Notes under the pieces: generated by a model
What the model was told of the DNA's origin: nothing
Seen by the model: the letters and a program-made list of their open reading frames with translations, nothing else
Databases searched by the model: none
Part shown: positions 1-64,000 of the stretch, piece after piece
Numbering within the stretch: the stretch's first letter is position 1
Layout of the letters: each line of letters opens with the position of its first letter
Source: Zwartia panacis
GTDB taxonomy: Bacteria > Pseudomonadota > Gammaproteobacteria > Burkholderiales > Burkholderiaceae_B
Assembly: GCF_030410395.1 (NCBI RefSeq)
Contig: NZ_JAUHHF010000002.1
Coordinates: forward strand, 310,001 to 374,000
Length of the DNA stretch: 64,000 bases
Reading direction: 5' to 3'
Made by a program: the position numbers and the translations under genes

Positions 1-143
1 CCGTGGTTGCGGTAGGTGGCGTTGGGCACATCGCCGCCGCTGTAGCCCACACGGGTGCGCAACACGCCAGGCAGCTTGCGCACCAGGTCCTGCATGCCCC
101 AGAAACAACCGCCGGCCAGGACTGCTTTTTCGCTCGGGTTCAT
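1..143 (-). CDS. msrA: Peptide methionine sulfoxide reductase MsrA, 5' part only
   Basis: The frame runs off the left edge, so only the first 47 codons are visible. It reads GGCFWG near residues 11-16, the hallmark of MsrA with its catalytic cysteine, followed by VGYSGG, also typical of the family. MsrA reduces methionine-S-sulfoxide in oxidised proteins using thioredoxin. The start codon is preceded by AAGGAG at good spacing. The gene lies 124 bases downstream of an AraC-type regulator on the same strand and may be co-regulated with it. Family assignment is secure; the C-terminal part cannot be assessed. Confidence 0.93.
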
Positions 144-267
144 CGTGATCTCCTTCAAAGTTCTGCCTCAAGGCATTGAACCTGAAGTCGGGTCCGTTCG
201 GCACAGCACAACGGCATTCGGCGTCCGCATCACGCCACCGATCGTCCAGAACCAGGGCGCGATGGAC

Positions 268-1119
268 CTACGGCTGACTCAGATGCTCCATCTGCCAAGC
301 GCTGGGCGATTGCCCCGAGGCCCGTTGAAACGCTCGCGCGAATGCGGTGGCATTACCGTAGCCCACCTGAGAGGCCACCGCCTTCACTGCCTGCCCTTGC
401 GCGAGTAGGTTGCGGGCAACCGCCATGCGCCAGTGGGTCAAGTAGGTCAACGGCGGTATGCCCACCACCTGGACAAAGCGCAGGGCAAAGGCAGACCGGG
501 ACAGGTGCGCCAGCTCCGCCATGCTGTCAAGCGTCCAGTCGTGCTCTGGCGATTCGTGCAGCATGGACAGCACCACACCCAGACGGCTGTCGACCATGGC
601 CTCCAGCACACCGCCGGACAGCAGTTGCCGATCAATCAGGTGACGCACAAGCACCACGAAGGTGTATTGCAGCAGGCGGTCGATCGCTGCCCGATAACCA
701 AAAGCACGTGCCTCGGCCTCCTCGAACAGCAGCTCTACCGGTCGCTGCAGCGATGACGTGGCGGTCAAGTCAATCACCGTGACGTCCGGCAAGATCATGT
801 CCAGCGGCGGCGCCAATTCACTGAGGGTGGCGCACATCAGGTCCACCCCCTGCGGCCCTGAGCCCTGAACCCAGTGCTCCAACGCGCGGGGAAGCAACAG
901 CACGCTGGGCGCCCGCACGTTCAGCGGCGCAAAGCCCTTGCGCGTCAGTTGCAGCTCGCCGCGACTCAGCAGGTGCATCGTCCCCTGCTTGAGGCCGTCA
1001 GCCTCGGATCCCTGCGTCAGGGTACAGAGATTTCCCGAGAAAAACATGCGCGCCGTGGGGGTGAACCGTAACAGCTGGTTCAGCAGAGAGGCGTTCGGCA
1101 AGGGAGTGCTTTGGTTCAA
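268..1119 (-). CDS. AraC-family transcriptional regulator (cupin-type N-terminus)
   Basis: A 283-residue protein with an N-terminal cupin-like sensor half (about residues 10-160) and a C-terminal AraC double helix-turn-helix (about 180-280, with the typical FQRASGQSPSAW ending). It is clearly paralogous to the regulator at 7443-8297: both begin with a FTP.A...F.GNLC stretch and share the same domain order. It is transcribed away from glnS and towards msrA. Members of this subfamily often control the adjacent oxidoreductase or stress gene, so msrA is a reasonable but unproven target. The inducer is unknown. Confidence 0.88.
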   Translation of the reverse strand: MNQSTPLPNASLLNQLLRFTPTARMFFSGNLCTLTQGSEADGLKQGTMHLLSRGELQLTRKGFAPLNVRAPSVLLLPRALEHWVQGSGPQGVDLMCATLSELAPPLDMILPDVTVIDLTATSSLQRPVELLFEEAEARAFGYRAAIDRLLQYTFVVLVRHLIDRQLLSGGVLEAMVDSRLGVVLSMLHESPEHDWTLDSMAELAHLSRSAFALRFVQVVGIPPLTYLTHWRMAVARNLLAQGQAVKAVASQVGYGNATAFARAFQRASGQSPSAWQMEHLSQP

Positions 1120-1188
1120 GCGCGTGACACCTGTTGTGGGTTAGACCTTGATTATATTGGAGCTTCCGCCTCTCCTTAGAATGACTGC

Positions 1189-3048
<1,860 letters not shown>

Positions 3049-3533
3049 TCGCTATTCCCACTCTGTGCTTGCTTAATGCCTCGTACAAATCGTCTTTGCT
3101 GAAGACATCGCCTTGCACCACTTCACTCTCAGAATCTGGGGGTAGCTATCTACTCCGTTTTGGCGAGTAGGTGAACAGATCCGGAACAACGCGCGGTTGA
3201 CACGGCCACATAGGAGTTGCGGAGCGTTTGCCCGGTAAACCTGTCTTGAATCGTCCCGAGGAGATTCGAACGCGCTGCCTAAAGCAACCACGCAAGCAAC
3301 GTGAGCCGTTTTTCGACACCGACGAATCTGTGCATGCGCTGGTTATGGTCGAAAAGTGAGGCGCTCTACCAAATCGCAAAAACGGCAGGAAGTACATGGG
3401 TGTGTGGCATACCTCCCCCGACAACAGGGCGCACGCTTTACGACAAGTTGATGCGGTGTCTGGGCGAGATTGCCCATACGCACGATACCGACTGAAGTAC
3501 CCGCCACCAACTTCGGCGACTAGGATGGCCATA
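3049..3533. other. Intergenic stretch without an intact gene
   Basis: About 485 bases between glnS and the truncated ICL/PEPM gene. Short frames exist on both strands but none resembles a family I recognise. One plus-strand frame ending at 3359 gives a protein-like tail (DTDESVHALVMVEK) with no start or upstream continuity, which suggests a decayed gene end. No tRNA, terminator or long repeat is visible. Confidence 0.4.
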
Positions 3534-4238
3534 ATGAGCCAAATCCAACGGGGTCTACGGTTCCAGCAATTGCACACTGCCGAGGCCATCTTTCTGATGC
3601 CCAACGCTTGGGACGTTGGTAGTGCGCTGATGCTCGCGTCCTGCGGCTTTCCCGCTATCGCCACTACGAGTGCAGGCGTGGCTTTCTCGCTGGGATTCCC
3701 TGATCAAGAAGCTGCTGTGAGCAGGGAGACCATGCTGGATCGCGTGGGGTCCATTGCTGCGGCAAGTCCACTTCCTGTCTCCGCCGATCTCCAGTCGGGC
3801 TACGGTGCGAGCCCTGAAGAGGTTGGAGAAACCATCGCGGCTGCGATTCGTGCTGGTGTGGTGGGCGCGAACATCGAGGACTACAGCGGCAATCCTGCGC
3901 AAGCCCTGTTCGACAGAGAGCACGCTGTCGCGCGCGTTCGGGCAGCAAGACGCGCCGCGGACGCGTCGGGAGTTCCTTTTGTTCTGACGGCCCGATCCGA
4001 TGTCTACCTGACTGGTGCGAGCAATGTTTTTGCAGAGGCCGTCGAGCGATGCAATGCGTACCGAGAGGCGGGTGCGGATTGCCTCTTTGTGCCGGGGGCT
4101 TCCGACCCCAAGACCATCGAAGCGCTCGTCCGGGAGATCAATGCCCCCCTCACCGTGGTCATGGGCCTGACAGGTTCACCTCTCACCGTGCCCCAACTCG
4201 GATCTTTGGGGTCTCCTCGTTTTCAGTGCAATAAGTGA
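3534..4238 (+). pseudogene. Isocitrate lyase/PEP mutase-family protein, 3' end removed by IS1071
   Basis: The frame encodes the N-terminal two thirds of a TIM-barrel enzyme of the isocitrate lyase/phosphoenolpyruvate mutase superfamily. Visible features are PNAWDVGSA near residues 22-30, ATTSAG, the ADLQSGYG metal-site motif and an IEDYSG strand. Such enzymes break or form C-C or C-P bonds in 2-oxo acid substrates. Native coding stops at 4207, where the IS1071 inverted repeat begins; the remaining codons to the stop at 4238 belong to the insertion sequence. The barrel end is absent and does not resume beyond the element, so the protein is probably inactive. The start at 3534 is chosen because AGGA lies eight bases upstream; an in-frame ATG at 3525 is an alternative. 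Confidence 0.85.
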
Positions 4239-4317
4239 CGGTACGCAAAGCTAGCACTGGCGCGGGGGTGGTCTGGGTAGACCGTTGATTTCATTGACTT
4301 TCCTGTTCGCTTTGTAA
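4208..4317 (+). repeat. Left terminal inverted repeat of IS1071
   Basis: Aligned by eye to the inverted right end (7302-7411), the first roughly 105 bases match with only a handful of mismatches, for example GGTACGC against GGTACGA and GACCGTT against GATCGTT. This is much longer than the 38-base repeats of most Tn3 elements and is characteristic of IS1071. The outermost bases supply the stop codon that ends the truncated upstream gene. Confidence 0.94.
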
Positions 4318-4352
4318 ACGGGTATGGTGGCCTCCCACTTTTGAGGTTCACG

Positions 4353-7268
4353 ATGCAGGGTTGGCACACAACGTTTTTGGGGATGCGTGGGCTCCCCCGC
4401 GATATCAGCGACTTCGAGATGAAGGCATTTTTCACCTTCGATGGTGCCGAGCGCGACGCAATCAATGCACGCCGAGGTGATTCCCACAAGCTTGGTCTGG
4501 CGCTCCATATTGGTTTCCTGCGCATGAGTGGGCGTTTGCTCGGTGCCTTTCGGGTAATTCCAGTAGCCTTGTGGCGCCACCTTGGCAACGAGCTTGGCAT
4601 TGCAGCACCAGAAGTCGCCTCGCTGAGAGCCATGTATGAACGCGGGCGCACGCTATTCGATCACCAACAAGTAGCCTGCACGGTCCTTGGATTCCAGTGG
4701 ATGAGCGAGCACCAGCGCCGCTCACTGGTACGTGAACTGCGCGACGAAGTGGCGCGCTGCGCCGACCGCGATCAGCTACTCGTGCGGGCGCGTCAATGGC
4801 TGTACAAGAACAAGCTGGTGATCGTGCACGAGCGGGCAATTCGGACACTGATTGCGGCGGCACTTGCCCAGCTTGAAGTTGAAACAGGCACCGCCATCGC
4901 CGCCAGCGTTGATCCAGCAACACTTGATCGCTGGCGAGCCTCAGTTTCAGAGCTGCGCCCAGATGGACAAACCCAGCAGAGTTGGCTATGGGCTGCACCG
5001 GCGAAACACTCAACCCGCCAAATCAGCGAGGTACTGGAGCGCATCGACCTGCTTTACACGCTGGACGTTCATAAGCACCTGGCAGACATCCCCGATCTCA
5101 TCTTGCGCCGCTACGCGCGCCGACTTGTCTCCAGGCCGCCCTCAGCCGGAGCCAAGATCAAAGAGCCAGCGCGCACCGTGGAGGTCGCATGCTTTCTTCG
5201 GTATTGCCTGTTCACCACCACAGACCAGTTGATCCTTATGGTGCAGCGCCGGATCGCCGATCTGTGGCGTCAGGCTGCCGCCGATGTCCCCGCTACCGTC
5301 AATTGGGCCGCAATGTACAAAACGCTGCTCGGCGAACTTGTTGCCTTGAGCGCGCAAGGTGCGGTGCCAGATGCTGAGTTGCGTGCCCGTCTTGAAGCCT
5401 TGATCACCGAAACCCAGAAACGCAAACCACCGAGCAGGGCCTCCCTGGTCCGCGAGGGATTGATTGATGGAATTCGCCCCGTGCGGTCGTTGCTCGTCGC
5501 CATTGCAAAGCTGCCCTGGCAGGCCACCGGCGAGCATCCTGCCATCGAGTACCTTGCCAAGCTGCAAGCTTTATATCTCAAAGGATCCAGAAAGCTGCCA
5601 GTTGAAGTGGTGGCACCAAGTCTGGGAATGATCTGGCAGGTTTCGATCTCCAGCCCAGACCGGGAACGGGCGTTTCAGGCGTTGGAGGTGGCCACCCTGT
5701 TTGCCCTGCGCCGCGCGGTGCGCAATGGCTCGGTCTGGATTGAGCACAGCCTGAGCTTTCGGGGTCGTGCGCGCTTGTTCTTCACGGACGAGCGTTGGCA
5801 GGCAGAGTCCAAGAAACACTATGCCCGTCTATCGTTACCCAGCAAGGCTGCCACTTTCTTGAAGCCTTTGCTGGCCAGAGTAACTGCCGGTGTCGATGCG
5901 GTGGCCGCTGCAGCCCGCAGTGGCGTACTGCGCGTGGATGATGAACTCCATTTGTCGCCATTGCCCGCAGAGGACGAAGACCCAGAAGTGACCAAGCTGC
6001 GCGCGGCTTTGGATCACCGCATCGGTGAGGTTCAATTGCCGGAAGTGATTCTGGCCGTTGACGCCCAGGTGCGCTTTAGCTGGATCATGCTCGGACGTGA
6101 GCCGCGCTCTACCGACGAGCTGCTGATGGTCTATGCCGGCATCATGGCCCACGGCACCAGTCTGACTGCGGTCGAATGCGCGCGCATGATTCCGCAATTG
6201 TCTGCCACCAGCATTCGCCAGGCCATGCGCTGGGCGCGGGACGAACGGCGTCTGAGCCAGGCCTGCCAAGCTGTGCTGGAATTCATGCAGCGACACCCGA
6301 TTGCCGCCACCTGGGGGCGGTCCGATTTGGCATCTTCTGACATGATGAGCATGGAGACCACCAAACGGGTGTGGCAAGCCCGGCTTGATCCTCGGCGCAA
6401 CACACCTTCCATTGGAATCTACTCCCATGTAAAAGACCGGTGGGGCATCTTCCATGCGCAGCCCTTTGTGCTCAATGAGCGCCAGGCGGGCGTGGCCATT
6501 GAAGGTGTCATCCGCCAAGAAAAGCTGGAGACCAGCCAGCTTGCTGTGGATACCCATGGCTACACCGACTTTGCCATGTCACATGCCCGTTTGCTTGGTT
6601 TTGATCTTTGCCCGCGGTTGAAGGAACTCAAACAGCGCCACCTCTTTGTGCCACGCGGCACCAAAGTGCCCGCAGAAATCGCTGCGGTGTGCGAAGCCAA
6701 TGTCGACGTCGCTTTGATCGAAAAGCATTGGGATAGTCTGGTGCACCTGGCAGCCTCGGTCATGAGCGGACATGCCAGTGCGGTGGCAGCTCTTGCGCGG
6801 TTCGGTTCTGCCGCCCAGGGCGATCCAATCTATGAGGCTGGCGTGCAATTGGGGCGGTTGCTGCGTACGGCGTTTTTGGCTGACTACTTTGTCAAGGACG
6901 CTTTCAGGAACGAGTTGCGCCGGGTGCTCAATCGGGGCGAGGCTGTTAACGCCCTCAAGCGCGCCATTTATACCGGCCGGATCAGCCCGGCGCAGGCCAA
7001 ACGTGTCGATGAAATGCAGGCTGTGGCCGATGCGTTGAGCCTGATGGCCAACATCGTGATGGCGTGGAATACCTCACAGATGCAGGCGGTCCTGGATCGC
7101 TGGTCGAACCGCCGCCAGGTCATTCCACCGGAACTGATCGGGAAGATTGCGCCCACCAGGCTGGAGAGCATCAACTTGCGGGGTGTGTTTCGCTTCCCGG
7201 TTGACCGCTATGCTGACCAAATCCTGCCTTCGCGGCCAAATGCATCGATAACTGGCACCAATGGATGA
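4353..7268 (+). CDS. tnpA: IS1071 transposase TnpA (Tn3 family)
   Basis: A 971-residue DDE transposase of the Tn3 family, matching the length known for IS1071. An upstream ATG at 4341 would add four residues; the start at 4353 gives the known length. The N-terminal part carries the DNA-binding region seen in Tn3 transposases (residues about 1-300), and the catalytic region lies in the C-terminal half (for example the DTHGYTDFAM stretch, which contains a catalytic Asp). The frame is intact with no stops, so the element may still be active in trans. It replicates by cointegrate formation, and because no resolvase is encoded, cointegrates would need host recombination to resolve. Confidence 0.96.
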   Translation: MQGWHTTFLGMRGLPRDISDFEMKAFFTFDGAERDAINARRGDSHKLGLALHIGFLRMSGRLLGAFRVIPVALWRHLGNELGIAAPEVASLRAMYERGRTLFDHQQVACTVLGFQWMSEHQRRSLVRELRDEVARCADRDQLLVRARQWLYKNKLVIVHERAIRTLIAAALAQLEVETGTAIAASVDPATLDRWRASVSELRPDGQTQQSWLWAAPAKHSTRQISEVLERIDLLYTLDVHKHLADIPDLILRRYARRLVSRPPSAGAKIKEPARTVEVACFLRYCLFTTTDQLILMVQRRIADLWRQAAADVPATVNWAAMYKTLLGELVALSAQGAVPDAELRARLEALITETQKRKPPSRASLVREGLIDGIRPVRSLLVAIAKLPWQATGEHPAIEYLAKLQALYLKGSRKLPVEVVAPSLGMIWQVSISSPDRERAFQALEVATLFALRRAVRNGSVWIEHSLSFRGRARLFFTDERWQAESKKHYARLSLPSKAATFLKPLLARVTAGVDAVAAAARSGVLRVDDELHLSPLPAEDEDPEVTKLRAALDHRIGEVQLPEVILAVDAQVRFSWIMLGREPRSTDELLMVYAGIMAHGTSLTAVECARMIPQLSATSIRQAMRWARDERRLSQACQAVLEFMQRHPIAATWGRSDLASSDMMSMETTKRVWQARLDPRRNTPSIGIYSHVKDRWGIFHAQPFVLNERQAGVAIEGVIRQEKLETSQLAVDTHGYTDFAMSHARLLGFDLCPRLKELKQRHLFVPRGTKVPAEIAAVCEANVDVALIEKHWDSLVHLAASVMSGHASAVAALARFGSAAQGDPIYEAGVQLGRLLRTAFLADYFVKDAFRNELRRVLNRGEAVNALKRAIYTGRISPAQAKRVDEMQAVADALSLMANIVMAWNTSQMQAVLDRWSNRRQVIPPELIGKIAPTRLESINLRGVFRFPVDRYADQILPSRPNASITGTNG

Positions 7269-7301
7269 AACCGACCACGGTTTGACGCCACGAATCGCAG
7301 A

Positions 7302-7411
7302 TTTGAAAGTGAACAGGAAAGTCAATGAAATCAACGATCTACCAACACCACCTCCGCGCCAGTGCTAGCTTTTCGTACCGTCACTTATTGCACTGAAAAC
7401 GAGGAGACCCC
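7302..7411 (-). repeat. Right terminal inverted repeat of IS1071
   Basis: Inverted copy of 4208-4317, ending GAGGAGACCCC at 7411. Outside it, AAGGAATCAG begins unrelated sequence only 31 bases from the end of the next regulator gene. No continuation of the interrupted upstream gene follows. Confidence 0.94.
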
Positions 7412-7442
7412 AAGGAATCAGGTCAGTCGCCATGACGGATGA

Positions 7443-8297
7443 TCAAGCCGAATTCATCGAACTGCCGTCCTTGGCGGGGTCAGCCATCGCGCGGGACGCC
7501 ATCCAGTCAGTCGGTGCTTGCCCCAACCGCCGTGTGAATGCGCGGGTGAGCGCTGCCGGACTCCGATAGCCGACAGAACCGGCAATGGACTTGATGGGAC
7601 GCCGCTTCTCAAGAAGTGTTTGAGCCAGGGCCAGCCGCCAATCGGTCAGGTATTCCAGGGGCGGAACGCCGACCGTTTCGCGAAAGTGATGCGCGAAACG
7701 TGCCCGCGACATCCCTGCCTCATCGGCCAGACCTTCCAAGGTCCAGTTGAACTCAGGTCGCTCATGCATTGCGACAAGGGCCCTGGCCAAACGGCCATCT
7801 GCAAGAGCGCCCAAAAGTCCAGCCTTCCCCTGGTCACTCTCCATGAGATAGCGAAGCAGCACAACGAGAAAGTATCCCGCCAGGTTATCGAGCGCTGCCC
7901 GATGGCCGCATCGACGATGTGCAGCTTCTTCAAACAGTAGATGCAACGCTGGTGCAAGGGTGCTCGCTTTTTCAGCGGGTATCACCTGAACGGCCGAAAT
8001 CGATCGAAACAAGGGATCCAGCGATCCTTGCCCGAGTTGTACACGCGCACAGACCAGATCAATCCCTTGAGATCCCGGAAGGATCTGGTGTGGGGTGGGC
8101 TGGGGCAAAAACACCACGGCAGGCCCGGTTACAGCGATCCTGCGACCGTCTTGTAAGAGCAACTCCATGCTACCCGCACTCAACAAGTGCAGGTGCCCCC
8201 CTTCTCCCGTGAAGCTCGCGGCTTCGCAGAGGTTGCCTGTGAAGTACACCTCTGCCCTGGGTGTGAAGCGGGAGAAGAGGGAACTTAGTCGATCCAT
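7443..8297 (-). CDS. AraC-family transcriptional regulator, paralogue of the 268-1119 protein
   Basis: A 284-residue protein with a cupin-like N-terminal sensor region (FTPRAEVYFTGNLC near residues 11-24) and a C-terminal AraC helix-turn-helix pair (about 180-280). It is divergent from the AhpD-like gene starting at 8396, with 98 bases between them. That arrangement suggests it controls the AhpD-like/thioredoxin-like pair and perhaps itself. It resembles the first AraC regulator of the window in sequence and length; duplication or two independent members of one subfamily are both possible. Confidence 0.9.
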   Translation of the reverse strand: MDRLSSLFSRFTPRAEVYFTGNLCEAASFTGEGGHLHLLSAGSMELLLQDGRRIAVTGPAVVFLPQPTPHQILPGSQGIDLVCARVQLGQGSLDPLFRSISAVQVIPAEKASTLAPALHLLFEEAAHRRCGHRAALDNLAGYFLVVLLRYLMESDQGKAGLLGALADGRLARALVAMHERPEFNWTLEGLADEAGMSRARFAHHFRETVGVPPLEYLTDWRLALAQTLLEKRRPIKSIAGSVGYRSPAALTRAFTRRLGQAPTDWMASRAMADPAKDGSSMNSA

Positions 8298-8395
8298 GAT
8301 ACTAGCAGCAAGTTAAATGAGATTTATTTTAACTAATCGTATCAGATGATGTGAATCGTGCACTTTCCGCACGCCACCCCTCACTGGAGAAAAAA

Positions 8396-8935
8396 ATGGC
8401 TCGAATTCAACCTCTGGCACTTGAAGCCGCTGACCCCACCACAGCGACCACGCTTCAAGCAGTCAAGACCAAAATCGGCATGGTGCCTAACCTTTTCGCC
8501 ACACTGGCACGTGCACCAGCCGCTCTCAACGGTTACCTGGCCTTGGCCGACGCCTTATCCAAAGGTCAACTGAACGCGCGCCAACGCGAGATCGTTGCGC
8601 TCACCGTGGCACAAGCTAACCAGTGCCAGTACTGTCTGTCGGCACATACGCTCATCGGCAAGGGCGCCGGGCTCTCTGAAGATGCGATCCGGGACGCGCG
8701 AGCGGGCAAATCATCTAATCCGCAAGACCATGCGATCGCGGTCCTGGCATCTAAACTGGTGAAGCAGCAAGGCAACCTGAGTCAAGCCGATCTGAATACT
8801 GCCCACGCAGCAGGCATTGATGATGGTCTTGTGCTCGAGGTCGTGGTAAATGTTGCGTTTAATGTACTGACCAACTACACGAATCATGTCGCTGAGACCG
8901 ATATTGACTTCCCAGTGGTTCAGATGGCTCTTTGA
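8396..8935 (+). CDS. Carboxymuconolactone decarboxylase/AhpD-family protein (peroxidase-like)
   Basis: A 179-residue all-helical protein of the AhpD/CMD superfamily. The motif QCQYCLSAHTLIGKGAG contains the CxxC pair and downstream histidine that form the AhpD active site, so a thiol-dependent hydroperoxidase or disulfide reductase role is more likely than lactone decarboxylation. The start at 8396 is preceded by a purine-rich ribosome-binding stretch (CTGGAGAAAAAA); an upstream in-frame start would add an unconserved tail. It overlaps the next gene by one base and is divergent from an AraC regulator. The thioredoxin-like neighbour could supply reducing power. Confidence 0.88.
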   Translation: MARIQPLALEAADPTTATTLQAVKTKIGMVPNLFATLARAPAALNGYLALADALSKGQLNARQREIVALTVAQANQCQYCLSAHTLIGKGAGLSEDAIRDARAGKSSNPQDHAIAVLASKLVKQQGNLSQADLNTAHAAGIDDGLVLEVVVNVAFNVLTNYTNHVAETDIDFPVVQMAL

Positions 8936-9366
8936 TGAATGACAACGGGGCCCGGTGCCCCGTTGTGCGCGACTCTTTCGAACTATCACCAGAAGTAAGC
9001 TCCCATTCGCAGCTAACTATGACCTCAGGAACCGTAGTCGTACTCTGCGCCGAATGGTGTGGTGTCTGCAGGGAATTCAAAGATCCGTTTGAGGAACTGG
9101 CACGCGCACTACCCGAGTGGCGCTTAGGTTGGGTTGACATTGAGGCGCACCCTGCCACGGAAGATGTCGAGCTGGAGTCACTACCCTCGCTGATAGTGAC
9201 TGGGCCAGACGAAAAAGTGATCTTTCTGGGACCAGTAGTACCTCGACCAAGTGCCATTGAACAGTTGCTCCGTGGCCTAAAAAACCACAGTCCCCTCGCG
9301 CTCTCTCATGCTGATGCGCAGTGGATAAATGCAGTGCTCGAAACCAGCCGAGATACCCACGGATGA
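8935..9366 (+). CDS. Thioredoxin-like protein (WCGVC active site)
   Basis: A 143-residue protein with a thioredoxin fold: VVVLCAEWCGVCREFKDPF contains the redox CxxC, and SLPSLIV supplies the typical cis-proline loop equivalent. There is no signal peptide, so it is probably cytoplasmic. Its ATG overlaps the stop of the AhpD-like gene (TGATG), indicating translational coupling. Together they look like a small peroxide or disulfide-handling operon. It converges with the glutathione reductase gene. The first 30 residues lack similarity to thioredoxins and may be a family-specific extension. Confidence 0.83.
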   Translation: MNDNGARCPVVRDSFELSPEVSSHSQLTMTSGTVVVLCAEWCGVCREFKDPFEELARALPEWRLGWVDIEAHPATEDVELESLPSLIVTGPDEKVIFLGPVVPRPSAIEQLLRGLKNHSPLALSHADAQWINAVLETSRDTHG

Positions 9367-9420
9367 GCAAAGCCTGGAGTCCACATTAGGTCATATGCCC
9401 CACAAGACTTGCGCAAGCCG

Positions 9421-10821
9421 TCAACGAACTGGCTCGCGCATCGTCACAAACTCCTCGGCCACTGTCGGGTGGATACCCAAGGTGCCGTCGAATACGGATT
9501 TGGTGGCGCCAGCTCGCATGGCCACGGCAAATCCCTGCACGATCTCACCTGCGTCTGATCCGACCATGTGCAGGCCAACCACACGATCTGTGCCGGCATC
9601 GACCACCAGCTTCATCAAGGTACGCTCGGTGCTGCCGCTCAGGGTGTGGCGCAAGGCGCGGAACTCAGAACGAAACACCAGGACATCGCCGAACTGTTGC
9701 CGGGCCTGCGCCTCGGTCAAGCCTACGGTGCCGACACTCGGGTGCGTGAAGACCGCTGTCGGAATCAGCGCGTAATCCATCTGCCGCAGGAGTTTTCCGG
9801 CGACAGGGCCGAACAAGTGGTCGACCAACTGCATGGATTCACCCAGCGCTACTGGCGTCAACTGCACGCGGGCCGTCACATCGCCCACGGCATACACATT
9901 CGGTAAATTGGTGCGGTAGTTAGCGTCCACCACGATGGCACCCTCACCCGATTGGGCTACGCCCGCAGCCTCCAGCCCCAGTCCCCGCACATTCGGTACA
10001 CGGCCGGTGGCATACAGCACGGCATCTGCCATGACATGGCCGCCATCTTTCAACAGTACCTGCAGGCCACCGGCTTCGCGGGTGATGCGCAGCACATCGG
10101 CGTTCAGCCGCAAATCCACGCCGTGCTTGCGCATTTCCTCGGCGGTGAAATGCCGGACTTCGTCGTCAAAACCCCGCAGCACCTGTGCACCCCGGTACAG
10201 CTGGGTTACTTTGCTGCCCAGGCCATTGAAGATGGAGGCGAATTCACAGGCAATGTAGCCGCCGCCGACGATCACCAGGCGGGACGGGAAAGGGTCCAGA
10301 TCGAACACCTCGTTGGAGGTGATGACGAATTCGCGTCCATGGAAATCGGGTACGTCAGGGGAGCCGCCGGTGGCGATCAGGAAACGTTCGGCGGTCAAGG
10401 TCTGGTGGTGGGTAGAGCCGTCGGCATTCAAGAGGGCCAGACGCACGGTATGGGCATCGAGCAGTTGCGCATGGCCATGGAGCAGGGTCACGCCTGCACC
10501 GCGGAGCAGTTGGTCGTAAACACCATTGAGGCGTGCGATCTCCTGCGCACGCCGGGCTTTGAGGAGACCCCAGTCGAGGGTGGGTGTCTCGAATTGCCAG
10601 CCATAGCCCCGGGCCTCGACAGCCGCCTGCGCGTAGTGAGCGGCGTAGCTGTACAACTTCTTGGGGATGCAGCCGACGTTGACGCAGGTGCCACCAAGAC
10701 CGGCCACTCCTTGCGCTTCTGCCAAGGCGACACGGACCCCTCGCTGGGCAGCCAGGCGTGCAGCCCGCACGCCGCCGCTGCCACCTCCAATGACAAAGAA
10801 ATCAAAATCGTATGCGCTCAT
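9421..10821 (-). CDS. gor: Glutathione-disulfide reductase
   Basis: A 466-residue flavoprotein disulfide reductase. The FAD-binding GGGSGGVRAAR (about 12-22) is followed by the redox pair in GGTCVNVGCIPKK (about 43-55), and the C-terminal HPTVAEEFVTM carries the catalytic His-Glu. This spelling is diagnostic of glutathione reductase rather than lipoamide dehydrogenase or mercuric reductase. It would reduce GSSG with NADPH. The gene follows the membrane-protein gene by 31 bases on the same strand and may be the last gene of the long train that starts near 23.2 kb, where glutathione supply would suit arsenic or oxidant chemistry. Confidence 0.95.
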   Translation of the reverse strand: MSAYDFDFFVIGGGSGGVRAARLAAQRGVRVALAEAQGVAGLGGTCVNVGCIPKKLYSYAAHYAQAAVEARGYGWQFETPTLDWGLLKARRAQEIARLNGVYDQLLRGAGVTLLHGHAQLLDAHTVRLALLNADGSTHHQTLTAERFLIATGGSPDVPDFHGREFVITSNEVFDLDPFPSRLVIVGGGYIACEFASIFNGLGSKVTQLYRGAQVLRGFDDEVRHFTAEEMRKHGVDLRLNADVLRITREAGGLQVLLKDGGHVMADAVLYATGRVPNVRGLGLEAAGVAQSGEGAIVVDANYRTNLPNVYAVGDVTARVQLTPVALGESMQLVDHLFGPVAGKLLRQMDYALIPTAVFTHPSVGTVGLTEAQARQQFGDVLVFRSEFRALRHTLSGSTERTLMKLVVDAGTDRVVGLHMVGSDAGEIVQGFAVAMRAGATKSVFDGTLGIHPTVAEEFVTMREPVR

Positions 10822-10852
10822 GTGATTGCCAAGCCTTGGTTCATAAAAATCT

Positions 10853-11416
10853 TCAGTTGTGATGACTGTCTGTCGGTCTGCGCGTGGCCAGCTTCGTTTC
10901 GCTTCGAGTGACGATCCATAAGATCGCGATCAATCCATAGTTCAAAGCAAGCTGCCAAGGATCGTTCCAGGCCCACCCATCAAACCCTTGCTGCGTGACC
11001 GGATACAGCACGGGGGAAGGATAAAAGTCTGCCGAGTGGGTGAATACATCCATCACGATATGCATCCACCAACCCAACAGGGGCAACCACAGACGCCGCA
11101 AGAACATCCAACTCAAAAGTGTGACCAAGGCGGCTACCAGCGCGCTGTGCATGACGCAATGCAGGTGATGTGCAATGAGTTCCACCGTCGGCGGCAACAC
11201 CGGTTCATAGCGTGGCAGCGCATGGAAATAGGCTTGCATGGCCGACCAGCCCTGCGGCGTTGTCAGAGCTGCGGTCACGATGGGCATGAGTTGCACCAGA
11301 TCTGGCGCAACGGCGAGGGCCATCGTCCATGTTGCAGTGCTGCGCTTGATCGGTTGACGGCGACCACACCAGCGACACATCACCGCGGCCCACAGTCCAT
11401 GCGCTACGACGTCCAT
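10853..11416 (-). CDS. Multi-pass membrane protein, unknown function
   Basis: A 187-residue protein with several hydrophobic segments (about 4-15, 35-52, 88-112, 115-125, 160-172). Conserved-looking histidine-rich positions occur in AHHLHCVMHSAL and WWMHIVMDVFTHS. The pattern of membrane helices with HxxxD-like motifs resembles small metal-dependent membrane hydrolases of the YdjM/DUF457 type, but the match is only by eye. It sits 57 bases after mtnP and 31 bases before gor on the same strand, so it is probably part of the same transcript. Confidence 0.7.
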   Translation of the reverse strand: MDVVAHGLWAAVMCRWCGRRQPIKRSTATWTMALAVAPDLVQLMPIVTAALTTPQGWSAMQAYFHALPRYEPVLPPTVELIAHHLHCVMHSALVAALVTLLSWMFLRRLWLPLLGWWMHIVMDVFTHSADFYPSPVLYPVTQQGFDGWAWNDPWQLALNYGLIAILWIVTRSETKLATRRPTDSHHN

Positions 11417-11473
11417 CGTGGTCCAAGTCGAATCGCCGTGGCGGGCGAGTTGTCGCAGATGCGCACCTTGACC

Positions 11474-12319
11474 TCACCGGCGCAGTACGTCCAGCCACAG
11501 CTTCTGTTCTTCCGTCAATGCCGTGTCGGGGGTGAGCATGGCACTGCCCAGCGCAGAGCGAATGGCCGCATCTGGTTCGGGCAGCGCTTGTGACAGCAAT
11601 GCATCTAGCACCTTGGCTGCCTTCTTCAAGGTCGATCCGTAGAGCTCGAAGATTGAAGCCACATTGACATGCTGCGACGGATCCTCCAGCCAACAGTCAT
11701 AGTCGGTCACCAGGCCCACCGTCGCGTAAGCCATCTGGGCCTCCCGGGCCAAGAAGACTTCTGGCACGTTGGTCATGCCGACCAGGTGGCAGCCAGACTG
11801 GCGCAGGAAGTGACTCTCGGCCTGGGTGCCCAGGCGTGGCCCTTCGACGCAGGCGTAGGTGAGGCCGCGATGGACCTCCAGGCCACACCGGGCGGCGGCG
11901 GACCGCACGGCATCGACCAGTACGGCACTGACGGGTTTCGCTGTCGATACATGGGCGGCCACGCCCCCGCCGAAGAAGGTGCGCTGGCGCTGGCCCCGGG
12001 TCCAGTCGAAATACTGCTCCGGTATCGCAAGGTCCCCCGGCCGGATTTCAAGGGCCAAGCTGCCCACCGCCGAAAAGCCCAGAAGCATGGTGGCTCCGGC
12101 CCGCTTCAGGGCGAACACGTTGGCGCGGTAGTTGACCTCGTGCGGCAGCAGCCGGTGCCCTGCGCCATGCCGCGCCAGGAACAGCACCTCGTTCGACCCC
12201 AGCCGGCCACGCAGGACCTCGCCGGAGGGATCGCCGAAAGGCGTCGTGTCCCGGGAACGATGGGCGATCTCGAGACCCGGAAGTTCATAGAGGCCGGTGC
12301 CTCCGACGATGGCGAGCAT
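11474..12319 (-). CDS. mtnP: S-methyl-5'-thioadenosine phosphorylase
   Basis: A 281-residue purine nucleoside phosphorylase of the MTAP branch. GGTGLYELPG near residues 6-15 and RHGAGH near 49-54 form phosphate-binding loops; GMTNVPEVFLAREA and TDYDCW mark the base- and ribose-binding end. The family cleaves 5'-thio- or 5'-deoxynucleosides to adenine plus a 1-phosphate sugar. It ends two bases from the metallophosphoesterase gene. In this operon the natural substrate may be a 5'-modified deoxyadenosine made by the ArsS-type enzyme rather than methylthioadenosine itself; this is inference from context. Alternative: ordinary methionine-salvage enzyme, or MTI phosphorylase. Confidence 0.9.
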   Translation of the reverse strand: MLAIVGGTGLYELPGLEIAHRSRDTTPFGDPSGEVLRGRLGSNEVLFLARHGAGHRLLPHEVNYRANVFALKRAGATMLLGFSAVGSLALEIRPGDLAIPEQYFDWTRGQRQRTFFGGGVAAHVSTAKPVSAVLVDAVRSAAARCGLEVHRGLTYACVEGPRLGTQAESHFLRQSGCHLVGMTNVPEVFLAREAQMAYATVGLVTDYDCWLEDPSQHVNVASIFELYGSTLKKAAKVLDALLSQALPEPDAAIRSALGSAMLTPDTALTEEQKLWLDVLRR

Positions 12320-12321
12320 GT

Positions 12322-13290
12322 TCAGTCCTCCTGACGAATGACTTGATGGGGCTGGTAGTCCGGACCGCCCTCGATCCGTTCGAAATACGACGCATGGGCA
12401 TCAGTGCCAGCGGGCCATTGCGCAAGGAAAGCCTGCCGCACGGCCGCAGGATCGGCCTCGATGGCCAGGGCATCGACATGGAGCCTCTTGTGGATCACGC
12501 TGGCGCGGCTGCCCTTCGCCTCGCACGGCATGACGGCGATGCGCGTGATCAGCCCTGCCGGGTCACCCCGGAAGTTCGGCATCCCCGCTGCGCCGTTGTT
12601 GAAGATCCAGCCTGGCGAGCGCTGAGTGCCCAGGTCCAGGCGCTGGAACACGGGCAAACAGGTGTGGCTGCTCGCGAACGCATCGACGCCCCCACGGTGG
12701 AACCAGTCCCGTACCTGCTCGCGGTGGTCGACCTCGCGCAAGTGTTCCTGCGCGAACCCCCAGCCCGCCAGCGACTGCGCGTCACCGTGGACGATGCCGA
12801 TGCGGCAGTCCCCCACCTCGGCCGTCAGCCACATCGGCAAGTCCGACAAGGCGGCGCGCTGGTCGGGCGTAACGGCGCCGCGTAGCCGGCGCAGGATGCG
12901 GTTCGACCGCTCCACCACCGCATCGCCGACCCAGTCGGGATAGGCGCAGCCGCAACCCGCATCGTCCTGCGGGTCGGGATCTGCCAGTTCGGTTTCCACG
13001 TTGCCGCGAAGTGCGGTGTGGGCCAGCACTGCCTGCTGGACCCGCGCAAACCGGGCCGGATCGACGTCGAACCAGTGGAAATCGCCGTTGAAGACGAGGC
13101 GTTTGCGGCCCTGCTCCGCATCGAAAAGCCGCAGGATTTCCGTCAAGGCCGACTCATTGCCATAGAGCCCGCCAACGACATACAGGACCTCCAGGTCACG
13201 CAGTGCAGCGGCCGGCGCTTGCCGGAAAACCTCGGGGCCGTAGTGGTAATGCAAGGGGCAGGTTCGTCCGGGGGTTGCTATGGCATCCAT
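12322..13290 (-). CDS. Calcineurin-like metallophosphoesterase
   Basis: A 322-residue protein with the dinuclear-metal phosphoesterase pattern in order: VVGGLYGN (about 37-44), NGDFHWFD (about 68-75), GNVE (about 95-98), a later HGD, and SSHTCLP. The usual first Asp-His pair is replaced by a VGGLYGN stretch, so the metal site may be modified. The start is chosen at 13290 because GGAGA lies eight bases upstream. This makes its first 95 bases overlap the end of the ABC ATPase gene. In context it could dephosphorylate a sugar-phosphate or phosphonate intermediate; the substrate is unknown. Confidence 0.82.
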   Translation of the reverse strand: MDAIATPGRTCPLHYHYGPEVFRQAPAAALRDLEVLYVVGGLYGNESALTEILRLFDAEQGRKRLVFNGDFHWFDVDPARFARVQQAVLAHTALRGNVETELADPDPQDDAGCGCAYPDWVGDAVVERSNRILRRLRGAVTPDQRAALSDLPMWLTAEVGDCRIGIVHGDAQSLAGWGFAQEHLREVDHREQVRDWFHRGGVDAFASSHTCLPVFQRLDLGTQRSPGWIFNNGAAGMPNFRGDPAGLITRIAVMPCEAKGSRASVIHKRLHVDALAIEADPAAVRQAFLAQWPAGTDAHASYFERIEGGPDYQPHQVIRQED

Positions 13291-14083
13291 CGGCAGGGTC
13301 TCCAGTTTCGTAGAGGTTTTTCAGCAGGTCAGGACTTAGCGTCTTGAGGGGCGCATCGAATACCAGGCGTCCCTCCTTCAGCCCGATGACCCGGTCTGCC
13401 AGGCGAGGCAGCAATTCAGTGTCGTGAACCACGGTCAACAGCGTGGCATCGGCCGCCAAGGCCACCAGGGCGTCGCAGGCCTGCTGGGCGGCTGCAGGAT
13501 CCAGCGCCGAGGTGGGTTCGTCGGCCAGCAGCAGCTTCGGGCGCTGCAGGCGCAGGCGTGCGAGGCTGACTTTCTGGCGTTCGCCGCCCGAGAGGCGATC
13601 GGCTCGCGTGTCCATGCGATGCTCCAGGCCCAGGTCTGAGAGCGCCTGGCGGGCCTCACGAAGCAGTGATTCCGGGTAACAGCGCAACCAACTGCGCCAC
13701 AGCGGCATCGCACCCGGCCGGGCCAAGGCACCAAGCACTACGTTCTCCAGCGCGCTCAGGCGGGCGACCAGGTGCAGACCCTGCATCACCTGGCCGATCT
13801 CGGCGCGTAACGCCCGCCACTGCGCAGCGCTCATGGCTTTCGACCCCACACCTGTAACGTCGCGCCCCAAGACCGCGATACGGCCCTGCGATGCGCTCAC
13901 AAATCCACCCAGGGCCTTTAGGAGCGAACTCTTGCCGGCGCCATTGGGCCCGATCAAGGCCACGCGCTCGCCATGACGGACGGTCAACGAGGGCACATCG
14001 AGGATGCATCGCCCCTTGATCTCGAGAAGCAGGTCCCGGACATCGACGACAACCCCGGGCAGCGGATGGTTCACGGCGCTCAC
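13196..14083 (-). CDS. phnC: PhnC-like ABC transporter ATPase
   Basis: A 295-residue ABC ATPase. Walker A is GPNGAGKSS (45-53), the Q-loop glutamine is near 98, the signature LSGGE is at 164-168, Walker B LLLADEP at 184-190 and the switch histidine at 220. Size and subfamily fit the phosphonate-type importers, but the imported compound cannot be read from the ATPase. The family normally ends soon after the GRLVFDAPL segment; here about 30 low-complexity residues extend into the metallophosphoesterase gene. Its start overlaps the permease stop by four bases. Confidence 0.86.
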   Translation of the reverse strand: MSAVNHPLPGVVVDVRDLLLEIKGRCILDVPSLTVRHGERVALIGPNGAGKSSLLKALGGFVSASQGRIAVLGRDVTGVGSKAMSAAQWRALRAEIGQVMQGLHLVARLSALENVVLGALARPGAMPLWRSWLRCYPESLLREARQALSDLGLEHRMDTRADRLSGGERQKVSLARLRLQRPKLLLADEPTSALDPAAAQQACDALVALAADATLLTVVHDTELLPRLADRVIGLKEGRLVFDAPLKTLSPDLLKNLYETGDPADGCHSNPRTNLPLALPLRPRGFPASAGRCTA

Positions 14084-14973
14084 AGCAAGGCCTTTCGGAT
14101 GCGACGAGACAGCGCATCAAACGCCATGACCAGCGCAATCACCACCAGGATGATGGTCGCCAGGCGGCTCCATTGGAACAGGCTGACCGCCTCGGAAATC
14201 AGCAAGCCGAGGCCGCCGGCACCGATCAGGCCGAGGATGGTGGAATCGCGGATGTTGAACTCCCACACGTAGAGGTGATTGCTGACGAATTGGGGCAGCA
14301 CCGAAGGCCAGACAGCGCTGAAAAAAACCTGTGAGGGCGAGGCACCCGTTGCCCGCACCGCGTCCACGGCTCCCATGTCGATGGTCTCGATGCTCTCCGC
14401 GTACAGCTTGCCGTAGGTGCCCATGGAGTGCAGCGCAATGGCCAGAATGCCCGCCGTGGGGCCCAGCCCCACGATGCCGACCAGCACCAGGCCGAACACC
14501 AGCGTGTGGATGGCCCGCAAGGTATCCAGCAGGGTGGAAGCCGTGCGCGAAGCCCAGGCTGGCGCGCTCAGGTTGCGGGCCGACAAGAGGCCCAAGGGCA
14601 GGGCCATCACGGCAGCCAGTAATGATCCCAGCGTGGCGATCTGAAAGGTGGTCCAGGTGGCGCGCCCCAGCCCTGCGAGAAACTGGGCCTCCACGTGCTG
14701 GCGGTTCTCCACCCTCAACAGGGTGCCGTCGTCACTGCGGTACTCCAGTCGCTCAGGGCCCCACCAGAGATCCAGGAAACTGGGGTGGGCAAACTCCGAG
14801 ACCGTCTTGAGCAGGTTGTGCCAGGGCGCACGGCCCCAGGACAGATCGCCCGCCGCAAGCAGCGTCAGCAGGCAAGCCAGCACCAGCCCTGCGTAGGCAA
14901 GCACCAGCGTGAAAAAGCCGAGCCTGCCCCGGGGCAGCCAGGGCCGAGTACCAAATGTTGCCGACGGTTGCAT
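14080..14973 (-). CDS. phnE: PhnE-like ABC transporter permease
   Basis: A 297-residue inner-membrane permease with about six hydrophobic segments (for example 21-42, 108-135, 150-175, 205-220, 240-280). The cytoplasmic coupling loop reads AVDAVRATGASPSQVFFSAVWPSVLPQ, the EAA-type motif of phosphonate/phosphite permeases. It follows the binding-protein gene by six bases and overlaps the ATPase gene by four. The three genes together encode one complete importer of the PhnCDE/PtxABC class. The substrate could be a phosphonate, phosphite or, given the neighbours, an organoarsenical; this is not determined. Confidence 0.88.
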   Translation of the reverse strand: MQPSATFGTRPWLPRGRLGFFTLVLAYAGLVLACLLTLLAAGDLSWGRAPWHNLLKTVSEFAHPSFLDLWWGPERLEYRSDDGTLLRVENRQHVEAQFLAGLGRATWTTFQIATLGSLLAAVMALPLGLLSARNLSAPAWASRTASTLLDTLRAIHTLVFGLVLVGIVGLGPTAGILAIALHSMGTYGKLYAESIETIDMGAVDAVRATGASPSQVFFSAVWPSVLPQFVSNHLYVWEFNIRDSTILGLIGAGGLGLLISEAVSLFQWSRLATIILVVIALVMAFDALSRRIRKALL

Positions 14974-14979
14974 CGGGTA

Positions 14980-15879
14980 TTACTGCCTCGGGGTCAGCTT
15001 GCCGGTGGCCAGACCGGCGTCGCGAATCGGCTTGTAGAAGGCGTTGTCGGTGTTGACGAAGCCGGTGTAGTTGGCTGGCAGCAGCTGCGGCTGGCGCTTG
15101 AGCAGAGGACCCACCTCCAGCAAGGCCTCCTGCACACGCTTGACGAAAGCCTTGTCCTTGTAAAGCGCGGCACTGACGGCCACCGCATCGTTGGGCAGCG
15201 GCGCCGACTGCCAGATGATCTTGCTGCGCTCGGCCCGGATGAGACCTTGGTCGATCATGGCGGTGCGGTTGCGGTTGTAGTCCGCACCGGCGTCGAGCTG
15301 GCCTGCGGTCACCTGGGTCTGGATGGCCTGGTGCTTCGTGTACAGGACACGGGAGAAATGCTTCTCCGGGTCGATGCCCTGTTGCATGAAGAAGTGCAGC
15401 GGTATCAGGTAGCCCGACGTGGAGCCCTTGTCGCCAAACGCAAACGTGCGCCCTTTGCCCTTGGGGCCGATCAGGTCCTGCGCGCTGTTCAGCCCCGATT
15501 CGGGATGGGTCACGATCATGGCGAAGTATTCGGGCTTGCCCTGGTAGAGGATGGTGGAGACCACCTGCGCGTCGGCGAAGTGATGGGCCAGGACATAGCC
15601 CCAAGGGCCCATCAAGGCGATATCCGTTTCGCCGTTGGCCAGGCTCTTGGCCAGCCCCTCCCAGCTGTCGACCGTGCGCAATTCCACCGGTCGGCCCAGG
15701 CGCGCCGACAGGTGCTGGGCCAGCGGGCGGTAGGTGGCATCATTTTTTTCCCGGTCGGGCTGGAACATGCCCACTCCGAACTTGAGTGGAGCGCCTTGCG
15801 CCAGCACGGGTGTGGACCACAGGGGAGCAGACAAGGTGACGGCCGCTGCAGCGACCATCGAGCGACGGATGAGGTTCAT
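14980..15879 (-). CDS. phnD: PhnD-like periplasmic binding protein
   Basis: A 299-residue secreted solute-binding protein. It starts with a signal peptide (MNLIRRSMVAAAAVTLSAP, cleavage after about VLAQG) and continues with the PhnD/SsuA fold: FGVGMFQPDREK, a LANGETDIALMGPW phosphonate-family stretch and FGDKGSTSGYLIP, which in PhnD-type proteins lines the ligand pocket. An upstream in-frame extension is rejected because AGGAG sits correctly before this ATG and only this start gives a signal peptide. It overlaps the preceding flavoprotein gene by four bases (ATGA). Confidence 0.9.
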   Translation of the reverse strand: MNLIRRSMVAAAAVTLSAPLWSTPVLAQGAPLKFGVGMFQPDREKNDATYRPLAQHLSARLGRPVELRTVDSWEGLAKSLANGETDIALMGPWGYVLAHHFADAQVVSTILYQGKPEYFAMIVTHPESGLNSAQDLIGPKGKGRTFAFGDKGSTSGYLIPLHFFMQQGIDPEKHFSRVLYTKHQAIQTQVTAGQLDAGADYNRNRTAMIDQGLIRAERSKIIWQSAPLPNDAVAVSAALYKDKAFVKRVQEALLEVGPLLKRQPQLLPANYTGFVNTDNAFYKPIRDAGLATGKLTPRQ

Positions 15880-17015
15880 GGGGTTTCTCCTGGGACAGGG
15901 ACGGGTCTGGTGTTGGCGGACGCAAAGCGGCGCACGAATCGGCGATCGATGCGGTCTTTCCACAGCCAGGCCCAACGGCCGGACAAGCTGAAGCGTCCAC
16001 GCGAGGCGATGGCACTGCCGTCTGCAGTGGACAGCAAGGACAGAAACGTGGATTGGGGTGTGTAAGGCTGCAAGGCCGCCCCGGTCAGCGCCGCGCGCAG
16101 GTTGTGCGTCAGCACAGGTCCCATCCGGACCGCGTAGACCCCGGCTTTGGGCAAGGGCGTGTGCCATTGGGCGCAATCCCCAGCCGCAAAAATGCGGGGA
16201 TGGGACACCGAGCGCAGGCTGGTATCGATCAGCACGAAGCCTTCCGCGCTGGCGGCCAGGCTGCCCCGGCGGTCCGGGTCACGTTGCCAGGCATTGGCTT
16301 GAGCGCCTGTCGCCCAGAGCACCAGGTCGCTGTCACGCCCCTTGGCGTCACACCAGGCGGTGCCGAGTTGCACCGTGACGTTCGCGTCTTTCAACGCGCG
16401 CTGCGCCGCTCGCTGGGCGCTGGCGGGATAGCCAGGCAGAAGTTCAAGCCCCCGCGTCAACAACGCGCCTTGCACGTCACGGTCTGGTCGCAGCATGCGC
16501 AGCCGCCTCAGCACCGCCAGCAGGGATTCGAAACCCGCCGCACCGCCGCCCACGGCGGTCACCTGGAAGGGCCGGTTGCTGCCCTCCTCCTTGCGCCAGT
16601 CTTCGAGGAGCCGGTCGTAGCGGGTTCGCAATTGAGACAAAGGCCGCATGGACAACACATGGGCCGAAGACTCGCCTTCCGGCGGGGTCAGTGTCGAGCC
16701 GGTGTTGAGCGACAACCAGTCGTAGCGGAGCGATTCACCGTTGTCCAGGTGCACGCACTGTGTATCAGGGTCCAGGCGGTCAATGGCTGCCGACACCCAG
16801 CGCGCACCCGCTTGACCGCACAGGGCCGGGAAGTCGATGACGCTCTCCTCGAACCCATAGGTGCCTGCCAGCCATCCGGGCACCATGCCCGAATAGGGGG
16901 CCAGCGCCTGGGGCGACACCACCACCAGATCGACGCCGGCCAGAGGCTCCTGCGACCAGGCTTGCAGTACCTGGGCATGGGCATGGCCCGCACCGGCCAA
17001 TATCACGCGTTGCAT
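15876..17015 (-). CDS. FAD-dependent pyridine nucleotide-disulfide oxidoreductase (TIGR03169-like)
   Basis: A 379-residue flavoprotein. The FAD fold begins VILAGAGHAHAQVLQAW (4-20), the NAD(P) fold is at AVGGGAAGFESL (about 154-165), and IFAAGDCAQW (about 270-279) closes the FAD site. No redox CxxC is present, so it is not a thiol reductase. GAGHAH near the N-terminus and the overall pattern match the TIGR03169 group, which also occurs fused to selenophosphate synthetase. The electron acceptor is unknown. It overlaps phnD by four bases and the upstream gene by 13, implying tight coupling. Confidence 0.82.
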   Translation of the reverse strand: MQRVILAGAGHAHAQVLQAWSQEPLAGVDLVVVSPQALAPYSGMVPGWLAGTYGFEESVIDFPALCGQAGARWVSAAIDRLDPDTQCVHLDNGESLRYDWLSLNTGSTLTPPEGESSAHVLSMRPLSQLRTRYDRLLEDWRKEEGSNRPFQVTAVGGGAAGFESLLAVLRRLRMLRPDRDVQGALLTRGLELLPGYPASAQRAAQRALKDANVTVQLGTAWCDAKGRDSDLVLWATGAQANAWQRDPDRRGSLAASAEGFVLIDTSLRSVSHPRIFAAGDCAQWHTPLPKAGVYAVRMGPVLTHNLRAALTGAALQPYTPQSTFLSLLSTADGSAIASRGRFSLSGRWAWLWKDRIDRRFVRRFASANTRPVPVPGETP

Positions 17016-17626
17016 GTCAGCCAGCCCTCCGGCAAGTGCGCCAGGTCTGCCGGCTCGTCGATGTCTGGCACGGCCGGCAGTTCCGTCCAGGGCAAACCGA
17101 TCTTTCGAGCCCTGGCACGGGTGTCCTGCATGACCTGGGGCGTACTCCAGGTCATGTCCAGGAACAGCTCTGGTACGGGACGCGTCAGGCCGACGAGTGC
17201 GTAACCCCCATCGAGTGCAGGCACGAACACGGCAGGAGCCAGATCGAGCGCCTGTTCGGCCTGCGCCAAGATGCGGGCATCGAGCGCCGGGGCGTCGGTA
17301 CCGATCAACAAGGCACGGCGGTGTACGGACAGCACCCGGCTCAAGGCCCGGTACATGCGCTGACCCAGATCGCCTTCGCCCTGCAGCGTGAGATGCAAAC
17401 GGTCACCCGACACGTCGCAGGCACGACCGAACGCCGGGTGCTGGTCGTTGGGCGAAACGCACAACTCGAGGTGCTCGACGGGCAGGGCCCGCGCCTGCTG
17501 CAGGGTGTGTTCCAGCAAACGCTCAGCCAGATTGGCAGCGCCCTCAGGGCCCAGTGCAGGGATCAGGCGGGTTTTGGCCAACCCGGCCACAGGGGCCTTG
17601 GCAAAGACGATCAGGGCGGTGGTCAT
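17003..17626 (-). CDS. TIGR04282-family arsenosugar biosynthesis glycosyltransferase-like protein
   Basis: A 207-residue nucleotide-diphospho-sugar transferase fold. FAKAPVAGLAKTRLIPALG near residues 8-26 and LIGTDAPAL near 98-106 are signatures of the TIGR04282 family, named for its association with ArsS genes; the TDxP segment is the nucleotidyltransferase metal site. The start at 17626 is chosen because it overlaps the upstream stop by four bases and aligns with the family; the longer frame is unconserved. It probably transfers or activates a sugar in the pathway, but no enzyme of this family has a role I can state as proven. Confidence 0.87.
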   Translation of the reverse strand: MTTALIVFAKAPVAGLAKTRLIPALGPEGAANLAERLLEHTLQQARALPVEHLELCVSPNDQHPAFGRACDVSGDRLHLTLQGEGDLGQRMYRALSRVLSVHRRALLIGTDAPALDARILAQAEQALDLAPAVFVPALDGGYALVGLTRPVPELFLDMTWSTPQVMQDTRARARKIGLPWTELPAVPDIDEPADLAHLPEGWLTCNA

Positions 17627-18303
17627 CGGTAAGCCTCTGCCAGTCGCTCGGGGGATTCGCCGCGCCAATAGCGCCAGCGCAGGCGCCACATCAGAAGGAT
17701 GGTCGTCCACACGCCGCGGCTTTCCCAACGCCGGCCAGAGGTGGCCACCTGGGCACGCAGGCAGGCCGGTCGCGCCCATTGGCGTAGCCGCTTGGAGAGT
17801 TCGATATCCTCCATCAGTGGCTGCTCGGGGAACCCGCCGATGCGTTCGAAGTTGTCGCGCCGCACGAACAGGGCCTGGTCGCCGGTGGCGATCCCGCTCA
17901 GACGAGAGCGGGCATTCATGAGCGCCGCGACGACGCGCAACATCCAGGCGGAGCCGACGATCCGGACGTCAAAGCGCCCCCACACCGCACCGGCTGCGAT
18001 AGCGTCCAGCACAAGCCGGTCGGCCTGTGGCGGCAGTTGGGTGTCGGCATGCAGGAACAGCAACACCTCGCCCCGTGCCTTCGCCGCCCCCGCATTCATT
18101 TGCCTCGCCCGGCCACGCGGCGCGGTGAGTACGACCGAGGCATGCGCCTGGGCCTGATGGAAGGTGTCATCGTGGCTACCGCCGTCCACCACGATCACCT
18201 CGGCGCCCTGTTGCCTCAGGTGAGCCAAGGCACGCAGGGTGGCTTCAATGCCAGCGGCCTCGTTCAGTACCGGGACAATGATCGACAAGGCGACTGCGCT
18301 CAT
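17623..18303 (-). CDS. TIGR04283-family arsenosugar biosynthesis glycosyltransferase (GT2)
   Basis: A 226-residue GT-A fold glycosyltransferase: SIIVPVLNEAAGIEATLRAL (7-26) binds the nucleotide, VVDGGSHDDT (about 38-47) follows, and FLHADTQLP (about 83-91) carries the DxD-like metal site. GDQALFVRR and EDIELSKRL match the TIGR04283 family, which co-occurs with ArsS. It overlaps the DUF547 gene and the TIGR04282 gene by four bases on each side. The pair with TIGR04282 is the usual sign of an arsenosugar-type locus. The acceptor is unknown. Confidence 0.88.
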   Translation of the reverse strand: MSAVALSIIVPVLNEAAGIEATLRALAHLRQQGAEVIVVDGGSHDDTFHQAQAHASVVLTAPRGRARQMNAGAAKARGEVLLFLHADTQLPPQADRLVLDAIAAGAVWGRFDVRIVGSAWMLRVVAALMNARSRLSGIATGDQALFVRRDNFERIGGFPEQPLMEDIELSKRLRQWARPACLRAQVATSGRRWESRGVWTTILLMWRLRWRYWRGESPERLAEAYR

Positions 18304-19127
18304 GGCGTTCCCTTGGCGTCATTGAGGCGCCAGTCATAGTCCAGGTAGGTGATCAACACCTGGGTGGAGCGGATGCGGGCGCGGTCGGCTTCGACGTCAG
18401 CCAGAGCGTCGGCGAAGCGAGCCGCCAACCCATGCAAGGAATAGATGCCTTGGTGGCCCAGCCGGAAGTCCTCGGCATACCAGTCGAAGATGCGTGACAG
18501 TTCTAGCTGTTCAGTCTTCGGGTTCCAGCGGTTGCGTTCCCGGTCAGCCATGAAGCGCTGCATTTGCGCATCCAGCTGCTGGTCAATCAGCTCGGGAACG
18601 TAAGCTTCCTCGCGCAGCATGGGGCAGCCGATGGAGGCACAGTTCACCGCAAAGTGGATGCGTGGATCGTTGTACACGCCGCGCTTGCGAAGCATGCCGT
18701 GTTCGATATCGTCGAGCGAGACCGTCTCACCCAACAGCGCAATCCAGCGCAACTTCCAGGGGGTGGACAGCCAGTTGCCCAGGTCCTTGATGGATGCGAG
18801 ACGCGGGTAGCGCGTCAGGATCAACTCGACGGTGAAGGCGTTGTAGGCGTTGATCAAGAACGCCATTTGCTGCGCCCGGGTGAATGCCTCGAAATTCACC
18901 CGAGGCACCGCCGAGAGTTGACGTAGGTAGTCCTGCAACGCGCCCCTTTGCGCCAGGAACCCGGCGTAACGTACCTGGGAGGCGCGGCCGCCACGTTGCA
19001 CCACCACGAGCGATTTGACCAAGCGGTTCCAGGCTGCGTGGGTGTGGTCGAAAGTCTGCGCCAGCACCAGGGGGGCGAACGCGGTGACGCCGAGCACCGA
19101 CATGCATTGACGCCGTGTGAGCCTCAT
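18300..19127 (-). CDS. DUF547-domain protein, probably exported
   Basis: A 275-residue protein. Residues 1-24 (MRLTRRQCMSVLGVTAFAPL onward) form a signal sequence with twin arginines, possibly a Tat or a Sec signal. The body has the DUF547 hallmarks INAYNAFTVELIL, DDIEHGMLR and DPRIHFAVNCASIGCP, with conserved Cys, His and Glu that resemble a papain- or transglutaminase-like site. Function is unknown. A longer upstream frame is rejected; the start at 19127 overlaps the fusion gene's stop by four bases. Confidence 0.86.
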   Translation of the reverse strand: MRLTRRQCMSVLGVTAFAPLVLAQTFDHTHAAWNRLVKSLVVVQRGGRASQVRYAGFLAQRGALQDYLRQLSAVPRVNFEAFTRAQQMAFLINAYNAFTVELILTRYPRLASIKDLGNWLSTPWKLRWIALLGETVSLDDIEHGMLRKRGVYNDPRIHFAVNCASIGCPMLREEAYVPELIDQQLDAQMQRFMADRERNRWNPKTEQLELSRIFDWYAEDFRLGHQGIYSLHGLAARFADALADVEADRARIRSTQVLITYLDYDWRLNDAKGTP

Positions 19128-21292
19128 GCGCGCTCCCAAGCGTGAAACCTTTCCAACCAGCCCAAGACCCTCTGCGGCACGTGTGCACGTTTCCACTCGC
19201 CGGCTGCGTACTTGTTGGCTTCAGAGAGCGTGGGGTAGGTGTGGATGGTGCCCAGGATCTTGTTCAGGCCCAAGCCGTGCTTCATGGCCAGCACGTACTC
19301 AGCCAGAAGATCGCCCGCGTGTTCGCCGACGATGGTCACGCCCAAAATCTTGTCTTTGCCAGGCACCGTCAGAACCTTGACGAAACCGTGTGCGGTGCCG
19401 TCGGCAATGGCACGATCCAGGTCGTCGATGCCGTATTTCGTGACCTCGAAGGCAATGCCTTTGTCCTTTGCTTCGGTTTCCGACAGGCCCACGCGGGCCA
19501 CTTCCGGATCGGTGAAGGTGGCCCACGGGATGACCGAGTAGTCGGCCTTGAAGCGTTTGAAGCGTCCAAACAGGGCGTTAACCGCCGCATACCAGGCCTG
19601 GTGTGCAGCCGTGTGGGTGAACTGGAACGGACCCGCCACATCGCCCACCGCGTAGATGTTGGGGTAGAGCGTTTGCAGGTAGTCGTTGGTCTCGATGGTC
19701 TTGCGCGGCGTGAGCGAAATGCCCAGTTCTTCCAGTCCATAACCGCTGACGCGCGGGCTGCGGCCTACGGCACAGAGCAGTTCATCGAAAGGCACGGCAA
19801 GTTCCTCGCCACCGTGCTGGACGATCAGGCGCTTTTCACCATTGGCCATCTCCACACGCACCGCCTGGTGCCCGGTCAGGATGTTCACCCCGTCGGCGCG
19901 CAGCGAAGCTGCAACCAACTCGCTGACTTCAGGGTCTTCGCGCACCATGATGCGCGGCGCCATCTCCACCTGTGTCACCTCGCTACCCAGGCGCGCGAAG
20001 CTCTGTGCCAGTTCGCTGCCGATGGGGCCGCCGCCCAGCACGACCAGCCGGCGGGGCAGTTCAGTCAGGTTCCATACCGTGTCGCTGGTCAGAAAGCCTG
20101 CCTCTTTCAAACCAGGAATGGGCGGAACGAAAGGGCTGGCCCCGGCGGCAATGACGATGTTGCGGGTACTCAGGGTCTGGGTGCCTCCATCGGCCAGCGT
20201 CATCTCGACGGTCCAGGGCGAAGTGATGCGCGCATGTCCTTGCAGCACCTGCACCCCCAGCCCCGTGTACCGCTCCACCGAATCGTGCGGCTCGACCTCA
20301 CGAATCACGCTGTGTACCCGCTGCATCACAGCGGCAAAGTCCACCGTACCCTGGGCGTCCCGCAGCCCAAAGGTCTGCGCCTTTCGCAGTTGTTTGATCG
20401 CCTTGGCCGAGCGAATGAGGGCCTTGCTCGGCACGCAGCCGTAGTTCAGGCAGTCGCCGCCCATCTTGTGGCCTTCAATCAGCGTCACCTTGGCCTTCAC
20501 GGCAGCGGCGATATAGGCCGACACCAGGCCGCCCGCGCCTGCCCCGATGACCACCAGGTTGCGGTCAAAACGCTTGGGACGTTCCCAGCGCGCATACAGC
20601 TTGCGCCTTTGCAGCGCGCCCACCACGAACTTCGCCAGCAGCGGAAACACCCCCAGAAGTGCCAGGCTCCCCAGCAGGCCGGGAGACAGCACGTCGCTCG
20701 TCGATTCGATCGCCGCCAGTTGGGTGCCCGCGTTGACGTAGACCGCCGTGCCCGCCAGCATCCCAACCTGACTGACGATGTAGAACTTGCGTGCCCCCAG
20801 CGTGGTCAGGCCCATCAGCAGGTTGATCAGCCAGAACGGAAACACGGGCACCAGCCGCAGCGTCAGGAGATAGAATGTGCCATCCTTGGCCAGCCCGTCG
20901 TTGATGGGCCGCAGCAGCTTGCCGAAGCGCTGCTGGAAGAAGTCGCGCAGCAAGTAACGCGATACCCAGAAAGCCAGCAGCGCACCCACGCTGGAGGCGA
21001 ACGACACCAGCAGAAGACCCAGCGCCCAGCCAAACATAGCACCCGCAGCCAGGGTGAGGATGGATGCGCCCGGAAATGACAGCGCGGCAGCCAGCACATA
21101 CACCCCAAAAAAGGCAAGGGCCGTCTGCAGCGGATGATTCGTGTAGAGGCTGGCCAGCGTATCTCGGCTGGCCTTGAGCTGATCCAGGGTCAGCCACTGG
21201 CCTAGGTCCCAGTGCCGGTAGGCCATCCACAGGACCAGACCACCTAGCAACAGCAAGAGCCACCGGACCCAAAGTCGGGGCGCACTCATCAT
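19124..21292 (-). CDS. TVP38/TMEM64 membrane domain fused to mercuric reductase-like flavoprotein
   Basis: A 722-residue fusion. Residues about 8-25 and 50-225 form a TVP38/DedA-like multi-pass membrane domain (FPGASILTLAAGAMFGW, RLVPVFPFWLINLLMG). From 245 a complete pyridine nucleotide-disulfide oxidoreductase follows, with GAGAGG at 250-255, the redox pair C281/C286 in GGDCLNYGCVPSK and a C-terminal HTYPTLSEANKYAAGEW. It lacks the heavy-metal-associated N-domain and C-terminal cysteine pair of MerA, so mercury reduction is unlikely. It overlaps arsS by four bases. A membrane-tethered redox step at a transported substrate is a reasonable inference. Confidence 0.86.
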   Translation of the reverse strand: MMSAPRLWVRWLLLLLGGLVLWMAYRHWDLGQWLTLDQLKASRDTLASLYTNHPLQTALAFFGVYVLAAALSFPGASILTLAAGAMFGWALGLLLVSFASSVGALLAFWVSRYLLRDFFQQRFGKLLRPINDGLAKDGTFYLLTLRLVPVFPFWLINLLMGLTTLGARKFYIVSQVGMLAGTAVYVNAGTQLAAIESTSDVLSPGLLGSLALLGVFPLLAKFVVGALQRRKLYARWERPKRFDRNLVVIGAGAGGLVSAYIAAAVKAKVTLIEGHKMGGDCLNYGCVPSKALIRSAKAIKQLRKAQTFGLRDAQGTVDFAAVMQRVHSVIREVEPHDSVERYTGLGVQVLQGHARITSPWTVEMTLADGGTQTLSTRNIVIAAGASPFVPPIPGLKEAGFLTSDTVWNLTELPRRLVVLGGGPIGSELAQSFARLGSEVTQVEMAPRIMVREDPEVSELVAASLRADGVNILTGHQAVRVEMANGEKRLIVQHGGEELAVPFDELLCAVGRSPRVSGYGLEELGISLTPRKTIETNDYLQTLYPNIYAVGDVAGPFQFTHTAAHQAWYAAVNALFGRFKRFKADYSVIPWATFTDPEVARVGLSETEAKDKGIAFEVTKYGIDDLDRAIADGTAHGFVKVLTVPGKDKILGVTIVGEHAGDLLAEYVLAMKHGLGLNKILGTIHTYPTLSEANKYAAGEWKRAHVPQRVLGWLERFHAWERA

Positions 21293-22296
21293 GACTCTCC
21301 GGCGGCGCACGCGAGCTTCTGGCCGCTGGGTTCAGTTTCCAGGGCGCCACCGCAACTGCTGCCTTGTCCAGCCGTGCAACCGTAGCAATGGTCCGCCACG
21401 CGGATCGGGGTGCCGGTCACATCGGCACCAAGGAGGTCGCGCAGGTGCGGCCTTGATGCGGGCCCCAGCGTAGCCGGTATGCCCAGCATCTGGTTGAAGT
21501 CGCAGTCGTAGAGGTAACCCTGCCAATCCACACTCAGAAGGGTTCGGCACATCACCGTCTCAAGATTTTCAGGGCGATAGGAGTCCTTGAGCAGGCGCAT
21601 GTAGCCCTCAAAGCTACCCTTGCTGACGAGGGTGCTGCCAAAACGCTGCACCGGCATGTTGGTGATGACAAACAACTGATTGAAGCGGATGCCGAAGTGC
21701 TGCCACAGCTCCCGCTTGTAGTCGGCCTCGAGGGGACCTTGTGCGGGTGGCAGCACGGGACCCTGTGGGTTGTAGACGAGGTTGAGCGTCAAGCCAGAAC
21801 CGGGTTGTCCATAGCCCAGTTCATTGAGCAATTGCAGGCCCGCGATGCTGCGCTCGAACACCCCATCTCCGCGCTGGCGATCCACGTTCGAAGGCGAATA
21901 GCAAGGTAGAGAAGCCGTTACTTCGACGCCCTGTTCGGCCAGGAACTCGGCCAGCCCTTCCTGCCCAGGCTCCGAGAGGATGGTCAGGTTGCAGCGATCG
22001 ATCACCCGCGCCCCCATTTGGCGCGCCTGTTGCACGAGCGCGCGAAAGTTTTCATTCAGCTCGGGCGCCCCGCCGGTTAAATCCACCGTCTTGATGTGGC
22101 GTGTCTGCAGAACGGCCAGCACCAACTTGACCGTGTCTTCGTCCATCATTTCGGTGCGATGGGGCCCTGCGTTCACATGGCAGTGCAGACAGGTCTGGTT
22201 GCACTTGTAGCCCAGGTTGATCTGCAGCGTTTCCAAAACCTTGCGCTGCAACGCAGGAAAGTCAGTCTTGACGAGAAGAGGTAGGGTGGGTCGCAT
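21289..22296 (-). CDS. arsS: ArsS-type radical SAM protein (arsenosugar biosynthesis)
   Basis: A 335-residue radical SAM enzyme. C32, C36 and C39 in CNQTCLHCHVNAGPHRTE bind the 4Fe-4S cluster in the CX3CX2C pattern typical of ArsS. DLTGGAPELNENF binds SAM. C-terminal cysteines (CRTLLSVDWQGYLYDCDFN and HCYGCTAGQGSSCGG) suggest further metal sites. In known ArsS the deoxyadenosyl group of SAM is transferred to a methylated arsenical, giving a 5'-deoxy-5'-arsinoyl-adenosine. The frame could begin at a TTG three codons earlier; the ATG at 22296 is preferred. An ECF-type promoter motif lies about 30 bases upstream. Confidence 0.93.
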   Translation of the reverse strand: MRPTLPLLVKTDFPALQRKVLETLQINLGYKCNQTCLHCHVNAGPHRTEMMDEDTVKLVLAVLQTRHIKTVDLTGGAPELNENFRALVQQARQMGARVIDRCNLTILSEPGQEGLAEFLAEQGVEVTASLPCYSPSNVDRQRGDGVFERSIAGLQLLNELGYGQPGSGLTLNLVYNPQGPVLPPAQGPLEADYKRELWQHFGIRFNQLFVITNMPVQRFGSTLVSKGSFEGYMRLLKDSYRPENLETVMCRTLLSVDWQGYLYDCDFNQMLGIPATLGPASRPHLRDLLGADVTGTPIRVADHCYGCTAGQGSSCGGALETEPSGQKLACAAGES

Positions 22297-22327
22297 GCTG
22301 CTCAATCAAAGGATTGGTGTCCTAGGC

Positions 22328-22356
22328 TATTCGTCGGGCCGGACTGAAAAGTTACA
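22328..22356 (-). promoter_or_regulatory. Predicted ECF-sigma promoter before arsS
   Basis: On the minus strand the sequence reads TGTAAC, 17 bases, CGAATA. The same 29-base layout occurs at 23238-23266 and 23319-23347. Transcription would begin roughly 7 bases past the -10 element, about 25 bases before the arsS ATG. The elements resemble the GTAACC / CGAA promoters of NrsF-partnered ECF sigma factors as I remember them. Confidence 0.72.
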
Positions 22357-22373
22357 AACTCGACTCCCGGGTC

Positions 22374-23228
22374 CTAACCGTGCTGCCGATTACACGGTTT
22401 GTCTGCAGGCACGAAATGGAGGTCTGCAAACCCTGACTGCGCGGCAGACTGGGTGTTATCGGTATCAGCGGTGATCGCCAATTGAATGGGCTGCGCTCCA
22501 GCCCCAAAGAGCCGGGTCACGTCACGGCGCACGTCAACCCGCTCCCAGACCCATCGCCCGGCATCCTGATCGCCGCTGCGCAAGACAACCATCTGAGCAC
22601 GATCTGTGTAAGCGTTGGGGCGGGTGGTGCCGACGGGTTGTCGGTTGTCCCAGACGTAATTGATCGCAGCATCGGGGACGTCCTGCCCCCACATGGCCCG
22701 CGCCACCGCCAGTTGGGCACGCAACGCAAGGCCAATGGAGGAGGCAGGCAACCGAAAGCTCACATAAACCCTTCCTGCGTAATCGTCACCCTCCTTGCGC
22801 GTCATGTCGGCCTGGGCCAATGAGGCGCCCACGCGCCAACGCCAGCACAAGACGGGGGTGGCATCGAGGTCAACGCTGATGGGGCGGGCAAGAAGCGACA
22901 TGCTGGACTGGGAAATGACCTCGACCGAGTGGACACCCTCCCACTGGGTCAATCTGAAGCTGTTGGGACGTTGGCCGGACTTCAGCCGAACCTCCTGCCA
23001 GGGAACCAGTCCGAGATCGAATCGCCCCACCCACTGAACCACTGCCGGATCCGTAAGCGGCACAGCGCCAACGCTCGCACACACCGGTGCGGCCAATGCG
23101 ATCAAGGCCGAAAACACGACCGGAAGGACAAGATGAGAGTGCAGCGGCTTAAGGGTGGCAAGCGGAAATCGTACGTCCGCCCCCGAAACGGACTGCTTGC
23201 GATCAGGTGGTACCAGGAGGATGTCCAT
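22374..23228 (-). CDS. DUF3047-domain protein, probably exported
   Basis: A protein of about 284 residues. A hydrophobic stretch (LVLPVVFSALIALAAPVCAS) looks like a signal peptide, preceded by an unusually long polar segment, so the true start may be further in. The rest matches DUF3047: WEGVHSVEV, CWRWRV, DDYAGRVYVSF, INYVWDN, and DTDNT near the end. Function is unknown. ATG 23228 is chosen because the predicted ECF promoter would start transcripts near 23231; ATGs at 23237 and further upstream would lie before that. It precedes arsS by 78 bases on the same strand. Confidence 0.78.
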   Translation of the reverse strand: MDILLVPPDRKQSVSGADVRFPLATLKPLHSHLVLPVVFSALIALAAPVCASVGAVPLTDPAVVQWVGRFDLGLVPWQEVRLKSGQRPNSFRLTQWEGVHSVEVISQSSMSLLARPISVDLDATPVLCWRWRVGASLAQADMTRKEGDDYAGRVYVSFRLPASSIGLALRAQLAVARAMWGQDVPDAAINYVWDNRQPVGTTRPNAYTDRAQMVVLRSGDQDAGRWVWERVDVRRDVTRLFGAGAQPIQLAITADTDNTQSAAQSGFADLHFVPADKPCNRQHG

Positions 23229-23237
23229 ATCCTCCAT

Positions 23238-23266
23238 AATTCGCAGTTGGCAAGGCAAAGGTTACA
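23238..23266 (-). promoter_or_regulatory. Predicted ECF-sigma promoter before the DUF3047 gene
   Basis: Minus strand: TGTAAC, 17 bases, CGAATT. Spacing is identical to the arsS and sigma-gene copies. The -10 element ends only a few bases before the DUF3047 coding region, implying a very short leader. Confidence 0.72.
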
Positions 23267-23294
23267 TAGCTGCGACCAGAAGCCGACCCGCACA

Positions 23295-23912
23295 ATGTCA
23301 CCGCCCATACTGGATGGGTGTAACCAAACCATCATCTCCGACGAATTGAAGAACGACGAGCAACACAGTGACTTCGAGTCCGGCCTGAAGCCGCTGTGGT
23401 TGCGCGCCCAATCAGGAGATGAGTTGTCGTACCAAAAAGCTCTTCGGTTGATTGCGGGGCGACTGCGTTCCTACTATCGTCGCCATCTGATGAACCTGCC
23501 GGACGACGTAGAGGATCTCGTGCAGGAGACTTTGCTAGCGCTGCATTTGCACCGTGGCAGTTATGACCCGACACAGCCCGTGTCAGCTTGGGTGCTGGGC
23601 ATTTCCCGCCACAAATTGATGGACCTTTACCGCCGACGTGGACGGCGTGAAGCCCTGCATGAGCCGATTGACGGGTTGGAAGAACACCTGGCAGCCGAGG
23701 ATCCAGGCGAAACTCTGGCTAACGTTGATCTGCACAGCCTCCTCCAAGAGTTGCCAAAGGCCCAACGCATTGCAATTGAGATGACCAAACTTGAAGGCTT
23801 GAGTGTTGCCCAGGCGTCAACACGGACAGGTGTCTCGGAATCGGCGATCAAAGTCCAGGTTCATCGGGGCCTCAAGCGTCTGGCGGCCCTCGTCCGCAAG
23901 GAGCCCACGTGA
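23295..23912 (+). CDS. ECF RNA polymerase sigma factor (NrsF-partnered type)
   Basis: A 205-residue sigma-70 family protein. Region 2 contains DVEDLVQETLLALHLHR (DNA melting and core binding), a middle linker follows, and region 4 ends with SVAQASTRTGVSESAIKVQVHRGLKRL, a helix-turn-helix for the -35 element. The assigned ATG gives about 35 poorly conserved N-terminal residues. A predicted ECF promoter at 23319-23347 would put the transcript start inside this stretch, so a downstream TTG or CTG (23385-23424) may be the real start. It overlaps the NrsF gene by three bases. Probable targets are its own gene, DUF3047 and the arsS operon. Confidence 0.9.
   Translation: MSPPILDGCNQTIISDELKNDEQHSDFESGLKPLWLRAQSGDELSYQKALRLIAGRLRSYYRRHLMNLPDDVEDLVQETLLALHLHRGSYDPTQPVSAWVLGISRHKLMDLYRRRGRREALHEPIDGLEEHLAAEDPGETLANVDLHSLLQELPKAQRIAIEMTKLEGLSVAQASTRTGVSESAIKVQVHRGLKRLAALVRKEPT
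23319..23347 (+). promoter_or_regulatory. Predicted autoregulatory ECF-sigma promoter
   Basis: Plus strand: TGTAAC, 17 bases, CGAATT. It lies within the 5' end of the longest sigma frame, so it is either the true promoter with a later start codon, or an internal site. Sharing exact spacing with two divergent copies favours a functional site. Confidence 0.65.
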
Positions 23913-24544
23913 AAACCGACACTCTGATTGAAATGCTCGCAAGGCAGGCTGGCCCGGCGCCAGACTTTCCTGTGGGACGCCGGTTGGCGGCAGCTGCTGC
24001 CCTGGGGCTTTTGGCCAGCACCGTCCTCGCGCTGGCACTGATCGGCCCCTTGCCAGCGGCTGTGTTTTACACGGCCGTTCCGTGGATCAAGTTTGTCTAC
24101 GCGGTGCTGCTACTGGCCGGGGCGAGCGCCTTGGCCGCGAGACTGTCCCGCCCCGTTTCTTCGACGATCACGGCTCGTGCGGCGGTCATTGGTGTTTTCC
24201 TACTGATGCTGCTCGCTGGCGCTGTGACTTTGATCGCAACTCCGGAAGGCGAGCGATGGTCTGCGTTGTTGGGGCAGACGTGGTGGATCTGTCCTTGGAT
24301 GCTGATGATGCTCTCGTTGCCCGCGCTGTCGGCGATTCTCTGGGCTATGCGCAGCCTCGCGCCCACTCGCCTGCAGCAAGCAGGTTTTGCGGCTGGATTG
24401 GTCGCTGGCGTAGTGGGTGCGATGGGGTATTCATTGGCCTGCCCCGAGACGTCTGTTGCCTTCGTGGCAGTTTGGTACTCGCTCGGAATCGCACTGACTG
24501 GATGGGTCGGGCGGTGGCTAGGGCCTAAAGTCCTCCGCTGGTAA
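23909..24544 (+). CDS. nrsF: NrsF-family anti-sigma factor (DUF1109)
   Basis: A 211-residue integral membrane protein with about six helices (about 25-50, 55-75, 88-110, 125-150, 155-180, 185-205). It starts with GTG 23909, overlapping the sigma stop, after AAGGAG. Length, helix pattern and position immediately after an ECF sigma gene match NrsF/DUF1109 proteins, which hold the sigma factor at the membrane. In other bacteria two cysteines sense oxidants or metals; here cysteines occur in ICPW and LACPE, consistent with such sensing. Confidence 0.87.
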   Translation: MKTDTLIEMLARQAGPAPDFPVGRRLAAAAALGLLASTVLALALIGPLPAAVFYTAVPWIKFVYAVLLLAGASALAARLSRPVSSTITARAAVIGVFLLMLLAGAVTLIATPEGERWSALLGQTWWICPWMLMMLSLPALSAILWAMRSLAPTRLQQAGFAAGLVAGVVGAMGYSLACPETSVAFVAVWYSLGIALTGWVGRWLGPKVLRW

Positions 24545-24663
24545 TCGTCGTCGAGAGTCTGACCGATTGGACTCAGGGCAAATCGAATGAGATTCTTCGC
24601 AATAGGGTGTTGCTAAGCTGGACATGGTGTTTTGGCATCAAAACCGCCGCACCAGCGAACCAA

Positions 24664-24999
24664 ATGAATCCCAGAATCGCCATCTCGATCTCAGCCACGC
24701 TATTCATTTCGATCTTGGCGGTCGGCAACTATTACTACCGGGTCTACTTGAAGCCGGAGCCTCCTGTCTACAAGAGCCTGTGCGAACGGCAAATCGCTGA
24801 GGTGGACGCGGCAATTACCTCTCAGTACGGGAAAGGGGCGTTACGGGTATTAGACCTGCGCCCCGACGCGAAGGTCACCGAAAAGGAAATCAATCAAGTG
24901 AGGTCCATTCGGCGTCTTGCGGTTCAACTTTTGAACGACAAGCAAGAAAATTTATGCAGAGAAACAATCCAAGCCGCTCGCGCAATCATGAAGATGTGA
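24664..24999 (+). CDS. Small membrane-anchored hypothetical protein
   Basis: A 111-residue protein with one N-terminal hydrophobic segment (about 5-25, IAISISATLFISILAVGNYYY) and a polar, helix-rich remainder with two cysteines (LCERQI and LCRETI). I recognise no family. The start at ATG 24664 is preferred because the longer frame is not hydrophobic at its start; there is no strong ribosome-binding site. It is the last gene before the island boundary. Confidence 0.55.
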   Translation: MNPRIAISISATLFISILAVGNYYYRVYLKPEPPVYKSLCERQIAEVDAAITSQYGKGALRVLDLRPDAKVTEKEINQVRSIRRLAVQLLNDKQENLCRETIQAARAIMKM

Positions 25000-25026
25000 C
25001 TCATCTGAGAGTCTCAAAACGCCATT

Positions 25027-25077
25027 CGGTACGGCGGCAAAACCCCGATTTTTCGCCTTCCCCCTCCTGCCGTACCG
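25027..25077. repeat. Inverted repeat in the left flank of the island
   Basis: CGGTACGGC at 25027-25035 and GCCGTACCG at 25069-25077 are perfect inverted arms with a 33-base spacer. Both arms are followed by GGC-AAAA-like sequence on the same strand. No T-run follows, so it is not an obvious terminator. Role unknown. Confidence 0.5.
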
Positions 25078-25165
25078 CCGGCAAAAAGTCAGGAGGTTAT
25101 GAGACGAAACGAGGTTTGAGACGGATTTCGGGGGTGGTTGGGCATGGGGTCAGTCAGGAGCCCAT

Positions 25166-25193
25166 AACAAAAAGCCCCGCGTGGTGCGGGGCT
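25166..25193 (-). terminator. Rho-independent terminator in the island's left flank
   Basis: On the minus strand AGCCCCGC, a 5-base loop and GCGGGGCT are followed by TTTTTG. It lies 46 bases beyond the left attachment repeat, exactly where the terminator of a tRNA-Ser gene ending at 25239 would be. It may be the original terminator from before the island inserted. Confidence 0.75.
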
Positions 25194-25238
25194 CTGAGCG
25201 CCTGACAACCCGACTGAGCGAGTTAGCAGGACTTGTTC

Positions 25239-25252
25239 TGGCGGACAGAGGG
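25239..25252. repeat. Left attachment site repeat (att core)
   Basis: TGGCGGACAGAGGG, identical to 41559-41572 at the 3' end of tRNA-Ser. Sequence on its left is not a tRNA, so this is the copy displaced by insertion. A terminator follows on the minus strand at 25166-25193. Confidence 0.88.
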
Positions 25253-25273
25253 TCAAATCAGGTTGCTGTTTCA

Positions 25274-25300
25274 CCTTGATCTGCCTTGATTCGCCTTGAT
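25274..25300. repeat. Three helically phased CCTTGAT repeats beside the att core
   Basis: CCTTGAT occurs at 25274, 25284 and 25294, exactly 10 bases apart, starting 22 bases inside the left att repeat. Phasing of one helical turn is typical of arm-type integrase sites or excisionase sites. Which protein binds is not known. Confidence 0.7.
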
Positions 25301-25332
25301 TAAAGTTGAATTTTATCTTGAAAATTAATTTT

Positions 25333-25352
25333 CACCTCAGCTAGTTGCGCCA
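25333..25352. repeat. CACCTCAGCTA-TTGCGCCA repeat before the integrase gene
   Basis: CACCTCAGCTAGTTGCGCCA recurs at 27175-27194 with one change, and partially at 27145-27164. Similarity continues for about ten bases beyond (TTCACAAGGCA against TTACAGGCA). The copies precede the integrase gene and the alpA-like gene, suggesting one shared regulator binds both promoters. Confidence 0.68.
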
Positions 25353-25421
25353 ATTCACAAGGCATTTTCCAAGACTCATCATTTCGTGACAGTGCGATCT
25401 GAAATCCATCAGGTTGCAATC

Positions 25422-25440
25422 GAGGGAACGAAAGAGGGAA
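25422..25440 (+). repeat. Arm-type-like repeat, left end of island
   Basis: GAGGGAACGAAAGAGGGAA, matching 17 of 19 bases with 41496-41514 near the other end. Each copy itself contains two GAGGGAA units 12 bases apart. The left copy overlaps the ribosome-binding region of the integrase gene, so integrase binding could also repress its own synthesis. Confidence 0.65.
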
Positions 25441-25442
25441 TT

Positions 25443-26639
25443 ATGCCATCCACACTCACACACACGCACTTATCTCGCTCGCTACAAGCCGGTCGATACT
25501 TCGATACAACTCCTCACTTGCATCTCCTGGTCAAAGCAAATGGCGCCAAGTATTGGGTATACAGGTTTGTAGATCATGGTAAACGCCGGGATTTGGGACT
25601 GGGGCGATATCCTCAGACTACCATTGCAGAAGCGCGAACAAAAGCGAACGATTTCAACCTCAGGCTATCGCGTGGAGAACCACTACGAATTGTCGAGCCA
25701 TCTCCGCCCCAAGCAATTATTTTTAGGGATTTTGCTCAACAATACATTGAAATCCATCAGGCCGAATGGCGTAACGAGAAACACACCAGCCAATGGCTCA
25801 ACACCCTAGAGGCCTACGCATACCCGGTAATCGGTGATCTACCACTTAGCCAGATCAACACGGAGCATATCCTGACTATCTTGCAACCGATCTGGCTGAC
25901 AAAAACTGAGACAGCTAGAAGGCTGAGGGGAAGAATCGAAAGGATATTGGCAGCTTCAACGACCAGGCAACTGCGCTCAGGTGTGAATCCTGCTGCATGG
26001 CGTGGGCATCTTGACACGTTGCTACCAAGGCCGTCCAGAATTCAAAGGGTCGTTCACCATGCTGCGGCGCACTATCGGCACATGCATTCAATTATCTTGG
26101 CGATCCGCGAAAAAGTGTGCGTCTCTGCATTTGCTTTAGAGTTTCTGATTTTAACCGCGGCAAGGACAAGAGAGGTTTTAGGCGCTAAGTGGTCTGAGAT
26201 CCAAGGGGATGTGTGGGTAATACCAGCTAATCGAATGAAGGCGTACCGAGAGCATCGGGTGCCACTTAGCCAGCGTTGCCTGGAAGTTCTCTCTATGGCA
26301 AAGTACCACTTAGGAGAATCTGAGTATATTTTTCATAACGATGGCCGCCAACTATCCAACATGGCGATGAGCAACTTGCTTAAAGGTATAGATCGGCATT
26401 GCACAGTGCATGGGTTTCGGTCAACATTTCGGGACTGGGTAGCAGAGGAAACGTCTTTTTCTGGGGAGTTAGCAGAGATGGCTTTGGCTCACACAATACG
26501 GAACCAGGTGGAGGCTGCGTATCGCAGAGGTGATCTGCTTCAGAGGCGTCGCGTGCTGATGGAAGACTGGTCAAGTTTTCTTTCGAATGTACCAGCCGAG
26601 GTGGTTGTAGCATTCCCTCTCAAAAGGAGATCAGCGTGA
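25443..26639 (+). CDS. int: Tyrosine-type site-specific integrase (P4-like)
   Basis: A 398-residue tyrosine recombinase. Residues about 10-85 form the DUF4102-like arm-binding domain, and the catalytic region includes Arg in TAARTREVLGAKW (about 240), HGFRSTFRDW with the HxxR pair (about 322-331) and the nucleophilic Tyr in AAYRRGDLL near 360. It would recombine the att repeat at the tRNA-Ser 3' end. ATG 25443 is preferred over the longer frame because GAGGGAA precedes it and the domain starts there. It overlaps the next gene by four bases. The gene lies at the end opposite the intact tRNA, which is less usual for such islands. Confidence 0.93.
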   Translation: MPSTLTHTHLSRSLQAGRYFDTTPHLHLLVKANGAKYWVYRFVDHGKRRDLGLGRYPQTTIAEARTKANDFNLRLSRGEPLRIVEPSPPQAIIFRDFAQQYIEIHQAEWRNEKHTSQWLNTLEAYAYPVIGDLPLSQINTEHILTILQPIWLTKTETARRLRGRIERILAASTTRQLRSGVNPAAWRGHLDTLLPRPSRIQRVVHHAAAHYRHMHSIILAIREKVCVSAFALEFLILTAARTREVLGAKWSEIQGDVWVIPANRMKAYREHRVPLSQRCLEVLSMAKYHLGESEYIFHNDGRQLSNMAMSNLLKGIDRHCTVHGFRSTFRDWVAEETSFSGELAEMALAHTIRNQVEAAYRRGDLLQRRRVLMEDWSSFLSNVPAEVVVAFPLKRRSA

Positions 26640-27139
26640 CATCACGGAGATTTATTGATCCATCAGCTACAGCAAACTTATCCGCTGAAGAATTGAGCGT
26701 CGAGTACGAAGAGCTTTACTTCGCTTATAAGGATTTGATGAAACGGCATCGCAAGCTTGTGCCAATTGCACAAGAAAAGGCAGCAGTTATTACCGCGAAG
26801 CGAGAGCACCTGCGTCGGAATCACGTGCAACGAGTGGTCGCTGGACAGCTACGTCATGAACCTACCCGTCGTCAAGTTGAGTACTTCATACACCGCTACT
26901 GGGATCTTCAACAATCCCCTCAACACCGTCGCGTAACAGCGGATCGAATCCGAAGAGATCTAGCGGAATGGGTGTGTGATCCACAACCAATCTATGGCAT
27001 CGATATGCCTGAGGATCCGTTAGTTGACTTAGCTGAATCTACGGCTAGAAAAATCTTCACTGCCTGCGGGAAGGCATTACGTGAGTGCAATGGAGACAAG
27101 GCTGTTTTTTTTACCTTAACCCGAGAGCTGCGCACATAA
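26636..27139 (+). CDS. Hypothetical protein coupled to the integrase
   Basis: A 167-residue soluble protein, starting with GTG after AAGGAG and overlapping the integrase stop by four bases. It is charged and helical (for example AEELSVEYEELYFAYKDLMK near 17-36). I recognise no family. Its position between int and an alpA-like gene suggests a role in excision, replication or regulation of the island. Confidence 0.68.
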   Translation: MTSRRFIDPSATANLSAEELSVEYEELYFAYKDLMKRHRKLVPIAQEKAAVITAKREHLRRNHVQRVVAGQLRHEPTRRQVEYFIHRYWDLQQSPQHRRVTADRIRRDLAEWVCDPQPIYGIDMPEDPLVDLAESTARKIFTACGKALRECNGDKAVFFTLTRELRT

Positions 27140-27144
27140 AAATA

Positions 27145-27194
27145 CACCTCAGCTCGCTACGCTAGATAGTTTTACACCTCAGCTATTTGCGCCA
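27145..27194. repeat. Two CACCTCAGCT repeats before the alpA-like gene
   Basis: CACCTCAGCT begins at 27145 and 27175, 30 bases apart, about three helical turns. The second copy is nearly identical to the one before the integrase gene over 20 bases. It lies 70-120 bases upstream of the alpA-like start and could be its operator. Confidence 0.66.
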
Positions 27195-27263
27195 GATTAC
27201 AGGCAGCACTCATCTCCGTAGAGTTGTACTTGGCAACGACGCCAACACTTTACGGAGATTTAA

Positions 27264-27515
27264 ATGACACTCACCTCAAACGGCCCACTCAGGTTTGTCT
27301 CACTGAGTCAGGTCATTAATCAAACATCACTCGGCAAATCAACTATTGCACTATGGGAAGCAGATGGACGCTTTCCCAAAGCGGTACGTCTATGCCGCAC
27401 AAAACGTGTTTGGCTTGAGAGCGACATCGATTCATGGATGCGGGATCAGTACAACCAAAAAATCGATTCAGAAATCAATGGCCTCTCGAAAAGTCAACCA
27501 ATCAGCAGGAGCTAA
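27264..27515 (+). CDS. AlpA-family helix-turn-helix regulator
   Basis: An 83-residue MerR-like DNA-binding protein. FVSLSQVINQTSLGKSTIALWEADGRFPKAVRLC (12-45) is the AlpA helix-turn-helix with the FPK motif, and WLESDIDSWM follows. AlpA proteins activate integrase or excision genes of P4-like elements. ATG with CGGAG upstream. The CACCTCAGCT repeats before it and before int are its most likely sites, though not shown. Confidence 0.87.
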   Translation: MTLTSNGPLRFVSLSQVINQTSLGKSTIALWEADGRFPKAVRLCRTKRVWLESDIDSWMRDQYNQKIDSEINGLSKSQPISRS

Positions 27516-27517
27516 AA

Positions 27518-28753
27518 ATGACTCATCCAAATAATATTTTGAACGTCAACATACAACACGGAACTTTAAACATGAACCATACACATCGCTTTGACATTGA
27601 ACCCTGGGCTGATCCAGTTAGTGGCGACGAGTTACTAGCTGAAATCTGCGAGCATTTGCGATCAGTTGTGATACTGCCTCCTGGCGGAGAACTAGCGATT
27701 GCTCTCTGGATAATACATACATACTTGTTAGAGCCCGCCAATTCACCACAAACAATTAATACATCACCAGTGTTGTCGATTAATTCTCCTGATCGTCAAT
27801 GCGGGAAGAGCACCGTTAAACAGATACTCGATCGTCTTGTCGCTCGCCCTTGTGCAACGGATAACATCAGCACCGCTTCCTTATACCGTCTGATTGAGCA
27901 AGAGCAGCCTACACTTTTAATCGATGAAGCAGACACCTTCCTGATGCAGAGGCAGGAGATGATTGGTATTTTGAATAGTGGTTATCGACCCGACGGATTT
28001 GTCATACGCCAGGGCGGTACAAACTTTACTGACCCAATCAAGTTTCCGACCTGGGGGGCAAAGGCAATTTTCTCGATCGGGATTTTGCCGCCAGCACTTT
28101 ACTCCCGTTGCATAAGTATCCCGATGAAACGAAAGCGTCCTGAAGAAAAAGTGATGCGCTTCAATGCGTACCTCCGTCAGCGCCAGGCTGATTTGCTAGA
28201 CATTCGGCGCAAAATACTTCGATTTTCCTTAGACAACAGCGGTGCAATATCAATATGCACTCCACATTTACCCGAATCCCTTGATGACAGACAGCAAGAT
28301 AACTGGGAGCCCCTTTTGCAAATTGCAACTCTTTGCGGTGGTGATTGGCTTCAGCACTCAATTCAGGCAGCCATCGAACTGAGCCCACCCAACCTATTAG
28401 ATGAGACCAACCTGGCTGAGATGTTGCTTGCCGACATTGCTGGGATCTTTGATTTCAACGATGATGATCGCATTTCCTCTGCCAGCTTGCTACAGATGTT
28501 AATTACCGATCTGACGAAACCTTGGGTCGATTACAGGCGGGGGCGACCCATAACACAAAGCGATATTGCATCACTGCTGCGCCGTTATGGCATAAGACCT
28601 GTTGATCAACGAGTAAATGGCAAAGTTCTGAAGTGTTACCTGGCGTCTGATTTTGAAGATGCATTCGCCAGATATCTCGGAAGAGCCGCAACGCCGCAAC
28701 AAAACATTCATCGTGCGATTGACGTGATCGAACAAAATTGGGAAAGTAGCTAA
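27518..28753 (+). CDS. DUF3631-domain protein
   Basis: A 411-residue protein. A P-loop-like SPDRQCGKSTV (about 91-101) is followed by TLLIDEADTFL (a Walker B-type strand) and KAIFSIGILP. The remainder matches DUF3631, found downstream of alpA-like genes in many integrative elements and often treated as a replication-associated ATPase. Starting at ATG 27518 (after CAGGAG) it lies two bases after the alpA-like gene and was probably co-transcribed with it. Exact function is unknown. Confidence 0.82.
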   Translation: MTHPNNILNVNIQHGTLNMNHTHRFDIEPWADPVSGDELLAEICEHLRSVVILPPGGELAIALWIIHTYLLEPANSPQTINTSPVLSINSPDRQCGKSTVKQILDRLVARPCATDNISTASLYRLIEQEQPTLLIDEADTFLMQRQEMIGILNSGYRPDGFVIRQGGTNFTDPIKFPTWGAKAIFSIGILPPALYSRCISIPMKRKRPEEKVMRFNAYLRQRQADLLDIRRKILRFSLDNSGAISICTPHLPESLDDRQQDNWEPLLQIATLCGGDWLQHSIQAAIELSPPNLLDETNLAEMLLADIAGIFDFNDDDRISSASLLQMLITDLTKPWVDYRRGRPITQSDIASLLRRYGIRPVDQRVNGKVLKCYLASDFEDAFARYLGRAATPQQNIHRAIDVIEQNWESS

Positions 28754-28973
28754 GGGTAAATCTCGCGTCTCAGCAGCATGAACCTCTGGATTCAAACCGC
28801 CCCCCCTGGTATGGATACGAGGTCTCTATCCGAGGGGGGTGCTATTGCTGCTGGTCCGACGTGATGCAAAACTAGTGCTGGGGACACATAAGGTAACCAA
28901 TACTCTGCGCCCCCAAGATTTAGATAGGACGCACCATCTCGCGTAAAAAAGATCCAAGATGAAATTTCGTGAT
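28754..28973. other. Intergenic hairpin region after the DUF3631 gene
   Basis: CCCCCCT at 28801-28807 pairs with AGGGGGG at 28833-28839, with an inner GGATA/TATCC pair. It separates convergent transcription. No T-run is close, so termination is possible but not clear. A 65-residue minus-strand frame here (SWIFFTRDGASYLNLGG) is not recognisable. Confidence 0.45.
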
Positions 28974-29354
28974 TCATTCGGTTACGCATTCAAAGCACAA
29001 CAAGTACTTGTATTTATTAGTTTTTTTCAGGCTGACTTCGACTTTAAAGCTGTCAAAATAACTCAAAAATTTTATTGCATCTGCATGACTCGATTTAATT
29101 ATTCGATAATCAAACCCACTCTGAAATGGTAATTGACCAGCAAACTCAGCCTTTGCCAATACTGTGCGATCATCGATCTGATTCTCAGCCATTACCTCAA
29201 CAATGACATATTTAAGACTTCCATTCGACGCGTCGCGCAGGAAAATGAAGTCACAGTAGTAGCTAAGCACGGCATGTGAATAGGAATCGATATACTGGTT
29301 GAAGAAATCGGACTGGCCATGCATCAGCATTCCAGTAAAGTAACTCTTCTTCAC
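28974..29354 (-). pseudogene. Probable C-terminal fragment of a nuclease or helicase-nuclease protein
   Basis: A 126-residue frame begins at GTG, but the in-frame sequence before it (LLRDLLREQH) looks coding up to a stop at about 29386, so it seems to be the tail of a larger protein. YYCDFIFL followed by KYVIVEVMAEN resembles a PD-(D/E)xK nuclease core. It might be a decayed neighbour of the restriction operon. It may instead be an intact small gene; confidence in function is low. Confidence 0.45.
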
Positions 29355-29387
29355 ATGCTGCTCACGCAGTAAATCCCGTAACAGTCA

Positions 29388-29542
29388 GTTCTCTGATCCG
29401 GAGTCTAGGCAGTAAGTGTCAAGATGGAAGCCCTTGGCGCGCTCCTCGTCCTTGGTCTGTTAGTCCTAAATCCGGACGATCTTGTCTTTTGCCGCTGACA
29501 CCTCGCAGTAGCGGCTCGGGGACAGCTTGGTGTGCAGATCAT
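29388..29542 (-). other. GC-rich decayed coding remnant
   Basis: This stretch is locally GC-rich and its minus strand reads as protein-like sequence (LSPSRYCEVSAAKDKIVRI, then two stops, then DEERAKGFHLDTYCLDSGSEN). I could not name the source gene. It looks like the remains of a gene end with different composition from the surrounding AT-rich island. Confidence 0.35.
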
Positions 29543-29568
29543 CCCTTTGGTACGAAACTCACAACCAA

Positions 29569-32500
29569 TCAACGTTTTGCAGCTTCCGTCAGAAGGTCGC
29601 CAATTGACCGCGCTACTACATACCGAGCTGGGTTCTCTGATGCAGCCAATGATTCAAAATGCGCTTTGCCACACTCAATCTTTGCACTTTCCGTGTCTCG
29701 AAGGTCATCAACAAATAGGCTGCTCTTGGTTTCAACCACAAAATAAAGTCGCTGTTGCCCGTCATCCTCGACCAACACAGCCCAATCTGGGTTGTAGCTA
29801 CCCAATGGGGTTTGGACCTTGAACCAGCCAGGTAACTTTGCATACAACTTAATCGCGTCATTCTTTTCAAGCGAATCAGCAAAGTCCCGCTCCGTTGTCG
29901 AGTCGTACACCACATGCTCATAGATGGATTTTTTTGCGTCCATCAGCATGTTTTTGACGTAGCCAGTCAACTCTTCCTGATCGAAAAGCTCCTGGACATA
30001 GACGTGCTGATCTCCCAGTTTCTGATACTTAATACCATCGATCAGGGCCATTCGTTTGCATCGATTAATCACTGAGGCAACCAACTCTATGAATTGCTGC
30101 GGGTTACGTTTGAAGTCGTCTAACCTTCCGGACCCAACCAAGATGTTGGTTAGCGAACGGCGAGTCAGATGTGTTCGATCTTGCAAGTCTGTCAACAAAT
30201 CAGGCAACTCAATATCAGCCTCTTCGAGCAACACAGTTGATGCACCACTTTTTTCTGTGGCTAGAACGCCTGCCTTGCCAATTGCAATGTCTGCTTTACG
30301 CCATTGAAGACGTGTTTTAGGAATATCGGGGGCTTTTTGTAGCGCACTGATGCAATTAGCGATCAGCTTTGGATTATCAAACTGCACACGATAGGTTGTC
30401 TGTTGTTTGATGCGATCCCATAGCTGTCTGAACTCGTCGCTGAGATAGATGGCTTTGCCATCTTGGCCTTTACGCAGCGGTACCTGCTTTCGCTCATCGG
30501 CATTTTTGATTTCGAGACGCCCTGACACTTTACGTAACACCTCGACAATTTGCCCCCTTTGCCCGTCGAACTCGGCTGGAAGCTTCAGCACACCATCTTT
30601 AATTGCCGTTCTCAAGCTGTCCTGCACCTTGCCTTTAGCGTCAATGAAGTCTGCTGCCTTCAGATAATCCCACAACACCCTTGACTGCTCGACACCCAAT
30701 GGCACCGCATAGCCATCTGGTGCTATAACCGCAATCGCTGCAAATTGATGTGGTTCGACAATGCCAAAACGTATGCCGGTATCAGCCTCAATTTCTTTCT
30801 GCAAGTTCTCTGCAAATTGTTCGTAGTTTTCAGTAGCAATGACCGTCAACGTATTGACCTCAAAGCCTCTCACTCGCTCGCCATGTTGATTAACGCACAG
30901 TCGCAAACCACGACCAATGGTCTGCCGACGCTCACGCTCAGTCTGGATATTGCGCAACGTACAAATTTGGAAAACATTGGGGTTGTCCCAGCCTTCCTTT
31001 AGCGCAGAATGCGAAAAGATGAATTTCAGTGGCGTATCAGAGGAGAGCAGCTTTTCTTTCTCCTTCATGATCAGGCTGTACGCGCGTTCGGCATTCTCGC
31101 GATTGGCAGCATTGTTTTCGGCTGTATCCGTCCAGCCTCCCTTTTTGTCTATAGAAAAGTAGCCATCGTGTACTTGCTCGGCAGCCGTTTCCAAGTCAAT
31201 CTCAGCAAAAAGGCACTGATACGCCGGCAACTTCGCGGCCCTTTTATATTCCTCTTCAAAAATATGAGCGTACTCACCTTTGACCGAGTTACCGTTTGCA
31301 TCGTACTGACGGTACTTATCCACAGCATCAATGAAAAATAAAGACAACACCTTGATGCCTAATGGCCGAAGGCGTTTCTCTTTGTCCAAATGCTCCCGAA
31401 TTGTGCGACGAATCATTTGCCGTTGTACAGCTAGCGCATCCACATCGCCATGAGCCTGGCCCGGTTTTAGAAAAACCTCACCGCCTGGGTAACGTAACTC
31501 CATGAACTCATCACCCTTGGCAGTGTTGATTTCACCAACCCGAAAATCTGCATAGATGGGGCGCTTAGCAGCCTGTTCGAGATCATCACCATCTGAGGCG
31601 ACCATTTCTTGTCGCCTCACACCAGAAGCCGTGTGCACATCTAGCTCGACCTTAGCGCTGATAGTCCCTCGCTTGTTGCTAAGAGAAACTAGCCGAACGA
31701 AAGGTTTGTTGTGCGCATCCTCGACCGTGGCTGAGGCCACCTCGATCTGCTTGACCAACTTACGCTCATACGCGTCGACTGCATCGAGGCGATACACCAT
31801 GTGGTGCTTATTTACGTGCGTCGCAGAATAGCGGAGTGTGCATAGTGGGTTCATGGCATCTAGAGCCTCTTTACCCCGCCCATCGAGGCCCCCGTCAACG
31901 CTTTGAGGCTCATCCACAATCACAATCGGTCGGGTAGCTTTTATCAAGTCGATAGGCTTTTCCCCGCCAGTCTTCTCGCTGTCCTTGTATAGATTGTTCA
32001 CGTCCTTTTTATTGATGGCACCAACAGTCACCACCATAATCTGGATGTTGGAGCTAGTCGCGAAATTGCGCACCTGCCCAAGCTTGCTTGAGTCATAAAG
32101 GAAATAGTCGAATGGAACGCCCGCATACAGCCCTTTGAAGTGATCCTCGGTAATCTGAAGGGTTTTATAGACGCCCTCCTTGATCGCGACTGACGGCACC
32201 ACAATCACAAACTTGGTGAAACCGTAACGCTTGTTTAACTCCAGAATAGTGCGCAGGTAGACATAAGTCTTACCTGTGCCAGTCTCCATCTCAACCGTGA
32301 AGTCACCAGACGCCAAACTACCGGACGGTGGAAGGCCATGACGTAACTGAATTTCGGCAAGATTTTTTTCCAGTTCATCATCCAACAGGGTCAAACGGTT
32401 GCCAACCCCTAAGTCAGACTCAGCCATCCCCAAGATCAGTTGCTCTGACTTCGTGCCGGGGAAGAGGTCTGAGCTTTCATGCACCGGTGCTCTCATCGTC

Positions 32501-32604
32501 ACGGTAAATTCAGTGCGACAGACCTCCTGACCCCGAAACAAGTCACACACAGCCTCAATGGCCTGCATCTGATGGTCAAGGTTTGGTTCAAAATGTAGTT
32601 TCAT
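29569..32604 (-). CDS. res: Type III restriction enzyme, Res subunit
   Basis: A 1011-residue helicase-nuclease. METGTGKTYV (106-115) is motif I, VIVDEPQSVDGG (about 230-241) motif II, and QTIGRGLRLC is motif VI. The C-terminus holds a PD-(D/E)xK nuclease: YNPDWAVLVED, then VVETK. Type III Res works with Mod, cutting DNA about 25 bases from the site after ATP-driven translocation or sliding. It follows fic by 133 bases that contain a repeated palindrome. The frame is intact. Confidence 0.95.
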   Translation of the reverse strand: MKLHFEPNLDHQMQAIEAVCDLFRGQEVCRTEFTVTMRAPVHESSDLFPGTKSEQLILGMAESDLGVGNRLTLLDDELEKNLAEIQLRHGLPPSGSLASGDFTVEMETGTGKTYVYLRTILELNKRYGFTKFVIVVPSVAIKEGVYKTLQITEDHFKGLYAGVPFDYFLYDSSKLGQVRNFATSSNIQIMVVTVGAINKKDVNNLYKDSEKTGGEKPIDLIKATRPIVIVDEPQSVDGGLDGRGKEALDAMNPLCTLRYSATHVNKHHMVYRLDAVDAYERKLVKQIEVASATVEDAHNKPFVRLVSLSNKRGTISAKVELDVHTASGVRRQEMVASDGDDLEQAAKRPIYADFRVGEINTAKGDEFMELRYPGGEVFLKPGQAHGDVDALAVQRQMIRRTIREHLDKEKRLRPLGIKVLSLFFIDAVDKYRQYDANGNSVKGEYAHIFEEEYKRAAKLPAYQCLFAEIDLETAAEQVHDGYFSIDKKGGWTDTAENNAANRENAERAYSLIMKEKEKLLSSDTPLKFIFSHSALKEGWDNPNVFQICTLRNIQTERERRQTIGRGLRLCVNQHGERVRGFEVNTLTVIATENYEQFAENLQKEIEADTGIRFGIVEPHQFAAIAVIAPDGYAVPLGVEQSRVLWDYLKAADFIDAKGKVQDSLRTAIKDGVLKLPAEFDGQRGQIVEVLRKVSGRLEIKNADERKQVPLRKGQDGKAIYLSDEFRQLWDRIKQQTTYRVQFDNPKLIANCISALQKAPDIPKTRLQWRKADIAIGKAGVLATEKSGASTVLLEEADIELPDLLTDLQDRTHLTRRSLTNILVGSGRLDDFKRNPQQFIELVASVINRCKRMALIDGIKYQKLGDQHVYVQELFDQEELTGYVKNMLMDAKKSIYEHVVYDSTTERDFADSLEKNDAIKLYAKLPGWFKVQTPLGSYNPDWAVLVEDDGQQRLYFVVETKSSLFVDDLRDTESAKIECGKAHFESLAASENPARYVVARSIGDLLTEAAKR

Positions 32605-32640
32605 GAGGCTGTCCCGCTATTGATAGTCTTTCAGACCGTT

Positions 32641-32717
32641 GTGGAGTTTGTGCATTCCACAAATAGACTAGTGGAGTCTAAATCATAAAATGGACTCCAC
32701 AAATAATCTAGTGGAGT
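32641..32717. repeat. Repeated palindrome between fic and res
   Basis: Two 24-base units (32654-32677 and 32694-32717) read A-T/C-TCCACAAATA, four variable bases, TAGTGGAGT, differing at only a few positions and spaced by 40 bases. A third GTGGAGT lies at 32641. Each unit is an imperfect palindrome with arms ACTCCAC/GTGGAGT. TATGAT, a fair -10 element on the minus strand, lies between them. They look like operators for res and possibly for autoregulation by the Fic protein. Confidence 0.78.
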
Positions 32718-32737
32718 ACAACCGTTCCTTAAAAATT

Positions 32738-33853
32738 TCATAGTATTTCCCGGCCCTCGGCCAGGTTGATCAATCTCGGAAAGCACAGGGTGGCAGCGCG
32801 GCGGCCGCTCCCCGAGCGCAACTCTCGCAGGATCCCAGCGTCACGTAGTTGTCTTAGCAATGCTGGCGCGGTCTTTTCATGAATACCGAAGTCAGTAACA
32901 AGTTTGTGCGCTAGATCCGAGGTGCGAAAAATGGGCTTGAAAAAAATAGCATCCAACAAATGAACCGAATATTGCGAGCGCGTAGTTTCCTGGATGGAAA
33001 GCTTCATTTCATCGTACAGAGACTTTATTGCCTCAACCCGCGCTATGTTCTGACCCGCCTGCTCAATAATGGCTCGCAAAAAGAACGCGATCCAACCGTC
33101 CCAATCACGAATAGCCGAGATTGCCTTAAGCCTTTGGTAATACTCATCTCGATGATTCTCTAGGTACTCTGACAAGTAAAACATGGGCTGTGACAGTACC
33201 CGCTTCTGATATAGGAACAACGGAATCAAAATTCGTCCTATCCGCCCGTTCCCGTCTTTGAAAGGGTGCAGCAACTCGAACTGCGCATGAACGATTGCAG
33301 CCTGGACTAAGAAGTCAATGTCGTCGCCGTTGAGGTACTCCTCCCATGCCCCCAGATAATCAGGCAGTTGAACAGGATTCGGCGGCACAAACGTAGCTTG
33401 TTCTAATGTGCAACCTTGGCGCCCGATCCAATTTTGATCACGCCGGAATTCGCCGGGGGTTTTGTCTTGACCACGCACACTGTCCATCAAAATCCGATGA
33501 AGCTCCCGCACAAAACCGAGTCGGATAGGATACGTCTCCAATTGTTCTCGTGCTTTGAATAGGGCTTGTCGATAATTGGAAATCTCTTGTATGTCCTTGT
33601 ACTTTTCGCCCTCTTTAAGCAAGCCGGCTTCTTGCTCTAGCACTTCATCTACCGTCGCTTGTGTGCCTTCAATTCGAGAGGAAAGTACGGCTTCCTGAGT
33701 AGTCAGTGGTGAGAGCATGACAGCTGGATTGGGAATGGCGGCAAGCAAACCATCGTAGCGGGCTAGAGCCGCATTGGCTTGGCCGACTAGCGGCAAAAGC
33801 GAACGGTAGTCGAGCTCGTCCAAAGGTAAGTCGTCAGGTACGTAAGGCTGCAT
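32738..33853 (-). CDS. Fic-domain protein (class II-type, with winged-helix tail)
   Basis: A 371-residue protein. The catalytic motif HPFKDGNGRIGR lies at 196-207 and matches the AMP-transferring consensus. An inhibitory S-x3-E-G helix appears as SSRIEG at 58-63, so activity is probably held off until activated. The C-terminal 90 residues resemble a winged helix-turn-helix (FGIHEKTAPALLRQLRDAGI), suggesting DNA binding and autoregulation. It lies between mod and res in one operon, an arrangement that suggests a guard or toxin role linked to restriction. Confidence 0.93.
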   Translation of the reverse strand: MQPYVPDDLPLDELDYRSLLPLVGQANAALARYDGLLAAIPNPAVMLSPLTTQEAVLSSRIEGTQATVDEVLEQEAGLLKEGEKYKDIQEISNYRQALFKAREQLETYPIRLGFVRELHRILMDSVRGQDKTPGEFRRDQNWIGRQGCTLEQATFVPPNPVQLPDYLGAWEEYLNGDDIDFLVQAAIVHAQFELLHPFKDGNGRIGRILIPLFLYQKRVLSQPMFYLSEYLENHRDEYYQRLKAISAIRDWDGWIAFFLRAIIEQAGQNIARVEAIKSLYDEMKLSIQETTRSQYSVHLLDAIFFKPIFRTSDLAHKLVTDFGIHEKTAPALLRQLRDAGILRELRSGSGRRAATLCFPRLINLAEGREIL

Positions 33854-33862
33854 GTTTTGAAC

Positions 33863-35818
33863 TCACAAACTACGAATATTTTGGATACCGTTCTGTTCAA
33901 GAATGGCGGCTAGGTTGGTCTTGGCTACATCGTCAGCGAATGCACTATCGCGAAATACACAAGTCGTGTCACCAACTGGTGTCAACTCTTTGTGCCACTC
34001 AATAATGCCTTGAGCCAAAGACTCTACCGCATCCCGAGAAATTTGTTGACTCAAACACGCCATTAACACACCACCGCCTACGGAATGCACGTTGAAACCT
34101 GCAATGACTCGCCGCTCAATCGGCACGCAAAGGTCTAGACCAAGCTTTAAGAGCAATTCGTAAAGAACGTCAGTTTCAGATCGACCTTCAACTAGATGAT
34201 CCTGGTGCTCAAATAGCGTAACCTCCAGGTCAGCCGGGTTTGGATTCCACGCGCGAATGTTGGAATGGTCAAGTTTGAAGACACGAAAGCCAGTATCTCC
34301 AGAGAATAATGGATTGTCCACTTTCACCTTTGCAGCTGCACGACGAAGGCGTTCTTTGGTTAGTTCGGCGATCGTGCGTGGCTTACCTAGCTTGTCGCAA
34401 AAATCAGCTGCAGCCTTTTGATCATTATTGGTAGGATCAAGCAGCTCCGGCAATTGGGCAAGAATGAAGCGCCGACTACCATTGTCGAGAGCGTTTTGGG
34501 ACATAACCGCATGAGCAGTCGTTCCGGAACCTGCAAAGAAATCGAGAATTATCGCGGACTTGTCGTTTGCGGCCATTTCGATAATGTGACGAATTAGACC
34601 TACCGGTTTTGGAAAGCTAAACACCTTTTCACCGTCAAAAAGCGTTTTCAACTCTCTGGTTGCCTTTTTGTTGCCTTCGAGCTCTGACCACAAGTTCGAG
34701 GGCTGTTTTAGTCTTCCTTCGAGATAGAACTTCTGATACACCTGCCAAACTTCTCGACCATCCCTAGTCACTTTCTGCCACTCAATAAGTCCGGCTGAAA
34801 CCATCTCCTTGTATCGCTCTTTCCCGCAAATCCACCGACTATCGTATCCAGCGGGTGATACCGGAAAAATTTGTTGCCCATCGGGTGCTGTTAAGGCGTA
34901 GTACATACTAGGACGATCCTCACGCCTATCCTCCCCTCCAGTTCGACGTAACGACCTCGTGAGATATTTGCCGTTCGCATCTTCCTTGTCATAGATGGCA
35001 GCATCTTCGTCTGTGAATTCAACTCCATGTATTTCAACGTCTGGATGGCGAAGATAGATCAATATGTTGTCAGTCTCATTGACCAATGCGCGGAAACCAC
35101 CACCCGTAGGGGTTCCAGTAACCCTTGCAACACATCCTGCGTAACACTCCTGACCGAAGATATCGTCGCAGATCGCTTTGAGGTTTGCTAGTTCGTTATC
35201 GTCGATTGAAATAAAAATTGCGCCGAGCGGGCACATGAGGTTTCTCACTAATTTCAATCTCGGATACATCATATTGAGCCAGTCGGTATGAAACCGCCCA
35301 CTGGCCTCTGTGTTGCTGCTGACCTTCTGCCCGCCTTCTACCTGCCCAGTCACCTCAAGATAATTCTTGATGTTGTCTTGAAAGTTATCTGGATACACGA
35401 AATCCTTGCCCGTGTTGTACGGGGGATCAATGTAGATCAGCTTGACCTTCCCGGCATAACTTTTCTGCAACAGCTTCAGGACCTCAAGATTGTCACCTTC
35501 AATCATCAAGTTCTGTGTAGTCTCCCAGTCTACGCTCTCCTCTGGGAAAGGCCGCAACGTACCTGTGCTTGGGGTGAGTGCTAGCTGACGCGCTCGCCTT
35601 TTGCCATGCCAGGCAAGACCGTATTTCTCGTCCGCATCCGTAACAGTGAAATCACCCACCAGCGTTTTGAGAACATCAACGTTCACTGAGGTCCCATTTG
35701 GACCCTCAGTAATCAGTTCTGGGAATAAGGCTTTCAACTGATCAATATTACCTGCCACTAGATCCGCTGATTTTGCTTCAGGGCTACTTTTACTGATTTT
35801 TTTCATTGTCTTTTCCAT
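33863..35818 (-). CDS. mod: Type III DNA methyltransferase, Mod subunit
   Basis: A 651-residue N6-adenine methyltransferase. DPPYNTG is at 131-137 and the SAM-binding FAGSGTT near 425, the beta-class order typical of type III Mod. The central section would carry the target recognition domain; its specificity cannot be read by eye. It makes the complex with Res. The start is ATG 35818, with an in-frame ATG four codons later. Ten bases separate it from fic. Confidence 0.95.
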   Translation of the reverse strand: MEKTMKKISKSSPEAKSADLVAGNIDQLKALFPELITEGPNGTSVNVDVLKTLVGDFTVTDADEKYGLAWHGKRRARQLALTPSTGTLRPFPEESVDWETTQNLMIEGDNLEVLKLLQKSYAGKVKLIYIDPPYNTGKDFVYPDNFQDNIKNYLEVTGQVEGGQKVSSNTEASGRFHTDWLNMMYPRLKLVRNLMCPLGAIFISIDDNELANLKAICDDIFGQECYAGCVARVTGTPTGGGFRALVNETDNILIYLRHPDVEIHGVEFTDEDAAIYDKEDANGKYLTRSLRRTGGEDRREDRPSMYYALTAPDGQQIFPVSPAGYDSRWICGKERYKEMVSAGLIEWQKVTRDGREVWQVYQKFYLEGRLKQPSNLWSELEGNKKATRELKTLFDGEKVFSFPKPVGLIRHIIEMAANDKSAIILDFFAGSGTTAHAVMSQNALDNGSRRFILAQLPELLDPTNNDQKAAADFCDKLGKPRTIAELTKERLRRAAAKVKVDNPLFSGDTGFRVFKLDHSNIRAWNPNPADLEVTLFEHQDHLVEGRSETDVLYELLLKLGLDLCVPIERRVIAGFNVHSVGGGVLMACLSQQISRDAVESLAQGIIEWHKELTPVGDTTCVFRDSAFADDVAKTNLAAILEQNGIQNIRSL

Positions 35819-35856
35819 CTATCGTTCGTATGTCCGAATTTCATGTCTAGAATGAA

Positions 35857-36657
35857 TCAAAGCTGTTGTTGCGCGGCGAAAAGCTCAGCTCTTATGCATT
35901 TGATCGTCAGGTTCAATTCAACCTGTCTTGATAGTTGCTTTTCTTTCGCAGCCTGTTTCTGCAGACGGTTGATCTCGGCGCTGATGCGTTCGCAATCAAG
36001 CAACGCCTGCCGTCGCGCCACAGCCTGCTCGCGGGACAATGGGATACGGTAGCTTCCCGTGAGACGGGCAGCAGTAAGAGTCAGCAGCCGATCGATCCAA
36101 CCTTGATACAGCTCATGCAAATTAGTTTGAGGCTGACGCGATACAGCCATTGACTCAATAAATGCAGCCTCGATCTCAGCCGTATCAGCAAGTTTTTGAT
36201 CAGTGACGCTTCCCGACTCTTCCGCGAGAAGAGAGACACTAGTTACGGCATCATCGAGCACAACTTTGCCAGCCTCATTCTGTGCCCAACGCTTGTGAGC
36301 AACGGATAGCATGAGTGTTTGACCGTCAACCATTAACAAAAGCAGTGGATACGGTACAGCCCGATGGACCAGCTCGGCCAAACGGGATTTGCCGGCTATC
36401 TTGATGGTACCCCGTAACGTGATCGACAAGACTGTAATTTCAAGATATTCACGCACTGGGTCCCGATACTCTGGCACGCCGATGGTGGTGGGCTTAAGTG
36501 CAGCGACCCATTGAATCTCTTGAACCGCGTCAGTTAATAATCGTTTATCGGCTGCGGTTGGTGCGCCATTCTCTATAAATAACTTCTTTGGGACGCGCTG
36601 CTCCACTCGAGCACTGACAGGAACAGATAAGGCATCAATAACATCCTGCGTATTCAT
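35857..36657 (-). CDS. DUF4391-domain protein
   Basis: A 266-residue protein of the DUF4391 family, with the conserved RVPKKLFIENG near residues 23-33, the QEIQWVAALKPTTIG stretch and a C-terminal coiled-coil (about 225-266). Such proteins sit between type III restriction genes and SNF2-like helicase genes in many genomes; the function is unknown. It overlaps the helicase gene by four bases and precedes mod. Confidence 0.82.
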   Translation of the reverse strand: MNTQDVIDALSVPVSARVEQRVPKKLFIENGAPTAADKRLLTDAVQEIQWVAALKPTTIGVPEYRDPVREYLEITVLSITLRGTIKIAGKSRLAELVHRAVPYPLLLLMVDGQTLMLSVAHKRWAQNEAGKVVLDDAVTSVSLLAEESGSVTDQKLADTAEIEAAFIESMAVSRQPQTNLHELYQGWIDRLLTLTAARLTGSYRIPLSREQAVARRQALLDCERISAEINRLQKQAAKEKQLSRQVELNLTIKCIRAELFAAQQQL

Positions 36658-39600
36658 GACCCGTATTCCGATAGTCCCGACTCATCAGGAAGCACGGCTA
36701 TAAATGCCACCACCTCAAAATCATTACTACCGGCGAACTCACCTTTGATCGCATGTGTACCGCCGGGCGAGAATAGGCTTTGGACAGCTCGTTCTTCATT
36801 TTTGCCTGCAACCGAGGCCACTGCTGCAGCAAGCAACTTTTGAGCACTACGCATATCCTCGCCCTGCTTAGTCATCCTGTCGAATCGATTGCAGGCTCCC
36901 AGGTCTGGGGCTTCCCGTCCTAGCGATAGTCGCTTCAGTCGATCTAGTGCACGCTTTGCTTGCGGATAAGGTAACAACACGGCGCCATCATCGCCAACAT
37001 GCACTAGGTAATGAGGCGCTAATGGGTAATCGGCCTCTTGGCCTTTGAGAGCAGCAGGGCCACAAGCCTGGAGACAAAAAATAATGCCCGGTGGGATATC
37101 AGCATCCAAGGTTGTCGTAACAGCAAAGGTGCCAAGTGGCTGAGCGTCGATTTTGCCGGGGTTTGCCTTTACATATTGGGCCAGGTCAATGCGGAAATCA
37201 GTCAGAGTTAAATCCGTGATCGAGACCCCCGTGGAAAGATCCTCCATGTCGATCACTGTATCTTGCAATTTAAGCAGTTGCTTTCGGCGATACTCCAGAT
37301 CATTCATCGGGTTTCCTGATTGCTGCTCAATCAGGTTTTCTTCACCGGTCGCCGAAATATCCAGAAGCACCATCCGGCCGCTTACCCGCTGCTCGAGGTT
37401 GATGTATTCCTCTAACTGCATGTTGGGCCAAAAATTGACCAGTTGAATACACTGGTTTGGTGACCCGATTCGGTCGATTCGACCAAACCGCTGAATGATC
37501 CTCACCGGGTTCCAATGAATGTCGTAGTTGATTAACCAGTCACAATCCTGGAGGTTCTGACCTTCAGAAATACAATCTGTGGCGATCAACAAATTAATCT
37601 CACCTTCCGCTGCGAGCTCTTCGGGACGCTCCTTAGCGCGGGGTGCAAATGCCGACAAAACGCTGCCCATGTTCTTACGCAAACCAGACAAAGTTGTCTG
37701 TATGCCAGCGCTGCCAGTCACTAAAGCGGCGTCGATTCCCAGTATGCTTTTCGCCCAGGGTGCAAGCTGTGTATAAAGATAATGTGCTGTATCCGAGAAG
37801 GCGGTGAAAACAATTATTTTCCGATTGCCGCTGTTGATAGGACGATGGCATTTATCTTCGATCATCTGACGAAGGGCAGCTAGTTTTGCGTCACGGCTAG
37901 CGTCAACCTGTTTTGCGGCCGCGAGCAATGTTGCGAGCCTATTACGGTCTTCGATTAGATCCTGTTTCCAGCGAATTAGGTCTACATCACTGAGCAACAC
38001 TTTGACTTTGCGGCCTACGAGCAAGGCCTCGAAAGCGGGGTCGTCTATGTCAATATCGGCGATATCAATTTCTTCCAGCTGGTTGCTGTGTGACTCGATA
38101 TGCGCCAATGTAGCTTCCACATCTTTAAGCTGCCTTTGCACGGTCAATGTAAATGACGAAACTGCACTTTCCATGCGCTTGAGAACATTGACGCGCAGCA
38201 GGTGAATGAGACTTTCTTCACGGTCTACTTGGCGAAAAAATCCCTCACCACCTCTGACCTGCATACTGTATTTCTCATCGTAGGCCGACTGCTTGTGTGG
38301 CAGGACGTAACGCAGCGGTGCATAACTGGCCAAAGTTAAGCGGCGAATTTCCAAGTTAATTTCACGGATGGCGCGAAACTGACCGGCTAGGTCCACGTCT
38401 GCTTTGATATTGATGGGAGGTAACCGGTCGGGGAAGCGCCCAGTTTCACTGGTTCCGTAATATTTCTCGACGTGTCGCCGAGATCGCGCGATTGTCAGAT
38501 GATCCAGCAGCGTGAAATAGTCAAAACCGAGCATTTCAACCAATTTTGACGGCGTCTTCTCGGACTCGTCTATCGCTAACCAGCGATTGAACTGGGCTTG
38601 AGCCTTGCGAGTAGTAGCATCAATACTGGCGATGCCATGCTCTGCCAACGCAGTGTCATCACCTTCGGTGACAAAGGCTATTTGGTTGCGTAAATCAGCC
38701 AGTCGATTATTGACTGGGGTGGCCGAAAGCATTAGCACTCGGGTCTTGACCCCCTCCTTGATGATGCGACGCATCAGCCGGTCATAGCGTGATTCCTTGC
38801 CTTTGTGCGTTGCCTTGTTGCGAAAGTTGTGTGACTCGTCGATAACCACCAGATCATAGTTACCCCAGTTAACGTGTGACAGATCAATATCGCCTGAGGT
38901 ACCACCGTCTCGTGATAGGTCGGTGTGGTTTAGTACGTCGTAGTTAAACCGGTCTGCCGCGAGAATATTGCGCTTATCGTTTGCCTTATACAGCGTCCAG
39001 TTATCTCTAAGACGCTTGGGTGCGAGTACAAGAACACGATCGTTACGAAGTTCGTGATATTTGATGATCGCCAGCGCCTCAAAGGTTTTTCCTAGACCAA
39101 CGCTGTCGGCAATGATGCAACCTCCAAATCGGTTGAGCTTATCAATGGCGCCAACCACCCCGTCACGCTGAAACTTAAACAGCTTTTTCCAAACAACCGT
39201 TTTCCGGATACCAGTCGCGGATTTGACGATCTGATCCTCATCCATATCGTCACTGTTATCACGGAAAAGATTGTGCAATATCAAGGCATAGACTGAGTAG
39301 GGATCACGATGTTCACCAATGGCTTGCAAATCCTTGACCAGAGGCTCAATTGCACTGCCCAAATTCTTGCTACTGCCTTCTAAGCTCGCCCACTGTATAT
39401 CAAACCACTGCGCGAGTTGAACAGCCTCTTCACCAGACTCGGACGCCTGGATCAAGCTCAACGGATTCCCTGGAGCAATCCCCAGGCCAGCCGTACTAAA
39501 AGCAAGTGACCCTAGAATGACTTGCTTCGGATTCCCGTCAGAAGTACGTGTCACCACCGCACCTTGCGGCACCGGCCCGAGCGCACGTCGAATGTCTACT

Positions 39601-39878
39601 TTTTCAGTCAACCATTTTGAACACTGATTGGCCAACCAACGAGCCTGCAACCGGTTACGAGCAGCACGGTCCCCGTCGCTACCCAGAAGCTCGAGCGACC
39701 CTCCGTCCGACGGCAGGATCAACTGGGTGCGACTCAAATCAACCAAGGAACTACGCAATTGCTCAAACGCAAATAACGAAAACGTCGGCGTAATTAATTC
39801 GAGCTGGTTCCCTGGCCCCAGGTGCGGCTTGATTAGATCGATAACTCGGTCTGTCCCAGTATTGCGGATCAGCTTCAT
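36654..39878 (-). CDS. SNF2-family helicase with PLD-like N-terminus
   Basis: A 1074-residue protein. The N-terminal 60 residues (VIDLIKPHLGPGNQLELITPTF) resemble the phospholipase D-like fold seen before some helicases. The motor follows: Walker A DSVGLGKTFEAL (about 258-269), Walker B VVIDESHNFRN, and LINYDIHWNPVRIIQRFGRIDR in the second lobe. It is not DrmA or DrmD by eye but of that general class. ATG 39878 is preferred over a TTG three codons earlier. It probably starts the defence operon. Confidence 0.88.
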   Translation of the reverse strand: MKLIRNTGTDRVIDLIKPHLGPGNQLELITPTFSLFAFEQLRSSLVDLSRTQLILPSDGGSLELLGSDGDRAARNRLQARWLANQCSKWLTEKVDIRRALGPVPQGAVVTRTSDGNPKQVILGSLAFSTAGLGIAPGNPLSLIQASESGEEAVQLAQWFDIQWASLEGSSKNLGSAIEPLVKDLQAIGEHRDPYSVYALILHNLFRDNSDDMDEDQIVKSATGIRKTVVWKKLFKFQRDGVVGAIDKLNRFGGCIIADSVGLGKTFEALAIIKYHELRNDRVLVLAPKRLRDNWTLYKANDKRNILAADRFNYDVLNHTDLSRDGGTSGDIDLSHVNWGNYDLVVIDESHNFRNKATHKGKESRYDRLMRRIIKEGVKTRVLMLSATPVNNRLADLRNQIAFVTEGDDTALAEHGIASIDATTRKAQAQFNRWLAIDESEKTPSKLVEMLGFDYFTLLDHLTIARSRRHVEKYYGTSETGRFPDRLPPINIKADVDLAGQFRAIREINLEIRRLTLASYAPLRYVLPHKQSAYDEKYSMQVRGGEGFFRQVDREESLIHLLRVNVLKRMESAVSSFTLTVQRQLKDVEATLAHIESHSNQLEEIDIADIDIDDPAFEALLVGRKVKVLLSDVDLIRWKQDLIEDRNRLATLLAAAKQVDASRDAKLAALRQMIEDKCHRPINSGNRKIIVFTAFSDTAHYLYTQLAPWAKSILGIDAALVTGSAGIQTTLSGLRKNMGSVLSAFAPRAKERPEELAAEGEINLLIATDCISEGQNLQDCDWLINYDIHWNPVRIIQRFGRIDRIGSPNQCIQLVNFWPNMQLEEYINLEQRVSGRMVLLDISATGEENLIEQQSGNPMNDLEYRRKQLLKLQDTVIDMEDLSTGVSITDLTLTDFRIDLAQYVKANPGKIDAQPLGTFAVTTTLDADIPPGIIFCLQACGPAALKGQEADYPLAPHYLVHVGDDGAVLLPYPQAKRALDRLKRLSLGREAPDLGACNRFDRMTKQGEDMRSAQKLLAAAVASVAGKNEERAVQSLFSPGGTHAIKGEFAGSNDFEVVAFIAVLPDESGLSEYGS

Positions 39879-40066
39879 AAATGACAATCCTGTGTCAGCG
39901 ATTCCGAAGCTACACCTTGGTGAGTAATTAGGTACACAATTCTTTCGACGAGGGTGAATGTTCTGCCAGAGCCTGGGCGTGCAATGATCAATAGGGGATC
40001 TTCAGTTGCAAGTACTGCTTGCATCTGGCTTGGATTTGCTCTCTTGTTGATAGCAGGAGTCTTCAA
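39875..40066 (-). pseudogene. Truncated UvrD/Rep-like helicase N-terminus
   Basis: A 63-codon frame reads NPSQMQAVLATEDPLLIIAR, then PGSGRTFTLVERIVYLITH: the Q motif and Walker A of a UvrD-family helicase, except that the usual GKT lysine is replaced by arginine (GSGRT). The frame then runs into unrelated residues and a stop 12 bases past the helicase start. Only the first domain's start remains, so it is a remnant of an earlier neighbour, perhaps another defence gene. Confidence 0.72.
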
Positions 40067-40721
40067 AGAATTGTGGCTAATTTATATTTAATCTGGAGTT
40101 GCCCTCACGTTACCAGATGTAAGCAAAAAAATGAATCATCGCTATGTGCAAGGGATATAAAAACAGCACCGTGACAGCGTTGTGAGTAAATCAGTGGATG
40201 AATTTTTTGCTCTCAGGGCTAATTTTTATATTGGCGCTTGAAATGTTGCCAAAGAAGTGAAAAAAATTGTAAACAAAGTTCTTGCTGAGAAAGTTTTCAA
40301 ACACTGTTCTTTCATATAACCATTGCTAATCAGCTCATCAGCTCATCAGCTCACTTTATTCTCGACGTAGAGCCCTTCAAGTTTCTATCCTTAAAGGGTG
40401 TTGCGCTGTTGCGGATGGTTCGTTAAACCACAATAGAAAATTACTGCAGCACGCTAAGGGGGATTTCTTAAATCTTCGCCTCTGAAGTTAAGTGACTATT
40501 TAGTATTCATTTTTCAATTTGAAAAAGACCCATACTCCTGCGCGCATCCTGTGCCAGGTTTCTTTAAAGTCATTTAAAAGACTGTCGAGATCCGCTCTTA
40601 AAACATTTATTAACTCAGCGCTTCATTAAAGCGCTTAAGTATTACGTTCCAAAGATCATGGGCCTGTATTCAAAAGTTAAAAATCCCTTGAAAATGAACT
40701 GGGTGCAATTCATTTTCCGGC
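40067..40721. other. AT-rich stretch without a gene
   Basis: About 655 bases with no credible frame on either strand. It contains a short tandem run of CAGCTCAT near 40330-40355 and several A/T tracts. No RNA gene or attachment site is recognised. It may hold the promoter of the minus-strand operon, close to its left end. Confidence 0.5.
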
Positions 40722-41039
40722 CTAAGAGCAAAGTAATGATTCGGACAGTTGAGAGGCATCAACAATTAAACCTTGACTGTTAACGTGCAAACCTCTCCGA
40801 CACGTGGCTCGACTTGGCGCATTAGCTGAGCCATATTGCTCTTCCCAAACATATATCGTTATGCCGTCAGGTAACCTTACGGTTCGACTTGGCGGGCCAT
40901 ATGTAGAAATAGCTTGGCTAATGTTTTTGCCTTGCCATCGTGCTGAAACTGTCTGGCTGTTTGGGACAGAACAGCCGCTGATTCCCCATGTGATTGCGAG
41001 AAGTGCTGAAAAGATCTTGATGTGGTGAACAGGTTTCAA
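40722..41039 (-). CDS. Small lipoprotein, unknown function
   Basis: A 105-residue protein. A hydrophobic signal (FSALLAITWGISGC) ends with a lipobox whose cysteine is residue 23. The mature part is about 82 residues, with ISTYGPPSRTVRLPDGITIYVWEEQ resembling small outer-membrane-associated proteins of the SmpA-like type, though this is only a suggestion. It is divergent from the XRE gene; the 60 bases before that hold a C-box-like site. Confidence 0.68.
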   Translation of the reverse strand: MKPVHHIKIFSALLAITWGISGCSVPNSQTVSARWQGKNISQAISTYGPPSRTVRLPDGITIYVWEEQYGSANAPSRATCRRGLHVNSQGLIVDASQLSESLLCS

Positions 41040-41091
41040 CTCAGAGTCCTTTTGTTTTTACTCAAGGCATAGAACTAATTGTCATTTTGTA

Positions 41092-41116
41092 GACTATAGT
41101 ACGTGGACTGTCAATC
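41092..41116 (+). promoter_or_regulatory. C-box-like operator before the XRE gene
   Basis: The sequence reads GACT-AT-AGTA-CGTG-GACT-GTC-AATC. Controller proteins of restriction systems bind two GACT...AGTC half-site pairs separated by CGTG or similar. The layout fits that pattern with two imperfect half-sites. It lies about 22 bases before the GTG start at 41139. Confidence 0.62.
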
Positions 41117-41138
41117 CACATCGACCGATAGTTGTCGG

Positions 41139-41381
41139 GTGAAAAGACAGTTCCAATCCATCAAATCAACTCTTGCTAATCGCGTACGTGATCGGCGGAA
41201 AGAACTCGGCTTGTCTCAAGAAGCGATGGCGGATCTGACTGGGATCGATCGCACTTATGCGAGTCAAATTGAGCGAGCAGTTGCGAACCCTTCACTTGAA
41301 GTTCTCGTCAACATAGGCAACGCATTAGATCTTGATGTCGTTGACTTGCTGCTTGACCAAGCCCGCGGGCGAAACAGTTAG
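41139..41381 (+). CDS. XRE-family regulator, controller (C) protein-like
   Basis: An 80-residue helix-turn-helix protein: VRDRRKELGLSQEAMADLTG (15-34), IDRTYASQIER and PSLEVLVNIGNALDLDVVDLL. Size and sequence resemble the small controller proteins of restriction-modification systems. A GTG 12 codons earlier (41103) would place the start within the C-box-like site, so 41139 is preferred. It is at the far end from the res-mod operon and transcribed the other way. Target genes are not certain. Confidence 0.8.
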   Translation: MKRQFQSIKSTLANRVRDRRKELGLSQEAMADLTGIDRTYASQIERAVANPSLEVLVNIGNALDLDVVDLLLDQARGRNS

Positions 41382-41495
41382 TACTGGAGTCCTCATACCC
41401 CGGGGGTACGTATCTGATAGTCCCGTGGGGGGGAGCGCCTCATAAGCCAATCTTTGCATACGGCCAACACTTGAGGCCGGTATCAAATACGACAT

Positions 41496-41514
41496 GAGGG
41501 AACGATTGAGGGAA
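41496..41514 (+). repeat. Arm-type-like repeat, right end of island
   Basis: GAGGGAACGATTGAGGGAA, matching the left-end repeat at 25422-25440 in 17 of 19 bases and lying 45 bases from the right att repeat. The symmetrical placement near both ends supports integrase arm sites. Confidence 0.65.
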
Positions 41515-41524
41515 CCAAAAACAA

Positions 41525-41553
41525 AACCCCCAGCAAATGCACTAGGGGCTTGA
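41525..41553 (-). terminator. Terminator downstream of tRNA-Ser
   Basis: On the minus strand AAGCCCC, a 14-base loop and GGGG are followed by GTTTTGTTTTTG. It begins a few bases past the tRNA 3' end. It lies inside the island, so the island brought a replacement terminator. Confidence 0.68.
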
Positions 41554-41558
41554 CAATT

Positions 41559-41572
41559 TGGCGGACAGAGGG
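41559..41572. repeat. Right attachment site repeat (att core, tRNA-Ser 3' end)
   Basis: TGGCGGACAGAGGG, complementary to the last bases of tRNA-Ser including CCA, identical to 25239-25252. Confidence 0.88.
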
Positions 41573-41649
41573 GGATTCGAACCCCCGATACGCTTTGAAC
41601 GTATACACGCTTTCCAGGCGTGCGCCTTCAACCACTCGGCCACCTGTCC
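41559..41649 (-). tRNA. tRNA-Ser (anticodon GGA)
   Basis: The minus strand starts GGACAGGTGGCCGAGTGG and shows a long variable arm typical of tRNA-Ser. The anticodon loop CTGGAAA contains GGA, reading UCC and UCU. The T arm reads GGGGGTTCGAATCCCCC and CCA is encoded at the 3' end (41559-41561). The acceptor stem closes with a G-U pair at the last position. TAGAAT with a GC-rich discriminator about 20 bases upstream is a likely -10 element. The 3' end overlaps the island's att core, so the gene stays intact after insertion. Confidence 0.96.
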
Positions 41650-41695
41650 GTTTTACTTCAAGCCCGCTATTCTAGCATTAACGGCATCAATGCCA

Positions 41696-42313
41696 TTACC
41701 GGGGAAAAGACAGCATCCTTTGGACATACCGTGCGATGGTGTCAACCTCCAGGTTAACCTTCTGACCAACCTTCAAGTACTGCAGGGTGGTGACAGCGAT
41801 TGTATGGGGGATAAGATTGATACTGAACTGCGTCCCGCCCGCCAAATCTTCGACTCGGTTCACCGTCAAGCTCACACCGTTCACTGTGATGGAGCCTTTA
41901 TAGGCTAAAAATGGTCCCAGAGACGCGGGCGCCTGCACGATCAGCTCCCAGGACTCACCGACGGGTTCGAACTTGACGACCTCGCCCAGACCATCCACGT
42001 GACCGGACACGATATGGCCACCGATCTGGTCGCCCACGCGCAGGGACTTTTCCAGATTGACTGGACCAGGCACATCCAGCCCCATCGTCAAGCGCAAACT
42101 TTCCCTTGAAACATCTACGGCAAAACCCTCGGCATGCTTGGACACCACCGTCATGCAGGCACCTTGAATCGCGATCGAATCACCCAGCCCCACATCGCTC
42201 AGATCCAATCCTCCCGCGTGAATGACCAAATGCACACCCGCATCGGCCTGACCGCCTGCGAGAGGCTCAATTTTTTCAATGCGACCTACGGCCGCGACAA
42301 TTCCTGTAAACAT
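41696..42313 (-). CDS. ribE: Riboflavin synthase, alpha chain
   Basis: A 205-residue enzyme with two lumazine-synthase-like barrels: [17 protein letters not shown] at the start is diagnostic, and the duplicated halves each carry a VNG/IQG-type stretch (GDSIAIQGACMTV and ITVNGVSLTV). It dismutates two 6,7-dimethyl-8-ribityllumazine molecules to riboflavin. The start at 42313 overlaps the ribD stop by one base (TAATG). The longer upstream frame is rejected. The gene ends 46 bases from the tRNA 5' end. Confidence 0.96.
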   Translation of the reverse strand: MFTGIVAAVGRIEKIEPLAGGQADAGVHLVIHAGGLDLSDVGLGDSIAIQGACMTVVSKHAEGFAVDVSRESLRLTMGLDVPGPVNLEKSLRVGDQIGGHIVSGHVDGLGEVVKFEPVGESWELIVQAPASLGPFLAYKGSITVNGVSLTVNRVEDLAGGTQFSINLIPHTIAVTTLQYLKVGQKVNLEVDTIARYVQRMLSFPR

Positions 42314-43524
42314 TAAAGTGCCTGTCCTGTGGTGTATTCGGTCAGATGAATTTTTTGCATGAGCTCGCGCCAATGTTCGGGCAAACGCGCCCGTAATCGA
42401 ACATCGGCACCGAGCTGCTTGAGATCGGTGAATTCAAAGCGCTGCACGCCCTCGAGCTTGGTCAAGGCAGGTAATTGCGCCATCCCCATGCCTTCACCCA
42501 GCAACACAGGCGCAAGATAGACCAATAATTCATCGACACAATCCGCGTTGAGCAAGGCACCGTTCAACCCGGAGCCCGCCTCGATATGAACCTCGTTGGT
42601 GTCATGCTCGCCAAGCCATTTCATCATGGCGCGCATGTCGACGCGTCGTCGCACTCGTCCCGCGACAGGCGCAGACTCTTCGGGCACGTACACGACCTGC
42701 ACGCCGCGATCCGTCAGACGGGCATATTTTTCGGCGTTTTGATCACCCGTAAAAATAATCGCGCCTTCGCCCTTCAGAATAGCGGCGTCTTCGCTGATTT
42801 CAAACCCGGGATCAATGACGGCGCGACGCGGTTGACGAACTGTTGCGACATGTCGGACGTTCATTTGCGGATCATCTGCGCGAACGGTCCCGATGCCAGT
42901 CAACACGACGCAACTGCGCGCGCGCCAGTGGTGGCCATCCGCACGGGCCTCGAGTCCAGTGATCCACTGTGATACGCCATTGGACAGCGCAGTACGACCA
43001 TCGAGCGAGGCGGCGATTTTCATCCATACATACGGAACGCCACGCGTCATACGAGAAACAAAACCCGGATTGACAGCGAGCGCAAGATCCGCACAAACAC
43101 CGACATTCACCTCGATGCCTGCTTCGCGTAATAAACGCATGCCACGACCTGCGACATGGGGATTGGGATCAAAATGAGCAAAGACCACGCGTTCGGGTCG
43201 AGCCATGATCAAGGCATCGACACAGGGTGGCGTGCGGCCATGATGGCTGCACGGCTCGAGTGTGATGTAGACCGTCGCACCCTCGGCATTCAACCCGCGT
43301 GCCTGCATATCGTGCAGTGCCATGATCTCGGCGTGATGCGAACCAACCGCCTGAGTGGCGCCACGACCAATGACCTGCGCATTACGCACGATCACGCAAC
43401 CCACTCGCGGATTAGGTGACGGCACATAAAGCGCCTCCTCTGCGAGTGCGAGCGCCTGACGCATGAAAAAGACATCTTGGTCGGGATTACGCAATTCGAG
43501 AGACTGGGAAGATTTCATATTCAA
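42313..43524 (-). CDS. ribD: Bifunctional riboflavin deaminase/reductase
   Basis: A 403-residue two-domain enzyme. The N-terminal cytidine-deaminase-like part has HHAEIMAL (about 67-74) and [11 protein letters not shown] with zinc-binding cysteines (about 92-102). The C-terminal reductase begins [15 protein letters not shown] (about 167-181). It catalyses steps two and three of riboflavin synthesis. It overlaps nrdR by four bases and ribE by one, so the three genes form an operon. Confidence 0.95.
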
Positions 43525-43991
43525 GTTTTGCGCTGCGCGGGCGGACCCTGCATTTCGCGTATTGCCTCGACAAACTCACCGATGTCTTCGAAACTTTTGT
43601 AAACGGAGGCAAAGCGCACGTAAGCAACCTTGTCGAGCTTTTTTAATTCGTTCATGACCAGCTCACCCAGGAACTCGGTCGAGACTTCTCTTTGCCCACT
43701 CGTCAAGAGTCGCTCCTCAATTCGAGCAACGACTGCATCGACCTCTTCAGTGCTGACAGGTCTTTTGCGTAGCGCAAGTGACAAGCTCGCACGCAACTTG
43801 GACGCTTCATAATCATTACGGCTGCCGTTGCGCTTAACGATCGTTGGCATCTCGAGCTCAGCACGCTCGTAAGTCGTAAAACGTCGATCGCAAGAAGGAC
43901 AGCGCCGACGCCGACGGATGAAATCACCCTCATCCGCACCTCTGGAGTCGACTACCTGCGTATCGGCATGCCCACAAAAGGGACACTTCAT
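43521..43991 (-). CDS. nrdR: Transcriptional repressor NrdR
   Basis: A 156-residue protein. A zinc ribbon reads [11 protein letters not shown]...CPSCDRRF (3-37) and an ATP cone begins at [16 protein letters not shown] (51-66). NrdR represses ribonucleotide reductase genes when dATP is high. Its two predicted boxes lie before nrdA in this same window. It overlaps ribD by four bases and is 51 bases from glyA, an arrangement common in proteobacteria. Confidence 0.97.
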
Positions 43992-44042
43992 AGGGTCGCC
44001 TTGATCAAAACACTCGGGGCAACGCTCTGCGTTGCCCGAAGA

Positions 44043-45287
44043 TTAACGGTAGACCGGAAACGCAGCTGTCAACGCATTGACGCGCTCGCGCACAGATGCG
44101 ATGTTCGCTGGATCCCTTGGATTGTCCAGCACGTCAGCAATCAAATTGCCTGTCAGCTGAGCTTCGGTTTCTTTGAATCCACGTGTCGTCATCGCAGGTG
44201 TGCCTAAACGAATGCCACTCGTCACAAAGGGCTTTTCCGGGTCGTTTGGAATCGCATTTTTATTAACAGTGATATGTGCTTCGCCCAAAACAGCTTCGGC
44301 TTCCTTGCCCGTAATGCCCTTGGCACGCAGGTCGACCAGCATGACATGGCTTTCAGTTCGGCCAGAGACGATCCGCAAACCGCGCTTGACCAATGTCTCG
44401 GCCAATACTTGAGCATTTTTGACGACCTGGGCGGCATAAGCCTTGAACTCAGGCGTCGCAGCTTCACGGAACGCGACAGCTTTGGCGGCAATCACATGCA
44501 TCAGCGGACCACCCTGAATGCCCGGGAAAATAGCGGAGTTGATCGCCTTTTCATATTCAGCTTTCATCATGATCACGCCACCGCGGGGACCGCGCAAGGA
44601 CTTGTGCGTCGTAGAGGTGACGAAATCAGCGTGAGGAACAGGGTTGGGATAGGCACCGCCTGCCACCAATCCCGAATAATGGGCCACATCAACCAGGAGG
44701 AGTGCGCCGTTGTCCTTGGCAATGCGCGCCAGACGCTCGAAGTCCATACGCAACGAATAAGCCGAAGCACCCGCCACGATCAATTTGGGTTTTTGCGTTT
44801 TGGCGAGCTGCTCCACCTTGTCGTAGTCCAGGACCTCGTTGGCATCCAGACCGTACTGATGGAAATTGTAGAGTTTGCCCGAAGCATTGACAGATGCGCC
44901 GTGCGTCAAATGGCCGCCCTCTGCCAGACTCATACCCAATACAGAGTCGCCGGGCTTGAGTACGGCCAGATAAACAGCCTGATTGGCCTGGGAGCCAGAG
45001 TTGGGTTGCACGTTCGCCGCCTCGGCACCGAACAGTGACTTGAGACGATCGATCGCGAGTTGCTCGACGATATCCACATATTCGCAGCCACCGTAGTAAC
45101 GCTTGCCTGGGTAGCCTTCGGCATATTTATTGGTGAGTTGTGTCCCCTGTGCTTGCATGACCGCAGGGCTGGCGTAGTTTTCTGACGCGATCAGCTCGAT
45201 ATGCTGCTCTTGCCGCGTATCTTCTTTCTGAATGGCTGCCCAGACATCGGGGTCAACACGGTCTAGAGTGAGTTTGCGATCAAACAT
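44043..45287 (-). CDS. glyA: Serine hydroxymethyltransferase
   Basis: A 414-residue PLP enzyme. The lysine motif [14 protein letters not shown] (about 224-237) binds PLP, and [11 protein letters not shown] lies near residues 57-67. It interconverts serine and glycine with tetrahydrofolate. The full family length is present. No riboswitch is evident in the 90-base gap before tyrS. Confidence 0.97.
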
Positions 45288-45377
45288 AGGAATCCTGGCT
45301 AAATTAAAGGCGAATATTGAATACCATTAGTGTACTGCGCCTCGCCCATGTAAAAGGGGGAGTGCGCAGAAGGGGGA

Positions 45378-46604
45378 TTAAGCGACAGTGACGCGGGCGA
45401 ACTTGCGCTTGCCAACCTGAATCACATAAGTACCCGGGACAACTTGCAAACCTTTGTCTTCCACCCGGTTGCCATCGATCCGGACGCCGCCTTGCTCAAC
45501 GTTACGTTGCGCTTCAGCACCGGACGCAACGAGCCCGGCCTCGCGCAAGAGCTTCAAAATCCCGACAGGGGCACCCGCAACGGTGACTTCAGGCATATTT
45601 TCCGGAATGGCACCATCCCGGAAGCGTGCCTCAAAGGCGGAAAGTGCCGACTCGGCAGCCGATTGCGAATGGAAACGCGCGACAATTTCCTGTCCCAGCA
45701 TCACTTTAGCATCGCGGGGATTACGCCCAGCTTCAATCTCGGCACGAAGTGCGGCAACTTCCTCAATGCTTCTGAACGATAGCAAATCAAAATATTTCCA
45801 CATCATCGTGTCTGAAATCGACATGATTTTGCCAAAAATGGACTCGGGGGCCTCGCCAATACCAATGTAGTTGTTCTTGGACTTCGACATCTTTTCGACG
45901 CCATCCGTCCCCTCGAGCAAGGGCATCGTCAAAATACACTGAGGCTCTTGCCCATACTCTTTTTGAAGCTCTCGGCCGACCAACAGGTTGAACTTCTGGT
46001 CCGTACCGCCCAGTTCAAGGTCGGATTTCAACGCAACCGAGTCGTAGCCCTGCATCAAGGGGTACAAAAACTCGTGGACAGATATCGGCACACCAGCCTT
46101 GAAACGCTTGGTGAAATCATCGCGCTCCATCATGCGGGCAACGGTATAGCGTGAAGCCAACTGAATCATTCCGCGGGCGCCCAGCGGATCGCACCACTCG
46201 GAGTTGTAACGGATCTCGGTTCGAGCCGGATCAAGCACCAGGCTCGCCTGTGCGTAATAGGTACGGGCGTTTTCCTCGATCTGCTCACGTGTGAGCGGCG
46301 GACGTGTCGAATTACGCCCCGAGGGATCACCGATCATGGACGTAAAGTCGCCAATCAGAAAAATCACGGTATGACCAAGATTCTGCAATTGCCGCATTTT
46401 GTTGAGCACGACAGTATGCCCAAGGTGGATGTCCGGAGCCGTAGGATCCAGACCTAGCTTGACTCTGAGGGGAACACCGGTTGCCTGGCTACGCGCCATT
46501 TTTTGGGCAAACTCTGTTTTAACCAGCAGCTCGTCGCAGCCGCGCTCAACTATTCGTAAGTTAGCTTCAACTTCTGGTGTAATCGCGTATTTTGAGGGCA
46601 ACAT
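45378..46604 (-). CDS. tyrS: Tyrosyl-tRNA synthetase
   Basis: A 408-residue class I synthetase of the long TyrZ-like branch. [15 protein letters not shown] (about 47-61) is the HIGH region, EKMSKSKNN (about 232-240) the KMSKS loop, and the C-terminal S4 domain ends in [10 protein letters not shown]. The start [13 protein letters not shown] at 46604 is chosen over a longer frame lacking similarity. It is divergent from the M23 peptidase gene. Confidence 0.96.
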
Positions 46605-46840
46605 AAAAGAAGTAAGCCAATTTGATCGGTGAAAGTGACAAAAAAAGCTGTTGGATCGCTCGAAATCGGCTAACATACTTTTTTACAAGACTGACATCAT
46701 ACGCAAACTAATGTTGCTCTGCCACGCAAAAGCCGGCTTGAGTGTGGCGTATAAGCATCGTTTTCCAAAAACGATGCCCTGAATGATGGGGTCTTGCGTA
46801 ATGAATCTACGACTAAAGTTGTACACAGGATATTGACTTG

Positions 46841-48292
46841 ATGCAATTTAAAAACCAAACCACTCCGCCGCACGCTTTCAACACCTCGGCTCAGGTGCCG
46901 ACTGGTCAACAAGAAAGTCGTTCAGGCATGGTACGTGGTTTGGTTTTTAGCGCCATCCTGATCCTTGGCCTGGGCGCCGTTGCCTTTGGAGTGATTCAGC
47001 CCTCCCAGGTTGACGCAGCCGACGGTAAAACTTCGTCTGCAAACGCAACCCCGCCGGAACAAAAACTCGTTCTCAATGTCGTGGAAGTCCCAACGCCGGC
47101 TGAAACACCCGTTGTCGAACAGGCTCCCGAAGAGAACCCCTACATCACCGAAACCCGGATTCGCTCAGGCGATACCCTTGCGACCGTCCTCAAACGGCTT
47201 GAAGTCACCGATTCCGCGCTATTGAATTTTCTGACTCGCGAGCCCAAGGCACGCTCTTTTTACAGGTTGAATGTGGGTCGCTCCGTACAAGCCGCCACCA
47301 ATGACAACGGTGACTTGCTGTGGGTTCGTTATTACCATACTCCCAACTCCGATTCGAACGGAAAAGGGATCGCCAAGACGCTCCAGATCACCGCGACCAA
47401 GTCTGGATATGTGGCCGAAGAGCTTTTACAACCTCTTGAGACACACGTAGAAGTCGCAGTTGGAACGATCCGGTCCTCGCTCTTCGCGGCAACAGATATC
47501 GCAGGCATTCCTGATCCCATCACCTCTCAAATGGCTGAAATTCTCAGCAGCAAGGTCGATTTCCTCCGAGGTCTTCGCCCCGGCGATCAGTTCCGCGTGG
47601 TGTACGAAACGAGAACGATTGGCGGACGTCCAGCCGGTTCTGGTCGAGTGTTAGCCCTTGAGTTCGTCAATGGCGGAAAAACGCATAACGCAGTCTGGTT
47701 TAGCCCCGATGGTCAAACAGGCAGCTATTACAACCTCGAAGGTGAAAGCCTGAAGGGCGCGTTTCTGCGCAGCGCGCTCAAATTCTCCCGTATCAGCTCG
47801 ACTTTCGGCATGCGCAAATTACCGGGACTTCAAGCCTGGTCTGGCCACCATCCAGGCGTCGACTACGCCGCGCCAATGGGTACGCCCATTTATGCCACGG
47901 CAGATGGAACTGTCGAGTTTGTGGGCTGGAGAAATGGCTATGGAAACACTGTCATTCTCAAGCACCACAGCAAAATCACCACGCTGTATGCGCACCAAAG
48001 CCGCTTTGCTGACGGTCTCAAAGCCGGCAGTAAAGTTTCACAGGGCGATCTGATCGGTTATGTCGGTTCGACTGGCTGGTCCACTGGACCTCATCTGCAC
48101 TACGAATTCCGTGTCGCTGAAAAACCCATCGACCCTTTGACTGCCACAGCAAACATGCCAACAGCCCAACCGCTGGCTGAAGAGCACCGGGAAAAGTTCG
48201 CCCAGGCAGTGGCGCCCTACAAGCAACAGTTGCAAGTCCTTGCAAAGTTCCAGGATGCTGTTCCTGAAATGAGCAACGTTGCAAGCCGCTAA
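46841..48292 (+). CDS. M23-family peptidase with OapA-type N-terminus
   Basis: A 483-residue protein. A membrane segment at about 30-50 (MVRGLVFSAILILGLGAVAFG) anchors it; a LysM/OapA-like region follows (TRIRSGDTLATVLKRL at about 105-120). The C-terminal lysostaphin domain has HHPGVDYAAPMGTP, HxH in GPHLHYEF and a matching zinc site. It probably cleaves peptidoglycan cross-links during growth, like MepM. ATG 46841 follows a TTG; ATG is preferred. It precedes anmK by 15 bases. Confidence 0.93.
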   Translation: MQFKNQTTPPHAFNTSAQVPTGQQESRSGMVRGLVFSAILILGLGAVAFGVIQPSQVDAADGKTSSANATPPEQKLVLNVVEVPTPAETPVVEQAPEENPYITETRIRSGDTLATVLKRLEVTDSALLNFLTREPKARSFYRLNVGRSVQAATNDNGDLLWVRYYHTPNSDSNGKGIAKTLQITATKSGYVAEELLQPLETHVEVAVGTIRSSLFAATDIAGIPDPITSQMAEILSSKVDFLRGLRPGDQFRVVYETRTIGGRPAGSGRVLALEFVNGGKTHNAVWFSPDGQTGSYYNLEGESLKGAFLRSALKFSRISSTFGMRKLPGLQAWSGHHPGVDYAAPMGTPIYATADGTVEFVGWRNGYGNTVILKHHSKITTLYAHQSRFADGLKAGSKVSQGDLIGYVGSTGWSTGPHLHYEFRVAEKPIDPLTATANMPTAQPLAEEHREKFAQAVAPYKQQLQVLAKFQDAVPEMSNVASR

Positions 48293-48307
48293 AGCATCGC
48301 TGCTTCT

Positions 48308-49444
48308 TTGACAAAGCCTGATCTATATATTGGACTCATGTCAGGCACCAGCCTGGATGGTGTGGATGCTGTTCTTGCCCGCTTCGATGCAAACGGCTCA
48401 CCCTCCCTGCTGGCACGCGCTTCTGTCGACTTCCCATCGACCCTTCATGACGAGCTTCTCGCTCTGAATATAGCCGGTGCCAATGAGCTCGAACGCTCCG
48501 CGCTTGCAGCCAACAGTCTTGCACGACTGTATGCACAGGCCGTGGAAGCATTACTCGGTCAGGCACGTATTTCACCCAAGCAAGTCGCCGCACTCGGCGC
48601 GCACGGACAAACTGTCAGACACAGACCAGACCTTGGCTTTACAGTCCAACTCAACTCTCCTGCTTTGTTAGCCGAACTCACCGGAATTAGCGTCATTGCA
48701 GACTTTCGCAGCCGCGATGTCGCGGCAGGTGGTCAGGGCGCCCCTCTTGTTCCGATTTTTCATGCCGGTGTCTTCAAAGCGCCCCACACGCGCGTGATTC
48801 TGAATCTTGGGGGAATTGCCAACATCACGATTCTGCGCCCCAATGAGGCACCCAAGGGCTTTGATACCGGTCCCGCAAATATGCTGATGGATCTTTGGTG
48901 CGCGAAACACACGGGATGTGCCTTCGACGAGGATGGCGCCTGGGGTGCCCAGGGCGAACATGACGCTTCGTTGCTAGCGTTTCTACTGAACTCTGAGCCT
49001 TGGTTCGCCATGCCTGCACCAAAATCAACCGGAAGAGACTTGTTCAGTCAGGAATGGCTAGAAACGCGCCTGACAGAATACAGAATGAACGCCGGGCTGA
49101 ACAAACAGTTACTGACTCAACGTGAAGCACAAAATATCCAGGCTACGCTCAGGCGTCTCACAGCTGAAACCATTGCTCAGTCTGTTCGCGCTTATGCAGC
49201 CGATGCGGAGGAAGTTCTCGTGTGCGGTGGGGGCGCGCGTAATGCGGCATTGATGCTTGATCTACAAAAGATCATGCCCTCACCCGTGAGAACCACGGAA
49301 AGCGAGGGCATCGGTACTCAGGATGTAGAGGCGCTAGCGTTTGCCTGGCTTGCATGGGCGCACCAGCAAGGCATCACAGCCGGACATCCCGACGTGACAG
49401 GAGCCCGCGGGCATCGCATACTGGGTGCTTGCTGGCCAGCTTGA
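48308..49444 (+). CDS. anmK: Anhydro-N-acetylmuramic acid kinase
   Basis: A 378-residue sugar kinase. YIGLMSGTSLDGVDAVL (7-23) binds phosphate, NLGGIANIT (about 165-173) and LVCGGGARN (about 298-306) follow. It phosphorylates anhydroMurNAc recycled from the wall, a natural partner of the adjacent peptidase. The start is TTG at 48308; no ATG or GTG exists before the conserved region. The gene is in the same frame as the M23 peptidase, separated by one stop and five codons. Confidence 0.95.
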   Translation: MTKPDLYIGLMSGTSLDGVDAVLARFDANGSPSLLARASVDFPSTLHDELLALNIAGANELERSALAANSLARLYAQAVEALLGQARISPKQVAALGAHGQTVRHRPDLGFTVQLNSPALLAELTGISVIADFRSRDVAAGGQGAPLVPIFHAGVFKAPHTRVILNLGGIANITILRPNEAPKGFDTGPANMLMDLWCAKHTGCAFDEDGAWGAQGEHDASLLAFLLNSEPWFAMPAPKSTGRDLFSQEWLETRLTEYRMNAGLNKQLLTQREAQNIQATLRRLTAETIAQSVRAYAADAEEVLVCGGGARNAALMLDLQKIMPSPVRTTESEGIGTQDVEALAFAWLAWAHQQGITAGHPDVTGARGHRILGACWPA

Positions 49445-49484
49445 TCGGAGAGCCTGACAGCTTGAGCCGCAGGCATCAGGAAAA

Positions 49485-49853
49485 TCAGACTGAGAACGAA
49501 GAACCGCAGCCACAGGTTGTCGTCGCATTTGGATTGCGAATGACAAATTGCGAACCCTCGATGTCTTCTTTGTAATCGATTTCCGCACCAACCAAGTATT
49601 GAAAACTCATTGGGTCAACCAGCAATGCCACGCCGTTTTTTTCAAGTGTGGTGTCATCTTCATTGACGTCCTCGTCAAAAGTGAAACCGTACTGAAAACC
49701 CGAACAACCACCGCCTTGCACAAAGACACGCAGCTTGAGATTGGCGTTACCTTCCTCAATCAGCAAATCTTTGACCTTTGCGGCAGCAGAGTCGGTAAAA
49801 AGGATAGGCGTGGGTGGTGCCTGAAGATCGACGGTTTGGCTCAATGTGCTCAT
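49485..49853 (-). CDS. erpA: Iron-sulfur cluster insertion protein ErpA
   Basis: A 122-residue A-type carrier. The three conserved cysteines are in [10 protein letters not shown] and CGCGSSF. It transfers Fe-S clusters to isoprenoid and other enzymes. The full family length is present and it converges with anmK. Confidence 0.95.
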
Positions 49854-49952
49854 GTTTAGCTCCTGCCCTGCTTAAGGGCGACTATCGCAGTAAAACTGGT
49901 GTCAGGGATACCCGACTAAGTTGCTCAACTATAACGCAACTTGCAGGTGAAA

Positions 49953-50720
49953 CTAAAGATCAACCTTGCGCGAAGCAAGGACAATTTCACCCGACAAAAT
50001 ACTCACCACCACGGAAGTTGGCTGAAAATCCGTGGGCAAAGCCAACACGCCCTGACTGCGCTGAAACTGGTCAAAACTCAATTTGAGACTGTCCTCACCC
50101 TGCGTCGCAGCGCCAAGCGTATTAAGCGGGGATTTTGATGCGCCAGCATTGGCGACCCGCTGAGAGGGCTGCAACACGGCACTTACCTCTTGTCCATCCT
50201 TGATTCCACTGGCCACGAATTGCAATCGACCGTTGAAGCGCTCCCCGGGCTTGCCACTGCGCATTAAAAGCACTCTGAACGCCAAGGTCTGATCTTGTCT
50301 CTCCAGCTCGACTGCGCGTAAAGCAATCGCACCTTGAGGACCAGGTGGCAGGAGCTGCTCGTAAAAAGCCAGATGATCCTGAGTGCGACCCAGCTCCTCC
50401 TGAAGGCCTGCCAAACTTTTCTCGAGCTCGGCGCGTGCGGCTTTCTCTATCGTCAACTCATTGCGCAGCTGCTGCGTGGCAGCGTTGGCCGCCGTGACCT
50501 GCCCCTCGAACTCGAGGCGCATCTGCGCCTGAGCAGCCTGTTGCGTTCGCAGCTCAATCTCAAGCGAATCCGGGCCCGAACGCTGGGTCAAAAAAAGACC
50601 CGCCCCCAACCCGGAAGCAATCAACGCGATGGCTCCCAACACCCAAAAAACCAAGGTTTTGAAGGGAAACTTGCCGCCAGAAAGTCCGCTCAAAAGAAAA
50701 TCCTCAAGGCAAAATCGCAA
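49953..50720 (-). CDS. DUF6776-like coiled-coil membrane protein
   Basis: A 255-residue protein. A transmembrane helix (about 20-45, [20 protein letters not shown]) is followed by a long coiled coil (about 55-120, with regular E/Q/A/L heptads) and a beta-rich C-terminus. This architecture recurs in Burkholderiales between erpA and argC. The function is unknown. It overlaps argC by 17 bases, implying coupling. Confidence 0.82.
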
Positions 50721-51765
50721 CCTGATTCAGACCGACCGTATCGGGCAAGCCAAACATCAGATTCATATTTTGAATTGCCTGACCCGCTGCACCTTTAACG
50801 AGGTTGTCCTGCACGACCAGAATGATTAAACGATCCCCATTGCCCGGACGATGCAAAGCGATACGCAATGCATTGGAGGCACGGACCGAACGTGTATCAG
50901 GCAGGCTGCCAGCCGGCATGACATCCACAAACGCTTCGTTGGCGTAGCGCTTTTCAAACAAGGCCTGAAAATCAGTATCGCGCGCCTCAGGCAAAATCCG
51001 GACATAAATGGTACTCAACATACCGCGAATCATCGGCACAAGGTGGGGCACAAAAGTCAGGCCAACTGAAGTGCCGGCCATGCGATCGAGCTGGGCTTTA
51101 ATTTCCGGATGATGACGATGTCCGGCAACACCATAGGCTTTGAAATTATCCCCCGCTTCGGAAAACAGCATCCCGACCTCGGCCTTGCGACCTGCTCCGC
51201 TCACGCCGGACTTGGAGTCGGAGATGATGTCTGTCGTATCAATCAACGGCTTGCCGCCTAGCAAGGGGGCCAAGCCTAGCAAGATCGTCGTCGGGTAGCA
51301 TCCGGGATTGCCAATCACACGGGCACGTGAAATCGCTTCGCGGTTGAGCTCAACCAAACCATAAACGGCTTCATCGAGCACTTCTGGGCAGGTGTGCGGT
51401 ATCTTGTACCAATGCTCAAAGGTCGCAATATCTTTGAGACGAAAATCAGAGGCCAAGTCGATGATGCGCACGCCAGCCTCGAGAAGCTCTTTGGCCTGAC
51501 TCATCGCCACACCGTGAGGCGTCGCGAAAAACACCACATCGCAACCGGTCAACGGTGCTTTTTCAGGTGAAGAAAAAGCCAAATTCACATGTCCCCTCAA
51601 ATTGGGAAACATCTCGGCGACAGGCATGCCGTCTTCTTTGCGAGAGGTGATCGCATGGAGATCGACCTGGGGGTGCTGCGACAAAATACGCAGGAGTTCG
51701 ACACCGGTATAACCAGTGCCGCCAACAATACCGACTTTGATGCGTTTGGATGAGTTTTGTGTCAT
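50704..51765 (-). CDS. argC: N-acetyl-gamma-glutamyl-phosphate reductase
   Basis: A 353-residue dehydrogenase. [19 protein letters not shown] (10-28) binds NADP, and the catalytic cysteine lies in GNPGCYPTT (about 151-159). It makes N-acetylglutamate semialdehyde in arginine synthesis. It lies 129 bases beyond rpsI, with a terminator in between. Confidence 0.97.
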
Positions 51766-51842
51766 GTATGTGCTCCTGAGAATGATGCCTGCATTATCCC
51801 ATGCGGGGAAGAAACTATCAGCCCGCTTTCAAGACCAAAGCC

Positions 51843-51874
51843 TGCAAAACAAACAGGCCGCTTGCGCGGCCTGT
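51843..51874 (-). terminator. Terminator of the rplM-rpsI operon
   Basis: On the minus strand ACAGGCCGC, loop GCAA, GCGGCCTGT are followed by TTGTTTTGC. A perfect 9-base stem with a GCAA tetraloop, about 20 bases after rpsI. The T-rich tail is short but adequate. Confidence 0.85.
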
Positions 51875-51894
51875 CGTGTCGTCTGCATGCGTGA

Positions 51895-52287
51895 TTAACG
51901 CTTGCTGAACTGTTTCCGGCGACGTGCTTTGTGGAAACCGACTTTCTTACGTTCGACTTCACGTGCATCGCGTGTGACAAAGCCGGCTTTCGACAGCGCG
52001 GACTTGAGCGTTGCATCATAGTCAATCAGCGCACGGGTAATGCCATGACGCACTGCGCCGGCTTGACCGCTTTCGCCGCCGCCATGCACATTGATATGGA
52101 AGTCAAAAGAAGCAGTATGACCTGTCAGCTCAAGAGGCTGACGAACCACCATGCGACCTGTTTCACGGGCGAAGTACTCGTCAACGGGTTTGCCGTTCAC
52201 GACGATCTTGCCTGCACCTTTTTTCATGAAGACGCGAGCCACCGAAGTCTTGCGGCGGCCGGTTCCGTAATTCCAATTACCGATCAT
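51895..52287 (-). CDS. rpsI: Ribosomal protein S9
   Basis: A 130-residue protein with the C-terminal [14 protein letters not shown], which inserts beside the P-site tRNA, and [17 protein letters not shown] near the start. It is the second gene of the rplM-rpsI operon, nine bases after rplM. Confidence 0.98.
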
Positions 52288-52296
52288 GGCCTGTCC

Positions 52297-52725
52297 TTAA
52301 AATTCGAGGGGCTGTGGCTGTTGGGCAGAGTGCGGATGCTCGGCACCAGCATAAACCTTCAGCTTTTTGATCATCGCGTAACCCAAAGGACCCTTGGGCA
52401 ACATGCCCTTGACGGCCTTCTGGACTGCACGACCCGGAAAACGCTCTTGCATTTTTGCAAAATTCGTTTCGCGAATACCACCTGGGTATGTCGTGTGACG
52501 GAAATACTTTTTGTCTTGCGACTTATTACCGGTTACGACGATCTCAGCGGCGTTGATGATGACGATGTAATCGCCAGTATCAACGTGGGGCGTGAATTCT
52601 GGTTTGTGTTTACCGCGCAAACGACGTGCGACTTCGCTGGCCACACGACCGAGGACTTTGCCCTTCGCGTCAATCACGAACCAGTCACGCTTGACTTCAT
52701 GCGGCTTGGCCACAAATGTCTTCAT
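52297..52725 (-). CDS. rplM: Ribosomal protein L13
   Basis: A 142-residue protein: [21 protein letters not shown] near 26-46, [17 protein letters not shown] and the conserved MLPKGPLG. A perfect hairpin lies 22 bases before the start. In E. coli, L13 controls its own operon through the leader, and the hairpin is a candidate site here. Confidence 0.98.
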
Positions 52726-52747
52726 GATTGGATCCTAATAATTTTCC

Positions 52748-52766
52748 TTCCGGGACCATCCCGGAA
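52748..52766 (-). promoter_or_regulatory. Hairpin in the rplM leader
   Basis: TTCCGGGA, a 3-base loop and TCCCGGAA form a perfect 8-base stem on the minus strand, 22 bases before the ATG and just before the ribosome-binding region. There is no T-run, so it is not a terminator. Autogenous control by L13 is one reading. Confidence 0.6.
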
Positions 52767-52940
52767 AGACTTCCCTGATTTTTAAAAAAGCGATTTGCCA
52801 AAACGTTATTTGCCAAAGCGTTGTTACCCGCCCGTGCAAAAACCAGCAAACACCCATAAAAATCAAAGTTTCGACCCCAAAAAGGAGGCGTTACTCGGGG
52901 AAAGCCTTTGATTCTACAACAAAATCCGGCCAGAAGCCAA

Positions 52941-54308
52941 CTAGGTGCCTGCAATCGCCATGCGCTCAATCAGAATGGAGCCCGTGGTTTTACTGCCTCG
53001 GGTGATCGCATCCGCGCCGACAGCGACGATTTGAGCAAACATATCCTTCAGGTTGCCGGCAATGGTGATTTCCTCGACAGCATGCTGAATCTGTCCATTT
53101 TGCACCCAATAGCCAAACGCTCCCCGGGAGTAGTCGCCTGTCACGTAGTTGACGCCCTGACCGATCAGCTCCGTCACTAAAAGACCTGTCCCCATTTTGC
53201 GCAACATCGCCTCGAAGTCGTCTTTGCGTTTCGTCTGCGAAGATCTCAACACCAGATTATGAGAGCCGCCAGCATTGCCAGTGGTCTGCATGCCTAGTTT
53301 GCGGGCTGTATAAGACGATAAAAAGTAACCCTGCAACACTCCCGCGCTCACGACCTCACGGGCCTGAGTTTTGACACCCTCCTCGTCAAAAGGCGAGCTG
53401 CCCATCGCGCCTTTGATGTGCGGATCTTCCAACACGTTGATGTGGCTCGGAAAAAGCTGGCGACCCAGCGAATCAAGCAGAAAACTCGTCTGGCGGTACA
53501 GCGCGCCGCCGCTGGTCGCGTGTGTCAACGCACCAAGCAAGCCTAGTGCGAGTGGTGCCTCAAACAATACAGGAAAGTGGCCGGTAGGAATTCTTTTGGC
53601 CGACAAGCGCGAAAGCGCACGCTCTGCGGCGTAGCGACCCACTGCAGCCGGATCCGCCAAACGATCCGCCCGACGATCGCTCGTGTACCAATAGTCACGC
53701 TGCATGGATTGACCTCGTCCCGCAATCGGCGAGACCGATAAACCATGTCTTGAATACGCATATCCATCTAGAAATCCGCGCGTATTTCCCAGCACAAAGT
53801 GGCCCTCGTGCGTATCCACCCCTGCGCCTTCGGTATTCGTGATGCGCTTGTCGGTCGCCAAGGCGGCACGCTCTGCTTCTACCGCGATTTCGGTGGCTTG
53901 CTCGACAGAGATCGCCCAGGGATGATGGAGCTGAAGGTTGTTTTTGACACCAATGGCCAGTTGGTCCGCGTCGGGAAGCCCCGCGGCCGGATCCTCAGCC
54001 GTATAGCGGGCAATATGCCAGGCAGCCTCGACCGTCTCGCGCAACGCTTGAGCTGAAAAGTCAGAGGTCGAGGCGGATCCGCGGCGCTGACCGGCAAAGA
54101 CCGTCACATCCAGAGAACGATCACGAGTCTGCTCGACCGTCTCGACTTTGCCCTTACGGACCGAAACTGCCAGGCCACGACCCTCGGAAACCTCGGCGGC
54201 AGCGTCGCTGGCACCCAAACTTTGGGCATGTTTAAGCGCCTGAGTCACTAAATCTTCGAAAATCGGTCGATTTTCAGCAACTGGAAGAAAAGAAATTGAT
54301 GTAGCCAT
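52941..54308 (-). CDS. pmbA: PmbA/TldE-family metalloprotease subunit
   Basis: A 455-residue protein. The second half carries GSSPFDEEGV and a conserved NAGGSHNL, as in PmbA. TldD is its usual partner but is not in this window. TldD/PmbA heterodimers process leader peptides and antitoxins. It is divergent from darP. Confidence 0.92.
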   Translation of the reverse strand: MATSISFLPVAENRPIFEDLVTQALKHAQSLGASDAAAEVSEGRGLAVSVRKGKVETVEQTRDRSLDVTVFAGQRRGSASTSDFSAQALRETVEAAWHIARYTAEDPAAGLPDADQLAIGVKNNLQLHHPWAISVEQATEIAVEAERAALATDKRITNTEGAGVDTHEGHFVLGNTRGFLDGYAYSRHGLSVSPIAGRGQSMQRDYWYTSDRRADRLADPAAVGRYAAERALSRLSAKRIPTGHFPVLFEAPLALGLLGALTHATSGGALYRQTSFLLDSLGRQLFPSHINVLEDPHIKGAMGSSPFDEEGVKTQAREVVSAGVLQGYFLSSYTARKLGMQTTGNAGGSHNLVLRSSQTKRKDDFEAMLRKMGTGLLVTELIGQGVNYVTGDYSRGAFGYWVQNGQIQHAVEEITIAGNLKDMFAQIVAVGADAITRGSKTTGSILIERMAIAGT

Positions 54309-54343
54309 ATTAGTCCGTTAGCGTGAGGCTTTATGATAGCTCT

Positions 54344-54904
54344 ATGACACAAGAATTACCTCAAACACCTGACGGGACCGATGAGTCCCCATATGACGGC
54401 CCAAGCAAGTCGCAACTTAAACGCGAAATGCATGCTTTGGTCGACCTTGGACGCGACCTGGTGGACTTGTCCCCGGAGCGTCTTAAACAATTGCCTTTAT
54501 CTGAACGTCTTTACGATGCGATTCGTCTGGCTCAGCGCACAACGAGTCGCGAAGGCCTGCGCCGACAGATTCACTATGTTGGCAAGCTCATGCGCGATGC
54601 GCCGGCAGACGAAATCCGCACGCTGCTCGATACGTGGAAAAACGGCTCGCGCGAACAAACCCAGGCCATGCACCGGCTCGAAGCCCTGCGAGACCGTTTG
54701 CTCAAAGACGACAACGCATTCACCGCGTTTCTACAAAAATATCCGCATGCGGATATTCAGCACATTCGCACACTCATTCGCGAAGGGCGCAAAGAAGCCG
54801 CCGCGAACGAGTCTTTGCGCCAAGGCCAGGAGCCGCAACGTAAACATTATCGTGCGCTGTTTCAGGCGCTCAAAGCCCTTCAGGATCCGGATACAGAAGC
54901 ATGA
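54344..54904 (+). CDS. darP: Ribosome biogenesis factor YjgA/DarP (DUF615)
   Basis: A 186-residue helical protein beginning [20 protein letters not shown] and including [30 protein letters not shown]; both are typical of YjgA. It associates with 50S precursors. It overlaps the next gene by four bases (ATGA). The in-frame upstream start is rejected. Confidence 0.9.
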
Positions 54905-55575
54905 CCACACACGCTTTGCTTGAATGCGTCGAACACATCACTGGGACACAACCCACACACTCTGTGATCTGGCTGCACGGCCTGGGCGCAGACGGTCACG
55001 ACTTCGCGCCGATCGTGCCTGAGCTGCGTTTGCCGAACTCCCTTTCGGTACGCTTTGTTTTCCCGCATGCCACTATTCAACCTGTCACCATTAATGGTGG
55101 CATGGCGATGCGCGCTTGGTACGACATCCTGACACCGAGTCTCGTCAAGCGCGAGGATGAGCAAGGGATTCGCGCCTCCGAGCGCGCCATCCAGGCCTTG
55201 ATCGCGCGAGAAAATGCGCGTGGTATTCCCAGCGAGCGCATTGTGCTGGCTGGCTTTTCCCAGGGCTGCGCCATGACCCTCCACACAGGCTTGCGCCTGC
55301 CTGAAAAACTGGCAGGTCTGATGGGACTGTCAGGCTATTTACCTTTGCTTGATATAGCCGATCACGAACGTCACTCGGCCAATGCCAATACGCCCATCTT
55401 TTTGGCGCACGGCACCCACGATCCCGTGGTCACGCTTGAACGCGCCGAAGCGTCCAGAGCCAAACTCGCAGCGCTTGGCTACTCCGTTGAGTGGCACACC
55501 TATCCGATGCAGCACTCCGTGTGCGCACAGGAAATTCACGATATTTCTCGCTTTTTACAAAGCGTGCTGATTTAA
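54901..55575 (+). CDS. Alpha/beta hydrolase of the phospholipase/carboxylesterase family
   Basis: A 224-residue enzyme. GFSQGCAMT (about 119-127) is the nucleophile elbow, with Asp in THDPVV (about 171-176) and His in QHSV (about 204). [13 protein letters not shown] at about 24-36 marks the oxyanion hole. Similar to YpfH and human APT1-like esterases. Overlaps darP by four bases. Substrate unknown. Confidence 0.9.
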
Positions 55576-55587
55576 AAGGTTTGATTC

Positions 55588-56991
55588 ATGTCCCCCGCTT
55601 CAACACCCGTTCGCACTCGTTTTGCGCCCTCGCCTACAGGCTTTCTGCACCTGGGCGGCGCGCGTACTGCCTTGTTTTCCTGGGCCTACGCCAGACACTT
55701 CGGCGGCACGTTCATTTTGCGTGTCGAGGACACCGATCTGGAACGCTCAACGCCAGAGGCTGTACAGGCTATTTTGGACGGTATGGCCTGGTTGGGGCTG
55801 ACGCCCGACGAAGGCCCCTTCTACCAAATGCAGCATATGGATCGCTACCGCGAGGTGGTTGCCAACATGCTGGCCGACGGAACTGCATACTACTGCTACA
55901 GCTCGCCTGCCGAGGTGGACGAAATGCGCGAACGCGCGCGGGCCAAAGGTCAGAAGCCACGCTACGACGGAACCTGGCGACCTGAGCCAGGAAAAACCTT
56001 GCCACCCATCCCATCGGATCGCAAACCTGTCGTGCGTTTCAAAAGCCCACAAGAGGGCACCACTGGCTGGGTGGATATGGTCAAAGGTCCGATCACATTC
56101 GACAATAGCGAACTTGATGATCTGGTCATCGCCCGTCCCGACGGTACGCCCACTTACAATTTTTGCGTAGTCGTCGATGACTGGGATATGCGTATCACGC
56201 ATGTCTTGCGTGGCGACGACCATGTCAACAACACCCCTCGCCAGATCACGATTTTGCGTGCGCTCGGCGCACCCGTTCCCGAGTACGGTCACGTTCCAAT
56301 GATTCTGGGGCCGGATGGAGAAAAACTCTCCAAGCGACATGGCGCCGTGAGCGTGATGGAGTATGACCGGGATGGTTATCTGCCGGAGGCGATGGTTAAT
56401 TATCTGGCTCGTTTGGGTTGGAGTCACGGCGATGACGAGCTATTTTCACGCGAGCAACTCGTCGCATGGTTTGATTCGCAACATCTATCAAAGTCGGCGG
56501 CGCAATGGGACCCCAAAAAACTAAACTGGGTCAATGCCCACTACATCAAGCATAGTGACGACGCCGCACTTGCCAGGGCAGTCGCGCCGCGCATCGCGGC
56601 GCGTGGCGGAGACACGGAAAAAGTGGATCTGACCCAGGTTGTGGCTTTACTCAAAGACCGTGCCGAAACGCTTGAGCAACTCGCCGATGGCGCCATGTTG
56701 TTTTGTGGCGCACACACACCTGCCTCGCCCGAACTCGCCACACAGCACCTGACAGATGCCGCACGAACTGTTCTTAAAGACTTTGCCACGCAGGCCGCGG
56801 GGCTCGAATGGAACCGCGCGGCGCTGAGCGGTTTGATCAAAGCCACACTGGCCGCGCACGGACTCAAAATGCCACAGCTTGCCATCCCGTTGCGTGTAGC
56901 CGTCGCGGGCGCCACGCAAACGCCCGCGATCGATGCGGTTCTGGAAATTCTCGGCAAGCAAACGGTGCTAGAACGACTTACATCAATCTAA
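55588..56991 (+). CDS. gltX: Glutamyl-tRNA synthetase
   Basis: A 467-residue class I synthetase. [17 protein letters not shown] (12-28) is the HIGH region and [12 protein letters not shown] (about 247-258) the KMSKS loop. Together with glnS it covers glutamate and glutamine charging. It is 12 bases after the hydrolase. Its last 14 bases overlap the convergent lipoprotein gene. Confidence 0.97.
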
Positions 56992-57481
56992 AACTGTCCT
57001 GGACGCGCTGACCGGTGATCGGTCGGCTGTCAGGCTTGTCCTCACGAAACACGACCCGACGGTTGTCCACACGCTCGATTAGATAGGTGAGTGTGTACAT
57101 CGATTCGCGGTAGTCGATTTTTTCACCGTTGGAACGACCAATTCGCAACACAAGTTTTCCTTGAGGCGCATCCCAGCAACCTGTTTCTCTGAGCTCAGAT
57201 CGAACATTGCGCCCCTGTTTGACACGGATCTGCTGCCGCATTTTGCCGTCCGGAGATAACGTCAAAAGCGTCTGAACCTCGCCGGCCACGCCTGGTTGTT
57301 TACGCACGACATACCAGACGCCAGTCAAAGGCTGTCCGGCAGAAGGCGCCTGACAGACCAGTTCGGGCAAGTTTTCAGGCGCAATCACAAGCGGAGAATC
57401 GGATGGACGCGGAATCCCGCAGCCAGCCAGAACCAGACAGGCCGCGACAGTACTCCAGCGAAAAAGACCACTTTTGGACAT
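56978..57481 (-). CDS. Lipoprotein, unknown function
   Basis: A 167-residue protein with a lipobox ([10 protein letters not shown], cysteine near 21) and a mature beta-rich part ([24 protein letters not shown]). The start MSKSGLFRW at 57481 is preferred to one 11 codons upstream because it gives a normal signal. I recognise no family. Confidence 0.72.
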
Positions 57482-57685
57482 GAGTCCCCCTGGACAACTA
57501 TTAAGAATATTCAAAGTGGAATAGTGCTACATATTTAGGGCAAATCACGCACCCAATCGCGCTATTTAGCAAAAACACCCTGTCCGCCACCCAACGGCTT
57601 TGCGTTTACACCACACTTTTCAAATGCATAGGGTTAACGATAGTAAAAAAAGGTGAAATTTATCTATTGCCTAGTGGTGCCACAA

Positions 57686-57732
57686 ACACTAGAATTAGTA
57701 TCCAACTATGTACAAAACACTACATGTAGTGG
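57686..57732 (+). promoter_or_regulatory. Two NrdR boxes before nrdA
   Basis: ACACTAGAATTAGTAT (57686-57701) and ACACTACATGTAGTGG (57717-57732) match the palindromic NrdR box pattern (ACACTA..TAGTGT-like). Their start-to-start spacing is 31 bases, three helical turns, as usual for paired NrdR boxes. They lie about 115-160 bases before the nrdA ATG. The rest of the 364-base gap before nrdA contains no other clear gene. Confidence 0.85.
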
Positions 57733-57845
57733 TCACTTGCCAAGATGCCAAACAGCTCAACGCACATGTCACCTGATTGTCTACATGCTTGGCCATGACC
57801 GAATTCGAGTGGGGCGTGTGCCCCATTCACCTTGCAGGAGCCCAT

Positions 57846-60767
57846 ATGCAAACTTCCACCAGCTCAGTGTCGCACCGCGAAGCCGCACCGCAGTTTTCTC
57901 ATACAGACGCGCCCATTACCGAGGCCACCTGGACTCAATATCACATCATTCGCCGCAACGGCGCGGTGGTCAATTTCGAGCCGAGCAAAATCGGCATCGC
58001 CATGACCAAGGCATTCTTAGCTGTCAATGGCGGTCAGGGTGCCGCATCGGCCCGCGTACGCGAGCTTGTTGACTCCCTGACTCGCCAAGTTGTTCAAGCC
58101 TTGGTGCGCAGCCGTCCCAATGGCGGCACCTTTCATATAGAAGACGTCCAGGATGCCGTCGAGCTCGCACTGATGCGCTCAGGCGAGCACGATGTCGCCA
58201 GATCCTACGTGTTGTATCGCGAACGTCGCGCCCAAGAGCGTGCCAAGTCCAATATTGAACAGGCTCCCGCCGAAGCCTCCACGCTGCACGTCGTAGACGG
58301 CGGCGTACGCAAGCCTCTGGATCTGGCCAAGCTGCAAGCCACGATCGAGTCTGCCTGCTTTGGTTTAGGCGATTTCGTTGACACGGCCGCCATTCAAAAA
58401 GAAACGCTCAAGAACCTGTATGACGGTGTACCCGTCGACGAGGTCTACAAATCAGCGATCCTCGCCGCGCGCGCCATGGTTGAAAACGATCCTGCCTACA
58501 GCAAGGTCACTGCGCGCCTGCTGTTGCATACGATCCGCAAAGAAGTCCTATCTGACGAAACGTCCCAAGAAGACATGGCGACGCGCTATGCGACGTACTT
58601 CCCGACCTTCATCAAGCGCGGCGTCGAAGCTGGACTGCTGAACTCCGAGCTTTCCCGCTACGACTTGCCCCGACTGGCCGCAGCGCTGGATTCCAGCCGG
58701 GATATGCAGTTTGATTACCTGGGCCTGCAGACGCTGTATGACCGCTACTTCCTGCACATTCGGGGTCAGCGCATTGAGCTCCCACAAGTCTTTTTCATGC
58801 GCGTCGCAATGGGACTGGCAATCGGTGAAGTCGATCGCGAAACGCGCGCCATCGAGTTCTACCAGATCCTGTCGTCCTTTGATTTCATGAGTTCGACGCC
58901 CACACTGTTCAATGCCGGCACACTGCATTCACAGCTGTCATCCTGCTATCTCACGACCGTATCAGACGATCTGGACGGCATCTACGAAGCCATCAAAGAA
59001 AACGCCTTGCTGGCGAAATATGCGGGCGGCCTGGGCAACGACTGGACACCTGTGCGCGCCATGCGTAGCCACATTAAAGGCACCAACGGCGAAAGCCAGG
59101 GTGTGGTGCCTTTCCTGAAAGTCGTCAACGACACTGCAGTCGCCGTCAACCAGGGTGGCAAGCGCAAAGGCGCTGTTTGTTGCTACCTCGAGTCCTGGCA
59201 CCTGGATATTGAAGAATTTCTGGAGTTGCGCAAGAACACCGGTGACGAGCGTCGCCGCACGCACGACATGAATACAGCCAACTGGATTCCAGACTTGTTC
59301 ATGAAGCGCGTGATCGAAGGCGGTGATTGGACTTTGTTCTCTCCCTCCGACTGCCCTGACTTGCACGACAAAGTCGGCGTCGCGTTCGAAAAAGCCTACG
59401 TTGGTTACGAAGAAAAAGCGGCTCGCGGCGAATTGACCTTGTTCAAGAAAATGCCCGCGATCAATTTGTGGCGCAAGATGCTCTCAATGCTGTTTGAAAC
59501 GGGTCACCCATGGATCACGTTCAAAGATCCTTGCAACATCCGCTCACCACAGCAACACGTTGGCGTGGTTCACAGCTCGAACCTGTGCACAGAGATCACG
59601 CTCAACACGAATGACTCCGAAATCGCTGTCTGCAATCTGGGTTCCGTGAACTTGCCTGCGCACCTCAAGCAAAACGCCGATGGGTCCATGACTCTCGACC
59701 ACGACAAACTGCAGCGCACGATCAAAATCGCGATGCGCATGCTCGACAACGTGATCGACATCAATTACTACGCCGTCGCGAAAGCCCGCAACTCCAACGT
59801 TCGTCATCGTCCAGTCGGTCTTGGCATGATGGGCTTCCAGGATTGCCTGCACTTGATGCGCGTCCCTTACGCATCACAAGCTGCGATCGAATTCGCCGAT
59901 CGTTCGATGGAAGCTGTTTGCTATTACGCGTACAGTGCGTCCAGCGATCTCGCGGCAGAGCGTGGTCGTTACGCAAGCTTCGAAGGTTCATTGTGGTCGC
60001 GTGGCATCTTGCCGCATGACTCCATCGCACTGCTTCGTGAACATCGCGGTGGCTATGTTGAAGTCGATGAGTCGATGACGATGGATTGGGATTCGTTGCG
60101 TGAACGCATCAAACGACAGGGCATGCGCAATTCAAATTGCGTTGCAATTGCCCCAACTGCAACAATTTCGAATATTATTGGCGTGTCTGCGTGCATTGAA
60201 CCAACATATCAAAACTTGTACGTTAAATCGAACCTCTCCGGCGAGTTCACTGTTGTCAACGAACACCTTGTTCGTGACCTCAAGAAACTGGGCCTCTGGG
60301 ATGAAGTGATGGTCGCCGATCTTAAATATTTCGATGGCAGCTTGTCCCGCATAGATCGCGTTCCGGCCGATTTGCGCACCCTATACGCTACAGCTTTTGA
60401 AGTCGAACCCACCTGGATCGTCGAGTGCGCCGCACGCCGCCAGAAATGGATCGATCAAGCGCAGTCACTGAACATCTATATGGCCGGTGCCTCCGGCAAG
60501 AAACTCGATGACACATACAAGCTTGCCTGGTTGCGTGGCCTCAAGACCACTTACTACCTCCGTACGCTTGGTGCCACGAGCGCTGAAAAATCAACTGGAC
60601 GTGGCGGTGAGCTCAACGCAGTGAACGTTTCTGGCGCTGGTTCGACCAGCGGCACATTCGCCTCTGCAGCGGCAACTCCCGCTTTGCCCGACCCTGAAAT
60701 TCTCGGGGCGGCCTGCACCATGAGACCTGGCGATCCAGGTTTCGAAGAGTGCGAAGCCTGCCAATAA
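57846..60767 (+). CDS. nrdA: Class Ia ribonucleotide reductase, large subunit
   Basis: A 973-residue protein. An ATP cone reads HIIRRNGAVVNFEPSKIG near 35-52, and a second one (LHVVDGGVRKPLDLAKLQAT) near 148-167, as in the two-cone NrdA of Pseudomonas. NAGTLHSQLSSC carries an active-site cysteine, SNLCTEITLNT another, and the C-terminal pair is in ECEACQ. It reduces ribonucleoside diphosphates. ATG 57846 follows AGGAG. NrdR boxes precede it. Confidence 0.97.
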   Translation: MQTSTSSVSHREAAPQFSHTDAPITEATWTQYHIIRRNGAVVNFEPSKIGIAMTKAFLAVNGGQGAASARVRELVDSLTRQVVQALVRSRPNGGTFHIEDVQDAVELALMRSGEHDVARSYVLYRERRAQERAKSNIEQAPAEASTLHVVDGGVRKPLDLAKLQATIESACFGLGDFVDTAAIQKETLKNLYDGVPVDEVYKSAILAARAMVENDPAYSKVTARLLLHTIRKEVLSDETSQEDMATRYATYFPTFIKRGVEAGLLNSELSRYDLPRLAAALDSSRDMQFDYLGLQTLYDRYFLHIRGQRIELPQVFFMRVAMGLAIGEVDRETRAIEFYQILSSFDFMSSTPTLFNAGTLHSQLSSCYLTTVSDDLDGIYEAIKENALLAKYAGGLGNDWTPVRAMRSHIKGTNGESQGVVPFLKVVNDTAVAVNQGGKRKGAVCCYLESWHLDIEEFLELRKNTGDERRRTHDMNTANWIPDLFMKRVIEGGDWTLFSPSDCPDLHDKVGVAFEKAYVGYEEKAARGELTLFKKMPAINLWRKMLSMLFETGHPWITFKDPCNIRSPQQHVGVVHSSNLCTEITLNTNDSEIAVCNLGSVNLPAHLKQNADGSMTLDHDKLQRTIKIAMRMLDNVIDINYYAVAKARNSNVRHRPVGLGMMGFQDCLHLMRVPYASQAAIEFADRSMEAVCYYAYSASSDLAAERGRYASFEGSLWSRGILPHDSIALLREHRGGYVEVDESMTMDWDSLRERIKRQGMRNSNCVAIAPTATISNIIGVSACIEPTYQNLYVKSNLSGEFTVVNEHLVRDLKKLGLWDEVMVADLKYFDGSLSRIDRVPADLRTLYATAFEVEPTWIVECAARRQKWIDQAQSLNIYMAGASGKKLDDTYKLAWLRGLKTTYYLRTLGATSAEKSTGRGGELNAVNVSGAGSTSGTFASAAATPALPDPEILGAACTMRPGDPGFEECEACQ

Positions 60768-60788
60768 ACCGCCACCGGAAAAAATATT

Positions 60789-61994
60789 ATGCTTAGCTGG
60801 AACGACGAACCTACAACCACTACCGCCCCGCCAGTTGGCTCGGGTGGAGCACTTTCCTCGGTGCTACCCGCATCGCTCGCTGCCACCATGTCTGCGCGCG
60901 CAGCCACTGGAGTATTTGGCGATGCAGCTTTACCAACACCCGGACTGACGCAGTCACCTGTGGCCACCAACCCAGCCACACGTGTCAACGTTGCCGACAA
61001 GCGCATCATCAACGGACAGACCGACGTCAACCAACTCGTGCCCTTTAAATACAAGTGGGCCTGGGAAAAGTACATCGCGACCTGCGCCAACCACTGGATG
61101 CCACAAGAGATCAATATGTCGCGCGACATCGCTCTTTGGAAAAATCCAAACGGATTGACTGAAGACGAGCGTCGCATTATCAAGCGCAACCTTGGTTTCT
61201 TTGTGACTGCCGACTCGCTGGCGGCCAACAACATCGTCCTGGGCACCTATCGCCACATCACGGCACCCGAGTGCCGTCAGTTCTTGTTGCGCCAGGCTTT
61301 CGAAGAAGCGATCCACACGCACGCTTATCAGTACATCGTCGAGAGCCTGGATCTCGACGAATCAGAAATTTTCAACGCATACAACGAAGTTCCCTCGATT
61401 CGCGCCAAGGATCAGTTCCTGATTCCGTTTATTGACGCCATCGCAGACCCGAATTTCAAAACCGGCACACTCGAAGCGGATCAGAAGCTGTTGAAGTCCC
61501 TGATTGTGTTTGCCTGCCTGATGGAAGGCCTGTTCTTTTATGTTGGTTTTACCCAGATTCTCGCTTTGGGTCGCCAAAACAAAATGACTGGCGCCGCTGA
61601 ACAGTACATGTACATCCTGCGTGATGAATCCATGCACTGCAATTTCGGCATTGATCTGATCAACACCATCAAGCTCGAAAATCCTCAACTCTGGACACCA
61701 GCCTTCCGCGAAGAAATTCGCGCGCTGTTCGCCAAAGCGGTTGATCTTGAATACGCTTACGCCGAAGACACCATGCCCCGTGGCGTGTTGGGTCTGAATG
61801 CGCCCATGTTCAAGTCTTACCTGCGCTTTATCGCTAATCGCCGCTGCCAGCAGATCGGCATCGAGCCCCTGTTCGCCCAGGAGGAGAATCCATTCCCCTG
61901 GATGGCAGAAATGATTGACTTAAAAAAGGAACGGAATTTCTTTGAAACACGTGTGATTGAATATCAGACTGGTGGCGCCCTCAATTGGGAATAA
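60789..61994 (+). CDS. nrdB: Class Ia ribonucleotide reductase, small subunit
   Basis: A 401-residue ferritin-like protein holding the tyrosyl radical. [12 protein letters not shown] and [14 protein letters not shown] supply iron ligands. The first 75 residues are a low-complexity, poorly conserved tail ([11 protein letters not shown]), normal in Burkholderiales. It lies 21 bases after nrdA. The C-terminus that docks to NrdA is intact. Confidence 0.96.
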
Positions 61995-62051
61995 GCCAAT
62001 TGGAAATCAGCCCCTAGTCAGAGTTTCAGTCTCACTTTGTACTTGCCAGTC

Positions 62052-62120
62052 GGCGGCTTCGGTCGCCAACTGGTGCCATTTGAATTGGTTCGCGTCCGAA
62101 CGAGAGGCAGTTCAAATGGC
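62052..62120 (+). other. Structured region between nrdB and the H1-like gene
   Basis: GGCGGC-TTCG-GTCGCC (62052-62067) is a UUCG-capped hairpin with one G-U pair. It is followed by a perfect 10-base inverted repeat, GCCATTTGAA at 62075-62084 and TTCAAATGGC at 62111-62120, which itself encloses a GTTCG/CGAAC hairpin. No clear terminator T-run follows. Possibly the end of the nrdB transcript or a small RNA. Confidence 0.5.
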
Positions 62121-62269
62121 TGTGCCGGATTCATCAGCACAAATCAACATGCTATCGATGTCTGGTAGTGGCTTGTGACGATGAATAACTCGGGCGAAAC
62201 ATCCTCCCATGGTGGGCGGAGTCGAGCACGGGTTTTAATGTTTGGGACCCTGAACTAAGGAGTATTACC

Positions 62270-62608
62270 ATGGCAACAGCCAAAAAAGCAGCAAAAAAGG
62301 CAGTAAAAAAAGCAGCAGCTAAGAAGCCCGCAGCAGCAGCCAAGAAAGTCGCTGCTAAGAAGCCTGCAGTGAAGAAAGTTGCTGCTAAGAAGCCTGCAGC
62401 AAAGAAAGTAGCAAAGAAGGCAGTCAAGAAAGTAGCGAAAAAAGCCGCGGCCAAAAAGCCAGCAGCTAAAAAAGTCGCTGCCAAAAAGCCTGCTGCTAAA
62501 AAAGTAGCAAAGAAAGCAGTCAAGAAAGTTGCAGCTAAGAAGCCAGCGGCCAAAAAAGCCGCCGCTAAAAAGCCAGCAGCTACCAAAGTTGCTGCAAAAA
62601 AAAAATAG
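62270..62608 (+). CDS. Histone H1-like DNA-binding protein (first frame)
   Basis: A protein of 112 residues composed almost wholly of Lys, Ala, Pro and Val in KKPAAKKVAAK-type repeats, matching the lysine-rich histone H1 homologues of Bordetella and relatives. It would coat and compact DNA. AAGGAG precedes the ATG. The frame ends at a TAG directly after a run of ten A bases. In the -1 frame from that run the coding continues to 62730 and ends AASWPFPTGGRP, which I recall as the usual end of these proteins. So a frameshift, sequencing error or slippage is likely. Confidence 0.88.
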   Translation: MATAKKAAKKAVKKAAAKKPAAAAKKVAAKKPAVKKVAAKKPAAKKVAKKAVKKVAKKAAAKKPAAKKVAAKKPAAKKVAKKAVKKVAAKKPAAKKAAAKKPAATKVAAKKK

Positions 62609-62730
62609 TTAAAAAACCCGCCGCTAAAAAGCCGGCAGCCGCTGCCCCCTCGACAGCCGCAGCTCCAGGTGCAAAAACTGCCCTGAATCCTGCAGCGTCT
62701 TGGCCCTTCCCTACGGGTGGCCGTCCCTGA
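62609..62730 (+). other. Out-of-frame continuation of the H1-like gene
   Basis: After the A10 run, the frame reached by a one-base backward slip reads IVKKPAAKKPAAAAPSTAAA, then PGAKTALNPAASWPFPTGGRP and TGA at 62728-62730. The composition and ending agree with the family, and a strong terminator follows 27 bases later. It is therefore coding in character rather than intergenic. Confidence 0.78.
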
Positions 62731-62756
62731 GCTTTTAGCTGAGGTCAGTTAGACCT

Positions 62757-62790
62757 AGCCGCCTGGTTCGCCAGGCGGCTTTTTCGTTTT
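62757..62790 (+). terminator. Terminator after the H1-like gene
   Basis: AGCCGCCTGG, loop TTCG, CCAGGCGGCT, then TTTTTCGTTTT. A perfect 10-base stem with UUCG loop and T-tract. Its distance from 62730 fits an mRNA ending after the extended frame. Confidence 0.95.
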
Positions 62791-62872
62791 TGAGTTGTTG
62801 TTCTTTATGTCACGCGCAGATCATCGCATGAGACAATAACGCTCTCGTTTCTATATTCGGAGCAGATTTCTT

Positions 62873-63445
62873 ATGATTGGTGAAATACTCCGCTTCCTGC
62901 TTGATGTTGGCTTTACGCTGATCGGCGCTGTGCTTTTGGCGCGCGCCTGGTTGCAAGCGGTCAAGCTCCATCCATTCAACCCGATTGCACAAGCGGTGTA
63001 TCAGGCCACGAACTGGTTAGTCACGCCACTGCGACGGATCGTACCCACAGGTGGCGGCACCGACTGGGCGAGCCTACTCGGGGCGCTTCTCGTCGCGATC
63101 CTCTATCTTGTGCTGATATGGCTTGTCTCCACCGCGAGCATGCTCCCGGTCAAACTGATACCGGGCGTGATTGGCGCGGGCCTGGCGACTGTCGGGCGCT
63201 GGGCGCTCAACCTGATCATCTGGCTCACTTTGATTCAGGCCGTCTTGTCCTGGATCAACCCGATGGCGACGATCATGCCGGTATTGCGTATTTTGACAGC
63301 GCCATTGCTGGAGCCGATCCGACGCATCATGCCTAGCTTGGGCGGACTGGATCTCTCTGCGCTTGTTTTGTTGATACTGGCCCAGATCGCCATCATGGTG
63401 TTGAACCGGATTACGTATCAACTATTTCCAGTTTTCGTACTATAA
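62873..63445 (+). CDS. yggT: YggT-family membrane protein
   Basis: A 190-residue protein with two YggT repeats, each with paired hydrophobic helices (about 5-24 and 60-84; 98-118 and 160-185). PFNPIAQAVYQATNWLVTPLRRIVP and INPMATIMPVLRILTAPLLEPIRRIMP are the family signatures. Role uncertain, linked to membrane or division functions in other bacteria. Confidence 0.92.
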   Translation: MIGEILRFLLDVGFTLIGAVLLARAWLQAVKLHPFNPIAQAVYQATNWLVTPLRRIVPTGGGTDWASLLGALLVAILYLVLIWLVSTASMLPVKLIPGVIGAGLATVGRWALNLIIWLTLIQAVLSWINPMATIMPVLRILTAPLLEPIRRIMPSLGGLDLSALVLLILAQIAIMVLNRITYQLFPVFVL

Positions 63446-63474
63446 ATCTGTCGCCTTCTGCAGACCTGTCAGCC

Positions 63475-63981
63475 TTAATTTTGTGACAGCGGGACCACGC
63501 GCGAGGGACCCGCACCACTGACGACTTGCACGCGCTGATTCATCATGATCGGTAGATCAGCCTCTTGGGCGATCACGCGTGTTTCACCGTTATCGAGGCG
63601 AACGGTAATCTCAAGACCGTCTTTTTTACCCATCTGGTCCTCGACAGCATTACCCGCCAAGGCACCCAGAATGGCACCGCCAATAATTGCCAGGGTGCGC
63701 CCTGTCCCGCCACCGACCGCACTGCCCGCGACACCGCCCACAGCACCACCTGCGATGGCACCGGCACCTGAAGTTTGATCACGCTCGATCGTGATGGGTC
63801 GCACGTTGATGACCGTGCCATTGCGCACGATTTGATCGCGCTGGGTCTGGTTGTAGTTATAGACGTTCGCGGAGGCAGAGGGCTTGGCGCAGCCAGAAAT
63901 CAAGACGACAGCGGAGAGACCTGCGGTGACGAGCAACATGCGCGCACCGAACATGGAACTGCGAAAAAATGTTTTTCTCAT
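63475..63981 (-). CDS. Glycine-zipper lipoprotein (SlyB/Pcp-like)
   Basis: A 168-residue protein. The signal ends in VVLISGC (lipobox). The body contains a double glycine zipper: GAGAIAGGAVGGVAGSAVGGG and GGAILGALAGNAVED, typical of outer-membrane 17 kDa antigen/SlyB proteins. The ATG at 63981 follows GGGAG; a GTG one codon earlier is possible. It is the last visible gene; 19 bases remain. Confidence 0.9.
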   Translation of the reverse strand: MRKTFFRSSMFGARMLLVTAGLSAVVLISGCAKPSASANVYNYNQTQRDQIVRNGTVINVRPITIERDQTSGAGAIAGGAVGGVAGSAVGGGTGRTLAIIGGAILGALAGNAVEDQMGKKDGLEITVRLDNGETRVIAQEADLPIMMNQRVQVVSGAGPSRVVPLSQN

Positions 63982-64000
63982 CACGAAACTCCCTTCAAAC

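Follow-up and report, generated by a model that had tools for sequence, protein, structure and literature searches.

This locus raises the question of whether a train of genes around a radical SAM enzyme of the ArsS type constitutes a single pathway, and what that pathway would make. The window, the whole 64-kb stretch of DNA analyzed here, carries 14 ORFs on the minus strand, running from position 23258 down to 9421. The initial annotation had described this train, which is confirmed, and named its families, for the most part correctly; it had also reported mostly 4-base overlaps between neighbours. About half of the junctions agree with this (6 of 13, assuming the internal ATGs at 21292, 19127, 17626 and 15879 as starts), the remainder comprising intergenic gaps (2 to 68 bases) and longer overlaps (13 and 95 bases). 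An Rfam scan of positions 7000–27000 gave no match over threshold.

ArsS (21289–22305; this and all following operon genes on the minus strand) scored 465.3 bits against TIGR04167 (cut-off 300) and contains the radical SAM motif CxxxCxxC at C35/C39/C42, present in at least 95% of 88 aligned sequences. It is accompanied by a GT2-type glycosyltransferase of TIGR04283 (17623–18303; 288.7 bits, cut-off 182) and a member of TIGR04282 (17003–17626; 197.5 bits, cut-off 134), both over the NCBIfam cut-off as expected of an arsenosugar cluster. NCBIfam labels all three families as arsenosugar biosynthesis, and the earlier term "undescribed" is thus too strong for this core. The TIGR04169 peroxidase-like protein, another NCBIfam member of arsenosugar clusters, was not recovered in the window, the nearest AhpD-like gene (8351–8935) scoring 29.8 (cut-off 120). 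The reaction of the ArsS family is the conversion of dimethylarsenite to DDMAA. The ArsS product retains the deoxyadenosyl group. Equivalog score and motif together point to ArsS family identity, and DDMAA formation is predicted; adenosylation of arsenic is mentioned in the excerpt available of PMC12159101. The Synechocystis ArsM/ArsS arsenosugar system (TIGR04167, TIGR04282, TIGR04283) shares ArsS and both transferase families, over cut-off, with the operon, whereas no ArsM was found here, and the operon adds an importer, a protein of metallophosphoesterase fold (MPE), an MtnP paralogue, a VTT-oxidoreductase, DUF547 and DUF3047 proteins, and sigma-F-type control.

Two glycosyltransferases had been assumed initially; there is probably one. 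The TIGR04282 protein also matches F420_cofC at 1.7e-9 (37.6 bits, under the equivalog cut-off of 105), 3cgx was the only solved relative found, and a KTRL motif is kept in at least 95% of 56 TIGR04282 sequences. Because of this motif and the weak similarity, the protein may work like CofC, and it looks like a nucleotidyltransferase of the CofC/MobA type rather than a glycosyltransferase.

The MtnP-like phosphorylase (11474–12319), a candidate DDMAA phosphorylase, shares family and phosphate- and adenine-site motifs with MtnP, but scored just below the TIGR01694 equivalog cut-off (268.8 versus 274.85 bits) and falls into a separate clade of five, all members of ArsS clusters (support 100/100). 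TDYDCW is kept in this clade; TDYD is the adenine-site motif of MtnP and MTAP. Both MtnP-like genes of the genome lie inside its ArsS clusters, which upholds the earlier view of a coherent arsenic-sugar pathway around ArsS. MtnP-family genes occur in 226 of 300 genomes of the order, and plain MTA salvage is still a conceivable role for the paralogue. In the part available of PMC10456119, a nucleosidase and not a phosphorylase is proposed for an algal arsenolipid.

MPE (12322–13290) had been called a phosphoesterase. It matches no Pfam or NCBIfam model, and its profile gave no real match among the sequences of solved structures; what stands is the fold, as the predicted structure (AF2 pLDDT 91.7) is that of a metallophosphoesterase (Foldseek E-value 3.7e-10 for 3qfn, with a range of 4e-10 to 6e-10 when 1nnw is included). 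Classical metallophosphoesterase motifs are D-x-H, GNHE and GHxH. At the corresponding positions MPE has G-L-Y, GNVE and SHTC; compared with SapH (3qfn) and 1nnw it thus misses the first D-x-H, the GNHE histidine and the last GHxH histidine, and it has four invariant cysteines (11, 113, 115 and 211; alignment of 22). One metal site is replaced, and residues of true phosphoesterases are missing.

The remaining genes encode proteins of several kinds. The DUF3047 protein (22374–23228, start uncertain; PF11249, 222 bits, far over the Pfam cut-off) is a predicted beta-sandwich (AF2 pLDDT 87.4 and Foldseek) and, judged by eye, probably exported. A DedA-like VTT membrane domain is fused to a disulfide oxidoreductase (19124–21292; PF09335, PF07992, PF02852) whose redox cysteines C287/C292 (numbered on the longer ORF) are kept in 95% or more of 51 sequences. 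The DUF547 protein (18300–19127; PF04784, 93.9 bits, far over the Pfam cut-off) has a twin-arginine-like N-terminus by eye. A stand-alone flavoprotein (15876–17015) belongs to TIGR03169 (330.9 bits, cut-off 310), a family named after its position N-terminal to SelD. The train ends with a YdjM-like membrane protein (10853–11416; PF04307, 29.9 bits, cut-off 29), a gene left unnamed in the initial annotation, and the glutathione-disulfide reductase gor (9421–10821), which scored 561.4 bits against NF004776 (cut-off 480) and missed the cut-off of a second model, TIGR01424 (569.4 versus 606.05).

As a second line of evidence, the distribution of these genes was examined. A second, divergent version of the cluster (L113) exists in this genome with identical order, lacking DUF547 and equipped with its own sigma/NrsF pair, and the cluster families are also found repeatedly at ArsS loci in Beta- and Gammaproteobacteria. 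The recurring unit extends from DUF3047 to mtnP, and many ArsS loci are without MtnP, MPE or PhnDCE. ArsS was detected in 93 of 300 genomes of the order. With about the top 7–8 candidates per genome scored, MPE was present in 47 of the 300, 46 of them with ArsS (Fisher 7e-27, kinship ignored), and the PhnD-like protein in 24, 23 of them with ArsS (Fisher 4e-12, kinship ignored); the pathway genes thus co-occur elsewhere, MPE and PhnD being almost confined to ArsS-bearing genomes. In the lone exception, G276, a contig end truncates the cluster, next to a VTT_FAD fragment of 87% identity. Eighteen of 26 PhnD copies have no ArsS within 15 kb on their contig, yet belong to ArsS genomes; most of these sit on separate contigs, in some cases short, of draft assemblies, and distance is demonstrated for G074 (465 kb) only. 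Unassigned ORFs near ArsS, once clustered, were mostly antisense shadow ORFs, and two of the clusters were identified as ArsM and a second ECF sigma factor.

The earlier reading is therefore supported in its co-occurring arsenic-sugar pathway, but not in counting gor and YdjM among the members. Neither was found at 46 named loci, a weak test given 10-kb flanks and a distance of 10–12 kb from ArsS, nor in ten additional regions located downstream of other clusters, among them the second copy. Among 134 genomes, YdjM is found in three that have ArsS and three that lack it, and the window is the only case in which it lies close to ArsS. Both genes are probably passengers. The sigma-F/NrsF control and the lack of ArsM, both treated below, had gone unremarked initially.

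The importer consists of a PhnD-like periplasmic binding protein (14980–15879; PF12974, 190 bits), a PhnE-like permease (14080–14973) and a PhnC-like ATPase (13196–14083). PhnE exceeds its equivalog cut-off (TIGR01097, 243.6 versus 216.7 bits), whereas PhnD (150.9 versus 261.1) and PhnC (TIGR02315, 183.4 versus 266.1) remain below theirs. The nearest solved protein to the binding protein is HtxB (5me4). The pocket is of an HtxB-hybrid type, keeping equivalents of HtxB W52, P71, Y97, T129, S130, R178 and D206 (W52 as W73, D206 as D231), with N128, F158 and M176 replaced by S153, H183 and Y201; a hypophosphite-specific HtxB identity was rejected on the basis of these three differences. Its tryptophan cap might leave no room for methyl groups, a point against a methylated ligand. 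The protein also matches the putative selenate family TIGR04553, under cut-off. The closest known importers are those for hypophosphite (HtxBCDE) and phosphite (PtxABC; PF12974); here the importer is found with ArsS genes, and none of the genes annotated in the window operon is PtxD- or HtxA-like. The arsenic-binding proteins AioX and ArrX are further PF12974 relatives. AioX binds arsenite through a cysteine. The operon protein contains no cysteine and, unlike AioX and ArrX, comes with a permease and an ATPase; AioX-type arsenite binding was accordingly discarded. We infer that the ligand is a small (methyl)arsenic oxyanion.

ArsM, which would supply methylated arsenic, is present in some ArsS genomes and missing from others. 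ArsM was not detected in the genome under study (best match 38.4 bits, cut-off 263; none at the other thresholds tried), nor recognisably in 68 of the 93 ArsS genomes. It is nevertheless commoner with ArsS (25/93 genomes versus 15/207 others; Fisher 1e-5) and is therefore often the supplier of methylarsenic. An ArsM-like gene occurs at 23 of 109 ArsS loci, a count that omits a weak 84-bit match at L056 and includes two loci cut by locus ends. ArsM is present at none of 14 PhnD-bearing ArsS loci compared to 23 of 95 others (Fisher 0.04, kinship ignored), and in 2 of 23 PhnD-bearing ArsS genomes compared to 23 of 70 others (Fisher 0.03, kinship ignored). The two, G061 and G119, carry both, and a strict exchange of ArsM for PhnDCE was rejected in favour of a tendency.

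Upstream of the operon lies a divergent regulatory pair on the plus strand, an ECF sigma factor resembling SigF (23346–23912; Pfam Sigma70_r2 and Sigma70_r4_2; start uncertain, the ORF opening at 22929) and an NrsF-like anti-sigma factor (23909–24544; PF06532, 185.6 bits, cut-off 26.8) with cysteines C128 and C178, which misses the stricter NF042994 (129 versus 300). Exact matches to GTAACC-N16-CGAA, the sequence published for Caulobacter sigma-F (PMC3511200, as available in part), face the operon (23240–23265, minus strand) and the sigma gene (23320–23345, plus strand); these two sites compare with a mean of 0.05 over 60 simulated windows. The motif lies 55–68 bases before the start of the ArsS alignment in L033, L035, L037 (reading CGTA in its second half), L113, L120, L154, L175 and L176, and, in a module of G061 (L150) that is set apart from ArsS, it precedes PhnD by 95 bases. 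Genome-wide, a reversed control pattern is as common as the motif (15 versus 12), therefore only position carries weight. A bufferin as motif target at L134 was rejected, since Pfam gives a cytochrome-c-like domain that follows an N-terminal part rich in Cys. With the Caulobacter sigma-F/NrsF metal-stress regulon, the locus shares the sigma/NrsF pair, the two cysteines, the promoter sequence and the copy facing the sigma gene, but here the motif stands before arsenosugar genes; "arsen" does not appear in the main text of PMC3511200 as far as available. Sigma-F/NrsF-type promoters ahead of this operon, of ArsS at the eight other loci and of PhnD in the one module are new here.

We favour, at a probability of roughly 60%, the view that these genes form an arsenosugar operon whose expression is triggered by an ECF sigma-F/NrsF metal-stress system. 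Beyond the gene content, second copy, co-occurrence, promoter, ArsM absence and family identity observed here, the steps of the pathway would be as follows. The PhnDCE-like importer would take up a small oxyanion of arsenic, most likely methylated given that ArsM was not detected in the genome, and the VTT-fused oxidoreductase and/or the TIGR03169 flavoprotein would keep the arsenic trivalent. ArsS would couple it to the 5'-deoxyadenosyl group of SAM to give DDMAA, as known from the literature on ArsS relatives. The MtnP paralogue may then free adenine by phosphorolysis, leaving an arseno-ribose-1-phosphate that the CofC-like TIGR04282 protein may activate as an NDP-sugar and TIGR04283 may transfer onto an acceptor, with MPE, DUF547 and DUF3047 possibly acting on the conjugate or its export.

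Alternatively, this might be an ordinary arsenosugar cluster of the NCBIfam type, with MtnP serving only MTA/5'-deoxyadenosine salvage and PhnDCE taking up phosphite or phosphate. The replacements S153, H183 and Y201 are those listed, in the part available of PMC6629693, for "HtxB-like" proteins thought fit for phosphite, the excerpt of PMC6079011 gives a phosphorylase as one known 5'-deoxyadenosine route, and MtnP-family genes are common in the order. We nevertheless consider this unlikely: PhnD occurs together with ArsS in 23 of 24 genomes, the sigma-F motif precedes one PhnD copy unlinked to ArsS, and the window MtnP belongs to its own ArsS-cluster clade. ArsS should moreover leave little 5'-deoxyadenosine, because the deoxyadenosyl group is kept in its product.

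That the ArsS homologues instead adenosylate selenium, antimony or the like for a related sugar conjugate would agree with the SelD-linked flavoprotein family, the sub-threshold selenate match of the binding protein and the many ArsS genomes without recognisable ArsM (68/93), but is quite improbable in view of the ArsS score against an arsenosugar equivalog, the ArsM-like genes at ArsS loci and the enrichment of ArsM in ArsS genomes. Unrelated transcripts adjacent by chance would account for gor and YdjM, found at none of the other ArsS clusters inspected; for the operon as a whole this is hardly credible with a second copy in the same gene order and large parts in other genomes.

Returning to the sigma-F-controlled arsenosugar operon, a wider proposal is put forward tentatively: bacteria without ArsM may import environmental methylarsenicals via an HtxB-like ABC importer under sigma-F control and convert them to arsenosugars by phosphorolysis and an NDP-sugar route, with MPE as a new arsenic-handling enzyme whose rewired metal site bears cysteines. 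No account of the extended cluster or its importer was found in the open-licence literature and, in the portions of the sources available, bacterial genes are assigned to the first arsenosugar steps (ArsM, ArsS) only. In the operon, each later step (phosphorolysis, activation and transfer) has a candidate gene, as do arsenic supply and regulation. Should methylated arsenic prove to be its substrate, the importer would represent a dedicated organoarsenical importer linking bacteria that produce methylarsenicals to those that make sugars of them, and control of the operon by sigma-F/NrsF would widen the range of a known metal-stress system to include arsenic.

Fourteen minus-strand genes at 9421-23228, of the families named in the initial annotation, were confirmed by ORF calling and family profile searches. 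Their description as joined mostly by 4-base overlaps held for six of the 13 junctions but not for the remaining seven, where neighbouring genes stand 2 to 68 bases apart or overlap by 13 or 95 bases, a count assuming internal ATG starts at 21292 (VTT_FAD, a VTT membrane domain with a disulfide oxidoreductase), 19127 (DUF547), 17626 (TIGR04282) and 15879 (PhnD). The genome (3.34 Mb, 54 contigs; window at C22:310001-374000) contains a second ArsS, and the surrounding locus, L113, repeats the gene order DUF3047, ArsS, VTT-oxidoreductase, TIGR04283, TIGR04282, TIGR03169, PhnD, PhnE, PhnC, MPE (a metallophosphoesterase-fold protein) and MtnP with 49-75% identity, again adjoined by a divergent sigma/NrsF pair. 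DUF547 is missing from this second operon, and neither YdjM nor gor was found in the 15 kb past its mtnP (L185); YdjM is single-copy in the genome, and a gor-like gene (46%) lies upstream of the second operon on the opposite strand. Since the second copy has no YdjM and gor after mtnP, the recurring unit is DUF3047 to mtnP.

Both genes were likewise absent from the neighbourhoods of named ArsS relatives (0/46 each). Those loci extend 10 kb from ArsS, but in the window YdjM and gor sit 10-12 kb away from it. For this reason ten further stretches downstream of clusters from nine genomes were examined, and no match to either gene reached 60 bits. The proposal that gor belongs to the pathway unit was thus not borne out. 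Downstream of gor (7443-9366) lie an RclR-like AraC regulator, an AhpD-like and a thioredoxin-like protein; AraC/AhpD relatives also occur close to ArsS in loci L108 and L162.

The other question raised initially, whether the gene set co-occurs elsewhere, was answered positively by the second operon and by large parts of the set at other ArsS loci. The 46 loci of at least 20 kb were drawn from 80 named ArsS loci, the best of 590 confirmed and biased to close relatives. The named proteins nearest to the window ArsS come mainly from Burkholderiales and Gammaproteobacteria, and the host itself probably belongs to the Burkholderiales. Near ArsS, which itself scored in 45 of them (one ORF fell under threshold), we detected TIGR04283 in 39, TIGR04282 in 37, VTT-oxidoreductase in 30, DUF547 and TIGR03169 in 13 each, MPE and MtnP in 12 each, DUF3047 in 11 and PhnD in 4. 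Among 300 genomes of the order, 93 carry ArsS (E 1e-70); 46 of 47 with MPE and 23 of 24 with PhnD also have ArsS (raw counts, kinship ignored), and per genus (n=135) the numbers are 43, 26 and 12 for ArsS, MPE and PhnD. In the lone exception, G276, the contig ends inside the cluster: its stretch (L153) opens with a VTT_FAD fragment of 87% identity, after which come PhnD, PhnE, PhnC and MPE. ArsS is within 15 kb for 35 of the 48 copies of MPE and for 7 of the 26 copies of PhnD; 18 of the remaining 19 PhnD copies are within ArsS genomes, just one on the same contig as ArsS (G074, 465 kb), and most of the others on separate contigs of draft assemblies. By identity 14 PhnD copies are close (at least 65%) and 12 distant (36-43%), the latter perhaps another subfamily. 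In three genomes of one genus (L155, L156, L157) distant PhnDEC genes (36-41%) are divergent from an MPE gene on stretches without ArsS.

The operon is adjoined by an ECF sigma gene in divergent orientation, together with nrsF. Two copies of GTAACC-N16-CGAA, the sigma-F sequence of Caulobacter (PMC3511200), were found in the window, compared to an average of 0.05 in 60 simulated windows. Both lie in the gap between the divergent genes, one pointing each way; one CGTA variant lies within a gene at 35118. The CG(A/T)A form gave 17 matches in 89 loci (about 6 expected at even base composition), 13 at cluster or sigma/nrsF genes, 3 elsewhere (L099, L110) and 1 before a Cys-rich gene (L113), and 6 matches in 40 further loci, every one at cluster or sigma genes. 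Every locus that has a sigma/NrsF relative contains it, seven in total (L035, L037 with CGTA, L050, L052, L113, L175, L176). It stands 55-68 bases ahead of the ArsS alignment start in eight loci (L033, L035, L037, L113, L120, L154, L175, L176), and 95 bases ahead of PhnD in the PhnDEC-MPE module L150 of G061, a genome with its ArsS on a different contig. In the majority of ArsS loci no such site was found. Because the whole genome has 12 matches versus 15 for a backwards control, the case for regulation rests on motif position. With 12 bases between the end of the motif and the ATG at 23228, the message would be nearly leaderless unless the true DUF3047 start lies further in. The operon-side NrsF retains C128 and C178, paired by eye with Caulobacter C131 and C181. 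The Caulobacter pair is reported to respond to chromium and cadmium, and the string 'arsen' is absent from the main text of that paper (PMC3511200).

The Cys-rich gene preceded by the motif (L113:4348-4972, minus strand) lies about 4 kb away from the second ArsS operon. Its product is Cys-rich at the N-terminus and has a SoxA/TsdA-like cytochrome domain; genes for DUF6969, patatin and FAD oxidoreductase proteins come next. Some ArsS loci have a different ECF sigma, e.g., L163:6742-7377 (TIGR02943 type), which may indicate other stress control. Beyond nrsF of the window (25386-64000) are an integrase (25386-26639), a DUF3631 protein, a restriction-enzyme-like protein (RE_endonuc, ResIII) and a tRNA-Ser (41559-41649), and G+C is 52% over 24600-64000 versus 64% in the operon; this region is likely a genomic island.

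The closest solved protein to the importer binding protein is HtxB (5me4, E 4e-53). PtxB and PhnD come next, and AioX and ArrX are more distant. Aligned with the HtxB residues described in PMC5700983 and PMC6629693, it shares W52, P71, Y97, T129, S130, R178 and D206 (here W73, P92, Y118, T154, S155, R203, D231) but has S153, H183, Y201 and L89 instead of N128, F158, M176 and W68. By sequence its pocket is of the "HtxB-like" type, for which those papers modelled a larger volume (88 versus 68 cubic angstrom) and suggested phosphite as the ligand. The pocket by itself is indecisive; the genomic association points to an arsenic ligand.

No ArsM was found in this genome by profile searches. NF008823 (E 1e-25) detected ArsM in 40 of the 300 genomes, 25/93 with ArsS versus 15/207 without (Fisher 1e-5), and NF038099 in 36, all inside that set. 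A recognisable ArsM is thus missing from 68 of the 93 genomes with ArsS; these must obtain methylated arsenic by some other means, possess an enzyme that goes unrecognised, or work on a different substrate. Among ArsS genomes ArsM tends weakly to be rarer with PhnD (2/23 versus 23/70, Fisher 0.03). An ArsM-like methyltransferase occurs near ArsS at L163:14047-15084, under every NCBIfam ArsM cut-off shown, and at 16 other loci, the full-length ones being 62-75% identical to the L163 member.

MPE matched no Pfam or NCBIfam model; its AF2 model (pLDDT 91.7) matches SapH and further metallophosphoesterases (Foldseek). In an alignment of 22 sequences D70, N97, H168 and H209 are invariant, which we take to be the residues expected for one metal site, whereas the Asp, His and His expected at the other site are presumably replaced by G41, Y43 and C211, and the GNHE histidine by V98. 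Cysteines 11, 113, 115 and 211 are also invariant and would suit arsenic or a thiol.

ArsS is a full family member by score and motif, and the MtnP paralogue scores narrowly under the MTAP cut-off. The window MtnP forms a clade with those of L033, L113, L039 and L161 (100/100), all within ArsS clusters, separate from five MTAP-type genes on ArsS-less stretches, one of which (L172) is from G106, with ArsS on another contig; this placement is unsure because the tree program gave a warning about long branches joining. It retains TDYDCW, with one-residue insertions on either side. Contig C2 has a third PNP_UDP_1 gene (50 bits), which falls below the MtnP search threshold. TIGR04282, named a glycosyltransferase in NCBIfam, matches F420_cofC weakly and has 3cgx as the sole solved relative found. 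Of 56 sequences filtered by length, at least 95% share its P63-x2-G66-x2-KTRL motif and DGGY loop; one TIGR04282 gene is named fbiD in PMC8801600. We infer a role in sugar-1-phosphate activation, which would fit the product expected from MtnP. At least 95% of 51 VTT_FAD sequences share C287 and C292 (longer-ORF numbering). The predicted DUF3047 structure is a beta-sandwich. Its best Foldseek matches (TM 0.33-0.48 on the query) are led by one ciliary doublet microtubule protein, with glucuronyl C5-epimerase and carbohydrate-binding modules behind it.

No paper on the extended cluster was found among open-licence papers. Its core is of an already known kind; the importer, MPE, the MtnP clade and sigma-F-type control together make the whole a novel version of it, with pathway steps that are testable.
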